Virus record (IMG/VR): IMGVR_UViG_3300002460_000056
Span: 1-44,902 of that record
Strand: one strand, 5' to 3'
DNA: 44,902 bases
Origin: a virus
Shown: positions 1-44,902 of the stretch, one piece after another
How the letters are laid out: each line of letters opens with the position of its first letter
Position numbering within the stretch: position 1 is the first letter of the stretch
Notes under the pieces: generated by a model
What the model was told of the DNA's origin: nothing
Seen by the model: the letters and a program-made list of their open reading frames with translations, nothing else
The model's database searches: none
Position numbers and translations under genes: made by a program

Positions 1-15
1 GCCAAAGAAGCTCAT
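1..15 (-). CDS. Start of a gene cut by the left edge (probably the Gp37/Gp68-type gene at the right edge)
   Basis: Only five codons are present, beginning ATG AGC TTC TTT GGC on the minus strand. A good Shine-Dalgarno (AAAGGAG) lies 8 bases upstream. The ATG overlaps the stop of the preceding 74-aa gene as ATGA, the coupling used throughout this operon. If the window is circular, the frame runs directly into the open frame at 44902 and gives M-S-F-F-G-R-H-G-S-P-R-I-D followed by the conserved GGESGP motif. That join is inference; the start codon and ribosome site are seen directly. Confidence 0.6.
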
Positions 16-236
16 TTGCCGCACTCCTTTTCCCGCTGGATTGGTGCCCTTCCACATCCCCCCTTGCGCCACGGTTTAAAACCTCTGCGCTTGCGCTGGT
101 AGGCCGCAAGCTCCTCCCGATGCGCCTGCTGATAGCGGCGCTGGCGGGCCGCAAGCCTAGACCTGTTCAAGCGATACCACCGTGCTTTGTAGGCCGCACG
201 CACACCGCATCCGGGTTTGGCTCTCTGTTTACTCAT
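12..236 (-). CDS. Small very basic protein, unknown function
   Basis: 74 residues, rich in Arg, Lys, Gln and Tyr. The central part (about residues 15 to 50) has a loose repeated pattern of the type Y-x4-N/H-R-x2-L-A-x-Y/R-Q-R-x-R-Y. Such patterns occur in short phage proteins, sometimes beside HNH nucleases, but there is no HNH core here. A nucleic-acid-binding role is only a guess from the charge. It overlaps both the upstream 77-aa gene and the downstream edge gene by ATGA, so it is translated as part of the leftward operon. Confidence 0.65.
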   Translation of the reverse strand: MSKQRAKPGCGVRAAYKARWYRLNRSRLAARQRRYQQAHREELAAYQRKRRGFKPWRKGGCGRAPIQREKECGK

Positions 237-466
237 TTGCGATGCCTCAAACCGGCCCGGATGCCGGATTCCAGGCTATCTAGGTAAACCTGCAACCCTT
301 TATCCCAATGGGCTTTTTTGGTTGCCTCCACAAGTTCAAGCCACTCTTCCCGCAGATTTGCGTTCTTTTCCTGGCGGCGCTCCGGGCGGTGGCACGGATC
401 AAGTTCTCCGCTTGGAAGCGTTATAAAAGCTCTTCGGTCCCACGGTCCATGTCGTCGGTCTGTCAT
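233..466 (-). CDS. Hypothetical protein, 77 aa
   Basis: Charged, probably mostly helical small protein; I recognise no domain. It is kept because it fits the operon exactly: its ATG overlaps the stop of the ParB-like gene (463..466) and its stop overlaps the start of the basic 74-aa gene (233..236). Plus-strand frames here are open in places but lack ribosome sites and fit no neighbour. Confidence 0.6.
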   Translation of the reverse strand: MTDRRHGPWDRRAFITLPSGELDPCHRPERRQEKNANLREEWLELVEATKKAHWDKGLQVYLDSLESGIRAGLRHRK

Positions 467-1215
467 TTCACTGCCTCCGCCAAGGCCAAAACCGCTTTGC
501 GGGGTGCGTCTACATACTCAAATTCTTTGTTCGTCAGCGCCTCAGCATCTATGCCCTTGAGCATGGCGTTGACCAGTTGCTTGAGGGAGCGGCCCCCAGG
601 CTTGGCGACATCTTTTCCTTTGACCTTCCCTTTACCCTTGACGGCTTCGCGCTGCTGTTCAGCGGAGAGTTTAGAGATGTGGGCGGCGGCGGTGGGCTTG
701 AGCCGCCCTTCCTTCACCGCAGCCTTCGCTTCCGGGTCAAGGGTAACAAGTTTCAACCGGCCCCGCACCCATGCTGCACTTTCGTTATAGGTCTCTGCGA
801 TCTGCTCGATTGTCTGCCCCCATTTTTGGAGCCGGTCGCAGTTGTACGCATCATCAAGCGGCGTGGTGGCGTTGCGGAAGTGGTTTTCGGCGATGCCCGC
901 TAAAAACCCGTCGTTCTCGTTGGTCTGGAAATAGACACAACGAATTTTCAGGGGCAGCGGCGTCAATTTCTCCTTGTTGATTTTGAGGATTGCCCGCCAG
1001 CGCGAGATCCCAACAATGAGAGTTGGAACCCCGCCATTGTTGCGAATCACGACCGGCTGAAGCTGGCCGATTTTGGCGATGCTGGCAACAAGCCCATCAA
1101 TATTCGGCAAGTCCTGTCGCCCATTCAATTCAGGGCTGAGTGCAAGACAAGCCGGATCATAGACGTACTCGCTGGTGCGCGTGTACGCGCTTTTGTCGGT
1201 AAAGTCTACGGCCAA
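463..1215 (-). CDS. ParB/Spo0J-like nuclease-fold DNA-binding protein
   Basis: 250 residues. The N-terminal ParB fold is visible: a segment like 'VASIAKIGQLQPVVIR' (about 44-59), then GISRWRA (about 69-75) at the place of the ParB GxRRxxA motif, then ENHFRNATTPLDDA (about 110-123) at the place of the ENxxR motif. A helix-turn-helix follows (TIEQIAETYNESAAWVRGRL). ParB-like proteins bind specific DNA sites, and phage homologues act in partition, regulation or nicking; no ParA is encoded here, so partition is unlikely. The C-terminus has a Lys/Gly-rich linker. The start is TTG at 1215, chosen because GGAGG lies 6 bases upstream and no ATG is available. It follows the HNH gene almost without a gap. 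Confidence 0.85.
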   Translation of the reverse strand: MAVDFTDKSAYTRTSEYVYDPACLALSPELNGRQDLPNIDGLVASIAKIGQLQPVVIRNNGGVPTLIVGISRWRAILKINKEKLTPLPLKIRCVYFQTNENDGFLAGIAENHFRNATTPLDDAYNCDRLQKWGQTIEQIAETYNESAAWVRGRLKLVTLDPEAKAAVKEGRLKPTAAAHISKLSAEQQREAVKGKGKVKGKDVAKPGGRSLKQLVNAMLKGIDAEALTNKEFEYVDAPRKAVLALAEAVK

Positions 1216-1216
1216 G

Positions 1217-1705
1217 CTACACCTCCATTTTCAGCTTATTTATCTTCGCAAATTCTCCAAAAGTTTCCAGGGCTGCGTGATTATAAGCAACAGCAGCATC
1301 CCATTCACGGACAAAAAGTCCTAAGTGTTTTCGAGTCCCAGAACTCCAAATTACCGCCCGCCACTTTCCAGTTCCGGGATGGAAAGACACTCCCTTGAAG
1401 CGCGAGGCCGCGCCTAATCGTTTTTTCATGTTAGCGTTATTTTGAGTGCGAGACGCTGGGCGTATATTAGAGCGGCGATTGTCCAAGCCGTCTCCGTTTT
1501 TATGGTCAATCTCAGCGGCAGAATCACCGAGAATAAATCTGTGCATGAGAATACATCCATGTCCACGTCCAGCATAGACAGTCAATCGTCCGGTGCCTGT
1601 CCGGCGCTCCGCAGCGTACCACTTAAAGGCATTTACTTTCTCATAATCGGAGGCGTCCACGATGGCGTAATACCCTTTAGTGAGCGGGATTTCACAATGG
1701 CTCAT
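1217..1705 (-). CDS. HNH homing-type endonuclease with AP2 DNA-binding domain
   Basis: 162 residues from the ATG at 1705. The frame is open further upstream, but this start overlaps the stop of the preceding zinc-finger gene as ATGA and begins MSHCEIPLTKGYYAIVD, typical of this family. The HNH_3 core is seen as LMHRFILG...EIDHKNGDGLDNRRSNIR...QNN. It is followed by an AP2/ERF-like domain (SRFKGVSFHPGTGKWRAVIW...AAVAYNHAA...FAKIN). Free-standing HNH-AP2 proteins are mobile, site-specific nicking or cutting enzymes common in phages. It sits inside the leftward operon with no intron or intein around it, so it is probably a free-standing selfish nuclease. Confidence 0.9.
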   Translation of the reverse strand: MSHCEIPLTKGYYAIVDASDYEKVNAFKWYAAERRTGTGRLTVYAGRGHGCILMHRFILGDSAAEIDHKNGDGLDNRRSNIRPASRTQNNANMKKRLGAASRFKGVSFHPGTGKWRAVIWSSGTRKHLGLFVREWDAAVAYNHAALETFGEFAKINKLKMEV

Positions 1706-1872
1706 TTCGATTGCTCTTTTCGTTTTAATTTCAATAAGTGCAGTCCCTCTTTTACCTTGCGTTGTCTGCGTCTTTGGGCGGCGCGCTGCAAACATGAAAG
1801 ATCGCAGTATCGCTGCCTATTGTTGCTTGGTTCAAATTGAGTTCGACAACCCTTGCAAGTTCTTAGGTTCAT
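1702..1872 (-). CDS. Small zinc-finger protein, leaderless start
   Basis: 56 residues from the ATG at 1872. It contains C-K-G-C-x-x-x-F followed by R-Y-C-D-L-S-C, a four-Cys knuckle that probably binds one zinc ion, and then a strongly basic tail. It may bind nucleic acid (inference). The stop overlaps the HNH-AP2 start, so the two are co-translated. No Shine-Dalgarno precedes the ATG; instead a promoter with a perfect TTGACA ends 6 bases before it (see 1879..1907). An upstream in-frame start at 1887 exists but would lie inside that promoter. Confidence 0.75.
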   Translation of the reverse strand: MNLRTCKGCRTQFEPSNNRQRYCDLSCLQRAAQRRRQRKVKEGLHLLKLKRKEQSK

Positions 1873-1878
1873 GGCAAT

Positions 1879-1907
1879 ATTGTGCAAACCTTTTCAAACC
1901 TTGTCAA
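1879..1907 (-). promoter_or_regulatory. Promoter for the 1872 gene, leaderless geometry
   Basis: On the minus strand TTGACA (1907..1902), a 17-base spacer and CACAAT (1884..1879), then exactly 6 bases (ATTGCC) before the ATG at 1872. The expected start of transcription therefore falls on or next to the start codon. Confidence 0.6.
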
Positions 1908-1954
1908 GAGGAATCGTACATCCCCCCAAAGATTTATTTTCCTGCGGCCCAATA

Positions 1955-2242
1955 CTACCGGGCCTTGCCTTCTAAGGTACTAGCCTTCTGTCCTGCCATG
2001 AGCGATGCGCCAAGTCGCACGCCCGCCAGATAGAGTCGGATTTCCTTCTCTGGGGTTTTGCTGGCGCGCATAGACTGAACTTGGTTCTCAATCATGGCGC
2101 GTGCGTCATTCAGTTTGCGACGGTTCTCCACGTGCTGTACTACTCCACCTGCGTCCACGCGCCAGACCACTCCGTCCGCGCCGACAACGACGATCTCGCC
2201 CGCGCCGACTACTTCCTGTTTGTCAGATAGGATGCTTTTCAT
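1955..2242 (-). CDS. Hypothetical protein, 95 aa
   Basis: Starts at the ATG at 2242 because AAAGGAGCGGA lies just upstream. Residues 10-40 form a short-strand region with many Val and Gly (GAGEIVVVGADGVVWRVDAGGV), then a helical, charged C-terminus. It may be a small beta-rich fold with a helical tail; I recognise no family. The stop lies about 80 bases before the leaderless promoter at 1907, so the genes from 1872 down may form their own transcription unit as well as receiving read-through. Confidence 0.6.
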   Translation of the reverse strand: MKSILSDKQEVVGAGEIVVVGADGVVWRVDAGGVVQHVENRRKLNDARAMIENQVQSMRASKTPEKEIRLYLAGVRLGASLMAGQKASTLEGKAR

Positions 2243-2256
2243 TTTCCGCTCCTTTT

Positions 2257-2493
2257 CTATCCCCAAACTTTCCATTCTTTTTCTTCCCCCTTCCCGGCCA
2301 TCGCCTCGACGCAGCGGGCGTCCTCTCTAATATAAGTGCCGACCTTTTGTGTAGAACGAGACACGGCAATAGCAAAACGAAGGATGATTTTCCATTCTTC
2401 GGCGCTGAGGATCACGTCTCCGGTATCCAATACGGTACAGGGGTTGATGTGCCCCCTACTTTGTTGCGCCTCAAGTTTGGTTACGATTCGCAT
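2257..2493 (-). CDS. Hypothetical protein, 78 aa
   Basis: Small soluble protein, no recognised domain. It overlaps the upstream 123-aa gene by 13 bases and ends 14 bases before the next start. A GGAG sits about 10 bases ahead of the ATG. Confidence 0.55.
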   Translation of the reverse strand: MRIVTKLEAQQSRGHINPCTVLDTGDVILSAEEWKIILRFAIAVSRSTQKVGTYIREDARCVEAMAGKGEEKEWKVWG

Positions 2494-2852
2494 GGTTCTA
2501 CTGTCTCCAATCCCCGCTTTTTGCGGTAGGCAAGGGCCAGTATCCGTTGGTCCTCTTTGCCATAAATCTTTGTTAGTACAACCCGGCTCAACTCATCCGC
2601 GAGCCGCTGGGTCTCCCTGATCTCTACCGGAAGGGCGGTAATGATATGAGTGCTCGGATCGAGGTGAAATATGGGATCACGATATGGCTTCTCCACTTCG
2701 GCCAGGGCCCTCTCGGCGGCAACGATCTTCGACGCCAACAATTCCCGAATGTTCGCTGGGTCGGAATCCGCATGTCTTATCTTCGCGGCAGAAATTACAC
2801 TGTGGGCTTTTCTAGCCGCCTCAATCAGTTCCCGGATCGGCTTCGTGTCCAT
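2481..2852 (-). CDS. Hypothetical helical protein, 123 aa
   Basis: Predominantly helical. The first half has heptad-like spacing (IRELIEAARKAHSVI ... LLASKIVAAERALAEVEK), which suggests a coiled coil. The C-terminus is basic (ALAYRKKRG). It starts inside the coding region of the 56-aa Cys gene, with GGAGAGCC before the ATG. No family recognised. Confidence 0.6.
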   Translation of the reverse strand: MDTKPIRELIEAARKAHSVISAAKIRHADSDPANIRELLASKIVAAERALAEVEKPYRDPIFHLDPSTHIITALPVEIRETQRLADELSRVVLTKIYGKEDQRILALAYRKKRGLETVEPCES

Positions 2853-2991
2853 CGGCTCTCCTTTCCTGAGACCCTTTTTTCAAATTTTCCTCGTGCTCTT
2901 CGCTAGTGGTACACAAGCAATGACCTTGTAGGCATTCTTCACGGCAGGCATCACGAATCTGTTTAGCTAACCCAGCAAAATCAAATTTCAT
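2821..2991 (-). CDS. Tiny Cys-containing protein, 56 aa
   Basis: Begins MKFDFAGLAKQIRDACREEC and contains two Cys-rich spots (C-x3-C and C-x-C, with a His between). The start is supported by AAGGAGTAGGGG directly upstream. Its start overlaps the end of the 75-aa gene above, and its end overlaps the start of the 123-aa gene below. Nested small overlaps of this kind are typical of phage early operons. Metal binding is possible but not certain. Confidence 0.6.
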   Translation of the reverse strand: MKFDFAGLAKQIRDACREECLQGHCLCTTSEEHEENLKKGSQERRADGHEADPGTD

Positions 2992-3208
2992 TTCCCCTAC
3001 TCCTTTTCCCTCGAACCTTTTTGGCTAGACCAACAAACTCTTTCCATTTCTTTTCATGCCAAGGGCAGCAATTTGGGAATTGGCCTTTGTACTTTGCTGA
3101 CATTATAGCCTCCGCAAGCTCCCGGCCCGCTGCGGCCTGGGCCTCTAGCACATCGCACGCTGGGCACGATGGGCGGTCGCAGGTTGATAGGCATTCATGT
3201 TTTGCCAT
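2981..3208 (-). CDS. Cys/His-rich small protein, 75 aa
   Basis: Contains C-x3-C-x4-C-x2-C near the N-terminus (C-L-S-T-C-D-R-P-S-C-P-A-C) and a later N-C-C-P-W-H, so it could carry one or two zinc sites. The sequence is otherwise helical and charged. ATG at 3208 is preferred; a GTG one codon upstream (3211) is also possible. AAGGGGA precedes both. Function unknown. Confidence 0.6.
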   Translation of the reverse strand: MAKHECLSTCDRPSCPACDVLEAQAAAGRELAEAIMSAKYKGQFPNCCPWHEKKWKEFVGLAKKVRGKRSRGNEI

Positions 3209-3221
3209 CACTTCCCCTTAG

Positions 3222-3536
3222 CTATATTCTCACCCTTCCCTCAGCTTGGGCGATGGCGGTCTCTAAAGAGCGGTACGCCTGCCCACTTGGGCACGGGCAA
3301 TATAGCAGCCCCTCTCCGCATTTTTCATGGAATGATGGATCGCCCCGCATTGCTTTCCGTGCGGCCTTTGCAGCGGTGAGCAGATTCGTGTGGCTCCGCA
3401 GCATCGCCTTGAAATCGGCCAGAGCTTGCTTGTCGGCTTCCCCCGTTTTTGGCTTGAGCCGAAGCATGGCGTGATAGACACCATAGGCAATGTCCCCCCG
3501 AACTGTATATCCCGACGCATGTTTCATTTTGCTCAT
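3222..3536 (-). CDS. Hypothetical protein with C-terminal Cys-Pro-Cys motif, 104 aa
   Basis: Starts MSKMKHASGYTVRGDIAYGVYHAM; TAGGAGC is upstream. The middle is helical (KQALADFKAMLRSHTNLLTAAKAARKAM). It ends in a C-x8-C-P-C segment (EKCGEGLLYCPCPSG) that could bind metal together with other residues. Position and spacing fit the leftward operon. No family recognised. Confidence 0.6.
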   Translation of the reverse strand: MSKMKHASGYTVRGDIAYGVYHAMLRLKPKTGEADKQALADFKAMLRSHTNLLTAAKAARKAMRGDPSFHEKCGEGLLYCPCPSGQAYRSLETAIAQAEGRVRI

Positions 3537-3579
3537 GTTAGTTAGCTCCTATAGCGTGGTGGCCTGTGCCACTTGCTCT

Positions 3580-3828
3580 TCAGTCGGCTTTTCCCCCGTT
3601 AGAGCTTTGAGGAGATTTAGAGTAGCTTTCACTTCCCGTCACAGTCTCCAAAATCCCCCGCTCTACATCTTCTCTAATCCACCTTTCTAAATCGGTAGTC
3701 AGTAGTTGGGAACTGCCGGAGAAAATACCCTCATAGTCCGGGTACTCAACCCAATCATGCAAGGGCTTCGGTTTACGATGGATCACAGTCCGCTTTCCGT
3801 TGCGGATATTCCGGTAGGTTTCAGGCAT
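3580..3828 (-). CDS. Hypothetical protein, 82 aa
   Basis: Start at ATG 3828, or GTG one codon earlier; both overlap the end of the 91-aa gene. No recognised domain. The C-terminal third is Ser-rich. Kept on operon position and overlap. Confidence 0.5.
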   Translation of the reverse strand: MPETYRNIRNGKRTVIHRKPKPLHDWVEYPDYEGIFSGSSQLLTTDLERWIREDVERGILETVTGSESYSKSPQSSNGGKAD

Positions 3829-4096
3829 CACGTTGCACCGCCTTTGCCAGTAATGCTTCCGCCCGTTTCCAAGAGAAACCCTCCCCCCAATTATTCTCCC
3901 CGCCTATCGGAATACAGGGTGGGAAATTAACTCCGGGCTGCACCAAATACGCCGTAAAGAATCGCGGGATAGCATCGCAAGTGCGATCCAGCACGATGGT
4001 GGCGATGATCTTCCGGTTTGGATATTCATATTCTCGGCGAGAGTGCCGACTGATAGATCTCGGCGGGTCAATTCTGTAACGAGTAATTTCACGCAT
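3821..4096 (-). CDS. Hypothetical protein, 91 aa
   Basis: Begins MREITRYRIDPPRSISRHSRREYEYPN, with a hydrophobic strand (KIIATIVLD) in the middle and a basic, helical C-terminus. GAAGGGAG lies about 11 bases before the ATG. Immediately upstream is the 270-base non-coding structured gap, so this gene's ribosome site could be affected by that RNA's folding (inference). Confidence 0.55.
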   Translation of the reverse strand: MREITRYRIDPPRSISRHSRREYEYPNRKIIATIVLDRTCDAIPRFFTAYLVQPGVNFPPCIPIGGENNWGEGFSWKRAEALLAKAVQRDA

Positions 4097-4366
4097 GGGT
4101 TTTTCTACTCCCTTCTCGATTTCCCTATAGGGACCGCACGGCAGGCCGTTAGGGATTGCGGCTTTTCGGGGGCTACCCTAGCCGTGCGGGAGGAGCTTGA
4201 GTGTACTCACCGGATTCTGGCTGACGCCACAGCTCGCCAGTTGATCCTGTCGCTTTCCCCCGGAATAACCCGCCGCCCGTCACGCGGGCACGGAAACCGG
4301 GATCGCAAGCCCTCCACGCGGCCCGCTCCGCAAGCAAGTGGGCCCAGCGCAAGGCTCAAACTTCCG
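4097..4366 (-). other. GC-rich, structured non-coding gap in the leftward operon (ncRNA candidate)
   Basis: This 270-base stretch breaks an operon whose other genes overlap or nearly touch. No minus-strand frame here has a start with a ribosome site, although two frames lack stops for about 55 codons, as expected of GC-rich sequence. Visible structure: a 12-base palindrome TCCCTATAGGGA (4122-4133), a large stem at 4134-4189, and a hairpin GCCCG-CGTGA-CGGGC near 4277-4291. It resembles no RNA family I can name. It could be a phage ncRNA, a 5' leader controlling the 91-aa gene, a DNA site for replication or packaging, or a decayed gene. Confidence 0.45.
4134..4189. repeat. Inverted repeat forming a long stem
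   Basis: CCGCACGGC (4134-4142) and GCCGTGCGG (4181-4189) are perfectly complementary over 9 bases. The stem continues as TAGGG (4150-4154) with CCCTA (4176-4180) after a 7-base bulge on one side only, giving 14 pairs. There is no T-run after it on either strand, so it is not a standard terminator. Confidence 0.75.
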
Positions 4367-4585
4367 CTAAAGTGTGGAAAGCGATTCTGGCCGTTTCCGT
4401 GCTAACACTAGCAGGATATTTCCAGCGACCTCGTCGGCTTCTGTGGTTCCCTGCGCACTAGTCCTTAAAGCGTGCTCGATATTGGAAAGAACTTGATAGC
4501 TTTCATTGCTAAACCATTCCTTCCCGTTAATGCGGAGTGCCCACCCAGAGGCATTCTGCACCATTTCCGTGTGTGGCGTTTCCAT
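4367..4585 (-). CDS. Hypothetical protein, 72 aa
   Basis: Begins METPHTEMVQNASGWALRIN. A short beta segment (GWALRINGKEWFSN) is followed by a helix. Ribosome site GGGAG precedes the start. No recognised family. It is the last gene before the structured gap. Confidence 0.55.
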   Translation of the reverse strand: METPHTEMVQNASGWALRINGKEWFSNESYQVLSNIEHALRTSAQGTTEADEVAGNILLVLARKRPESLSTL

Positions 4586-4647
4586 GTTTCAGTCTCCCTT
4601 CTTCTCCCTATCGTGTCGCTTCCATTCCGCCTATTTAGATTCAAGGC

Positions 4648-4893
4648 TCAGGCGTTTGGGACAGCCGCCAGAAGCGTTTCATGTAGATACTTCTTGGCAT
4701 GACGGAGTATTTCTAAAGCTCCCCGCTCCGCTTCGGGTGGCTCATCGAATGTAGAAAACGGTCCGGGGTCCCTGATATAGGGACATAGAATCTGATATGC
4801 GGCCTTGTCTACAATCTCCACCGCCTCTATCTGCGCGTTTCTCAAGTCTGGCCGGTTTTTATCTAGCCAGATCACTTTTTCGCGTATCGTCAT
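4648..4893 (-). CDS. Hypothetical protein, 81 aa
   Basis: Starts at ATG 4893 (MTIREKVIWLDKNRPDLRN), after GAGGGAGGGAG. The start overlaps the zinc-ribbon gene stop as ATGA, so the longer open frame running upstream is rejected. It is mainly helical and charged. Its coding sequence contains GTCCCTGATATAGGGAC (4768-4784), a palindrome related to the one at 4122-4133. Confidence 0.6.
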   Translation of the reverse strand: MTIREKVIWLDKNRPDLRNAQIEAVEIVDKAAYQILCPYIRDPGPFSTFDEPPEAERGALEILRHAKKYLHETLLAAVPNA

Positions 4894-5042
4894 TTCACTC
4901 CCTCCCTCAGTATCGGTTGTTTCGCCCGGTCCCACGTAACCCTGTGGCACTTCGGGCAGACCCGAACATCCGCTGTCCGGGGCGTCCAAACGTGTCCGCA
5001 CTGGTTACAGGTTAGTGTGACGAGCTTGAGTGGTTTTGGCAT
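4890..5042 (-). CDS. Zinc-ribbon protein, 50 aa
   Basis: Complete 50-residue protein with T-C-N-Q-C-G-H-V-W near residues 11-19 and V-C-P-K-C-H near 28-33. The two CxxC knuckles are about 15 residues apart, the classic zinc-ribbon layout. Such mini-proteins are frequent in phage early regions, with unknown partners; roles in DNA or RNA binding are usually assumed. It is coupled to the next gene by ATGA (4890-4893). No strong ribosome site is seen, but the stop of the gene above lies only 2 bases away, so it may be reached by coupling. Confidence 0.75.
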   Translation of the reverse strand: MPKPLKLVTLTCNQCGHVWTPRTADVRVCPKCHRVTWDRAKQPILREGVK

Positions 5043-5044
5043 GG

Positions 5045-5302
5045 TTAGTAATTATCCCCGCTCACGCTTGAATTCGCCTCGTTGTACGTGATAGACTCGC
5101 TTGCAAACGCTAGTTCCGTCCAGTGGAAACCTGGTAATCGCTGCGCTTGGTACATCATCCGCGCGGAGGCGGTGTATTTCCTGGAATCGTTGAGGCGGTC
5201 AGACTTATTGATTAAGTCCGCTGCCTTGCCTGCCTCATCACAGATTGCCACCACCATATTGTCGTAAAGAACCTGGTTGCCGTTTGACGTGTACATGTTC
5301 AT
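5045..5302 (-). CDS. Hypothetical protein, 85 aa
   Basis: The chosen start is ATG 5302 (MNMYTSNGNQVLYDNM) because GGAGGGA ends right before it; the upstream ATG at 5311 is itself part of that ribosome site. Helical protein with no recognised family. It is the first gene after a sigma-70-like promoter at 5318-5345 and probably heads its own transcript. Confidence 0.6.
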   Translation of the reverse strand: MNMYTSNGNQVLYDNMVVAICDEAGKAADLINKSDRLNDSRKYTASARMMYQAQRLPGFHWTELAFASESITYNEANSSVSGDNY

Positions 5303-5317
5303 TCCCTCCATGCTTAG

Positions 5318-5345
5318 ACAATATCACGGTATTGGGCATAGTCAA
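5318..5345 (-). promoter_or_regulatory. Leftward sigma-70-like promoter
   Basis: On the minus strand TTGACT (5345..5340), a 16-base spacer and TATTGT (5323..5318). It lies just upstream of the 85-aa gene, which has its own ribosome site, so this transcript would have an ordinary short leader. Confidence 0.5.
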
Positions 5346-5423
5346 GCCACAAAATATGGTGGGTAACACTCCTAGCTAACCACTACCAGTTGTGCGGAGT
5401 CACTCGAAAGGCACGTCTCTAAA

Positions 5424-5467
5424 CAGTTAAAACTGAAAAAGCCGGAGCCTGTAAACTATTGAATAGT
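5424..5467. repeat. Two short palindromes in the gap between leftward genes
   Basis: The 130-base gap 5346-5476 has no gene. It holds CAGTT-AA-AACTG (5424-5435) and ACTATT-G-AATAGT (5455-5467), both perfect. They lie between the end of the HNH gene and the promoter at 5345, where operator sites would be expected. No T-run makes either a terminator. A role as a repressor site is inference. Confidence 0.4.
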
Positions 5468-5476
5468 CGGCGTTTG

Positions 5477-6223
5477 TTAATAATCGACTGCCCGGTTATG
5501 GTGCAACCAGGAAAAATCGTTACGCTTCACTAAAAAATGCGGGGCGGTGGTTTTTTGTTTAGACCTTAGACGACGAGCGTTTCGTTTCGCTTTCTCCGCC
5601 ACGGCATTTCTCAAATAGTAAGTACGGTTGCGTATCTGTTTACACAATTTACAAACACCTTGAGCATTTCGGTTCTCTGGAATAGTGGAATGTCCAGCTT
5701 TACAGAATGGTCGCTTCTGTCTTAGCCTTGGGATATATAGACTTTTTACGCACGCGGAGATTTTATTCAAACAATCCTGGCAAGAAGCTCTTTCTGATTT
5801 TGCGGGGACTTTGCGGCAATGTGCGCAAATCCCTTTCTCTTTGCATTCCGCGCGCGATGGTAAAAATATCCTGACTTTGCGGGGGATAGGCGGCTTGCGA
5901 GTTGCGTCGGCATGAATACGGCGATGGCAAAAAACGCACAGATATTGCAAATTTTCAAGGTCGTTAAACGTGTCCGCTTGATCTTTACCTGCCCCGCGAT
6001 GGTGAACGTGGTGAGATTCCCCCGCCAATCCACACCTTTCACACCTCCCGTTGGCTCTGTTTTTGACTGCATTCCAAACCGCTGGCCGGGGCATCAAAAT
6101 TTGCTGTATTCGCTGTCTGGAAACGCCCAAAGCGGTCCCAATTTGGCGGTATGTTTTACCGTCTAGACGAAGAACAAGCGCGCTTTGAATCATGCCTCTA
6201 GTGTAGGAAGTTTGTTTAAGCAT
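5477..6223 (-). CDS. HNH endonuclease with N-terminal helix-turn-helix and extra zinc knuckles
   Basis: 248 residues. An N-terminal helix-turn-helix (about 24-43, YRQIGTALGVSRQRIQQIL) is followed by a McrA-type HNH core: C61-x2-C64, HHVHH at 71-75, Asn91, then C96-x2-C99-H100 and H104. The C-terminal half has further pairs (CAHC, CQDC, CKLC) spaced like zinc knuckles, then a very basic tail. A DNA nuclease recognising a specific site is likely: homing, packaging or host attack. It is the first gene of the leftward block. No Shine-Dalgarno precedes the ATG; a promoter-like element ends 6 bases upstream, so the transcript may be leaderless. Confidence 0.85.
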   Translation of the reverse strand: MLKQTSYTRGMIQSALVLRLDGKTYRQIGTALGVSRQRIQQILMPRPAVWNAVKNRANGRCERCGLAGESHHVHHRGAGKDQADTFNDLENLQYLCVFCHRRIHADATRKPPIPRKVRIFLPSRAECKEKGICAHCRKVPAKSERASCQDCLNKISACVKSLYIPRLRQKRPFCKAGHSTIPENRNAQGVCKLCKQIRNRTYYLRNAVAEKAKRNARRLRSKQKTTAPHFLVKRNDFSWLHHNRAVDY

Positions 6224-6229
6224 GAATTT

Positions 6230-6259
6230 ATCCTAACATAATTAACTGCCGCCGGGCAA
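6230..6259 (-). promoter_or_regulatory. Promoter of the leftward block, leaderless geometry
   Basis: Minus strand TTGCCC (6259..6254), an 18-base spacer and TAGGAT (6235..6230), then AAATTC and the ATG at 6223. The hexamers match consensus at 4 of 6 positions each. The spacing to the ATG is the same 6 bases as at 1872, 8246 and 9433. Confidence 0.5.
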
Positions 6260-6415
6260 GTAAAATCTTTTTAATGTACGGCAAGATGGTTGCTTTTGTT
6301 CCCCGCATTCCATAGATTGAAACAGACCCGGCCCCGTGCTGGGAAACCCTGCGATCTGGGCGGGGCGATTGCCAGACCAATTACCCCGCCCGGCCCGCCT
6401 GTCTGGAGGCTCACA

Positions 6416-6523
6416 TTGGCAATTTCCAAAACCGTTCGCTTTGAGGTTTTCAAGAGAGATTCATTCCATTGCGGCTATTGCGGACGTACTCCGCCAGCCG
6501 TGGTTCTAGAAAAGGAACGTTAA
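6416..6523 (+). pseudogene. Truncated HNH endonuclease, first part
   Basis: 35 codons from TTG at 6416 (GGAGG 6 bases upstream): AISKTVRFEVFKRDSFHCGY then C-G-R-T-P-P-A-V-V-L-E, ending in TAA. This is the standard beginning of a well-known phage HNH family, up to the first CxxC knuckle. In full proteins VVLE is followed by the D-H catalytic segment and the second CxxC, which are absent. The next open frame is in the same reading frame right after the TAA and resembles the family's C-terminal helical part, so a deletion plus a stop has removed the catalytic centre. It cannot be an active nuclease. The 6224-6415 stretch upstream holds no gene I can support. Confidence 0.75.
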
Positions 6524-6793
6524 TTGCAAGTCTCTGAATACAATAAACTTACCAAAAGAATTCTCGCCCGCAAAAGACGGGAGATAAACGAAATTGCTCG
6601 CCGCTATTCTCTTCTTTATCCAGAGTGGCAATTAACCGAACAGTTCAAGGTATCCACGCTTTCTACCTTTCTTGACAGGCTTCCTAAAGAAGAAATCTTA
6701 GAGGCTTGGAATCTGGCCTATCAAATGAAACCCAGAGACCCCGTAAGATATTTTTGCGGAATCTGCTGGAAGAAAATCAGAGGTGAGGAATAA
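6524..6793 (+). CDS. C-terminal helical remnant of the HNH-type protein, possibly translated alone
   Basis: 89 residues from TTG 6524, immediately after the TAA, with AAAAGGAA 7 bases ahead. Helical, ending in R-Y-F-C-G-I-C-W-K-K-I-R. The L-x3-F-L-D-R-L-P-K-E-E-I-L-E-A pattern and the FCGICWKKIR end are typical of the C-terminal part of phage HNH-helical proteins encoded just before replication initiators. Its frame is the same as the 6416 remnant. Its stop overlaps the next gene (TAATG), so it may still serve to couple translation. It could be functional as a small helical protein. Confidence 0.6.
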   Translation: MQVSEYNKLTKRILARKRREINEIARRYSLLYPEWQLTEQFKVSTLSTFLDRLPKEEILEAWNLAYQMKPRDPVRYFCGICWKKIRGEE

Positions 6794-7812
6794 TGGCGAA
6801 CCGCATCATCCGTGACTCTTGCAAGACCAGTAAATCCCTTGACCATATCTCCGCCGAAGCCGAGCGCCTGTTCTGGCGGCTCATCACGGTTGCAGACGAT
6901 TTTGGCCGCTTTGAGGCTGAGCCGGTCCTACTTTTGGCTAAGTGCTTTCCTTTGCGGGTAAAAATCTATGATTTAACGGATATTTCAAAGTGGTACGCTG
7001 AATTAGAGTCGTGCAAACACGTGCAAACATATGTTAGCAACGGACAACTGTATGGTTTCTTCGTTAGTTGGGGTAAACACCAACAGACGCGGGCAAAGGC
7101 TTCAAAGTACCCGGACCCTAACAAATGTTTGCAGCCGCAAGCAGATTCCCTCGTATACGTAGACGAAGCTCCGAGCGCAGACGTAAGCGAATGCGAACAC
7201 GTGCTTACAAACGTACCGCCTTTTTCTCCGAACCAAACTGCCGGTTCGGAGGTGTTTTCTATAAATCCAAACCCAAAGCGCGGGAAACTCATAACCGGAC
7301 GCGCCCGCAAAACCATCTTCTTTTCCGATGATGCCCGCAACCTTGCACTCCAACTCAAAGCCGGTATCCTCGAAAATAACCCCGCCGCCCGGATCTCGGA
7401 TTCCCAGCTAATCGCCTGGACCCGAGAAGCCGATCTCATGTTCAGGCGCGATGGCAGAGATCCAAAAGATTCAGCCGAACTTATGGCCTGGGCCCAGCAT
7501 GACGTCGTGACCCCGCGCAATCATAGCGACTGGCAAGGCTGGGCTTCTGTTATCCTGAGCATGGCAAAATTCCGCCAGCAGTATGACCATCTTTCCCTCA
7601 AAGCCCAGGCTGACCCCCAAAAACCGCCCCGCTCCCAACTGCCTTATCCCACGGACTCGGCCCCTGGCAAGACTCCACCCCCAGCCTCGACACCGGCGCT
7701 TTGTGCCAGTTGCGGACAACTCCAAAGCTGGCATATCCGCAATAACAACGGGAATTCCCTTGCCAATGACCGCTATCACTGCGAGAATTTCGTTTCCGCC
7801 ATAGCTCCCTAA
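6793..7812 (+). CDS. Replication initiator/replisome organiser-like protein
   Basis: 339 residues. The N-terminus (IRDSCKTSKSLDHISAEAER then LFWRLITVADDFGRFEAEP) is the conserved opening of a phage winged-helix family annotated as replication-initiator or DnaD-like. W-G-K-H-Q-Q-T-R-A-K-A-S-K-Y-P closes the first domain (about residue 105). A variable linker follows, then a helical domain (about 190-270). The C-terminus has a Pro-rich stretch and a possible zinc knuckle (CASCGQLQSWH ... HCENF). It probably binds the phage origin and loads host helicase; this is inference from the family. No phage polymerase, primase or helicase is seen, so replication must rely on the host. Confidence 0.75.
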   Translation: MANRIIRDSCKTSKSLDHISAEAERLFWRLITVADDFGRFEAEPVLLLAKCFPLRVKIYDLTDISKWYAELESCKHVQTYVSNGQLYGFFVSWGKHQQTRAKASKYPDPNKCLQPQADSLVYVDEAPSADVSECEHVLTNVPPFSPNQTAGSEVFSINPNPKRGKLITGRARKTIFFSDDARNLALQLKAGILENNPAARISDSQLIAWTREADLMFRRDGRDPKDSAELMAWAQHDVVTPRNHSDWQGWASVILSMAKFRQQYDHLSLKAQADPQKPPRSQLPYPTDSAPGKTPPPASTPALCASCGQLQSWHIRNNNGNSLANDRYHCENFVSAIAP

Positions 7813-7822
7813 CAAAAAAGAC

Positions 7823-7851
7823 TTGACATCGCCTTTTGCTTCGCTGATTCT
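7823..7851 (+). promoter_or_regulatory. Rightward promoter candidate
   Basis: Perfect TTGACA (7823-7828), a 17-base spacer and GATTCT (7846-7851), a weak -10. It is preceded by C like the TTGACA boxes at 9399 and 13241. It would read into the hairpin at 7877. Confidence 0.4.
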
Positions 7852-7876
7852 AGGAATGTCGAAGAAGGAAAACATC

Positions 7877-7921
7877 TGAGGGGCGTAATGCAGGTCGCCC
7901 AGACAGTGCGGCGCCCCCTCA
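7877..7921 (+). repeat. Stem-loop that hides a Shine-Dalgarno-like GAGGGG
   Basis: TGAGGGGCG (7877-7885) pairs with CGCCCCCTCA (7912-7921) with a single bulged C, giving 9 pairs. The paired GAGGGG would otherwise serve the ATG at 7888. No T-run follows. Confidence 0.5.
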
Positions 7922-8209
7922 CGGCTTTCCTAATCGGCGCTGCGAGAATATCAGATGGAATCTAAACCATCAAACAGCACGTTAGGACGGGGCAGCACTC
8001 GATCCGAAAACGCGATACTGCGCGCCAGCGCACAGGTCCGGGCAGGTTTGCCGACTTTACCCTGCTGACCACTGCCATTGCTCGCCGTTCCTTGCTCTTT
8101 GACGAAAAAATGAAAACCGCCTCCATAAAGTCGCTTTCCTCACTGCCGTAGGCGGCCCGAGCGTAGGCATAGCCGTAGCGGTTCCCCTAGAGTCCCTGCT
8201 TCTCCCCCC

Positions 8210-8239
8210 TTGCTAATTTCCGTAAACTTAGCGTAATAT
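8210..8239 (+). promoter_or_regulatory. Promoter of the small terminase gene, leaderless geometry
   Basis: TTGCTA (8210-8215), an 18-base spacer and TAATAT (8234-8239), then CTGTCT and the ATG at 8246. No Shine-Dalgarno is present, and an in-frame stop lies a few codons upstream, so this ATG is the only possible start. Confidence 0.55.
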
Positions 8240-8245
8240 CTGTCT

Positions 8246-8863
8246 ATGGAACCGCAACCGCAACCTAAACCTAAACCGGCCCGCAAAATACGTAAGCTAG
8301 ATCCCCTAAAACCGTTTCCCAATGAAAAATGGGAAGCCTTCTGCCACGCTATAGCTCGCGGGGAGACTCAAGGTCAATCCGCAATCCTTGCAGGATACAG
8401 CCCATTACGTGCTGGTGCCCAGGGTTGCCAGATGGTGCATAGGCCAGTTATACAAGACAGAATCAATAATATCCGATCACGAACGACAAATAGCGCAATT
8501 GAGCGGGTTGCACTTAGTAAGTGTTGGGTGCTGCAAAACCTGAGAGACAACGTGGAAAGGGCTTTACAATCCGTAGAAATTATTGATTCTAAAGGCAATA
8601 GAACGGGGGAGTATAGGTACGATGGGAGCGTAGTAAATCGCGGTTTGGAACTTATCGGGAAAGAGCTAGGGATGTTCGTTGATCGCAAGATTCTAGGTAT
8701 TCAAGACCTCCGCCATGCAAGCGCCGATGATCTTTATAGCCTCTTGAGCGAGATTGACAGTGCTATAGAGGCTAGGCAGCTTACCGAGGGGAGTAAAAGC
8801 GCGCAGTCGGAGCAGACCGAGGAGCAATTCATACCGCCATCGGATGATACCCTTGCCAGTTAG
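8246..8863 (+). CDS. terS: Terminase small subunit
   Basis: 205 residues. A Pro/Lys-rich N-terminus is followed by W-E-A-F-C-H-A-I-A-R-G-E-T-Q-G-Q-S-A-I-L-A-G-Y-S (about residues 31-54), the helix-turn-helix signature of phage terminase small subunits (Terminase_2-like), which bind the packaging start on phage DNA. The middle is the helical oligomerisation region. L-G-M-F-V-D-R-K-I-L-G-I near residue 150 is a common family end motif. It lies about 4.7 kb from the large subunit, an unusual separation. A leaderless start is suggested by the promoter 6 bases upstream. Confidence 0.8.
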   Translation: MEPQPQPKPKPARKIRKLDPLKPFPNEKWEAFCHAIARGETQGQSAILAGYSPLRAGAQGCQMVHRPVIQDRINNIRSRTTNSAIERVALSKCWVLQNLRDNVERALQSVEIIDSKGNRTGEYRYDGSVVNRGLELIGKELGMFVDRKILGIQDLRHASADDLYSLLSEIDSAIEARQLTEGSKSAQSEQTEEQFIPPSDDTLAS

Positions 8864-8939
8864 ACTTTACAGTGATTTCCAGGGCAATTACAACCCACCT
8901 AACCTATTGAATACACACAACAGTTGGCTATCGAGTTAG

Positions 8940-8957
8940 ACAGTATGGCTATACTGT
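8940..8957. repeat. Perfect 7-base palindrome, operator-like
   Basis: ACAGTAT-GGCT-ATACTGT. It sits 77 bases after the terS stop in a gene-free region, with no T-run. It has the size and symmetry of a repressor operator; the outer ACAGT resembles the start of the palindrome at 5423-5435. Regulation by the HTH protein at 40036 is a guess. Confidence 0.5.
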
Positions 8958-9189
8958 GCAATGGCGCGCACTTGCCCCAGGTTGTATTTAGGGGTACTAG
9001 ACCACCTCCGACGGCCCAGCAACGCAGCCGCGGGCCAGCAGGACGGCATGGTGCTGACTCTGGGAGATAGGTGCGAAGCCAAACCAGGGGGGGGGGCGTG
9101 CGGACGGGCGACCCGCACCGTCTATGATAGATCAGCCTGGGGGGATTTTGGGATTTCAAGAGTGGCAGTTCCGGCTAAGGGGGGGGTAT
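8958..9189 (+). other. Gene-free stretch with long G runs
   Basis: No convincing gene. An open frame at 8961..9203 has low-complexity content and no ribosome site. The plus strand carries G10 (9087-9096), a GTGCGG/CCGCAC stem-loop (9098-9118), TCTATGATAGA (9122-9132), G6 near 9141 and G8 (9179-9186). Such G tracts can form quadruplexes or slip during replication. Confidence 0.45.
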
Positions 9190-9275
9190 TGGCGGAAGGT
9201 TGAGGAATCGAACCCCCAGGTATAACCCTGCCACGGTTTTCAAGACCGTTTACCAGCCAGTTAGCGGGGCCTTCC
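9190..9275 (-). tRNA. tRNA-Ser (anticodon UGA), CCA encoded
   Basis: The minus strand folds as a class II tRNA: acceptor GGAAGGC with ACCTTCC (6 of 7 pairs), anticodon arm ACGGT-CTTGAAA-ACCGT with anticodon TGA, a long variable arm (CAGG ... CCTG) and a T arm GGGGG-TTCGATT-CCTCA. A discriminator G and an encoded CCA (9192..9190) follow. The UGA anticodon and the long variable arm both fit serine. The D arm is weakly paired and T-arm pairing is imperfect, so it may be divergent. It lies antisense inside the rightward block and needs its own leftward promoter, which I could not identify. Confidence 0.72.
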
Positions 9276-9398
9276 GCTTGGATTTCCTGCAAAATCTCAG
9301 CCGCGCTGCCGATTACACTACAGCGGCCAATTCCCCGTGCAGCAGTACCAGGTTGCAGACCTACCGAAAAACGGGACTAGGGGTACTGCATTATTTTC
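9276..9398 (-). other. Short gap with a tRNA-like 5' half
   Basis: No gene. On the minus strand 9281-9346 looks like the 5' half of a tRNA: GGGGAAT acceptor-like, a perfect GCCG/CGGC D-like stem and a GATTT/AAATC stem. There is no T arm or matching 3' acceptor. It probably is a degenerate tRNA next to the tRNA-Ser. Confidence 0.35.
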
Positions 9399-9426
9399 TT
9401 GACACGCCCGTAACTTCTGTTACACT
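9399..9426 (+). promoter_or_regulatory. Strong promoter of the 9433 gene, leaderless geometry
   Basis: TTGACA (9399-9404), a 16-base spacer and TACACT (9421-9426), then AAAAAC and ATG at 9433. TTGACA and a TGTTACAC block recur at 13241-13269. Confidence 0.7.
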
Positions 9427-9432
9427 AAAAAC

Positions 9433-9672
9433 ATGGCATCATTAAACATTCGCAATTTCCCGGAGGAGCTTTTATTTGCTTTGAATATTATGGCGGCGCA
9501 GCGGCGAGGAACATTGCGCGGGCTGGTGATTAAGGAATTGGGGGAAGTGGCGGAGGCATCAGGTTTTCCAAGTCGGGACCGGATAGTGCAGGCCATCGAA
9601 TTTTTCTCGTTGGATGACACAGTGAAGGCGCGGGAGGCAAAGAAGAAAAATGGGGGAGAAAAAAGGAGATAG
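9433..9672 (+). CDS. Ribbon-helix-helix protein (Arc/FitA-antitoxin-like)
   Basis: 79 residues beginning MASLNIRNFPEELLFALNIM and R-R-G-T-L-R-G-L-V-I-K-E-L, the strand-helix-helix fold of small dimeric DNA-binding proteins such as Arc and FitA-type antitoxins. The C-terminus is basic (AREAKKKNGGEKRR). No toxin gene follows, so a transcription repressor of its own promoter or operon is more likely than a toxin-antitoxin pair. It starts on an ATG 6 bases after a strong -10 with no ribosome site, the best leaderless case in the window. It heads the operon of small genes running to 13191. Confidence 0.75.
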   Translation: MASLNIRNFPEELLFALNIMAAQRRGTLRGLVIKELGEVAEASGFPSRDRIVQAIEFFSLDDTVKAREAKKKNGGEKRR

Positions 9673-9678
9673 AGCGCA

Positions 9679-9795
9679 ATGTTTTTTACCCTATGCCAAC
9701 GATGCGGGCTGCGAAGGGATAAGTGTGAATCATGGGGGAGAGAAGATTATCGGCGCAGAAAGAATGGGAACAGAACGCAAAAAAATACCATTTGA
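9679..9795 (+). CDS. Tiny Cys-containing protein, 38 aa
   Basis: Starts MFFTLCQRCGLRRDKCESWG, with C-x2-C-x6-C. The ribosome site AAAAGGAGAT is among the best in the region and fits only this ATG. It overlaps the next gene (9732) in another frame, so either this is a coupling leader or both are made. Function unknown. Confidence 0.5.
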   Translation: MFFTLCQRCGLRRDKCESWGREDYRRRKNGNRTQKNTI

Positions 9796-10022
9796 CGCCA
9801 GAGCATGATTTTTATTATGTATTCCGGGAAATTTTTCTTTTGAGGCGGATGGCTGAACTACACAAACAGGAAAACATCACTGTTGAAGAGGGACAATTCA
9901 AGCCGATGTCAAGGGAAAATTTCCTGGAATATAAATGTTTATTACAAGAATATCTGCGGAATCCGGGTAAAGTTGAATCGGACTGGGTAGCAGGGGGGGG
10001 GTATGACAAAGCAGTTCAATAG
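9732..10022 (+). CDS. Hypothetical protein, 96 aa
   Basis: Charged helical protein (MGERRLSAQKEWEQNAKKYH). Its end overlaps the start of the next gene by 20 bases. Its own ribosome site is poor, and translation may depend on the 38-aa frame. No family recognised. Confidence 0.55.
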   Translation: MGERRLSAQKEWEQNAKKYHLTPEHDFYYVFREIFLLRRMAELHKQENITVEEGQFKPMSRENFLEYKCLLQEYLRNPGKVESDWVAGGGYDKAVQ

Positions 10023-10392
10023 GCGGCCCAAGCCAGAACCGGTAAAAATAACAATTAACGAAATTGGGAAGGAAGGCGAAGTTGTCAAAGTTTCGTTATT
10101 GGGGTGTGATCCTTACACTACGGGGCCGACCCTATGTGAGCATTTGACGCGGACTGGCTCAATGCAGACGCCGAAGAAGCAGCGGGCGCAGGTGGAGAAC
10201 TTGGAGAAGGCGCGGAAAGCTCGGAAGAAAAAGAATGAAATAGAAATATACATTAGTGATAGACTTCCATTCCAAGAAGTGCGCGCTGGGATTCTTGATG
10301 GATTGAAAGATTATGCAGAGGGGAAACCCTGTCCATTCCCCTCCAACGTAGTGTGGCAAAAGCGGGCGGTGAAGAAAGAGAAGAAGCCATGA
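10003..10392 (+). CDS. Hypothetical protein, 129 aa
   Basis: Basic protein, beta-rich at the N-terminus (VKITINEIG...VVKVSLLG) and with a long Lys/Arg helix in the middle (ENLEKARKARKKKNEIEIYI). A run of nine Gs (9993-10001) directly precedes the ATG and acts as the only Shine-Dalgarno-like sequence. No family recognised. Confidence 0.55.
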   Translation: MTKQFNRRPKPEPVKITINEIGKEGEVVKVSLLGCDPYTTGPTLCEHLTRTGSMQTPKKQRAQVENLEKARKARKKKNEIEIYISDRLPFQEVRAGILDGLKDYAEGKPCPFPSNVVWQKRAVKKEKKP

Positions 10393-10538
10393 CGATTGAG
10401 GAGTTGGAGAAATATCGGCAGAAGTTGGACGAAATGTTTGGGGAAAGTTCTCTTCCAGGCAAGGAGCGGTTGCTTTGCGAGATCGCCCTAGACCTGAAGC
10501 GGTTGCTTCTTATACAGGAAGATATTCTGGCTAAATAA
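10389..10538 (+). CDS. Small helical protein, 49 aa
   Basis: ATG overlaps the preceding stop (ATGA). Acidic helical peptide beginning MTIEELEKYRQKLDEMFG, probably a coiled coil. Function unknown. Confidence 0.5.
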   Translation: MTIEELEKYRQKLDEMFGESSLPGKERLLCEIALDLKRLLLIQEDILAK

Positions 10539-10575
10539 AGCGGAAGATTGAATTTCAGAAAGAGGAGGAACTTTG

Positions 10576-10746
10576 ATGGGATATTTCCCTTGCATGGAAA
10601 TTAGACTTGAGAGAACAGGAGACTCGCTTGTTGCGGAATGGTATGACAGTGTAATGGCCAGGTGGAACAAGAAAGAATTCGAGCGCGACAAGGTGGATGA
10701 TGCCCTTGCATGGTTGCGCAAGGCATTCATAGCAGTAGAGATGTAG
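10576..10746 (+). CDS. Hypothetical protein, 56 aa
   Basis: Starts MGYFPCMEIRLERTGDSLVA after AGAGGAGGAA, an excellent ribosome site; ends at TAG 10744. A beta strand then a helix (DALAWLRKAFIAVEM). Function unknown. Confidence 0.6.
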   Translation: MGYFPCMEIRLERTGDSLVAEWYDSVMARWNKKEFERDKVDDALAWLRKAFIAVEM

Positions 10747-10758
10747 GGAGGTATCTGA

Positions 10759-10953
10759 ATGGAAGATTACAGAAGCTTGGAAGAGGATTATGTTCGCAGG
10801 CTTAGATTAGCCCAAGAGAGCGGTGATCGTAGTCCAGTTCCGCTCATTGATGAGTCCAGGGTGCGTATAGTGAAGAAGCTTATGTCGTCCAGACAAGCCG
10901 CAGAAGAGCTTCTTTCTATTTTAAAGGAAAAGAAGTGGAAAACGGAGGGATAA
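10759..10953 (+). CDS. Hypothetical helical protein, 64 aa
   Basis: Preceded by TAGGGAGG. Highly charged, helical (MEDYRSLEEDYVRRLRLAQE). Adjacent to the next gene with only the stop codon between. No family recognised. Confidence 0.55.
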   Translation: MEDYRSLEEDYVRRLRLAQESGDRSPVPLIDESRVRIVKKLMSSRQAAEELLSILKEKKWKTEG

Positions 10954-11538
10954 ATGTTCCAGATTCAGTTTAAGCATGACTTTGGGTGGGGAGTCATAAA
11001 AGGCGGCGTCACACAGGAGTTTCCAACATTGGATCAAGCGAGGGTTCTGTTTGGACAGCATCTATCTGGGACTGAAGATTTCCGCATCCTGGACCTGGAA
11101 ACCCTGACGGTGCATCCGATGATTGAGCAAAAACCTTGTATAGACGAAGCTGATATGGTGTTAGAAAAGGTTGCCATTATTCCAATAAGGAAAGGCGATG
11201 AATTATCGGAAATTTCCCTATTGGAATACAAGAAGAGAGGCGCTTCCCCTGTTTCAGACTTAATTAGGAGGGATGATTTTGCTTTCTCTCTGGAATACAA
11301 GAAACGAGGGACATCAAGATATAGCATCCGAGCCGGAGATTCAGGCAAGGAGCAACCCATGGGCTACGAGAAGAGACTTGACAATATTCCACTGCACACG
11401 AACGCAATCACGGAATTGCAGCGGAAATTTATAGAGACTGAGATTCGTTCTCTCAACTCGGAATGTGATGTTGAGTCTCTGAAAACTCGGATCAGGGTGC
11501 TGGAAAATATTGAACGGGGAAGGATTGGTTCACCATGA
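10954..11538 (+). CDS. Hypothetical protein with a duplicated LEYKKRG segment, 194 aa
   Basis: The N-terminal 60 residues are a small alpha/beta region (FGWGVIKGGVTQEFPTLDQA). Two copies of LEYKKRG(A/T)S occur about 27 residues apart in the middle. The last 60 residues form a helix-rich segment (NAITELQRKFIETEIRSLNS). Ribosome site CGGAGGG sits upstream. Its stop overlaps the next tiny gene by ATGA. I do not recognise a family. Confidence 0.6.
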   Translation: MFQIQFKHDFGWGVIKGGVTQEFPTLDQARVLFGQHLSGTEDFRILDLETLTVHPMIEQKPCIDEADMVLEKVAIIPIRKGDELSEISLLEYKKRGASPVSDLIRRDDFAFSLEYKKRGTSRYSIRAGDSGKEQPMGYEKRLDNIPLHTNAITELQRKFIETEIRSLNSECDVESLKTRIRVLENIERGRIGSP

Positions 11539-11636
11539 TTCCACAAGACCGCCTTGCCGGGATTGATCCGGGCACTCTGGAAGCTGGGGTTGATGTGGTA
11601 GCTGTGGCGAAGGCAACAAAAAATGGGCAAGAATAA
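11535..11636 (+). CDS. Tiny protein, 33 aa
   Basis: Coupled by ATGA to the gene before and overlapping the next start by 14 bases. Sequence starts MIPQDRLAGIDPGTLEAGVD. Too short for a functional guess; possibly only a coupling frame. Confidence 0.4.
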   Translation: MIPQDRLAGIDPGTLEAGVDVVAVAKATKNGQE

Positions 11637-11817
11637 ATTTACATCGTCAGAAGAATTTGCAAAAAAACTTCATGCCGCTGTTAAAGAACAGGCTGATAAG
11701 TTGCCAAAAGAGAAAAGAGGAAAATTTTGGGAGATGGTCTTTTATCAACTCCAAACATCGGTAGGGAGATTCCCGGCGCGAAAGGAGGAAATTGATGGAA
11801 TACTTAACAGACCGTGA
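11623..11817 (+). CDS. Hypothetical protein, 64 aa
   Basis: Basic helical protein (MGKNKFTSSEEFAKKLHAAV). Its last part contains the ribosome site (AAAGGAGGA) of the recombinase gene, which overlaps its end. Function unknown. Confidence 0.55.
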   Translation: MGKNKFTSSEEFAKKLHAAVKEQADKLPKEKRGKFWEMVFYQLQTSVGRFPARKEEIDGILNRP

Positions 11818-12331
11818 GTGGAAGGAATTCATTGGCGTAGTGGATTCTCCACGGGACCGGGCGATGCTGACAGTAGCCTATTGGCGCGGGCTGCGGGCCT
11901 CAGAGCTTGGCTTGCTCATACTGGCGGACCTGGATATGAAGGCTTGCCGGTTGCGGGTGAGGCGGCTGAAAGGAAGCTTGGGCGGGGAATATCACCTGTC
12001 TCCCGATGAAGTAAAGGCTCTCAAGTCTTGGCTTAAAGTGCGCGGGTTTGAATCTGGGCCGTTGTTTCCTTCGCGGGAAGGACAGTCTGGGATAAAGCGC
12101 GGGATGGTCCACGTGCTTGTGCAAAAGTATGGAAAGCTGGCGGGCTTGCCATTGGAGAAGTGCCACCCTCACATTTTAAAGCACTCCATTGCGACGCGTC
12201 TGCTCGACAAGGGCGTAGCGATCACGGCGGTGCAGGACTGGCTTGGGCATCGAAACATTCAGAACACAATGGTCTATGCTGCGGTAACGAACGCGCAACG
12301 GACGGAGGCGGAAAGATTGGCGTATGCCTGA
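11795..12331 (+). CDS. Tyrosine recombinase, catalytic domain only, Lys in place of Arg II
   Basis: 178 residues from ATG 11795 (AAAGGAGG 6 bases upstream; the in-frame TTG before it is not needed). Catalytic residues visible: Arg34 in RGLRASE, Lys59 in RRLKG, His126 in HPHILKHS, His152 in DWLGHRN, nucleophile Tyr161 in NTMVYAAV. The second Arg of the H-x-x-R box is Lys129 here. The N-terminal core-binding (SAM-like) domain of integrases is missing, so this is a minimal enzyme like some resolvases. No att-like repeats flank it and it sits inside an operon of small genes. Dimer or concatemer resolution, or an internal inversion, are alternatives to integration. I do not infer lysogeny from it. 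Confidence 0.85.
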   Translation: MEYLTDREWKEFIGVVDSPRDRAMLTVAYWRGLRASELGLLILADLDMKACRLRVRRLKGSLGGEYHLSPDEVKALKSWLKVRGFESGPLFPSREGQSGIKRGMVHVLVQKYGKLAGLPLEKCHPHILKHSIATRLLDKGVAITAVQDWLGHRNIQNTMVYAAVTNAQRTEAERLAYA

Positions 12332-12677
12332 AAACGATGGCTGGGATGGCTGGCCTGAACCGTTAGAAATTCTTAATAAAAAGGCGCAGTGCCTTGCCGA
12401 TGAAATTGATAAAATGATTCTTGCCAAAGTTTGGGCGAACAAGGCGTTGCCCTACCCGGAGCCTGGGGTCTATTGGGTGAAGTGGAAGACTAATCCAATA
12501 TTCCGAGGGGTTTCTGATTGGAGTATTGCGGAAGTTCCTAAACAGCAGCCGTATGGCAAGACCGCAAGTGATGAGCCTGAAATGTTTTGGCTAATCATTG
12601 GGAGGAAAGAACCAGCCGGGCATTCCCAAATCGCAGAGATCGGCCCGCGAATACTGCCGCCAGAGGAGAAGCCATGA
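12324..12677 (+). CDS. Hypothetical protein, 117 aa
   Basis: Starts inside the recombinase end. The N-terminus is acidic and Trp-rich (DGWDGWPEPL). Central residues (PEPGVYWVKWK ... EMFWLIIGRKEP) look like a small beta barrel. No family recognised. ATGA overlap with the Tat-signal gene. Confidence 0.55.
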   Translation: MPENDGWDGWPEPLEILNKKAQCLADEIDKMILAKVWANKALPYPEPGVYWVKWKTNPIFRGVSDWSIAEVPKQQPYGKTASDEPEMFWLIIGRKEPAGHSQIAEIGPRILPPEEKP

Positions 12678-13060
12678 ACCGCCGCCGCTTTCTTGAATTG
12701 ATTGGCTTGGCCGGGGGGATGACTTCTGCTGCCACGCTGCTGCCTGGATTCGACCTGGACTGCCTGCTCTGGATTCCGGGAGAGAAGAAGATTTTTGTCC
12801 CGCCAGCATTTAGAGAAATTAGACTTTCTGTTGCATGGGAGCCATCGGAGATTTCCCCGAACTTTGTTCAAGATGCCATCCAACATCTACTTGCTGAAGC
12901 AAAATTACGCGGGATCACTAAATTTAAGGAACTTCCCCATGTAAAGGACTGTTGGCCGTCGGAGCTTTTTAAAATCGGAGGGGTTCCCATTCGGCATATC
13001 AAAGCGTTTGATCTTTTTAGCGGGAGTTACATTGAAAGAGTTGATTTGGTGGGATCATGA
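12674..13060 (+). CDS. Tat-signal protein of unknown function
   Basis: 128 residues. The N-terminus M-N-R-R-R-F-L-E-L-I-G-L-A-G-G is a twin-arginine signal with a hydrophobic core and a turn near residue 26. The segment L-L-W-I-P-G-E-K-K-I-F-V-P-P follows directly. This R-R-x-F-L then W-x-P-G-x-K-x-I-F-x-P-P order is one I associate with uncultured phage proteins encoded near virion genes (recollection, not a search result). Export of a folded phage protein would be unusual; alternatively the segment could anchor it in the inner membrane. It is coupled by ATGA to genes on both sides. Confidence 0.7.
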   Translation: MNRRRFLELIGLAGGMTSAATLLPGFDLDCLLWIPGEKKIFVPPAFREIRLSVAWEPSEISPNFVQDAIQHLLAEAKLRGITKFKELPHVKDCWPSELFKIGGVPIRHIKAFDLFSGSYIERVDLVGS

Positions 13061-13191
13061 ATCGCCTGGAAGAATTACAAGAGGCTTTTGAAAAGCTGGG
13101 CAGGGCCATCAGTCTATTGACCTGTGTAATGATTTTGACGGGAATCGTGGTTCTTCTTCGGATTATACAGAGGTTGATTGGGGATACATAG
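13057..13191 (+). CDS. Small single-span membrane protein, 44 aa
   Basis: A charged N-terminal helix (NRLEELQEAFEKLGRA) is followed by one hydrophobic span (ISLLTCVMILTGIVVLLRII) and a short basic end. ATGA overlap with the Tat gene. It may work with the Tat protein at the inner membrane (inference). It is the last gene of the small-gene operon. Confidence 0.6.
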   Translation: MNRLEELQEAFEKLGRAISLLTCVMILTGIVVLLRIIQRLIGDT

Positions 13192-13240
13192 CCGCTGCGA
13201 GTTTTTGTGCCCGCTTAACACGACCCCGAAAAATTTCCCC

Positions 13241-13269
13241 TTGACAAATTTCCCGCCTGAGTGTTACAC
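13241..13269 (+). promoter_or_regulatory. Promoter ahead of the packaging and virion genes
   Basis: TTGACA (13241-13246), a 17-base spacer and TTACAC (13264-13269). It repeats the TTGACA ... TGTTACAC pattern of 9399-9426. It lies in the 163-base gap 13192-13354 that otherwise holds nothing I recognise. The next ATG is 85 bases downstream, so this transcript has a normal leader. Confidence 0.55.
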
Positions 13270-13354
13270 CTTCCCTGAAAGACACTTTTGAGGTTTTCTG
13301 ACGGACGAGGCCCGCGCACTCGATAAACTGGGCGGATTCAATCTCATACCAGAA

Positions 13355-13585
13355 ATGTCCCTACCGCGCTGGATCAAAGTAATCCAACGGAACGGCAAAG
13401 AACGCCTCGTAAGGGCGTCAGAAGCCGAAAAACTTCTTTCCGATGGTGTGGCTGACTATTACGGCCACCAAGACGGCTATCCCTGCCTGATGCTCAAGCA
13501 AGCATTTATTTGGCGTAAGATTACTGGAATCAATCGGTTTGGTGTTAAAACAGGCATTGCGCAGATGAGCTTGGTGAGGCAATGA
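13355..13585 (+). CDS. Hypothetical protein, 76 aa
   Basis: Starts MSLPRWIKVIQRNGKERLVR; R-A-S-E-A-E-K-L-L-S-D-G-V-A-D-Y-Y suggests a small domain. It precedes the large terminase and overlaps it by ATGA. No family recognised. The ribosome site is weak. Confidence 0.6.
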   Translation: MSLPRWIKVIQRNGKERLVRASEAEKLLSDGVADYYGHQDGYPCLMLKQAFIWRKITGINRFGVKTGIAQMSLVRQ

Positions 13586-14397
13586 GCACATCCACTATGG
13601 ATCGCAAGACTGAAGCTCTCCGGAAACTTCGGGACCGCGTGAGACAACAATTAGACCGCCAGTTGGTCAGTTTGCCGCCAGAGGAACGAGAAATTGCGGA
13701 AGCCAACCATCGAGCCAAAAACAGGATTCTTTACGATTTTCCAGACGAAGGGCCATTGCGCCGGGAGCTTTATCCGAGAATTATGGATTTTTTTGATTCC
13801 GGGGCGGAACATGATGAACGCGCAGCTATTATGGCGAACCGCATGGGAAAATCCAGAGCGGCGGCAGATGAAGTAGCCTATCACATGACCGGCCTGTATC
13901 CCCATTGGTGGAAGGGGCGCAGATTCAAAACAGCAACAAATTGGTGGGCTGTCAACGAAAGTTGGAAAAAGGTTCGAGATGTAAACCAGCTTGAATTGCT
14001 CGGCCAGCCCGACCGGCTGGACTTGCTTGGAACCGGCGCTATCCCGGCGCACTTGATAGTTGGGGAACCTGATAAAAATCCTCACATCAAATTTGGGTAT
14101 GAATCCTTCCGGGTGCGTCATGTAACCGGAGGAATTTCAAGCTGCCAGTTCAAAAGCTATGAACAGGGTTGGGCGGAATTTTCCTCCGTCAAAATTACAG
14201 GTGGAATTTGGCTTGACGAAGGATGCCCCCTGGAAATTTATTCGGAATGCCAGATGAGAGTTGCCAATACGGAAGGGCCGCAGGGGGACAAGCGGAATGG
14301 GATCATTTTTTTAACCTATACGCCGATGTCTGGGCTAACGCCTCTGATTATGGAACTCAAACGAAGAGCAGTGAACTCGAACGAACTGGGCTGGTAG
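13582..14397 (+). CDS. terL: Terminase large subunit, ATPase half
   Basis: 271 residues carrying the packaging ATPase only. The Walker A-type loop is M-A-N-R-M-G-K-S (about 84-91; relatives usually read GGNRxGKT/S). AYHMTGLYPHWWKG follows, typical of the family. Walker B with catalytic Glu is GGIWLDEGCP (about 208-216). The coupling motif is TYTPMSG (245-251). It ends at TAG 14395 where a normal TerL continues into the nuclease. The nuclease starts 7 bases later in another frame, and that frame has TAA directly before its ATG. The two parts are therefore separate polypeptides unless the sequence has two errors. They probably work as a complex at the portal. Confidence 0.85.
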   Translation: MSTSTMDRKTEALRKLRDRVRQQLDRQLVSLPPEEREIAEANHRAKNRILYDFPDEGPLRRELYPRIMDFFDSGAEHDERAAIMANRMGKSRAAADEVAYHMTGLYPHWWKGRRFKTATNWWAVNESWKKVRDVNQLELLGQPDRLDLLGTGAIPAHLIVGEPDKNPHIKFGYESFRVRHVTGGISSCQFKSYEQGWAEFSSVKITGGIWLDEGCPLEIYSECQMRVANTEGPQGDKRNGIIFLTYTPMSGLTPLIMELKRRAVNSNELGW

Positions 14398-14404
14398 CTG
14401 GTAA

Positions 14405-15196
14405 ATGTCAGTCAAAATCATCACCGGAACATGGGAGGATTCAGCGCCTCATTTGACCCAGGAGGTCAAGGATTCGCTTTATGCTGGCATCCCGCCGTAT
14501 TTACGGGATGCGCGGACTAAGGGGATTCCGGTACTCGGCAGCGGTTTGATTTATCCGATACCGGAAGATGAGATCAAGGTTCCCGATTTTCCGATCAAAG
14601 ACATTTTTCCACGCGGATTTGCAATGGACGTTGGCTGGAACCGCACGGCGGTTGGGTGGTTTGCGCAGAACCCGGAAACAAAGATCATCTACTGTCACGA
14701 TTATCACTACCAGGGGGGAGAACTTCCCGCTGTTCATGCGGAGGCGATTAAAGCGAGGGGTCCATGGATACCAGGGGTAATTGATCCGCGCTCAGATGGG
14801 CGCTCCCAGATTGACGGCAAGCAATTATTTTCGCTCTATACCAAGCCGGTTTCCGAAGGTGGCTATGGATTGAATTTAACTAAAGCTGACAATTCCGTAA
14901 CCACTGGAATTGTAGAAGTTTGGAAATTGTTTGTCGGCGGAATGCTGAAAGTTTTTGCCAGCGTTCAACCGTTTTGGGACGAAATAAGAATTTACCGCCG
15001 CGAAGCAAATGAAAACGAAGCCGGGAGGATCGTAAAGAAGCACGATCATTTTATGGACTTGGTGCGCTATTTCGTGATGAGCGGGATTGAACTGATGAAA
15101 ACGCGAGAACAGCCGAACCATTCCTCTTTTTACGACATGCTTCTGGGGGGAAATAATTCCAGGAGACATTCCAGCACAAGCTGGATGAACGGATAG
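14405..15196 (+). CDS. terL: Terminase large subunit, nuclease half
   Basis: 263 residues: GTWEDSAPHL, the usual region after the ATPase, then a RNase H-fold nuclease. Acidic residues at likely metal positions: Asp75 in FAMDVGWN, Asp127 in GVIDPRSDG, and Asp214/Asp218 in KKHDHFMDLVRYF. It cuts concatemeric DNA at the start and end of packaging. Translation probably starts by re-initiation after the ATPase stop, because no clear ribosome site is present. No frameshift can join the halves directly, since the TAA at 14402 blocks the downstream frame. Confidence 0.85.
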   Translation: MSVKIITGTWEDSAPHLTQEVKDSLYAGIPPYLRDARTKGIPVLGSGLIYPIPEDEIKVPDFPIKDIFPRGFAMDVGWNRTAVGWFAQNPETKIIYCHDYHYQGGELPAVHAEAIKARGPWIPGVIDPRSDGRSQIDGKQLFSLYTKPVSEGGYGLNLTKADNSVTTGIVEVWKLFVGGMLKVFASVQPFWDEIRIYRREANENEAGRIVKKHDHFMDLVRYFVMSGIELMKTREQPNHSSFYDMLLGGNNSRRHSSTSWMNG

Positions 15197-15197
15197 A

Positions 15198-17378
15198 ATG
15201 GCGGAACCTTCCAAACAAGACGAATTGCTTCTCGAAGAGATGCTGGAGAACTACAAAATGGATGCGGAGGCTGAATCTGCCACTAGAACTTTATCTCTTG
15301 ATGACTTGAAGTTTGAAGCGGCGTTTGACGAAAACGGATACAGCACTCATTGGACGGAAGAGCAACAAACACAACGAGAAAAAGATGATGAGCCAACCTT
15401 GACGCTCGATCATCTTTCGCAATTTCCAAAACAAGTAGTCAATGAATTCAGGCAGATGCGCCTGGACGGTCATATCCATCCTGTAGACAACGACGCAGAC
15501 CCCGCAACCGCCGAAGTGCTCCAAGGGATCAGCAATTCGATCAAGCAAACAAGCCATGCTTCTGTGGCGTATGAAACTGGATTTGATTTTGCTGTTAAGG
15601 GAGGATTCGGTTTCTGGCGTGTTATAACCAAATATACTTACGACAATCCCAAAACTGAGCAGGAATTCAAGGCGCAACACATCGAAATAAAAACAGTCAA
15701 AAACCCGTTTACTGTTTTGGGCGATTCGACAGGGGAAGAACCGGATGGTTCTGATTGGGAGCGATGCACAATCGCAATAGACGTGCCGGAAAAAGTTTAT
15801 CGCAGGAAATATAAAAATACCGAACTGGCCAATCTGTCGGACTGGGCCTCTGTCGGCACAACTCTTCCTATTGGATGGTTGAATGGGGAAAGTGCCAGAG
15901 TTGCGGAATATTTCTACGCGAAACACAAAGACGAAAAAGCGGTGCTTCTGTCCAATGGAGACGTGGTGCTGCAAAGCGTCCTGGACGGCAATGTAAAGAA
16001 ATATGGCTTTGCAGGATTGCCCCCTGGAGAAGATGGTGTGCGGGCAACAGTGGTGAAGGAACGAATGATAGACACCCGCACTCTTCATTGGATCAAAACG
16101 AACGGCAAGGAGATTTTGGAGCGCACGGACTGGCCCGGAAAATATATTCCAGTCATCCCCATTTACGGTTCTGAATACAATCTTGACGGGAAATTGATTC
16201 GCTATGGGATGATTCGAAATGCGAAGGATGCGCAACGCGGCTTGGACTACATGTTTTCTGCCGCCGTGGGAGCTATCGGCTTGGTCCCAAAGGCCCCTTA
16301 TATTTATGCTGCCGGTCAAATCGAACAATTTGGAGAACTCTGGGCGCTTGCCAACAAAAGAAATTTTGTTGCTCTGCCGTACCGTCCAGTTTCGATTGGC
16401 GACCAACTCGCTCCGCCACCGCAAAGAAATACCTACGAACCGGCAATTATGGCTATTCTGAGCATGATTAGCCACTTCCAATATACCCTCAAGGCAACAC
16501 AGGGAATGTATGGATCGTCGCTCGGAGAGCCAAGCGGAGAAAAATCAGGGCTTGCCATACAGACACGAGAGGCGCAGGGGAACCAAGCGACATTTCATTT
16601 TCAATCTAATGCTGAACGGTCTATCTGGCATACCGAGAGGATTATTTTAGATTTAATCCCCAAGACTTACGATGACCAGACCGTGTTGCAGATCATGGGG
16701 AAGGACGACAAGCAGCAGACGATTATACTGGATCACAACCTTCTGAGAGAAGAGAGAGAAGCAGCGGCACAGGAAACAATACCTCGTTACAACATCACGG
16801 CAGGTCGCTACGATGTAACAATTTCAGTCGAGCAAAACTATGCTACACAGCGGCAAGAGAGTGTGGCGAAACTGAGTGAGATCATCAAAACGTGGGGAGC
16901 AACCATGCCGCCCCCGGCCATGCAGGTATTGGTAATGGGCTTGCTCAAAAATGTTGACATTCCCGGTGGGAAGGAAATAGCGGAAAAAATTGAAAAACTT
17001 CTTGGGCCGCTGAAAGAAGGCCAAGCTATTCCTCCAGAAGTCCAGCAGCAGATGCAGGCAATGGATCAACAGCTTCAACTGATGGCCCAGGAATTACAAA
17101 AAGCAAAAGACCGCGAGATAGCCAATACCGCTGAGTTGCAGTCCAGGGAAAATATCGAGCGGACGCACGATGAATCCCAGGAACGAATTGCTGCTATCAA
17201 CGCGGAAGTCAAAAAGTTTGAAATCCGTGTTGAGGCTGCTGCGGAGTTATCGAAACTGAAAAGCAGCGAGGCGATGTCCCAATTGGATCGGGAAGAGGCT
17301 GCGCTTCAGGCAAATATTGATCGGTTGCGCGAAGATAATCAGCCCGCAGAAGAAAGAGAGCCTGTAGCGGTTCCGTAG
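15198..17378 (+). CDS. P22-type portal protein
   Basis: 726 residues, the usual size of P22 gp1-like portals. Typical segments: QMRLDGHIHPVDN near residue 90, then NSIKQTSHASVAYETGFDFA, GGFGFWRVITKY and NPFTVLGDSTG. These form the clip, stem and crown fold that makes the 12-mer channel for DNA entry and exit. The C-terminal 150 residues form a long coiled coil (QQQMQAMDQQLQLMAQELQ onward), like the barrel extension of podovirus portals. It starts 1 base after the terminase stop and is probably translated by coupling. Confidence 0.92.
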   Translation: MAEPSKQDELLLEEMLENYKMDAEAESATRTLSLDDLKFEAAFDENGYSTHWTEEQQTQREKDDEPTLTLDHLSQFPKQVVNEFRQMRLDGHIHPVDNDADPATAEVLQGISNSIKQTSHASVAYETGFDFAVKGGFGFWRVITKYTYDNPKTEQEFKAQHIEIKTVKNPFTVLGDSTGEEPDGSDWERCTIAIDVPEKVYRRKYKNTELANLSDWASVGTTLPIGWLNGESARVAEYFYAKHKDEKAVLLSNGDVVLQSVLDGNVKKYGFAGLPPGEDGVRATVVKERMIDTRTLHWIKTNGKEILERTDWPGKYIPVIPIYGSEYNLDGKLIRYGMIRNAKDAQRGLDYMFSAAVGAIGLVPKAPYIYAAGQIEQFGELWALANKRNFVALPYRPVSIGDQLAPPPQRNTYEPAIMAILSMISHFQYTLKATQGMYGSSLGEPSGEKSGLAIQTREAQGNQATFHFQSNAERSIWHTERIILDLIPKTYDDQTVLQIMGKDDKQQTIILDHNLLREEREAAAQETIPRYNITAGRYDVTISVEQNYATQRQESVAKLSEIIKTWGATMPPPAMQVLVMGLLKNVDIPGGKEIAEKIEKLLGPLKEGQAIPPEVQQQMQAMDQQLQLMAQELQKAKDREIANTAELQSRENIERTHDESQERIAAINAEVKKFEIRVEAAAELSKLKSSEAMSQLDREEAALQANIDRLREDNQPAEEREPVAVP

Positions 17379-17421
17379 ATTTTCATAACACGAAACGCCC
17401 TTATAGTTTTGAGGGACAAAG

Positions 17422-17453
17422 AGGTCGGAGTTCATTCTTCGGCCTTTTATTTT
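17422..17453 (+). terminator. Weak intrinsic terminator candidate after the portal gene
   Basis: AGGTCG (17422-17427) pairs with CGGCCT (17440-17445) including one G-U pair, followed by TTTATTTT. It lies in the 126-base portal-scaffold gap. It would allow partial read-through and a stoichiometry step between portal and scaffold/coat. Confidence 0.45.
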
Positions 17454-17504
17454 GCCCACGGGTCGGCAGATAGGCCCGGAAAATCCTACTTGGAGGAAAA
17501 GCCA

Positions 17505-18542
17505 ATGGCAGAAAAGAAAGCGGCTTCGGTCGCAACCATCCCGGACTCCACAGATTTTCAAGCATGGGAAACTGCGGAAAATGCCGGAGAAAATTCGTAT
17601 GAATCAGTAACGCCTGTGGAAGAGGCCGCGCCTGCGGCAATTCCCACAGAGAAACCAGAAGAGATTGCTTCCGAACCTACTGGCGAACCGCCAGAGAAGG
17701 TTGAAGCTAACGCCGAACCGGAAGCGGCTAAATCTAAGGAGTCAGGAAAAGAGCCACAGGGAGATCATGCGCCTGCATGGTTTCGAAAACTTGAAAAGCA
17801 GAGAAAACGCGAGATTAAAGAGGCCAGAGAAGAGATTGCTGCTCTTCAGAAAAAATTGGCAGCGAAAAGAACTGCGGAGCCTGCCGCCGCGATTCCAGAA
17901 AAAGAGCCAGCAGCACCCGTTGAACCTCAAGAAGCTGATTTCAACGGAGATACCATTGCCTATCTCAGGGCTGTTTCTCGATTTGATTCTGAACAAATTC
18001 ACCGCAGCGGGATAACTGCTTTTCAAGCATCCATCAGACAACAATTGGAGATGGAGACTAGGGAAGAGCAACAGCGGCAAGTGATGGAAGCGCAGACTAA
18101 ACTGGAAAAAGGATGGGCTAGGTCTGTAGATGAGTCCTGTGAAATACATGAAGATTTTGACGATGTTGTATTTCACGGTCCCGGAAAACACATTTCTAGA
18201 CCTATGGCGGATTATATTGCTTATGGTCTGGAAAATCCCGGAGAGACTGCCTATTTTGTTTCTTCCAAGCCCGGTGAACTTGCGCGGCTTGCGGTGCTTC
18301 CTCAAGTTCAGTGGATACGCGAACTGGTCAAGATTGACGCTCAATTCTCCAAGAAAGTAAAAGAGACTCCTGAAACAAAAACACGACCGAACGGCTCCCC
18401 AAAACCAGAACCCATTGTCCCGCTTGGAAGTGGAAACTCGCCTGCCATGATTTCAGATATTGACGACCCGGCAGTTGTGAGGGATTTTCCGAGATGGGAA
18501 AGGATGGAAACAGCCAGGCGGGAGCGAGAAAACAGGAGATAA
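17505..18542 (+). CDS. Scaffolding protein
   Basis: 345 residues from ATG 17505 (TTGGAGGAAAA upstream); the in-frame extension to 17409 has no ribosome site and crosses the terminator-like hairpin. The N-terminus is acidic and low in complexity (many Glu, Pro, Ala). A charged coiled coil (KLEKQRKREIKEAREEIAAL) follows, then a more ordered helical part. Position between portal and coat, size and composition match P22 gp8-like scaffolds, which guide procapsid assembly and then leave the shell. Confidence 0.8.
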   Translation: MAEKKAASVATIPDSTDFQAWETAENAGENSYESVTPVEEAAPAAIPTEKPEEIASEPTGEPPEKVEANAEPEAAKSKESGKEPQGDHAPAWFRKLEKQRKREIKEAREEIAALQKKLAAKRTAEPAAAIPEKEPAAPVEPQEADFNGDTIAYLRAVSRFDSEQIHRSGITAFQASIRQQLEMETREEQQRQVMEAQTKLEKGWARSVDESCEIHEDFDDVVFHGPGKHISRPMADYIAYGLENPGETAYFVSSKPGELARLAVLPQVQWIRELVKIDAQFSKKVKETPETKTRPNGSPKPEPIVPLGSGNSPAMISDIDDPAVVRDFPRWERMETARRERENRR

Positions 18543-18545
18543 GAC

Positions 18546-19796
18546 ATGGCAAATATTTTCAAAAATACAGCAGAAGTTGTTGTCAACAAAGTCTTGCTGG
18601 AATTCAAAAATCAGTTGGGCTTGGGACGACTGATTAAGCATGAATATGACGGCCGTTTTGGTAAAACCGGTGCAAAAGTTGGCCGCTCCATTGAAATCAC
18701 CGACCAAGTACAACTTGTTTCAGGCTCCGGGAATACAGTGACTCCGCAGAGCATCGAGGAAAAAACCCGTTTCTTGCGCCTGGATCAAGACCCGAATGTT
18801 TCTTGGGAATGGGATGCAATAGAGGAAACCTTGGAAGTGGATCAGTGGATGGAGAAATACGGCAAGCCAGCCGCCGAAAAACTTGCCAACAAGGTAGATG
18901 TTTATTTGATGAAGCTGGCAGCCCAGGCCGCCACAAACTTTGTTGGGACTCCCGCAACTGCGGTTGCGGCGTTCCGCACGTTTGGGGATGCGAGAGCCAG
19001 AATCGAGAGTTATTCCTCCCCTCCGGGCAGGGACTTGATTATGGTGATTGATCCGCAAACGCAGGTGGAAGCCACAACGCTGGCGCAGGGTTTGTTCAAT
19101 TCGCAGAAAGAAATCGCCCGGCAGTATGAGGACGGAAACATGATGAGGGCGAATGGATGGAACTGGCACATGAGCCAGAACGTCTATCGGCATACCATTG
19201 GAACTTTGGGCGGAGCAGCTCCGCTTGTGGATGGAGCGCAGACCGGGGCAAGCATTTTGACGGATGCCTGGACCGTTTCTGTCACTGGGTTGCTCAAGAA
19301 GGGTGACAAGATCACGCTTGGAGCGTTGACTGATTCGGATGGCGGAGTTCGCGGAGTTAATCCGGCGAATGGAGAAACGCTGTCGTTCCTGCAAGTATTT
19401 ACGGTTACGGCAGATGTTGATTCGAGCGGCACCGGGACTGCGACCATCCCGATTGATCCTCCAATCATTGCTGCGGGAGCTTACAAGAACGTGAACCATT
19501 CGGTTGCTAACAATGCAACAGTTCAGGTTTACGGACACGCCAGTTCCTATGCAGCAAAGGTTTCAGCGTGCAATCTTGCTTTGCACCCAGATGCGATGGT
19601 TTGGGCGATGGCTCCAAAGTATCTTCCGAAGAACCCGGATTACGGAGCTATGCGGCAAGACCCCAAAACAGGCGTGGCAATGCGAATCTGGCGCGATCCG
19701 ACCATTAAGGATGACTTAATCACCACGCGCATTGACGTGCTTTTCGGAGCGTTGGTGAGACATCCAGAGTGGATTTGCCAGGTACTCGGAGCCTAA
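18546..19796 (+). CDS. P22-type major coat protein
   Basis: 416 residues, close to P22 gp5. It starts MANIFKNTAEVVVNKVLLEF and has GKTGAKVGRSIEI and then DPNVSWEWDAIEETLEVDQW (N-arm and E-loop region). A Gly/Thr-rich insertion (about 225-310: GLLKKGDKITLGALTDSDGG) sits where P22 coat has its I-domain. The P-domain end reads ITTRIDVLFGALVRHPEWIC. The HK97-like fold builds the icosahedral head. AACAGGAGAT is upstream; it lies 3 bases after the scaffold stop. Confidence 0.92.
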   Translation: MANIFKNTAEVVVNKVLLEFKNQLGLGRLIKHEYDGRFGKTGAKVGRSIEITDQVQLVSGSGNTVTPQSIEEKTRFLRLDQDPNVSWEWDAIEETLEVDQWMEKYGKPAAEKLANKVDVYLMKLAAQAATNFVGTPATAVAAFRTFGDARARIESYSSPPGRDLIMVIDPQTQVEATTLAQGLFNSQKEIARQYEDGNMMRANGWNWHMSQNVYRHTIGTLGGAAPLVDGAQTGASILTDAWTVSVTGLLKKGDKITLGALTDSDGGVRGVNPANGETLSFLQVFTVTADVDSSGTGTATIPIDPPIIAAGAYKNVNHSVANNATVQVYGHASSYAAKVSACNLALHPDAMVWAMAPKYLPKNPDYGAMRQDPKTGVAMRIWRDPTIKDDLITTRIDVLFGALVRHPEWICQVLGA

Positions 19797-19826
19797 AACG
19801 GCTGAAAGGCCATAACCAAAATTCAA

Positions 19827-19847
19827 GGGGAGCGGACGCCGCTCCCC
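19827..19847 (+). repeat. Perfect 9-base stem-loop after the coat gene
   Basis: GGGGAGCGG-ACG-CCGCTCCCC with a 3-base loop, very stable, no T-run after it. The ribosome site AGGAGAA of the next gene starts 4 bases later. It probably protects the 3' end of the abundant coat mRNA or tunes the next gene; it is not a classic terminator. Confidence 0.7.
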
Positions 19848-19866
19848 AATAGGAGAAACTACGACT

Positions 19867-20907
19867 ATGAAAAACTTTTTGAAGAACATTTGGTTGGCGG
19901 TCTGCTTGGCCGTCATTTCTGCGCCGATTGCTTGGAGTCAAGCAACCATGCGCTCTACCACGCTTTCTGCTGCGGTAAGCCTAACGGATACTACTCTCAC
20001 AGTAGCCAGTGCGACAGGTATTACGGTGGGCATGACGTATCTTGTTGATAAAGAATCCGGCACTGTATCTGCAATCAGCGGCACTAGGCTGACCGTCAAT
20101 CGCCGGAGCAACATCAGCGGCCATACCTCCGGGGAAGTCATTTATGTTGATCTCGGAAACTATTTTGGCCTTGACCCATCCGGGACCGGCATTCCGTTTG
20201 GTTCCTGTACCTCTGCAAATGAATTAGTACTACCGAGAATTGATCCGGCTTCCGGAGACATTTTCCGCTGTACGAATTCGGAGTGGGCGCAGGAATTAAA
20301 CGTCGGAGGTTTGGAAGCGAAGCTCGACCTCGATTTAGACCTCAAAACAACTTCCGATGGCCGCCAGGTTGAACTCAATAGCCGGAACTTCACACAAACG
20401 AGTGGAAGTTCTATTGGATTCCACGTTGCCCCGGCCCAAAACGCTACAACTACCGGCTCGATTATCGGCGGTGAAATTACTCCTCGAATCAATAACACTT
20501 TCACCACTGCAAACATCATCGGACTTCACGTTGACACTTACCTTCGTGGAACCACGGCCAGGACCATTTCCGGTAATGTGCGCGGGCAGCAAATCGAGCT
20601 TGTTACTGATGATGCTGCCACGAATACGGTAAGCGGAGACGTTGTTGGGTTGCGATTCAGGGCCGCTTTTTCGGCCACAACCGTAACCGGGCACATGGTT
20701 CCGTTCAAGGTTGAAAAGGCAGAGGCTCAGACCAACTCGCAGGATTGGGATGCTTTGTTTAAACTGACCGGCGCTTCTAACGTGGCCTGGACCTCCGACA
20801 CCGGCAGTGGTGACACTGAATCCGGGGCACTTAAGATTCTATGGGACCCGGACAACAATGGAACCTTTGATGCTGGCTACCTGCTTGTTTATTCGGATGC
20901 TCCGTAA
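19867..20907 (+). CDS. Secreted or virion-associated beta-rich protein with signal peptide
   Basis: 346 residues. N-terminal signal peptide: MKNFLKNIWLAVCLAVISAP then I-A-W-S-Q-A with probable cleavage after WSQA or nearby. The rest is Thr/Ser/Gly-rich and beta-rich, with a possible small domain 25-95 (TLSAAVSLTDTTLTVASATG) and an end like a virion decoration or fibre (DNNGTFDAGYLLVYSDAP). It lies directly after the coat gene, where P22-like phages often encode decoration or head-tail proteins. A phage structural protein with a signal peptide is odd; it may be exported, or the peptide may be a virion-anchoring helix. No family named. Confidence 0.65.
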   Translation: MKNFLKNIWLAVCLAVISAPIAWSQATMRSTTLSAAVSLTDTTLTVASATGITVGMTYLVDKESGTVSAISGTRLTVNRRSNISGHTSGEVIYVDLGNYFGLDPSGTGIPFGSCTSANELVLPRIDPASGDIFRCTNSEWAQELNVGGLEAKLDLDLDLKTTSDGRQVELNSRNFTQTSGSSIGFHVAPAQNATTTGSIIGGEITPRINNTFTTANIIGLHVDTYLRGTTARTISGNVRGQQIELVTDDAATNTVSGDVVGLRFRAAFSATTVTGHMVPFKVEKAEAQTNSQDWDALFKLTGASNVAWTSDTGSGDTESGALKILWDPDNNGTFDAGYLLVYSDAP

Positions 20908-20920
20908 AAGGTAAACCAGC

Positions 20921-21262
20921 ATGAAGCAACTGTTTTACGGGCTGGCCGCGCTACTTTTGCTGTGCGGCCAGCTTGCTTTAGCTCAAGAAGCAGAACCAAA
21001 GAAAGAGTTAGCCGGGGCCAGTGCAGTTCTGGCTGATCTGACCAAAATAGCAAACCTGCAACTGGACTTGTTGTTAGAACAACGAAAGAGCCTGGAGATT
21101 AGGGCTGATTGGCTGCGAGCCGAGCAAAAGGCTTTCCAGTCAGATATTTCCCTGTGGGAGAAATCTAGGGTTGATTTACAGAAAACTTTAGACAATGTTT
21201 TTGGTTGCAAATACGATCTGGACCGCAGGATGTGCGAGCCGAAATCGGCAGCGCCTAAATAG
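20921..21262 (+). CDS. Small exported coiled-coil protein
   Basis: 113 residues. Signal peptide MKQLFYGLAALLLLCGQLAL with A-Q-E after it; then a long coiled coil (about 35-95) and a C-terminal pair of Cys (FGCKYDLDRRMC) that could form a disulphide in the periplasm. The size and layout resemble spanin-like or periplasmic proteins, but the place among virion genes argues against a lysis role. Function unknown. Confidence 0.6.
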   Translation: MKQLFYGLAALLLLCGQLALAQEAEPKKELAGASAVLADLTKIANLQLDLLLEQRKSLEIRADWLRAEQKAFQSDISLWEKSRVDLQKTLDNVFGCKYDLDRRMCEPKSAAPK

Positions 21263-21274
21263 AAAGGAATCGGG

Positions 21275-21496
21275 ATGTTAGAAAAATATCAAACCTATCC
21301 AAATTTCCTGTATCGCAAAACAGGAGGAACCCTGGAAAATCTGCTAGTGGAAAACGAGCAGGAGCATGAAGCTGCCAAACTGGAAGGCTGGGGTGAACAT
21401 CCTTCGCAATTGTCAGAGCCAAAACCAGAGGCGGAAGATACGAACGAAGAGGAAGAACCGCGCCGTGGACCTGGGCGACCTCGCAAGGTGATCTAA
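21275..21496 (+). CDS. Small acidic protein with AT-hook-like end
   Basis: 73 residues: N-terminal MLEKYQTYPNFLYRKTGG, an acidic middle (PEAEDTNEEEEP), and the end R-R-G-P-G-R-P-R-K-V-I, a GRP-core AT-hook that can insert into the DNA minor groove. Similar small proteins lie between coat and gp4-like genes in P22-type phages. Ribosome site AAAGGAA. Confidence 0.6.
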   Translation: MLEKYQTYPNFLYRKTGGTLENLLVENEQEHEAAKLEGWGEHPSQLSEPKPEAEDTNEEEEPRRGPGRPRKVI

Positions 21497-21497
21497 C

Positions 21498-22217
21498 TTG
21501 GCTACCTTCCTAGATCGCCTTAAAGCGGCCCTGAGAATTACTGGAGCATTAGAATCGGGGGAAACCCCGACCACGGAAGAGCAGACTGACGGCCTAGCTA
21601 TCGGCAATCAGATGCTTAATTCCTGGGGTGCTGAGAGGTTGATGATCTACTCGATTAAGCGCACTACCCACACCCTGATTGCCAGTACAAATCCACACAC
21701 AATTGGAAGTGGCGGGAATTTTGACACAGACCGCCCAGTAAAAATTGAAAACGCCGGATTGATCGTTTCTGGGCAAGATGCGGAATACCCAATCGTCGTT
21801 GTATTTTCCTCGGGAGAATATGCGCGGGTGCTAGACAAAGTAACCGAGTCCGGTATCCCCACCATGTTGTATTACGATGCAGCATTTCCATTGGGGAAAA
21901 TCTACCTTGCCCCGGTCCCCAATGCAGCCAATACGCTTGTGCTCTATCGTTGGACTCCGCCGCTCTCCGCTATCGCAACCGTTGGAACCACAATAGCTCT
22001 GCCGGATGGTTATGAGGAAGCATTTGACTACAATCTGGCAAGGAGACTTGTAGCCGGAGGATTTGGGCAATTGACGGCTATAGCGGAGAAAATTGCACAA
22101 GAATCACTTGCTAGAATCAAGATTTTGAACGTACAAGTACCCGTCCTGCGCAATACAGCGGTTGGAATTGGCGGCAGGCGTAGAGGTCGCGGAGATATTC
22201 TCAGCGGTTGGGATTAA
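21498..22217 (+). CDS. P22 gp4-like tail accessory/head-completion factor
   Basis: 239 residues starting with TTG (ATFLDRLKAALRITGALESG). The N-terminal helical bundle and Q-M-L-N-S-W-G-A-E-R-L-M-I-Y are family marks. A beta region (about 50-160) and a helical end with a basic tail (RNTAVGIGGRRRGRG) follow. In P22, gp4 docks below the portal and closes the filled head. The position before the gp10-like gene fits. The fold match is judged by eye. Confidence 0.85.
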   Translation: MATFLDRLKAALRITGALESGETPTTEEQTDGLAIGNQMLNSWGAERLMIYSIKRTTHTLIASTNPHTIGSGGNFDTDRPVKIENAGLIVSGQDAEYPIVVVFSSGEYARVLDKVTESGIPTMLYYDAAFPLGKIYLAPVPNAANTLVLYRWTPPLSAIATVGTTIALPDGYEEAFDYNLARRLVAGGFGQLTAIAEKIAQESLARIKILNVQVPVLRNTAVGIGGRRRGRGDILSGWD

Positions 22218-22240
22218 CGGTAGGAGCAAAGGAGAACCAA

Positions 22241-22516
22241 ATGAACTCAATGAGAGAAGCCTATGAGCGCGGATCAAAGCATTCCGGAAAGGGCGGCGAA
22301 AAAGAATTGAAGCGCGTTACGATCCAGGAATCCGATAATGGTGGATTCATTGTCGAGTGCGAGTATCAAACGAAGCATGAAAATGACGGTGATGGGCCGG
22401 TATGTGCGAGTTACGAGACCAGCAAGAAGGTCTTTGAGAATTGGGACAAAGTAGCTGATTTGCTCGATGACCTCTATGGCGATGGGGATGACGAGGAAGA
22501 GGAAGAGGAAGAATAA
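22241..22516 (+). CDS. Hypothetical protein with polyglutamate tail
   Basis: 91 residues from ATG 22241 (AAAGGAGAA upstream), MNSMREAYERGSKHSGKGGE. The middle (RVTIQESDNGGFIVECEY) is beta-rich and resembles a small one-domain protein. The end is D/E only (GDGDDEEEEEEE). It overlaps the next gene at TAATG. Function unknown. Confidence 0.6.
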   Translation: MNSMREAYERGSKHSGKGGEKELKRVTIQESDNGGFIVECEYQTKHENDGDGPVCASYETSKKVFENWDKVADLLDDLYGDGDDEEEEEEE

Positions 22517-22920
22517 TGCCGCCACCTCCGCCCCCTTGGGATGTTGCCCTGGAAGATGAGCATTCAAAGCTAAAAGTCAGGGCTGATCTGGAACTGCTTA
22601 AAACCGATAAATCAATTATCGCCCTTTCGTCATCTTTTGTGAATTTTGATGTGGCGGTAACAGTTAAAAAACTAGATGCCACAAGAGACCCTGTAAATCC
22701 ATCCCTTTATCATTACACTTGGGAAGCGATGGATGACCGTGAATGGGACCAAAATATTATGATAATTGGTCCTACACCAGCCGATTACCTGCTTGAGTTA
22801 GATGCTCTCTCCGGAAATTGGAAGGTTGCGGAACTTCTGGCTCACGAGAAATTCAGAACTGCGCTGATTGTGTTTTTAAGGGCTTACGAAATCAAGACGC
22901 TTGATTACGACAGAAAATAA
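22516..22920 (+). CDS. Hypothetical protein between gp4-like and gp10-like genes
   Basis: 134 residues beginning with a run of Pro (MPPPPPPWDVALEDEHSKLK). Mixed alpha/beta; DDREWDQNIMIIGPTPADYLL suggests a soluble domain. TAATG overlap with the gene before; 2 bases from the next. It probably is a minor virion or assembly protein; no family recognised. Confidence 0.6.
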   Translation: MPPPPPPWDVALEDEHSKLKVRADLELLKTDKSIIALSSSFVNFDVAVTVKKLDATRDPVNPSLYHYTWEAMDDREWDQNIMIIGPTPADYLLELDALSGNWKVAELLAHEKFRTALIVFLRAYEIKTLDYDRK

Positions 22921-22922
22921 CC

Positions 22923-24854
22923 ATGCCTCGAATCGGCCTAATTGGACCTTCCTATACTCCGTATTCGACCAGTGTTGAAACTCAACGCACTGCAAATTTC
23001 TACCCGGAGCGTGTCGAATCAGGAAAAGGGAAAAACGACTATTCGCTTTTTGGAACGCCGGGACTGGCAAATCATTTGACCCTGATGATTGCTTCCATTG
23101 TGGGAGGAGGCACAATCTACACGGCGGGGGATGTTTTGACGGTGGTAGGCGGGACCGGCACGGCAGCTACTTTGACGGTATCTACTGTAGCCGCAGGGGT
23201 CATCACCGCCATTACCGTTACCACGGGAGGGTTCTATTCAGTATTCCCCACCAGCCCTGTATCCGTGACCGGAGGCACAGGGACCGGAGCAACTTTCACG
23301 TTGCTGTTTGGGGCAAAGGTCAAGGCAGAATTCTACGAACCGCTTACATCGCGGTTGTTTGCAGCGGTTCGCATGACGGATACCACGAGTCGCCTAATTG
23401 AATTTACCTTGGCTGGCGGGCAGACTGATCGGGGAGAGATCAAAGCCGCCACTGCGGGAAGCAACCCGGTTTCCATTAGTTCCAATGGATTAGAACTATT
23501 TATCGTCGAAGGAGCCGAAAGTTATTTTGCCGCTTTTTCATTCATGCTTGCTACAAACGTGCTGACGAATGTAACGGCCAGCGTGGGCAATGGCGAGCCG
23601 ATTTGGGGAGATTTTCTTGACCAGTATTTCATTGCCCTGGATGCAAATGGGAAGTTTTATATTTCGGCATTGTTGGATGGAGGAACTTGGGATGCCCTAG
23701 ATGTGGCGGAAGCGGAGTCATCTCCTGATCGTACTAAAATGATTAAGGCGGATCACGGGGAGCTTTGGCAATTTGGGACAGAGAGCATTGAGCCGTGGTT
23801 TAATTCCGGCAATGAGGACTTTCCGTTTGAGCCGATAGAAGGACAAACAATTCAAAGCGGGCTTGCCTATCAATTCTCCATTGTAGCGTTGGACAATGCG
23901 ATGTATTGGGTGGGTCGAGCGAAAAACGGGGCAGAGATCGTTTACCGTTCCGAAGGTTATCAGCCTGTAAGGATCAGCACTTATGCTGTAGAACAATCCA
24001 TGCAACAGAAAACGGTTACAGGAATTTCCCCGATAGCTTTTGGCTACCAGCAATTCGGGCATTCATTCTATGTATTGACCTACCCGGACGATAACCTTAC
24101 TTGGGTTTATGATGCGAAGGAAAATATGTGGCATGAGCGGATGTACCTGAATGGCTCGACGGAAGAAGCGTGGCGTGGCCGATGTCATTGTTTTGCCGGT
24201 GGGGTAAATGCCGCAACCGCACAGCACTTTATCGGTGACCGGGCAAATGGACGAATCTACACGCTTCGAATGGACAACTTAGACGACTTCGGAAATACCA
24301 TCCGACGCATCCGGCGATCTCCCCATATTTTCAGTGAAGGGGAGAAGATTCCTTTGCAATCTCTTCAAATTGACGGGGAATTTGGGTTAGCTGCACAGCA
24401 GCGGTTGAAGGTGCGGTGGTCCTATGATGGCGGCAAAACATTCAAAGATTACAAAACAGTGGACGTAGGGACAGCCGGTGGACGTGGCAGCGGGGCAACC
24501 GTAGCAGCCATTGTTGGTGGCGGGACTGTATATACGGCAAGCGACCTTTTGACGGTGGTAGGCGGGACCGGCACGGCAACAACAATTCGAGTTCTCACGG
24601 TAGCCGCAGGGGTCATTGCCACAGTCGAGGTGGAAACCCCCGGCTCCTACACAGTCAATCCGACTAATCCGGTATCGGTTACTGGCGGGACGGGGACTGG
24701 GGCCACCTTCACACTGACTATCGAAACGCAGTATTACCGCAATCGGGCAATTTGGAGGCGATTGAGAAACCAGAGAGACGGTGTGGTTGAATTGATGGTG
24801 GAGGATTCTGTGAAATGGGTTTTGACGGATGCTTACGTCAAATTAAGGAGTTAG
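22923..24854 (+). CDS. P22 gp10-like packaged-DNA stabilisation protein with two inserted repeat domains
   Basis: 643 residues. The body has the opening I-G-P-S-Y-T-P-Y-S-T-S-V-E-T-Q-R-T-A-N-F-Y-P-E and later TPGL; then ANGRIYTLRMDN, WSYDGGKTF and Y-Y-R-N-R-A-I-W-R-R-L-R, typical of P22 gp10-like proteins that form the tail hub below gp4. Two copies of an approximately 70-residue Gly/Thr-rich domain (about 56-126 and 527-600, each with VVGGTGTA and VSVTGGTGTGATFTL) interrupt it. DNA of the two copies includes a 32-base identical block. The repeats are longer than P22 gp10 needs and are probably a surface-exposed beta module acquired and copied by recombination. Confidence 0.85.
   Translation: MPRIGLIGPSYTPYSTSVETQRTANFYPERVESGKGKNDYSLFGTPGLANHLTLMIASIVGGGTIYTAGDVLTVVGGTGTAATLTVSTVAAGVITAITVTTGGFYSVFPTSPVSVTGGTGTGATFTLLFGAKVKAEFYEPLTSRLFAAVRMTDTTSRLIEFTLAGGQTDRGEIKAATAGSNPVSISSNGLELFIVEGAESYFAAFSFMLATNVLTNVTASVGNGEPIWGDFLDQYFIALDANGKFYISALLDGGTWDALDVAEAESSPDRTKMIKADHGELWQFGTESIEPWFNSGNEDFPFEPIEGQTIQSGLAYQFSIVALDNAMYWVGRAKNGAEIVYRSEGYQPVRISTYAVEQSMQQKTVTGISPIAFGYQQFGHSFYVLTYPDDNLTWVYDAKENMWHERMYLNGSTEEAWRGRCHCFAGGVNAATAQHFIGDRANGRIYTLRMDNLDDFGNTIRRIRRSPHIFSEGEKIPLQSLQIDGEFGLAAQQRLKVRWSYDGGKTFKDYKTVDVGTAGGRGSGATVAAIVGGGTVYTASDLLTVVGGTGTATTIRVLTVAAGVIATVEVETPGSYTVNPTNPVSVTGGTGTGATFTLTIETQYYRNRAIWRRLRNQRDGVVELMVEDSVKWVLTDAYVKLRS
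23134..23165. repeat. Direct repeat copy 1 in the gp10-like gene
   Basis: A 32-base block beginning TTTTGACGGTGGTAGGCGGG is identical to 24547-24578. The surrounding 215 bases (about 23092-23307) are similar but not identical. Confidence 0.85.
24547..24578. repeat. Direct repeat copy 2 in the gp10-like gene
   Basis: Identical to 23134-23165; a second identical piece (GTAGCCGCAGGGGTCAT) follows about 20-25 bases later in both copies. In-phase recombination between copies would delete about 1.4 kb. Confidence 0.85.
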
Positions 24855-24857
24855 CTG

Positions 24858-26117
24858 ATGCCGCTTGCGCCAGCCCCATTGCGCACGCCACACTCGACTG
24901 TTACGGTTGATCGTGAAGGGAATCCGCTTGTAACACACATATCCCCGTCGTGGCAAGCATGGTATGCGCGGTTGCGTGAAGAAGTTAGGCTAATTTCCGA
25001 AATGAAGCAAAAAACCATCATCCATTCATTTGACGAACTTCCGCCAGGCGGGGATCATGCCGCCGTTGCTTGGCCGGTCGCTAATTTGGCTTTCCATGTT
25101 CCGTTTACAGTCTATGAGCAGCGAACGGTTAAACGTATTTTGGTCCCCGTCATTGTGCATTCCGGGAACATGGATTTTGGAATTTATGACTTGAATAAAG
25201 TCCGTTTGGTTTCTTCCGGTTCAGTGCCCGCAATGGGCAGTTCGGTTGTTCAAGCTGTCAATATAGTAAACCGGACGCTTGATCCAGGTCGCTACTATAT
25301 GAGCATGGCAGTAAATAACACTGTGTTTCAAGGGATGGGATGCACGGAAACTGGCTACTATAACCGGCTTTTTGGGGGTTTTGAGAAAACGTCAGCGTTT
25401 CCGCTTCCGGCAACCGCTGTATTCTTGGAAAATTCCGGACGCCTTCTCACCCCCTCGTTTGCTCTGGATACGTTTGGAGGGCGAATCACGATTACCTACG
25501 TTGGAGCATCGGCGAGTGTGAACGCTGCCAGCGGGAACTTGACCGTTACCCCTCCAACTACACAGACCAATGACATTATGATCTGTGCGGTTTCAACCGC
25601 CGACAACGTGGCTTTATCGTTTCCGGCAGGTTGGACGATCTATCAGGAAGGCAACAACACGGCGGGGCTGCGCTCGACACTGGCCTGGAAACGCTGTACG
25701 GGTGCAGAAGCCGCTTTTGTAATTACCCACACCGCAGGCGGTCAAATCGTAGCCAACGTAGCAGTCTATCGAGATTGCGTGGCTACGGGAAGTCCCATCA
25801 ATACCAGCAGCCTTCAGCATAATGCGTCGTCTGCGACCTGCACGGCTGCCGCCATCACTCCGAGTATTCCTGGTTGCCTTACCGTATTTTCAATGCACAG
25901 CGCTGGTCCGGTAGCTTCCTCTGCTCAAGCAGCCACCGACCCAGCAACTTTTACGGAGCGGTTTGATAACACTGGGGGTGGAGCAGGCTATCCATCGGTT
26001 TCCGGCGCGGATGGCGAAGACGTTGCTGGCGGTTCTACGGGTAATGCAACGGGGACTTTGGCTATAGCGAATGTAAACAGTGGGGGGCTGACTGCCTTGA
26101 CGCCGCTGGTGAAGTAA
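24858..26117 (+). CDS. Tail fibre or receptor-binding-type virion protein
   Basis: 419 residues. The N-terminal part (about 1-60) includes HISPSWQAWYARLREEVRL, a short helix often seen after tail hubs. Residues 70-195 form a beta-rich domain (FGIYDLNKVRLVSS ... LDPGRYYMSMAV). The C-terminal 220 residues form a separate beta-sandwich-like domain (SVNAASGNLTVTPPTTQTND ... GWTIYQEGNN) of a kind found at the ends of many phage tail proteins. A host-binding role is inference. AAGGAG lies within the end of the gp10-like gene. Confidence 0.65.
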   Translation: MPLAPAPLRTPHSTVTVDREGNPLVTHISPSWQAWYARLREEVRLISEMKQKTIIHSFDELPPGGDHAAVAWPVANLAFHVPFTVYEQRTVKRILVPVIVHSGNMDFGIYDLNKVRLVSSGSVPAMGSSVVQAVNIVNRTLDPGRYYMSMAVNNTVFQGMGCTETGYYNRLFGGFEKTSAFPLPATAVFLENSGRLLTPSFALDTFGGRITITYVGASASVNAASGNLTVTPPTTQTNDIMICAVSTADNVALSFPAGWTIYQEGNNTAGLRSTLAWKRCTGAEAAFVITHTAGGQIVANVAVYRDCVATGSPINTSSLQHNASSATCTAAAITPSIPGCLTVFSMHSAGPVASSAQAATDPATFTERFDNTGGGAGYPSVSGADGEDVAGGSTGNATGTLAIANVNSGGLTALTPLVK

Positions 26118-26135
26118 AACGAATTAGGAGAACTT

Positions 26136-29100
26136 ATGCCAATACCAGATATTACAATTGGACAAGTACCACCACCGATAGTGGCGGGTGGTTTAGATTG
26201 GAGAACTCTTCTTCCTTACATCATTAGTGGTGGCACGACTCTTGCCAGTGGCGTGATGGGTTCCCGCGCTGCCGGGAAAGCTACGGAATTAGGAGTAGAG
26301 GGAGCGAATTATGCTGCTGAATTGCAAGCGATGACGGCAGAGGAGCGGCTTGAGCTTCTTCGGCAGATTTACAATCGAGATATTGCATTAGAATATCCGC
26401 GTTATAGGACAGGGGTTGAAGCACTTAAACAACTGACGCGGGGGGCTGGAATTGATGTTCCCGAAAGCACGTTTGACGTACCTGATAAGCCGGTTGAGCT
26501 TGGGCCGTTTCGCAGGCCGGGGCAGACTGGATTTCCTGGGGTGGGTGGTGGGCCTGGGGATTTAAGTTCTTCGTTGTTATCGGCAGACGCAACTTTGAAA
26601 CCTGGACGTGGGGTTGCTTCCACTATGGGGAAGGGAGCCTTAGCTGGTGGCAGTTTAGGTTTTCAATTTGGGGGGCCATTGGGTGCTGCCGTTGGAGCGG
26701 CGGGTGGGGCGGAAATCGGCTTGCTTACAAGTGCTTTTGGCCGGGGCCGTAGGGAAGCTAATCAGATTGTTCCATACCAAAACGCCTTGACAGAACGAAT
26801 CGGGCGGATCGAGGAAGCCTTATCCGCAAAGCAATCTTCTGGTGCAGCTACAGACCAGGACTGGCAAGATGCAATTAACCAGGTATCTACTCTCAAAAAC
26901 CAGTTTTACGGACTGACAAATGACTTTGGGCGGGCGGGGCCGGGAGCACGGCAAACAATCGGCTCTTGGGTTGATCCGATGCTTGCCTTGTGGGGACAAC
27001 GGCAACTGCGACCACCTGGACGCCGGTATGGTGGGCCGGTCTATGCCAGACGCGGCGGTGGATTCACGATGCCGTCGCAAACCTATCTAGTTGGAGAAGA
27101 AGCCCCTGAATTTTACGATCCCAATCCCCCAGGTCCTCCATACGATATAGTGGGAGAGAATGGTCCGCAGATTTTTATTCCCCCGGAAGATGGGAATATT
27201 ATTCCGATGGACAGAATGACGGATGGGGAATATTCCAGAGGCGGATTCCAGATGCCAGGTTTGGTTCCGAGAGCAAGAGGCGGGCCGGTTCGTGGGCAAT
27301 CCAAAATTCATAAGGTTATGAGTGAATTCAAGAGCGGGAACCTGCGGTCAAGTTCTGGGCGTAAAGTAACGTCCAGGGCACAAGCCATTGCGATTGCCAT
27401 TAGCGAGGCTGGAATGTCCAAGCCGATACCTCGTCAAGAAGGCGGACCAGTTGAAGGTCTGGCTCCTGGTTATGTTTATGGAACAGCCCCTCCCGGAGTA
27501 CCAAAAAGCTATTTTGGCGGGAAGGAGGTATATCAGCTTCCTACAAACAAAATAATGCCAGGATTTACCGGAACTGCATCTTCGCAAATTCCGCAAGGAT
27601 ATGTATCGTATGGGGGGACGTTGGTTGCCACAGATTCACCTGAATTTGCGAAAGCTCAATATGCTGGTCCGTCTGGTAACTATAGTGCCCTTGGAGTACC
27701 AGGAGCAAAGGTTTCAATACCTGGTGGTGGAACTGCAATTCTTCCTCCAGGAAAGGGATTGAAGGATTATTCAGGCACAGCACCAGCACGTATTCAGGGA
27801 TGGGGCTGGGTGCAGGATGCAAAGACTGGTCAATGGACGCATCCTGAAACTAAAGCGACGGGACGCTGGACTCCCGAAGGACAGTTTATCAACGAAACAG
27901 CGGGAAAGTCATGGAATCCAGCAACGGAGGCATTGACTGATGTTGCACAGCCCGTTGCACAGCCTGGGGGATTCAGGTTTGACCCCATAGCAGCAGCATT
28001 AAGAGGAGCAACGGGCATTGGTCGTGTCTCTGCGACACTGCCAGGTGGGGGTGCGCCTGCGCCTGGGGGATTCAGACTGCCAGGAGCATCGCAAACTAAC
28101 AAATTCAATAAGCTGGACCTTGATGGTGGAGATGGTGGAGATGGTGGAGCGGAACCACCACCTAAAACACAAGAAGAACTTGATGCTGAATTCTTTGCTC
28201 TACAGACCCCGGAGGAACAGGCAAGAATCAAAAAAGAGTCCGAGGATGCTTGGTATAAGGCGCATCCAGAGCAAGAGCGGCCTCCCGAAATTCCAGTAAA
28301 TCAGCGGTACGCGCCCCCGGCAGGTGGAGCAGAGCGCATTCAGGGATATGGCTGGGTAAAAGACGCTCAAGGTAATTGGACGCATCCAGGAACCGGGGCA
28401 ACTGGACATTGGACCAAAGATGGTAAGTTCATCAATGACAAGGAAAATAAAATTTTTGATCCGGCAACTGGAAAAATGACATCGGGACCACTTGATCTTG
28501 GTGAGTTGACAGAGCCATTTTCAGAGCCGCCGTTTTCCTATGGCCCAGGAACACCAGGCTATCGGCCATTTCCGGGAGGATTCACTTTTGATCCCAAGAC
28601 ACAAGGCTATCAGCCATTCAACGAACGATTCGCCTTTGACCCCGCCGCTGCGGGTTACAAACCGTTCAATGAGCAGTTTGCTTATGATCCGACAGAAGGA
28701 GGTTTCCAGAGACCGAATGAAAAATTTGAGTTTGACGAGGCTGACCTTTTAAAAGACCCTGGCTACCGATTTCGTTTAAGTGAAGGGGAAAAGGCCATCG
28801 AGCGATCAGCGGCAGCGAGAGGGATGTTATCGAGCGGTAGAACCTTCAAAGACCTTACGAGATTTTCTCAAGGAACTGCGGCCCAAGAATATGCTAATGC
28901 TTATGGACGGGCACGCGGAGAGTTTGAGTTAGATAGGGCTGCGGAGCAGGAAAATTATACTAGGATGCGCAGTGAATTCGGGCTGTCCGAAGCCCAGACG
29001 GATAAGGCTTATACTAGGGCTACACAGGAGTTTGAGCGCAACACCGGCCAAACCAAGGATGCCTATATTCGGGCAAAGGGTGAGCAGGGGCTAGACTATC

Positions 29101-29228
29101 AGCAGGCCCAGGATGCCTACAATCGAGCATTTGACGAATACTTTAAACGGTGGGCCCTGTTTGAATCGCAGCAGGGAAAAAGACGTGATTTGCTTGAGAC
29201 TATTGCTGGTGTTGGAGGGGGGCAATAA
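26136..29228 (+). CDS. Large multi-module internal virion/ejection protein
   Basis: 1030 residues, Pro/Gly-rich. Seen in order: helical N-terminus; Gly-rich hydrophobic stretch about 160-200 (GALAGGSLGFQFGGPLGAAV), which may span membrane; TYLVGEEAPEFYDP and IVGENGPQIF around 314-350, the VGE-GPE motif known from tape-measure-type proteins; K-V-M-S-E-F-K-S-G-N-L-R-S about 391, a DUF6496-like module ending IAISEAG; two copies of an R-I-Q-G-x-G-W-V-x-D-A ... WTHP module (about 552 and 734); four to five short repeats of the type F-x-F-D-P-x3-G-Y-x-P-F-N (about 806-861); and a helical end with DPGYRFRLSEGEKAIERSAA. It probably enters the cell with the DNA. Confidence 0.7.
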   Translation: MPIPDITIGQVPPPIVAGGLDWRTLLPYIISGGTTLASGVMGSRAAGKATELGVEGANYAAELQAMTAEERLELLRQIYNRDIALEYPRYRTGVEALKQLTRGAGIDVPESTFDVPDKPVELGPFRRPGQTGFPGVGGGPGDLSSSLLSADATLKPGRGVASTMGKGALAGGSLGFQFGGPLGAAVGAAGGAEIGLLTSAFGRGRREANQIVPYQNALTERIGRIEEALSAKQSSGAATDQDWQDAINQVSTLKNQFYGLTNDFGRAGPGARQTIGSWVDPMLALWGQRQLRPPGRRYGGPVYARRGGGFTMPSQTYLVGEEAPEFYDPNPPGPPYDIVGENGPQIFIPPEDGNIIPMDRMTDGEYSRGGFQMPGLVPRARGGPVRGQSKIHKVMSEFKSGNLRSSSGRKVTSRAQAIAIAISEAGMSKPIPRQEGGPVEGLAPGYVYGTAPPGVPKSYFGGKEVYQLPTNKIMPGFTGTASSQIPQGYVSYGGTLVATDSPEFAKAQYAGPSGNYSALGVPGAKVSIPGGGTAILPPGKGLKDYSGTAPARIQGWGWVQDAKTGQWTHPETKATGRWTPEGQFINETAGKSWNPATEALTDVAQPVAQPGGFRFDPIAAALRGATGIGRVSATLPGGGAPAPGGFRLPGASQTNKFNKLDLDGGDGGDGGAEPPPKTQEELDAEFFALQTPEEQARIKKESEDAWYKAHPEQERPPEIPVNQRYAPPAGGAERIQGYGWVKDAQGNWTHPGTGATGHWTKDGKFINDKENKIFDPATGKMTSGPLDLGELTEPFSEPPFSYGPGTPGYRPFPGGFTFDPKTQGYQPFNERFAFDPAAAGYKPFNEQFAYDPTEGGFQRPNEKFEFDEADLLKDPGYRFRLSEGEKAIERSAAARGMLSSGRTFKDLTRFSQGTAAQEYANAYGRARGEFELDRAAEQENYTRMRSEFGLSEAQTDKAYTRATQEFERNTGQTKDAYIRAKGEQGLDYQQAQDAYNRAFDEYFKRWALFESQQGKRRDLLETIAGVGGGQ

Positions 29229-29230
29229 TC

Positions 29231-30913
29231 ATGCCATTCGCATTTCCAGGCAGTTCAGGTATGCGTTCGGCGGGCGCGAACCTAACATCGCAGGTAGGCG
29301 ATATTTCCATGCGAACCGCATCAAATCTCGGTGATATTCAGATGGCGATTGCGCGGATGCGGGCGGCTGGAATACAGGAAGGTTCACAGGTTTGGCAAAA
29401 TGTGATGAAACAGTTTGCTGCTATGGCAACCGCTATCCCACAAGAGCAGCGGAGACAGAGAATGGAACAACTGGCGATAGAAGATCAAGCCATGCAGCGG
29501 GCCAGAGAAGCGCGGAGAGAACAAAGGCAGGAACAACTATTGCCATTGGAAACAGAGCAGCGCACGCAGGCTATTAAAATCCAAGGTTTAAACCTCAAAC
29601 AAGCGGAACGTGCTTCAGAAGTGCAGAAATTGTACGATGATCTAGTTATAAAACATACAACCATAGATCAGAAAACGGGGCAATTGAAACAAAATGTGGA
29701 GGCGATCCAAGACGGACTTATTCAAGCTAGATATGCGGACGAGGCTTTCAAGGTCCAGCAACAAGCGACAATAACCCGAAAGAACAATGAATTGCTTGAC
29801 CGGCAAGCTCGGAATGAAAAAAGGAAACTATTTGAAAGCACTACGCCATCCGGTCTTGCTCTCTTGAAAGCAGTGGAAGATAAGGAACCAAAAGAAAGTC
29901 AACAAGCGGCTTATGAGGCTTACCGGGGAGATTTGCTAAGGATTAAAGATTCAATGGATGACCCGGAACAAAGCGCGGGATATGAGAACTTTATCAATCA
30001 AATTTTCCCGGTCGAATGGACTCCTGATCTATACCCGACTGCGAAGGGATTTGTGGCTAAACATCTCACTGAAACTGCCGCAATGAATATGTATAAAGGA
30101 GGAGCAAAACCAAGTTTTTCAGACCAAGCCAAGCTCGATGCGGCATTAGAAAAGAAGCGGGAATCTGGAGATCCAACTCCACTAACCATGCAGGAGACGG
30201 CAGCGGCGATTGCCCCTAAAAATCTTGGTGCTACCCCAGCTGACATCGAAATTTATGAGGAATTAAAGAAACAGGGATATAAGGGAACCCTGGAAGATTC
30301 TATGGGGATTAAGGCGCGTGCTTATGGAGCAACTCGTGGTCGCCAAGTAATTGATCCTTCTACGGGGGAACTTGGTGAATGGTATCCATTGCAGGGAAGA
30401 TTAGAGAAAGCCCCTCCGGGAAATATAACTCCTACGTTTGCCGGTAAAATAGCAGAAGCAAAATCTTCTTTTGCTGCCGCCGATAGCATGTTGGACACTA
30501 TCGAAGAAGCCGCAAAGAAAGTTGTCACGGCAAAAGGTTGGACTGGAGTGCCATCTCAATATGTAGGAGCAACGCTTGGGGCTATTACCAGGGCCAACCC
30601 TGATGCTGCTGTTTATCTGGCTACCAGGGATGCTTTTGCTTCGATGTTGACACGGGCAGCCGGGGAAAAGGGCGTTTTAACGACCCAGGATGTCCAGAGA
30701 ATAATCAATGCCTTGCCAAGTACCGGTGATACTGTTGAGATAGCAAATCGTAAATTAGAACAACTGCGTAGTTTGTATACCTCCATCCGTGATGCAAGTA
30801 TTAAGGCTTACGGTGGTGGTGTGCAGACCGCGCCAGCGGGAGGACAGCAAGGGAGCGGCCTAAAGATTCATCCTGACGGCACAATTGAATTTCCACCTCC
30901 GGGCGGTAAGTAA
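29231..30913 (+). CDS. Internal virion/ejection protein, coiled coil
   Basis: 560 residues. Almost all helical and charged, with Gln/Arg-rich coiled coils (QRRQRMEQLAIEDQAMQRAR) at 80-200. The C-terminal domain (about 410-530: SFAAADSMLDTIEEAAKK ... LTRAAGEKGVLTTQDVQRI) looks like the end domain of podovirus DNA-transfer proteins. Start ATG 29231 with GGAGGGGGG upstream, 2 bases from the previous stop. Confidence 0.65.
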   Translation: MPFAFPGSSGMRSAGANLTSQVGDISMRTASNLGDIQMAIARMRAAGIQEGSQVWQNVMKQFAAMATAIPQEQRRQRMEQLAIEDQAMQRAREARREQRQEQLLPLETEQRTQAIKIQGLNLKQAERASEVQKLYDDLVIKHTTIDQKTGQLKQNVEAIQDGLIQARYADEAFKVQQQATITRKNNELLDRQARNEKRKLFESTTPSGLALLKAVEDKEPKESQQAAYEAYRGDLLRIKDSMDDPEQSAGYENFINQIFPVEWTPDLYPTAKGFVAKHLTETAAMNMYKGGAKPSFSDQAKLDAALEKKRESGDPTPLTMQETAAAIAPKNLGATPADIEIYEELKKQGYKGTLEDSMGIKARAYGATRGRQVIDPSTGELGEWYPLQGRLEKAPPGNITPTFAGKIAEAKSSFAAADSMLDTIEEAAKKVVTAKGWTGVPSQYVGATLGAITRANPDAAVYLATRDAFASMLTRAAGEKGVLTTQDVQRIINALPSTGDTVEIANRKLEQLRSLYTSIRDASIKAYGGGVQTAPAGGQQGSGLKIHPDGTIEFPPPGGK

Positions 30914-30915
30914 AA

Positions 30916-32799
30916 ATGCCTGAAAATCCATTCTCGCAATACATTGTCAGTGAACGAGAGAATATGCGCCAGCAACTTGTAATGGCGCAGACAAGCGGGA
31001 GATTAAACCCGGCACAGACAAAGAGTGTGGCAAACGCTCTTTCACAACTTTATGAAGTTATGAAAGAGGATGAACCTACCATAATTGAAAAAGCAAGAGA
31101 ACAAACCGGAGAAGCTATTGGTGGTTTTATTGAAGGTATCAATCCTGTTTCGGCAGTCCAAGTACTTGCCTCTCCTATTGAAACTGGCAAGGAAATCATT
31201 TCTTCTATAGGAGAGCAATATAAGAAAGCGGCTACTGCTCCTGGTTTAATGGAAAGGATTGCTCGCGGTATTCCAGCGGGGATTCCAATTGTGGGGGCTG
31301 GAATTACAGATATAGCAGACGATGTTGGACGTGGGGATTATGGAAAGGCGGTTGGTAAATTAGGAGCCTTGATACTTGGTGGGAAATTATTTGAAGGAGC
31401 GAAATTAAAAGTTTTCCCAAAATCAACCCTTTCTCCTTCGCAAGTTGCCGCCGTTGAATTCGCAGAGAAACGCAATATTCCTGTTGATCTTCCCACGGCC
31501 ACAGGTGATCCTTTTCTACGATCCATAAAGGCAATCTTAGAAAAACAACCCTTTGCTGCTCCTATCATTCAAAAGGCGGATATTGCCGTTCAAGAGGCAT
31601 TGGCAAAAACAGGGGAAACTTTGAAATCGGAAATCTCCACAATTCCTGCTACTAAGTTGACGGCTGGAGCTAAAGTCAGGGGAACTCTCGATGATACTGT
31701 AGGCGTATTCAACAAGCAGGCCGATGATGCTTACAATAGGTTGAGGGAAATTGCTATGGAAAAGGCATCTCCTGTTCAAATTGGCACTAGGATTGAATCC
31801 GCCCCTCAACACACTGCAAGTCTAAAGGCAATGAATCTTCCATCTCGAACAGTTCCAGTGAGGGAATATTTCTCAGGTCCAGTGTCCATGACGGCAGCGA
31901 AAAAAGCATTTCAGCCGCTTCGTGAGCAGCTTGAGAAAACAATCCCATTGGCTCAATTAGAGGCGAGTCCTGGCTATCGAGCATTACGCGAAATTACCAA
32001 TGCGGATGATATTGTGGATATTGCTACGGCTGACCAGAACCTTTCCAAGATCAAAACTATTGCTCATTCGGAAATTCCAGAACTCAGAACGCGCTCACAG
32101 GGCATTGCAGCCTCGATGATCCCAAAGTTGCAAGCTGATATTTCCGTTGCTGTGAAAGCACTTGGACCAGAAGCAGAAGCAGCCATTGCAAACGGCAGAA
32201 AAGCTACTATTGCTAAATATCAAGTTGGTGATCTCCTAAGAAAGCAATTAAACACCAAGGAGCCTGTTCGTTTATTCAGCCGTCTTGTTCAGAATGATGA
32301 TGCCAGTGCTCAATTGCTCGGCACGGTTGCCAAAATAGATCCTGGAGATATTTCAGCCGTGGCACGGGCAACGGTCGAAGGAATTCTTTCTCCATCAACG
32401 GTAGAAGGGGGATTCAAAAAAGGGGCCGGTGCGCTTGCAAGGTGGGAAAAATTGGGACCACAAACTAAGAAAATTCTGTTCGCTGACAATCCGCAAATGG
32501 TAAGTGAACTGGATAATTATTTTCGTTTGGGGAAGATGATGACTGAGCAGATCAATCCGAGCCAAAGTGCCACAGTTGGAAGTGTACTGGTGACTGGTTT
32601 TTATACCTTGCGACATCCTATTACTGGCACTGCAATTCTTCTGTCTGGGACTAAGTTAGCAAGGATACTTACTTCTCCTGACGGGGCTAGGCTTTTGGCG
32701 GAAGGAATAAAAGTTCCCATTATAAATCCGGCGGCAAAAATACTTGGGGCAGCTATTCTTTCTAGGACTGTTACTGAACAACAAGTGAAAGGAGACTAA
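30916..32799 (+). CDS. Internal virion/ejection protein
   Basis: 627 residues, helical, with a glycine-hydrophobic segment (about 110-160: IPAGIPIVGAGITDIADDVG, AVGKLGALILGG) and a second near the end (about 550-575: SATVGSVLVTGFYTLRHPIT) that could insert in membranes. Third of three large genes in the place where P22-like phages encode gp7, gp20 and gp16-type ejection proteins that carry DNA across the envelope. Assigned by position and style only. Confidence 0.6.
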   Translation: MPENPFSQYIVSERENMRQQLVMAQTSGRLNPAQTKSVANALSQLYEVMKEDEPTIIEKAREQTGEAIGGFIEGINPVSAVQVLASPIETGKEIISSIGEQYKKAATAPGLMERIARGIPAGIPIVGAGITDIADDVGRGDYGKAVGKLGALILGGKLFEGAKLKVFPKSTLSPSQVAAVEFAEKRNIPVDLPTATGDPFLRSIKAILEKQPFAAPIIQKADIAVQEALAKTGETLKSEISTIPATKLTAGAKVRGTLDDTVGVFNKQADDAYNRLREIAMEKASPVQIGTRIESAPQHTASLKAMNLPSRTVPVREYFSGPVSMTAAKKAFQPLREQLEKTIPLAQLEASPGYRALREITNADDIVDIATADQNLSKIKTIAHSEIPELRTRSQGIAASMIPKLQADISVAVKALGPEAEAAIANGRKATIAKYQVGDLLRKQLNTKEPVRLFSRLVQNDDASAQLLGTVAKIDPGDISAVARATVEGILSPSTVEGGFKKGAGALARWEKLGPQTKKILFADNPQMVSELDNYFRLGKMMTEQINPSQSATVGSVLVTGFYTLRHPITGTAILLSGTKLARILTSPDGARLLAEGIKVPIINPAAKILGAAILSRTVTEQQVKGD

Positions 32800-32800
32800 C

Positions 32801-32899
32801 GTGAGGAAACTACTACTTTTGATCTGCGGATTGTTGCTGTCTGGAAGTGTTGGCTTCGGACAGATTTTCCGGGAAGGAACACTTTCCGAAGTGAACTAG
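32801..32899 (+). CDS. Tiny exported peptide, 32 aa
   Basis: GTG start with AAAGGAG 7 bases upstream. (M)RKLLLLICGLLLSGSVGFGQ is a complete signal peptide; only about 12 residues (IFREGTLSEVN) would remain after cleavage. One of several signal-peptide proteins in the virion region. Confidence 0.6.
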   Translation: MRKLLLLICGLLLSGSVGFGQIFREGTLSEVN

Positions 32900-32911
32900 G
32901 AGAAGCGCAAA

Positions 32912-33214
32912 ATGGCATCACCACAAACAACAATTTTGGCGGTTAGCAGCACCGACTACGTTGATGTTGTATGTCGCAGCGACTATTGCCGCCGAATTTT
33001 GGTGGAAGAAAATTACAACAGCACCAATACTCCTACGCAGGATTTCTTAGCCCAGGCTCCAATGGGAGCCGAGGATGTGCGAGTTGCAAAAGGAACTCCA
33101 TTTATATTTACTCCACAACACGACGGGAATTTTACCAAGAATACAATTGTTGGCAGAGTCAAGACGGCTGCGGGATCAATCAGTATGCGTCAGATTGAAA
33201 GTTGGTCAATATGA
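32912..33214 (+). CDS. Small beta-rich protein, 100 aa
   Basis: Begins MASPQTTILAVSSTDYVDVV; contains C-x6-C. Beta-rich all along (VAKGTPFIFTPQHDGNFTKN). Probably a small virion protein or fibre accessory; no family recognised. Ribosome site AGGAGAA; its stop overlaps the fibre start by ATGA. Confidence 0.6.
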   Translation: MASPQTTILAVSSTDYVDVVCRSDYCRRILVEENYNSTNTPTQDFLAQAPMGAEDVRVAKGTPFIFTPQHDGNFTKNTIVGRVKTAAGSISMRQIESWSI

Positions 33215-34962
33215 AAACATTTCAATTAACGGAAGCTGATCGAAGATATTGTTTAGCGATTGGACTTACTGAACCCGAAATCCCAGCAACCGTAAATCTT
33301 TCCGATGAAGAATACAGTGAAATCCTTCAGCGGTGTGCTAATTCCTTTCCTAATGCCACGAAAGAAAAACTCCACGAAAAAGTTATTGGGCACATCATTT
33401 GGAGACGGGAGAGAAAAAGCAGCCATGCTATGCAAGTCAACCAGGAAAAACCTTCCCTGTCACCATCACCGCCAGCCCCAATTCCAGCAAAAGGAAAAAA
33501 CGCAACAAGTCAAATAGAGTGGGCCTCTTTAATCATCAAGGCGCTGATTTTGCTCACTCTCTGGGTCATGGCAGCACGCTCCGCCAATGCACAGTTCAGC
33601 AAAATCAACTCAATCGAAGTACAACAAGCAGGCGCTCTAATTGGATATTTTGCCTCCCCTTTTATAGTGAATTGCACGGGCAGTCTAGCCTGTTCCGTAG
33701 TAGATTCTACCTGGACAATGACGACTACGGCTAGTCCTCTTACTACCAAGGGCGACATTTTTACCTACACAACGCTGGATGCTCGCCTGCCGGTAGGGGC
33801 CAATGGTCTTGTTTTGGGAGCGAATTCGGCTACGGCAACGGGGCTTGAATGGATCGTGAACGGTGCTGGCGCGGCACATAATCTTTTTTCTGCTACGCAC
33901 TCGGACACGGTTTCGGCTTCTCCCGTTCGCGGAGACCTCATTATTGCCAACTTGACACCGGCCTGGACCAAACTTGCGCTAGGTGCAGCAACAGCCGGGA
34001 AGTACGCCAAGTCGGACGGGTCTGACGTGGTGATCTCCACCGGGTCGGCCAGCGGCGTAGGGGCTTGTGCAGCAAGTAATTGGATCTCGACGCTGAACGC
34101 CGATGCCGCTCCGACTTGTACGCAGCCTGCCGCTTCCGATCTTTCCAATGGAACCAGCGGGAGCGGGGCCGTTGCCTTGGTCGGATCACCCACATTTACC
34201 ACCAGCGCCCTCAGTCCGATATTCAGCACGACGACCGCCGATCCTGCCGATACGGGCATTTTACGGCTGGCAAACGGGGAGACAATTTGCTGGGAAGCGT
34301 CACCGCCTGGGACGGACTTTTGCATTACGGGGGATTCTTCTGAGCGGATTGCGGCAACAACTTTTGTAGGGGCGCTGACGGGCAATGCGGATACCGCGAC
34401 GACTGCAACGACGGCCAACGCGGGCGATTCGGCCACGAGTTTCTTTTCATCCGGGACACTGGAAGTTGCGGTCGGTGGGACGGGAACTTCCAGCACGCTT
34501 ACTGGCTTGGTACGGGGCAGCGCGACGGCGATGACGGCTGCGGAATTGAGTGGGGATGCGACTACCTCCGGCAGCAACGTAGTTACCGTCAAAGATAACC
34601 TGAAAATCTCAACGTTGGGGATCACGATTGACGGCGGCGGTTCTGCAATTACGACAGGCATTAAGGGATACTTGGAAGTCCCATTTGCCTGCGCGATCAA
34701 TAGAGCTACGACGCTGGCGGACCAATCCGGATCGGTTGTGATTGATGTCTGGAAAGATACCTATGCAAATTATCCTCCAACGGTAGCGAACACAATAACC
34801 GCCAGCGCCAAACCGACAATCTCAGCGGCGACCAAGGCCCAGGATTCCACTCTGACGGGATGGACAACTTCAGTAACGGCAGGGGACATTTTGGGATTTA
34901 AGGTGGATTCAGCCACGACAGTAACGCGGGTTCATCTAAGTTTGAAATGCACAAGAACATAA
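33211..34962 (+). CDS. Tail fibre-like protein with an internal signal-peptide-like segment
   Basis: 583 residues from ATG 33211. The first 70 are a small helical domain (SDEEYSEILQRC). A Pro-rich linker follows (SLSPSPPAPIPAKGK). Residues 104-127 are a hydrophobic span ending A-A-R-S-A-N-A-Q, exactly like a signal peptide with an AxA cleavage site but in the middle of the protein. Then come fibre repeats (TTKGDIFTYTTLDARLPVGA) and a C-terminal domain (YLEVPFACAINRATTLADQS, VIDVWKDTYANYPPTVANT) of a type shared by many phage fibres. It may be a fusion of a cytoplasmic domain with a secreted fibre gene. Confidence 0.7.
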   Translation: MKTFQLTEADRRYCLAIGLTEPEIPATVNLSDEEYSEILQRCANSFPNATKEKLHEKVIGHIIWRRERKSSHAMQVNQEKPSLSPSPPAPIPAKGKNATSQIEWASLIIKALILLTLWVMAARSANAQFSKINSIEVQQAGALIGYFASPFIVNCTGSLACSVVDSTWTMTTTASPLTTKGDIFTYTTLDARLPVGANGLVLGANSATATGLEWIVNGAGAAHNLFSATHSDTVSASPVRGDLIIANLTPAWTKLALGAATAGKYAKSDGSDVVISTGSASGVGACAASNWISTLNADAAPTCTQPAASDLSNGTSGSGAVALVGSPTFTTSALSPIFSTTTADPADTGILRLANGETICWEASPPGTDFCITGDSSERIAATTFVGALTGNADTATTATTANAGDSATSFFSSGTLEVAVGGTGTSSTLTGLVRGSATAMTAAELSGDATTSGSNVVTVKDNLKISTLGITIDGGGSAITTGIKGYLEVPFACAINRATTLADQSGSVVIDVWKDTYANYPPTVANTITASAKPTISAATKAQDSTLTGWTTSVTAGDILGFKVDSATTVTRVHLSLKCTRT

Positions 34963-34974
34963 AGGAGAATAAAT

Positions 34975-35229
34975 ATGGAGAAAGCGGAAGTCATTGCGGA
35001 AGCGGAAAAAAGGTTGCTTTCACCTACGTCTATTGATCCTGATGAACTCAAAATCCAGTTGGTGAAAGCCTGCTTGCGTGATATTGCCGACTTGGAAGCG
35101 CAGATTAAAAAGAACCAGTTGCTTATCTCCATACTTCGAGACAAGATTGACACGATTACCGCGCCGCCTCCCCTAATTGTAGTAGAGGAACCCATAGTGG
35201 AAACAGAGAAACCTTTGACCGAGTTCTAA
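34975..35229 (+). CDS. Small coiled-coil protein, 84 aa
   Basis: Starts after AAAGGAGAATAAAT. Helix then coiled coil (LRDIADLEAQIKKNQLLISI), ending in a Pro/Glu-rich tail (EEPIVETEKPLTEF). Between the fibre and the beta-helix protein; it may be a chaperone or linker. Unknown. Confidence 0.55.
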   Translation: MEKAEVIAEAEKRLLSPTSIDPDELKIQLVKACLRDIADLEAQIKKNQLLISILRDKIDTITAPPPLIVVEEPIVETEKPLTEF

Positions 35230-35233
35230 TACA

Positions 35234-36646
35234 ATGCGAAAACTCTTCTATCTCGCTTCATTTTTGTTCCTGCTGATTTCTCAGGGCCACGCCGCAGTTA
35301 CGGCTACAACTGTTTGGGAGTTTCGTACTGATGCGGGAGACCTAAACAACGGTTCCTGCTTTGACGGTTCGGTCGCTGTACCAGGAACAGATTACTCATT
35401 CCCTCAAGCATCTAGCCAATACAACGGCACGGACTTGGTGATTGACGGTGTGGACAACACAAAAGTTACCTCGGCAACCCATAACTTCGTGGCCGCCGAT
35501 GAGGGAAACTGTGTTCGCGTATCAGCAGGGACCGGCTTCACGGTCGGTTGGTACGTCATTACAGACACATCCGCCAATGCTGCTACTCTCAGCAGCGCGG
35601 TTGGAACGACGGGGAGCACAGGGGGAACATATCGAGTCGGTGGAGCGGCTCTTCTCAATAGTACTAATGCCGATGACTACTTTGAGGCAATGGTGGCCGG
35701 GAACACCGGATGGTTCCTGTATAATGCCAGTGCCCACGCAGTAGGAGAAGCGGTCAGCGTGGTCGCAGATGCGACCTCCACCACGGTAATCTCGATCAAT
35801 GGCTACAATACAACCCGTGGGGATAATCCCACCGGAGCGAATCGGCCCGTAATAGACATAGCCGCGCAGTCCTTTACAATGACAGGAGACTACTTCAATT
35901 TCAGCAACCTTATTTTTACGGTTACCTCCGCGACTGGATTTACCTCTGGGATAGGCAGCGTATTCAGGAATGTCAAGATCACAAACAGCAGCGTAACGGC
36001 AGGGAGACCGGCGCTCAGTATTAATACTGCTGGCAAGGTTTTCGATTCGGAGTTCATATCTACAAATGGAAATGCCATTACCGGAAATGGCAGTAATGCT
36101 ATTTTTCATGGGAATTACATCCATGACTCTGTTACTTGCTTGAACATGCCAGGGAATGACTTTAATGTGGTATCGTTCAATAGCATAGATACTTGTAGTA
36201 CGGCGGGTATTGCGTTGGGCAGTGCTTCCGAAAGCAATAAATTTTTGTTCAACACTATTTATGGAGCAGAAACACCGGCAGGGACCGGCATGAGCGCGGC
36301 AGCTACACAATCAACCAATACTACTCTAATCGGAAACATTTTTTACGGTTGGGTTACTGGAATCAGCTTTAACGCGAACGTCCAATCTACCTTCGCGGAT
36401 TACAATGACTTTTTCAACAACACCACAAACCGTCAGTTTATAGATGCTGGGCCGAACGATTTAGGTGTTGATCCTGCGTTCACGAATGCTGCTAGTGGGG
36501 ATTTCTCTATTGGAACAGCCTTGAAAGCAGCAGGGTTCCCAGGAGCATTTCAGGGAGCTACTTCGACTGGTTATCTTGATGTAGGCGCAGTCCAACGGCA
36601 GGAACCCGCTGGCGGAAGTGGGGGGAGTTTTACATTCGTGCAGTAG
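35234..36646 (+). CDS. Secreted right-handed beta-helix protein (tailspike-like)
   Basis: 470 residues. Signal peptide MRKLFYLASFLFLLISQGHA then AVTATTVWEFRTDAGD. From about 200 to 440 it has parallel beta-helix repeats of the N-x-I/F type (DNDFNVVSFNSIDTCST style): FRNVKITNSS, GNYIHDSV, NKFLFNTIYG, TLIGNIFYGW. The end is D-V-G-A-V-Q-R-Q-E-P then Gly/Ser and FTFVQ. The fold matches pectate-lyase-like enzymes and tailspikes that bind or cut surface polysaccharide; no catalytic set can be read by eye. The signal peptide suggests export, unusual for a tailspike. Ribosome site weak. Confidence 0.75.
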   Translation: MRKLFYLASFLFLLISQGHAAVTATTVWEFRTDAGDLNNGSCFDGSVAVPGTDYSFPQASSQYNGTDLVIDGVDNTKVTSATHNFVAADEGNCVRVSAGTGFTVGWYVITDTSANAATLSSAVGTTGSTGGTYRVGGAALLNSTNADDYFEAMVAGNTGWFLYNASAHAVGEAVSVVADATSTTVISINGYNTTRGDNPTGANRPVIDIAAQSFTMTGDYFNFSNLIFTVTSATGFTSGIGSVFRNVKITNSSVTAGRPALSINTAGKVFDSEFISTNGNAITGNGSNAIFHGNYIHDSVTCLNMPGNDFNVVSFNSIDTCSTAGIALGSASESNKFLFNTIYGAETPAGTGMSAAATQSTNTTLIGNIFYGWVTGISFNANVQSTFADYNDFFNNTTNRQFIDAGPNDLGVDPAFTNAASGDFSIGTALKAAGFPGAFQGATSTGYLDVGAVQRQEPAGGSGGSFTFVQ

Positions 36647-36654
36647 GAACAAAA

Positions 36655-37266
36655 ATGAGAACCACTGACCTTTTGTTTCACCCGTTGACGGATTATAAAT
36701 TTGTCCGTCAGGACACGCGGGAATTTGTTTGCTCCGTGGAGGACAGGGCGTGGACCTACGAAGGACGTGGTGGCTTCTATCGGCTCACCATAGATAAGGA
36801 AAACAAGAACTGCCTCCAAAGCGTATATGAAGAGATCAACGGTATTTTATGCCCAATCAACGAGCGCACGCTGCGCAAGGATGATCCCGTGAGAGCATTT
36901 CTGGCAAGCGATGAGATTGCCCGCCAGGAATACCAAGGCATCGCCCAATATGCTCCGCCCACCATTGCGGAAGGGGAAAAGTGGCATTACCAAACGCGGG
37001 GCCGCTGGACGTGGCGGGAAATGCCGGACGGCCCGATTTCAGGCGCAGGCGCTTGGGAATATGATGTCATCGGGTTTCTTCTTTTTGGGCGCTTGGATAT
37101 TCTGGAAGTTTGGACAGAGACGGTGGACGGCGATCTGTCTACCGGCTCATTGCCCAGCGGCGAGAAGCATCTCTTTAACCGCCATGAAGTCTTTACCACA
37201 GATGGTTTCCTGGGGTTCGACGACGAATTAGTAACGGGCTGGAATGGGATGGTTGTGAGACAATGA
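36655..37266 (+). CDS. Hypothetical protein, 203 aa
   Basis: Soluble, with two domains by eye: an N-terminal alpha/beta part with four Cys (EFVCSVEDRAW ... NKNCLQSVYEEINGILCPIN) and a beta-rich Trp-containing C-terminal part (WHYQTRGRWTWREMPDG). I do not recognise a family. It precedes the holin-like gene and overlaps it by ATGA, so it may belong to the lysis or late cassette. Confidence 0.6.
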   Translation: MRTTDLLFHPLTDYKFVRQDTREFVCSVEDRAWTYEGRGGFYRLTIDKENKNCLQSVYEEINGILCPINERTLRKDDPVRAFLASDEIARQEYQGIAQYAPPTIAEGEKWHYQTRGRWTWREMPDGPISGAGAWEYDVIGFLLFGRLDILEVWTETVDGDLSTGSLPSGEKHLFNRHEVFTTDGFLGFDDELVTGWNGMVVRQ

Positions 37267-37526
37267 TGAGTTGGCTGCAAAGGTTCTTGATCGGACGGGC
37301 CATCAAACAGTTGGACAAGGAGGTCTTGAAAATGCCGAGAAGCTGGAGAACAACGCTAGTTGGGGTATTGATGATTTTAGGGGTGGTGGCAAATGCCGGA
37401 GTCACTATTTTGGACGGCGACCCAGCCACAACAGTTGACTTGAAAATCTTGCTTGCGGGATTAGGTGTAGGGTGGGGTTTCATTGTGGCCCGCGACCAGA
37501 AGGCCCACGAGGAAGAAAGGAGATAA
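37263..37526 (+). CDS. Holin-like protein, two transmembrane segments
   Basis: 87 residues. A basic N-terminal helix, then hydrophobic span 1 (TTLVGVLMILGVVANAGVTI), a loop with DGDPATTVD, span 2 (LKILLAGLGVGWGFIVA), then R-D-Q-K-A-H-E-E-E-R-R. The T-x-V-G-V-L start, the DG(D/N)PAT loop and the A-R-D-x end are typical of phage small membrane proteins called holins. It would permeabilise the inner membrane for the hydrolase at 38594. Confidence 0.7.
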   Translation: MMSWLQRFLIGRAIKQLDKEVLKMPRSWRTTLVGVLMILGVVANAGVTILDGDPATTVDLKILLAGLGVGWGFIVARDQKAHEEERR

Positions 37527-37531
37527 AAACC

Positions 37532-37909
37532 ATGAAACGATTGATTTTGCTTTTGCTCGTCTCGCTCATCTGCTCTGCCTACCCACTGTGGGCGCAACAA
37601 TCCGTGTCCGAAGAGGCAACGGTTCTTTTCCGGCAAGAGACAAAATATGCGCAAGGCACTCGTCGCGTCAAACAAGTCTTGGAAGCTAAAGAACTCATTG
37701 CGGAAAAATACCGAATAGAAAAGAGAATCAAGGAAATTTCGATACGATTGACGGAACTTGATAAAGATGTCGAGCCTGGCGAACCTCTCGCGGTAAAACC
37801 TTGCATCGCGCCGAGCGAATGGTGGAAGTACAATCCAACGCCTCATACGATAATAAGCGAGCCAGTTGCAGGGGCAGAACTATTCATTAGGCATCGGAGC
37901 GGCCTTTGA
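37532..37909 (+). CDS. Exported protein, 5' part of a probably frameshifted beta-barrel gene
   Basis: 125 residues from ATG 37532 (GAAAGGAGAT upstream). Signal peptide MKRLILLLLVSLICSAYPLW-AQ, then a helical charged part (about 45-85, LEAKELIAEKYRIEKRIKEI), then KPCIAPSEWWKYNPTPHTI and a stop. The 37866-38082 sequence continues as coherent beta-strand-like protein in two other frames, so the gene is likely broken. Location between holin and membrane genes might suggest an outer-membrane or spanin-like role; the truncated form may be inactive. Confidence 0.6.
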   Translation: MKRLILLLLVSLICSAYPLWAQQSVSEEATVLFRQETKYAQGTRRVKQVLEAKELIAEKYRIEKRIKEISIRLTELDKDVEPGEPLAVKPCIAPSEWWKYNPTPHTIISEPVAGAELFIRHRSGL

Positions 37910-38082
37910 ACCGTCGAGCGCGCCTCGGTCGTCTGGGGTCTTGCAGTACATCAGCGGTACAGGGGATACCCGGCCTTACACTCAAATAACCATCAGGAGA
38001 AGCGGTCGCCGCGCCGCTGATTGACGGATGGCAAGCCCGCGTGACGGGCGGCCTGAGATACAATTTCACTCACGCGCCATAA
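37866..38082 (+). pseudogene. Frameshifted 3' part of a beta-barrel-like outer membrane protein
   Basis: After the 37532 frame fails, frame 3 reads Q-N-Y-S-L-G-I-G-A-A-F-E-P-S-S-A-P and GVLQYISGTGDTRPYTQITI up to about 37994. Then frame 1 reads S-G-E-A-V-A-A-P-L-I-D-G-W-Q-A-R-V-T-G-G-L-R-Y-N-F-T-H-A-P and TAA at 38080. Alternating residues and the aromatic-ended last strand are like an outer-membrane beta-barrel. Joining all three frames needs two +1 shifts. These could be real mutations, assembly errors or, less likely, recoding. No separate ribosome site supports these frames. Confidence 0.5.
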
Positions 38083-38107
38083 ACTTCGACTTGGAGGACT
38101 CTGTTGA

Positions 38108-38377
38108 ATGCTTCCACTTCTCATGTTTTTGCAAACTGTCAGTTATGCCGACAAGCTGATTGATGCTCTGATTGCGATGGGACCGGGAGGAATATTAGCC
38201 GCCATCGTGTTCCACTTTTACCGCCAAGACCGGCAAGCATCCTCCTGTCGAGCGAAGCTGGTGCAGGACCAATTTGTAACCTACGCGCAAGATTTCAAGA
38301 ACATCGTCCAGGACAATACCAAGGCCATTCAGTCAAACACGGATTGCATCAGGGAGTTTATAGGGAGGGCTAAATGA
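38108..38377 (+). CDS. Small membrane protein with periplasmic helix (spanin- or holin-like)
   Basis: 89 residues. Hydrophobic N-terminus MLPLLMFLQTV, a further span G-P-G-G-I-L-A-A-I-V-F-H-F-Y-R, then a charged helix (VTYAQDFKNIVQDNTKAIQS). Layout is that of phage lysis accessory proteins (inner-membrane spanin or second holin). GGAGG lies 11 bases before the ATG. ATGA overlap with the next gene. Confidence 0.55.
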   Translation: MLPLLMFLQTVSYADKLIDALIAMGPGGILAAIVFHFYRQDRQASSCRAKLVQDQFVTYAQDFKNIVQDNTKAIQSNTDCIREFIGRAK

Positions 38378-38622
38378 CCGAGGCTGAAATTATCCAACTG
38401 CTTTTGCCGGTCCTCATTTGGTATTCAGTGATTTGCACTTTATGTAGCTGGCTCGTAAAATTTATTCCTACCCCAGAGGATGCTGAGAAAATCCTTCTTC
38501 TGAAACATACCCCTCTTTGGTACACACGCCTCTATAACTTGCTCCGATGGGCCAGCGTAAACCGGGCTTGGAAGGCAGAACGGAAAAACGCCAATGGAAA
38601 ACCAGAACCCAAAAATCCCTGA
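38374..38622 (+). CDS. Small membrane protein, 82 aa
   Basis: One span at the N-terminus (IIQLLLPVLIWYSVICTLCS), then a basic, aromatic-rich cytoplasmic part (PLWYTRLYNLLRWASVNRAW) and a hydrophilic tail. The end overlaps the hydrolase gene by 29 bases. Probably in the lysis cassette; exact role unknown. Confidence 0.55.
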   Translation: MTEAEIIQLLLPVLIWYSVICTLCSWLVKFIPTPEDAEKILLLKHTPLWYTRLYNLLRWASVNRAWKAERKNANGKPEPKNP

Positions 38623-39109
38623 CCCTGCTGTGCCGCTTAATAATCAGCCCCATGATATTCTATTGGCGATGTTATTGTTCGGGGAAGCAAGGGGAGAGAC
38701 CGCCGTGGCGAAACTTGCTGTTGCAAACGTCGTTAGGAACCGCGTCCTGGCGGGGCGGTATGGCGGCTCGGACTGGCCGCAAGTCATTCTAGCCAACAAG
38801 CAATTTTCTTGCTTTAATGAGGCTGACGTAAATCGGCCTAAATTGCTTGTGCCTTTGGAATGGGCCAAGCCGGAAGTTTGGGGGGAATGTTTGGAGATTG
38901 CTCAAAGCATTTTGTTCGGAACTGCGCAAGACAACACGCGGAGGTCCACGCATTACCACGACAAGTCTATGGATTCCAAGCCTCCATTTTGGACTAAATA
39001 TTTCGATCACACAATAGATATTGGAGGACTACGATTCTATAGAGACCCAAAAGCATTTCACGAGAAGCCTATCACACATCTTACCGAGGAACTGATGGGA
39101 CAGGGATAG
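38594..39109 (+). CDS. Cell wall hydrolase, SleB/Hydrolase_2 family (endolysin)
   Basis: 171 residues. LLFGEARGE with Glu31 as likely catalytic residue, then A-V-A-N-V-V-R-N-R, W-P-Q-V-I-L-A-N-K-Q-F-S-C-F-N, and STHYHDKSM near residue 117. These match SleB-like cell wall hydrolases (spore cortex lytic enzyme fold) used as endolysins by many phages. It has no signal peptide, so it needs the holin for access to peptidoglycan. Last gene of the rightward block; its stop is 10 bases from the end of the oppositely oriented zinc-ribbon gene. Confidence 0.85.
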   Translation: MENQNPKIPDPAVPLNNQPHDILLAMLLFGEARGETAVAKLAVANVVRNRVLAGRYGGSDWPQVILANKQFSCFNEADVNRPKLLVPLEWAKPEVWGECLEIAQSILFGTAQDNTRRSTHYHDKSMDSKPPFWTKYFDHTIDIGGLRFYRDPKAFHEKPITHLTEELMGQG

Positions 39110-39119
39110 ATGACCAAAG

Positions 39120-39230
39120 CTATGTCCACCACTGCGGAACACACCATCCTGGGCAGGTATAGCACCACCATCGCTTGCCTCTTTTGAAAACGTCAGAGAA
39201 GCAACGCGGGCAAACGGGTTGTTCTTTCAT
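39120..39230 (-). CDS. Zinc-ribbon mini-protein, 36 aa
   Basis: Starts MKEQPVCPRCFSDVFKRGKR; two knuckles C-P-R-C and C-Y-T-C plus another Cys (PGWC), rich in Trp at the end. ATGA overlap (39227-39230) with the 62-aa gene confirms its frame. It is the last gene of the leftward block. No room remains for a terminator between it and the converging hydrolase gene. Confidence 0.7.
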   Translation of the reverse strand: MKEQPVCPRCFSDVFKRGKRWWCYTCPGWCVPQWWT

Positions 39231-39415
39231 TTTTTGACAGCTTTCCTATTTCCCTTCCGCTCTTTTCTTGCCACCGCCGCCTGATAACTCTCATAGACCG
39301 AAACCTTACACCACTGACCTTCGATCAGCCGCTTGACCGTGCGCAGCCGCTTAGGGCGCACTCCTCGGCTCTCCTCATCCTTGCGCACCCAATCTTTAGC
39401 GAGAAAGTGGTTCAT
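39227..39415 (-). CDS. Small basic protein, 62 aa
   Basis: Starts at ATG 39415 (GGAGGAAAAACC upstream) and overlaps the preceding stop as ATGA; the longer open frame to 39613 is rejected. Basic with a beta segment (GQWCKVSVYESYQAAVARKE). It may bind nucleic acid. No family recognised. Confidence 0.6.
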   Translation of the reverse strand: MNHFLAKDWVRKDEESRGVRPKRLRTVKRLIEGQWCKVSVYESYQAAVARKERKGNRKAVKK

Positions 39416-39684
39416 GGTTTTTCCTCCGCGATTGTAACCTTGGATTGTACGCTTCCTACAGCATCGGTTTTCAATCTTGGATTCGGCCTTTCCATTACCC
39501 GGTATGTTCGCAGCAAGGCCAACGCAACACACAGCGGGCAGGCAAACCAGTAGCCGCTGATGTTGATATGATTCTTTTTGCAGGAAGTTAAAGGTGGGCA
39601 GCATTCCGGGCAAGACATTACCTGTATCGAGTGCCCTACGTCCGCGTGGATTTCCTTTGTGTCATGGCAACGATCACATGGCAT
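39412..39684 (-). CDS. Zinc-binding protein with three CxxC-type knuckles, 90 aa
   Basis: M-P-C-D-R-C at the N-terminus, C-P-E-C-C at about 25-29, and A-C-P-L-C at about 49-52. A single zinc ribbon plus an extra knuckle is likely. The C-terminal part is basic and of low complexity. ATGA with the next gene. Role unknown. Confidence 0.6.
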   Translation of the reverse strand: MPCDRCHDTKEIHADVGHSIQVMSCPECCPPLTSCKKNHINISGYWFACPLCVALALLRTYRVMERPNPRLKTDAVGSVQSKVTIAEEKP

Positions 39685-40039
39685 CTGTATTTAACTCTCC
39701 TTTCTGTTCTACTACGCGCACCGGCAGGCCCGCTTTCTTTGCAAGGCTTATCATGTGAGCCGTGCCACGGCTTCTCCCATCCCAAAAAGCTAATACTTCA
39801 TCTGGTTTGCCTTCTTTAAGCATCGCATAATTGCGCACATATCCAGCAGAAATTCCTTTCTTCCAGTGAGCCACAAATACGTTACAAGTGATATGCAAAT
39901 CGGCACATACCAAGCCAGCTAGATGATCCGCTCCCCTTGCGCCGCCGTGAATTACCAATGCTGGTTTGTAAGCCTCGATCTCTCTCTGAATAGTGGCTTT
40001 GTCGGTCCATGAACGTGAGCCGCAAACCAGCAATGTCAT
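39674..40039 (-). CDS. SLOG-fold (DUF2493/YpsA-related) protein
   Basis: 121 residues. L-L-V-C-G-S-R-S-W-T-D at the start, V-I-H-G-G-A-R-G-A-D near 29-37, A-G-Y-V-R-N-Y-A-M-L, and D-E-V-L-A-F-W-D-G-R-S-R-G-T near 80-93. These are the nucleotide-binding motifs of the cpYpsA/SLOG family (DUF2493), small Rossmann-like proteins common in phages and thought to bind nucleotide or nucleotide-derived ligands. A role in defence signalling or NAD-type metabolism is proposed for the superfamily; it is not shown here. It overlaps its neighbours by 4 and 11 bases. Confidence 0.85.
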   Translation of the reverse strand: MTLLVCGSRSWTDKATIQREIEAYKPALVIHGGARGADHLAGLVCADLHITCNVFVAHWKKGISAGYVRNYAMLKEGKPDEVLAFWDGRSRGTAHMISLAKKAGLPVRVVEQKGELNTDAM

Positions 40040-40623
40040 AGAATCATCCCTTTCACTTTCTCGCAGACTTCCACTCTCTGCTCAGGTGTGAGTCTCCCAA
40101 AGCGATAGATGATCTCCGCGTGCTCCGGACCTTGTAGCAAGTCCAAGACCCCAAGGCCAAACACGGCCGCGATCTTTTCCGCAGTTTCCAAATTTGGAAT
40201 TTTTCCGCCTTTTTCTATCGCGCAAATAACGGCTGGCCCATAATAAGCCCTGCCAAGCCCCACCTGGTATGATAAATCGCAACCCTTTATACCCGCTGCC
40301 TTTCTGACGGCGCTGATGGCGGCTCCAAGCTCATAACCGCGCTCTGGCACGCGGGGCATTGCTGATAGCGTGAAATCTTGGGCGTCTTGAACGTTGAAAT
40401 TTTGGGCATCTTGAATAACAGAGAATGACCATGTTTTTTGTGGAGGCATCACAATTATAAATGGCCGTTCACACCAAGGGCAAAGGCCATTCCGCCTTTG
40501 ATACATCCTCCTGTGGCATCCTGGACAGCGCACCACGGGCCGCTCCTTTCTGATCCTAGCGCAATCGTCGGCGCGCGCGGCGGCTTGCTCGAAGGCGCGG
40601 TCATCTAGTTCCTGTGTGCTCAT
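40036..40623 (-). CDS. Zinc-ribbon plus helix-turn-helix (XRE-like) regulator
   Basis: 195 residues. N-terminal zinc ribbon: R-C-P-G-C-H near 32-37 and L-C-P-W-C near 47-51. A short VQDAQNF/VQDAQDF duplication sits in the linker (about 70-85). C-terminal XRE-type helix-turn-helix (AISAVRKAAGIKGCDLSYQV ... GKIPNLETAEKIAAVFG), like the DNA-binding half of phage repressors. It may repress or switch the phage operons; the palindromes at 5424-5467 and 8940-8957 are candidate sites. The start is coupled (ATGA) to an 18-codon leader frame. Confidence 0.75.
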   Translation of the reverse strand: MSTQELDDRAFEQAAARADDCARIRKERPVVRCPGCHRRMYQRRNGLCPWCERPFIIVMPPQKTWSFSVIQDAQNFNVQDAQDFTLSAMPRVPERGYELGAAISAVRKAAGIKGCDLSYQVGLGRAYYGPAVICAIEKGGKIPNLETAEKIAAVFGLGVLDLLQGPEHAEIIYRFGRLTPEQRVEVCEKVKGMIL

Positions 40624-40676
40624 GTGCGGCTCGAAATTCCTCGGTTTCTGTCATTTTTCAGGCGGATAGTGCCCAT
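40620..40676 (-). CDS. 18-codon leader frame upstream of the regulator
   Basis: ATG GGC ACT ATC ... ends TGA overlapping the regulator ATG (40620-40623). The regulator itself has only a weak, distant ribosome site, so this short frame could deliver ribosomes. It may have no function as a peptide. Confidence 0.35.
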   Translation of the reverse strand: MGTIRLKNDRNRGISSRT

Positions 40677-40684
40677 GGTTTTTT

Positions 40685-40975
40685 CTATTCACATTTTGCT
40701 GGTGGTAGAGCCTTAAAATCGGCCTGTAAACTGCGCAGGGAATCATAAAGCGGAGGGAGCACAGCATCCTTGGCAAGATAAACCGGCAAGTCCACGTGTG
40801 TTCCCTGGTCGCGGTAGCCTTTCTCTTTAAGGCTAACGTAGAGACTCAAGTTTCCGCTGTTTGTACTGCGAGTTTCGATAGCAGTGATGAGCTTTTCGAC
40901 TTGCTCAATCTGGCTTTTGAGCGAGTGAACGCAGGCCCAATAAGCAGAAAGCGTTTGGTACTCTGATTGTTTCAT
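40685..40975 (-). CDS. Helical protein, 96 aa
   Basis: Starts at ATG 40975 (AAAGGAGAACG upstream); the frame above is open but lacks a ribosome site and overlaps the 49-aa gene. Long helix/coiled coil (WACVHSLKSQIEQVEKLITA) and GTHVDLPVYLAKDAVLPPLY in the second half. No family recognised. Confidence 0.6.
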   Translation of the reverse strand: MKQSEYQTLSAYWACVHSLKSQIEQVEKLITAIETRSTNSGNLSLYVSLKEKGYRDQGTHVDLPVYLAKDAVLPPLYDSLRSLQADFKALPPAKCE

Positions 40976-41015
40976 TTTCCGTTCTCCTTTGCATAGCCGC
41001 GCTTTATAGTTTCCG

Positions 41016-41165
41016 CTATAGGCACTTGGGGCATGTAACCGCAATCCAACGCAGTACCCAGCCCTCTTTCGCCAGTTTGATCGCATGGGGTTTCTTGAAG
41101 CAAAGCGCCGAGACTTCGCCTTTTGTGTTCACCGACGATCCCATGTGGCGAATCTTTTCCTTCAC
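41016..41165 (-). CDS. Small conserved-looking phage protein, 49 aa
   Basis: GTG start overlapping the previous stop as GTGA. Contains N-T-K-G-E-V-S-A-L-C-F-K-K-P and ends V-T-C-P-K-C-L. The S-A-L-C-F ... V-T-C-x-K-C-L pattern is one I know from several phage early regions. Probably zinc-binding with C-x-n-C-x2-C. Function unknown. Confidence 0.7.
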   Translation of the reverse strand: MKEKIRHMGSSVNTKGEVSALCFKKPHAIKLAKEGWVLRWIAVTCPKCL

Positions 41166-41416
41166 GGCTGAATCCCCCCCCTTTCCAGCGCATCGAGGAA
41201 GGCGAGCATAGCCATGCGGAAGTTATCCCACGGACAGGCAGGGGCATGTCCTACAAATCTGTAAAAATCGTCGGTGGATTTCTCAACAGTAAGGTCGGTA
41301 TGACACCACGAACATCTACACCCCGGCACGTCCATGTCAGGCGCTAGTTCATTGATGGCCCATTGCACAAGCTCCCGCAGTCTCAAAATTCCCGCATCGC
41401 TCAGGTCAACGGTCAT
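41162..41416 (-). CDS. Cys-rich small protein, 84 aa
   Basis: Starts at ATG 41416 (TTGGAGC upstream). Middle has G-C-R-C-S-W-C-H ... H-A-P-A-C-P-W, a likely zinc site. The C-terminus (NFRMAMLAFLDALERGGIQP) is helical and its last codons are encoded by a run of eight G (minus), next to the stop. Confidence 0.6.
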   Translation of the reverse strand: MTVDLSDAGILRLRELVQWAINELAPDMDVPGCRCSWCHTDLTVEKSTDDFYRFVGHAPACPWDNFRMAMLAFLDALERGGIQP

Positions 41417-41417
41417 T

Positions 41418-41660
41418 TTAAGCTCCAATAAACTTTGACACACTCCCAACACTCACAGCCATAATGGTGCGGCGCAATTCCTCCGGGGAAGTTGAGCGTT
41501 GCTCTCCGCACTGACGTTCAATCACGGGTAGAAACTGCTGCTGGAAAGCCTGCTCGCGTTCACACCAGGGCACCGGGACTACCGGAGCATTCGCTGCAAT
41601 TGCCGCAAGTCTCGCCGCATCATAGACAAATTCAGCGCGGCGTTCAGTAAGGGTTTTCAT
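41418..41660 (-). CDS. Hypothetical protein, 80 aa
   Basis: Starts MKTLTERRAEFVYDAARLAA. Helical; GSVSKFIGA at the end. ATGA with the gene above (41657-41660). No recognised family. Confidence 0.55.
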   Translation of the reverse strand: MKTLTERRAEFVYDAARLAAIAANAPVVPVPWCEREQAFQQQFLPVIERQCGEQRSTSPEELRRTIMAVSVGSVSKFIGA

Positions 41661-41980
41661 TCCCCGTCTCCGATCCCCGCCTCGCGTGCGCGGGCTAGTA
41701 CACTCTCAGCTAGTTGGTACATTTCGTCGGCGAGTAGAGGGCAATCGTCCCTGTGTTGGAATCTGAGCCCACTACAGTTGTTACACTCGCCGTCGTCCTC
41801 GTCATAACATGAAAGTATGGCCCATTCAGCTACACGAATGGCGTCCGCCTGCTCCTTGAGCAGCCCCACGGCCCATTCGAGGTCGCGCCGGTCAAATGTT
41901 GCAAACGGTAATCCGTCGTGCGGAATAGCCGCCAACTGCTCCTCCACCTCAGCGAGCCGTTGGCGGTTTGCGGGAGTCAT
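41657..41980 (-). CDS. Zinc-binding phage early protein, 107 aa
   Basis: Helical N-terminus (ANRQRLAEVEEQLAAIPH), then D-L-E-W-A-V-G-L-L, and a C-terminal metal motif: E-C-N-N-C-S-G-L-R-F-Q-H-R-D-D-C-P with C-x2-C-x6-H-x3-C. Similar proteins are frequent in phage early regions. The function is unknown. ATGA overlap with neighbours on both sides. Confidence 0.65.
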   Translation of the reverse strand: MTPANRQRLAEVEEQLAAIPHDGLPFATFDRRDLEWAVGLLKEQADAIRVAEWAILSCYDEDDGECNNCSGLRFQHRDDCPLLADEMYQLAESVLARAREAGIGDGE

Positions 41981-42228
41981 GGTTTGCCTCCAATCGGCAG
42001 GTTCTCGCAGAGTTCGCGGCGGGCAACATTGGCAGCCGAGTCAAAGTGATCCAACAATGTGTCGAACTCCTTTGAAGAATAACCGCCATGCTGCAACGCC
42101 TCTATAAAAGAAGCCCGCAAAGCGTTAAGAAAATCCTCGACCGTATATGCTTTCGGTGAAGTCGTAGTGGGTGTGCTCATTGCCTCACCAAGCTTATAGG
42201 TGAACATTCCAGGCATAGGCGTAGTCAC
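41977..42228 (-). CDS. Hypothetical protein, 83 aa
   Basis: GTG start at 42228 overlapping the previous stop as GTGA with GAGGAGGGG upstream. The N-terminus is Pro/Thr-rich; the rest is helical (VEDFLNALRASFIEALQHGG). An internal ATG (MSTPTTTSPKAY) is an alternative start. No family recognised. Confidence 0.55.
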   Translation of the reverse strand: MTTPMPGMFTYKLGEAMSTPTTTSPKAYTVEDFLNALRASFIEALQHGGYSSKEFDTLLDHFDSAANVARRELCENLPIGGKP

Positions 42229-42419
42229 TTTCCCCTCCTCTTCGGGACGCACCTGGGCTTCGGCTCGACACGCTCGTAGGCAACAACCCGTCGAGGCATA
42301 CCCCATTTACCGTTCAGGTACTCCATGTGCTTTTCTGCATCGTCGCGGAGACTGTGCTGAGTTGTGACATACCACTTGCCATCAATATTGTGCTCTACGA
42401 CCCAAATTCTACTCATCAT
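42225..42419 (-). CDS. Small basic protein, 64 aa
   Basis: Two adjacent ATGs (42419 and 42416) follow AAAGGAGGG. Content: RIWVVEHNIDGKWYVTTQHS, a short beta domain, then a helix and a basic tail. It resembles small phage proteins of unknown role. Confidence 0.6.
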   Translation of the reverse strand: MMSRIWVVEHNIDGKWYVTTQHSLRDDAEKHMEYLNGKWGMPRRVVAYERVEPKPRCVPKRRGK

Positions 42420-42705
42420 GTCCCTCCTTTACCAGCATAACGCAGGCTTTCTTCTCATCCTCCAACTGCCGGATAACCTGTTCGTGATTGCGGATGATTC
42501 CTTGAAACCTTTGAATATCCGCCACAAGACCGGGGCGATTATTGAGCCTTTCAATCTCGGCTTGGGCGGCTGCGAGGTCGGTGCGGAGAGCTTCAATCTC
42601 ATTGACGCATTCTGCACCAATTTCACTGCCGTAAACTTCTTCTCCCTCTGCGAAAAAGGATTTACAAGCCGCAATCCGCGCTTCGGTCATCCGTGGCTCT
42701 CTCAT
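42409..42705 (-). CDS. Coiled-coil protein, 98 aa
   Basis: Residues 35-90 form a coiled coil (ALRTDLAAAQAEIERLNNRP ... NHEQVIRQLEDEKKAC). ATGA overlap with the methyltransferase stop (42702-42705). Such short coiled-coil genes are common in phages; no function known. Confidence 0.6.
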   Translation of the reverse strand: MREPRMTEARIAACKSFFAEGEEVYGSEIGAECVNEIEALRTDLAAAQAEIERLNNRPGLVADIQRFQGIIRNHEQVIRQLEDEKKACVMLVKEGHDE

Positions 42706-43517
42706 GGCTCCTCCTGTTCATCCGCAACAACTCCGCCTTCTTCCACCTCGTCAATCGCATCCTGCACAATCCAATCCGCCATACCCTGTTTGATGCCCTC
42801 CTGGTCGGGATGACCCTCGTCCCATAACTTTTGCAGATTGGCTAATTCGCGCTTAGGTTGGCTATCAGGGAATGGTAGTTGTATCTGCGCAAGCCGCTTG
42901 ACGGCGATCTCGCAGTATTTCTCTTCGATTTCGATGCCGATGGCCTTACGGCCTAATTGTTTCGCCGCTACAAGCGTGGTCCCGCTGCCCATGAAGGGGT
43001 CGAGGACGGTCTGCGGGGTTCCCGATAAATGAATACACCACGCCATCAATTCAACAGGCTTCTGGGTCGGATGGATGTGCAGGTTGCGCCCTTCACCATC
43101 CCGGAATGCGCCAGCCCACATGAACCTGAAAATCTTGGGACTCGGAATGCAATTGGTCCAAGCAAACTCTGCCTCAGAAGAACGGACCTTCATGCCGCTG
43201 ATAGTTCTCTTGTCCCAAGCAATCCACTTGCCAGAGTCTGGTAGACGGCTGGCATAGTAGTTTGCTCCCCACAGGATAAGCGCCCACTTGCGAAGAAGGA
43301 ACGCTGGTTCAAACGACTCCGCATCTCCAATAACCGAATCAAATGCGATGGTATTCTCATGCACAGATGCTGGCTTGTAATTCATCCCATACGGCGGATC
43401 GGTGAGCACCAAGTCCACGCTCTTGTCAGGCAGCAGCGGCAGAATCTCGCGGCAATCACCGCAGAAAATGGCGATGCCAGCAACAGGATCGTGGTAGTAA
43501 GGCTCTGGCAGGCTCAC
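42702..43517 (-). CDS. DNA methyltransferase (adenine-N6 or cytosine-N4, beta-type order)
   Basis: 271 residues. Motif IV DPPY at 40-43 (VDLVLTDPPYGMNY), H-P-T-Q-K-P at 149-154, then motif I DPFMGSGTT at 173-181 and GIEIEEKYCEIA. The catalytic DPPY before the AdoMet-binding site is the beta-class order; DPPY fits adenine-N6, and SPPY would fit cytosine-N4. No restriction enzyme or recognition-domain gene is adjacent, so a solitary phage methylase protecting its DNA is likely. GTG start overlaps the 59-aa gene stop (GTGA). The acidic C-terminal tail is outside the catalytic fold. Confidence 0.88.
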   Translation of the reverse strand: MSLPEPYYHDPVAGIAIFCGDCREILPLLPDKSVDLVLTDPPYGMNYKPASVHENTIAFDSVIGDAESFEPAFLLRKWALILWGANYYASRLPDSGKWIAWDKRTISGMKVRSSEAEFAWTNCIPSPKIFRFMWAGAFRDGEGRNLHIHPTQKPVELMAWCIHLSGTPQTVLDPFMGSGTTLVAAKQLGRKAIGIEIEEKYCEIAVKRLAQIQLPFPDSQPKRELANLQKLWDEGHPDQEGIKQGMADWIVQDAIDEVEEGGVVADEQEEP

Positions 43518-43693
43518 GCTTCCACCCTCTTTGCTGTTTCTAGTCGCTTCTGGATGTTGCGCTCAACCCACTCCTGAACCGTCAAACTGCCATTCTTTTC
43601 AGCGGCCTTGTGATACATCTTACGATGCTGACGGCACAGACGGCCCCGGCCAGCTTGCTGCGGGCATAGAAGGCAGGTGGTAGGAACGGTCAT
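43514..43693 (-). CDS. Small zinc-finger-like protein, 59 aa
   Basis: M-T-V-P-T-T-C-L-L-C-P ... R-L-C-R-Q-H-R: a C-x2-C followed by C-x2-H. After it a helical basic part (VQEWVERNIQKRLETAKRVE). It is coupled on both sides (ATGA at 43690-43693, GTGA at 43514-43517). It may assist the methylase; inference only. Confidence 0.65.
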   Translation of the reverse strand: MTVPTTCLLCPQQAGRGRLCRQHRKMYHKAAEKNGSLTVQEWVERNIQKRLETAKRVEA

Positions 43694-43920
43694 CTAGTTT
43701 TCCCCGCTCGTTTTTGACGTAAATCTCTTCGCAACCCTTCCAACTCGCGCAGAATTCGGTCCAAGGTTATCCGCGTGGAACATCGAAGAACTTGGTTTTC
43801 AGCGAGAAACTCATTCAACGCTTGAAGTTGCTCTACTACGGCCCAACCGGACGCATCTGCCGTTTTCCAATCTTCTTTAGACATAACTCCAAAATCCCAC
43901 TTTGTGCACTTCGTAGCCAT
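43690..43920 (-). CDS. Helical protein, 76 aa
   Basis: Starts after AAGGAGAAT: MATKCTKWDFGVMSKEDWKT. The second half is a charged helix (STRITLDRILRELEGLRRDL). Coupled to the 59-aa gene by ATGA. Function unknown. Confidence 0.6.
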   Translation of the reverse strand: MATKCTKWDFGVMSKEDWKTADASGWAVVEQLQALNEFLAENQVLRCSTRITLDRILRELEGLRRDLRQKRAGKTR

Positions 43921-43935
43921 AGTTCTATATTCTCC

Positions 43936-44436
43936 TTATCCCAGAGTCTTTTTCACATCCTCCACGCTGTACGCCAAGATAAACAACCCCCCAGCCTCTT
44001 CCACGGCTATCTTGAAGGCTTCCTGGCCAGCGGTAAGCCTCTTCCCATGCCGCTTGCACTCGATAGCAAGGAAGCGGCCTATTTTGTAATTATCTGGGAA
44101 TAAGCGAGTATAAATAGTTGTTGGCATAAATGGAATAATCCCAATGATGTCAGACACCCCAGAAAAGCCAAACTTGACGTGCCGGAATCCGCCTTTGCCG
44201 TCCTGATAGGCAGCCCCGCCTGTATTTGAAACCCACGCAAAAATGTTATGCAGTCGTAGATACTCCATGATCTGCTTCTTGATCTGTTGTTCGGAGATGC
44301 TGGCCGACAAAATCTTCTTTGCTGAGAAATTCCTGGACTGCCTTGCCAGCTTCTTTGGCGTTCGTGAATGTTCCAAGGATGTGGCCTTGGTGATTTCCGT
44401 TTCCTTTAGCGTGTCGCTGGGTTTCTTCACCTTCAT
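43936..44436 (-). CDS. VRR-NUC family nuclease
   Basis: 166 residues. The N-terminal 45 are basic and not conserved. From S-E-Q-Q-I-K-K-Q-I-M-E-Y-L (about 48) the VRR-NUC fold follows: FAWVSNTGG, R-H-V-K-F-G-F-S-G-V-S-D-I-I-G-I, then G-R-F-L-A-I-E-C-K-R with K-R-L-T-A-G-Q-E-A-F, and the end A-Y-S-V-E-D-V. The catalytic D (GVSD) and E-x-K (AIECKR) are present. Such phage nucleases belong to the PD-(D/E)XK superfamily and process branched or nicked DNA in replication and recombination. It starts one base after the 55-aa gene stop. Confidence 0.9.
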   Translation of the reverse strand: MKVKKPSDTLKETEITKATSLEHSRTPKKLARQSRNFSAKKILSASISEQQIKKQIMEYLRLHNIFAWVSNTGGAAYQDGKGGFRHVKFGFSGVSDIIGIIPFMPTTIYTRLFPDNYKIGRFLAIECKRHGKRLTAGQEAFKIAVEEAGGLFILAYSVEDVKKTLG

Positions 44437-44604
44437 CTACGCCTCACGCTCGCTTGGCTCCGGCAGCTTAGACTTCTTGATTACCATCTTAGGCTTTAGT
44501 TCCTCCGGTCTTGTGCCATCAGCCCAAAGGTGCCGACAGCCTCCTTTGTGGTCTAAATCGAGCGAACACCATCGCGTGTGTTCCTTTTTTTTAGGTTTTG
44601 CCAT
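44437..44604 (-). CDS. Small basic Cys-containing protein, 55 aa
   Basis: MAKPKKKEHTRWCSLDLDHK then G-G-C-R-H-L-W-A-D-G: C-x9-C-x-H pattern and a basic, Pro-rich tail. The frame is between two genes and overlaps the upstream one by 14 bases. It may bind zinc and nucleic acid. No name. Confidence 0.6.
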   Translation of the reverse strand: MAKPKKKEHTRWCSLDLDHKGGCRHLWADGTRPEELKPKMVIKKSKLPEPSEREA

Positions 44605-44902
44605 CGTGGAATTCCCGAGTTTTTAAGTCTTCCGGCCACTCCGACCAATCCCCGCCCTTTGGATATTTGAATCTTTTGCAGGTCTGCCATGCCTGCATAC
44701 ACCTAGAACCCTGATCGCAAAACGGGCGGTTGAAGGCATCGTGGTAATGAACATGGGAGCCGATCTGTTTCACGAAGCAAGCTGTTCCACTCGCCCGACA
44801 CTGCGCAATGGTATCTCGCGCCCATTGCAAATCGAATGGTCGTGCCTTCGGACCGCTCTCCCCGCCGATGATGATCTGGTCAATTCTAGGAGAGCCGTGA
44901 CG
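44591..44902 (-). CDS. Phage Gp37/Gp68-family (DUF5131) domain, partial at the right edge
   Basis: The frame is open from 44902 to the stop at 44593 and reads G-S-P-R-I-D-Q-I-I-I then G-G-E-S-G-P-K-A-R-P-F-D-L-Q-W-A-R, then F-V-K-Q-I-G near the middle. GGESGP and W-x3-R are the marks of the C-terminal domain of the Gp37/Gp68 family. Full members have an N-terminal CxxxCxxC radical-SAM-like part. If circular, the protein starts at 15 with only about 20 residues before GGESGP, so it would be an orphan C-terminal domain of about 107 residues. The visible coding is certain, the family strong, the start inferred. Confidence 0.8.
   Translation of the reverse strand, partial: RHGSPRIDQIIIGGESGPKARPFDLQWARDTIAQCRASGTACFVKQIGSHVHYHDAFNRPFCDQGSRCMQAWQTCKRFKYPKGGDWSEWPEDLKTREFHDGKT

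Follow-up and report, generated by a model that had tools for sequence, protein, structure and literature searches.

The window analysed here, which is the full length (44,902 bases) of a virus record, belongs to a P22-like podovirus and encodes a P22-like portal, scaffold and coat. Two blocks of its genes are leftward, one between the left end and position 6223 and the other between ~39.2 kb and the right end; the genes elsewhere are rightward. At five places in this genome, a pair of sigma70-like hexamers sits so close to a gene that exactly 6 bases separate the -10 from an ATG.

On the plus strand, TTGCTA-18-TAATAT-CTGTCT-ATG (hexamers at 8210..8239, start codon at 8246) lies before terS (8246..8863), which encodes the terminase small subunit, a protein of 205 aa (phrog_51, E=6e-15) that is 46% identical to its homologue in L033, a related phage. 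On the same strand, TTGACA-16-TACACT-AAAAAC-ATG (hexamers at 9399..9426, start codon at 9433), in which TG precedes the -10, leads into the first gene of the small-gene operon (9433..9672). Its product is a ribbon-helix-helix-like (RHH-like) protein of 79 aa, of which residues 2-24 match the Pfam profile FitA-like_RHH (E=8e-4, under the curated cut-off).

On the minus strand, TTGCCC-18-TAGGAT-AAATTC-ATG (hexamers at 6259..6230, start codon at 6223), with an AGGA within its -10, precedes the gene of an HNH endonuclease of 248 aa (5477..6223; phrog_740, E=7e-12) that heads a leftward operon, with 300 bases to the next called gene upstream. TTGACA-17-CACAAT-ATTGCC-ATG (hexamers at 1907..1879, start codon at 1872), also on the minus strand, has a -10 that departs from TANNNT and stands before a gene (1702..1872) for a small zinc-finger-like protein of 56 aa, which is NinG-like over residues 3-53 (E=7e-4, under the cut-off) and matches phrog_1333 (E=5e-6); the stop of this gene overlaps, in an ATGA, the start of an HNH/AP2 gene (1705..1217, minus). 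The fifth element, TTGACT-16-TATTGT-CTAAGC-ATG (hexamers at 5345..5318, minus, start codon at 5311), is followed by a family-less ORF of 88 aa (5045..5311, minus), for which searches of Pfam and PHROGs gave no match. The base at -1 is C or T and that at +1 is the A of the ATG at all five sites, which would happen about 1.6% of the time by chance at this genome's rate.

The sequence-only reading on which this analysis builds had listed the first four of these elements, all of which we find where it had placed them and with the 6-base gap that it had described, and had overlooked the fifth. The -10 is of the TANNNT type, in its strict form, at 8246, 9433, 6223 and 5311; the same reading was therefore right about this pattern at three of its sites (6223, 8246 and 9433) but not at 1872, where CACAAT is accepted by a relaxed sigma70 model only. 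Its assignment of the elements to operon heads (the first leftward gene, terS and the start of the small-gene operon) agrees with their positions and with the intergenic gaps ahead of these genes, which measure 82 to 569 bases.

Other features of the genome were recorded along the way. The large terminase subunit TerL is encoded in two adjacent frames, one for the ATPase (13582-14397) and one for the nuclease (14405-15196); since the TerL of the related phage L025 is divided at the same place (3361-4164 and 4165-4971) and the annotation of MW202785 likewise lists two TerL genes, a sequencing error is unlikely. On the plus strand, 6290-6793 holds two same-frame ORFs with one stop between them, which match residues 1-32 and 92-166 of phrog_14314 (HNH), the middle part of this HNH gene being absent. 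A gap of ~270 bases within the leftward operon harbours an Rfam int-alpA RNA (4123-4188, minus; 57.9 bits vs a cut-off of 35.8). The stretch 9194-9275 (minus) is tRNA-like, with a Ser-type anticodon loop CTTGAAA (UGA) and a sub-threshold match to tRNA-Sec (32.1 bits), and ARAGORN makes no tRNA call there; a similar stretch, without an Rfam match, can be made out by eye in L025 (about 730-885). Finally, runs of 7 to 10 G are found in or beside intergenic gaps (9087-9096, 9179-9186 and 9993-10001), as they are in L033 (about 1682, 1773 and 2471), and in both phages these may possibly be phase-variable tracts or assembly noise.

Spacing between promoter and start codon

Sigma70-like sites are as frequent in this genome as chance would have it (10 in positions 1..12000 vs 9.7 in shuffles), so that the sites alone mean nothing and the claim rests on where they are. 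Among the 72 called starts, distance 6 has four instances of the strict pattern TTGN3-N16-18-TANNNT, distances 4 and 17 have one each, and all other distances up to 100 have zero. With a chance expectation of 0.044 per distance at called starts, four matches at distance 6 have a Poisson P of about 1.5e-7, for a set of starts that includes four manual adjustments or additions (9433, 6223, 5311 and 1872), that of 5311 having been prompted by the pattern itself; leaving out 5311, there are three strict cases and P is about 1.4e-5.

When every ATG of ORFs of at least 50 codons is considered, distance 6 again has four matches, and the remaining distances between 0 and 300 have two at most (mean 0.23). 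The comparison with randomised sequence, which the sequence-only reading had put forward, comes out in favour of a preferred distance, with four matches in the window vs a mean of 0.15, and a maximum of two, at distance 6 in 60 Markov-1 random sequences of 45 kb. Eight comparison phages (316 kb in total) have two distance-6 matches together, 0 or 1 each, a rate from which 0.28 would be expected in the window and at which the P of at least four is about 2e-4. A relaxed sixth match at 28965 was set aside because it is inside a long gene, as was the strict match at distance 4 (40449), which is inside a longer ORF.

Ribosome sites, start codons and relatives

The median energy of base-pairing to the 16S rRNA 3' end is -7.3 kcal/mol at called starts and -3.0 kcal/mol at random positions, in line with the remark that most other genes of this phage have clear ribosome sites. 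The energy is 0 at 8246, 9433 and 5311, -3.4 kcal/mol (background level) at 1872 and -4.0 kcal/mol at 6223, where the AGGA in TAGGAT is a weak ribosome-site match. The statement that none of the four listed genes has a Shine-Dalgarno site thus stands for 8246 and 9433, but strictly speaking not for 1872 and 6223.

All five starts are ATG, and those at 8246, 9433 and 1872 are supported by homology or gene overlap. The L033 homologue aligns with TerS from the first Met, the FitA-like RHH profile matches from residue 2 of the 9433 product and the NinG-like profile from residue 3 of the 1872 product (both below cut-off), the latter gene also having its ATGA overlap with the next one. Alternatives are present at 6223 and 5311. 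The HNH gene has another Met at 6193, and the first codons of the 5311 gene, ATGGAGGGAATGAAC, contain a GGAGGG 7 bases before an internal ATG (5296, 15 bases inside the 5311 start), with a pairing energy of -9.8 kcal/mol. This strong site means that the 5311 gene could be Shine-Dalgarno-led even with an RNA that starts at 5311; together with the weak ribosome site at 6223, it makes translation from a 5'-terminal AUG uncertain for both genes. A simple gene caller shifted the starts at 9433 and 6223 to internal Shine-Dalgarno-led codons, choosing at 9433 a TTG with GGAGGAG upstream, and the pattern described here helps to fix starts misplaced in this way.

Relatives were sought among viral contigs with TerS, the RHH and HNH proteins, coat, portal, TerL, the replication protein and a portal alignment, and among genome contigs with TerL and portal alignments, the latter without finding any. 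Most searches returned distant relatives only. The four closest are L025, L031, L032 and L033 (portals 57 to 64% identical), of which the first three end short of the left region, so that a homologous start is covered only by L033, for terS. There, TTGATT-17-GACAAT, which matches four of six bases in each hexamer, is followed by 8 bases and the ATG, with no evident Shine-Dalgarno site; for any one start, the probability of finding a site this good at a distance of 4-8 bases is about 0.5%. Conservation of the 6-base spacing, which the sequence-only reading proposed to look for in relatives, is not borne out in this one relative at this one start, where the spacing is 8 and the promoter weaker. 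From these sequences, a promoter abutting terS seems to be common to both phages, the exact spacing not. No promoter abuts the terS start of more distant phages, some of which have an ordinary ribosome site there, and MW202785 displays no homology around the five starts.

The long gap between the replication gene and terS contains in both phages an identical 13-mer, AATCTAAACCATC (about 7957-7969 in the window and 445-457 in L033), which is possibly a packaging or regulatory site. This shared 13-mer led us to consider a conserved RNA in the gap, an idea that was rejected, the stretch from the window folding no better than its shuffles (z 0.08; L033 z -2.1). In L036 (EBPR podovirus 1), the annotated Cro has an internal ATG that is separated by 7 bases from a preceding TTGACA-17-TACATT (35801, minus), which suggests that the start of this gene has been annotated too far upstream and that it may be nearly leaderless.

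Leaderless messages and the alternatives

Sigma70 RNA polymerase starts ~7 bases after the -10, preferably on a purine that follows a pyrimidine, and ribosomes, in known cases as intact 70S, can use the 5'-terminal AUG of a leaderless message. In this phage, a start point ~7 bases from the -10 would place RNA polymerase on the first base of the ATG, ribosomes would initiate on the 5'-terminal AUG of the resulting mRNAs, and the downstream genes of each operon would be translated via ordinary Shine-Dalgarno sites. We consider it probable that host-type sigma70 promoters yield in this manner leaderless, or nearly leaderless, mRNAs (with a leader of 0 to 2 nt) for the genes at operon heads. What we infer from the sequence is where the 5' ends lie, that the polymerase is that of the host and that translation begins on a 5' AUG. 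The original suggestion that transcription starts on the start codon gains from the non-random spacing, from the clearest sites having no Shine-Dalgarno pairing and from the ATG preceded by a pyrimidine, but it loses from the spacing of 8 in L033 and the alternatives at 6223 and 5311.

It could be argued that the promoters are real and that translation nevertheless begins elsewhere, either from an internal Shine-Dalgarno-led start or, via the AGGA of a -10, on a longer transcript initiated upstream. The GGAGGG before ATG 5296, the AGGA in the TAGGAT of 6223 and the gene caller's choice at 9433 all speak for this possibility, which we find unlikely, since internal starts would cut the RHH match at 9433, the zinc-finger match at 1872 and the alignment of TerS with L033 at 8246. 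Coincidence is less probable still. AT-rich sequence before starts would then give promoter-like matches, among which a reader picked those at the same distance, and it is true that promoter-like sites per se are at chance level, that the hexamer and spacer limits were set after the sites had been seen and that 1872 requires a relaxed -10. However, every distance from 0 to 100 other than 6 has at most one match, the random sequences never reached four and an element that had not been listed (5311) turned up at the same distance. Lastly, the hexamers might be operators, or recognition sites for a phage-encoded factor, rather than host-type promoters. Short inverted repeats do overlap some of the sites, as seen by eye (for example GTAAC-TTCT-GTTAC in the 9433 spacer), but repeats that short are common by chance, and the hexamers with their spacers of 16-18 fit sigma70 without any further shared motif, which makes this explanation highly improbable.

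Leaderless transcription from host-type promoters, which we thus prefer, has a bolder version, in which operon heads would be leaderless nearly throughout the phage (packaging and nuclease genes included), Shine-Dalgarno sites would serve downstream genes and this two-mode scheme would be under selection. This we regard as doubtful. If true, such a scheme might, for example, allow the first genes to go on being translated in infected cells that run short of initiation factors or free 30S subunits.

Comparison with known leaderless systems

The mRNA of lambda cI, the classic leaderless case, begins on its AUG, and the promoter PRM from which it is made is activator-dependent and has a -35 that is not TTG. 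In the lambda record, the cI start reads TAGATT-TAACGT-ATG, which is the same gap of 6 bases between -10 and ATG as in the elements described here. However, lambda has one repressor gene of this kind, whereas in the window the arrangement is seen at four or five operon heads, terS and nuclease genes included, and with -35s of the TTG type.

Leaderless mRNAs have been found by 5' RACE for cI and cro of PY54 (PMC4488713) and for the prophage gene paaR2 in E. coli O157:H7, in a paper that also names lambda cI as a leaderless gene (PMC8630535). Here too, as in the window, the promoter is immediately before the start codon. These are regulator genes only, mapped experimentally, whereas the elements in the window are known from sequence alone. 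Phage transcripts are often leaderless according to one study (PMC5312081), and where such messages have been mapped in phages, it was mostly for one or two regulators.

In bacteria, a TANNNT is found ~12 bp upstream of leaderless starts (Zheng et al. 2011; PMC3160421), which, counted from its first T, corresponds to the 6-base gap of the window; the -10 thus has the same position in both, which in the window too would leave no leader for a Shine-Dalgarno site. This signature is common in Deinococcus-Thermus, as reported in 2025 (PMC12340547). In bacteria of this kind, leaderless genes are a large part of the genome (about 39% in Deinococcus-Thermus), whereas in the window the pattern is present only at operon heads, each time with a -35-like hexamer. 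In the Thermus phage P23-45, which has such a leaderless-rich host, TANNNT is at distance 6 before three of 88 annotated starts, from which no strong conclusion can be drawn.

If true, a phage with four or five leaderless operon heads would offer a convenient natural system in which to test how initiation on a 5'-terminal AUG is used during infection. Translation of messages that begin on their start codon is a known, although rare, mechanism, and it is the concentration of this arrangement at the operon heads of this phage that is unusual.
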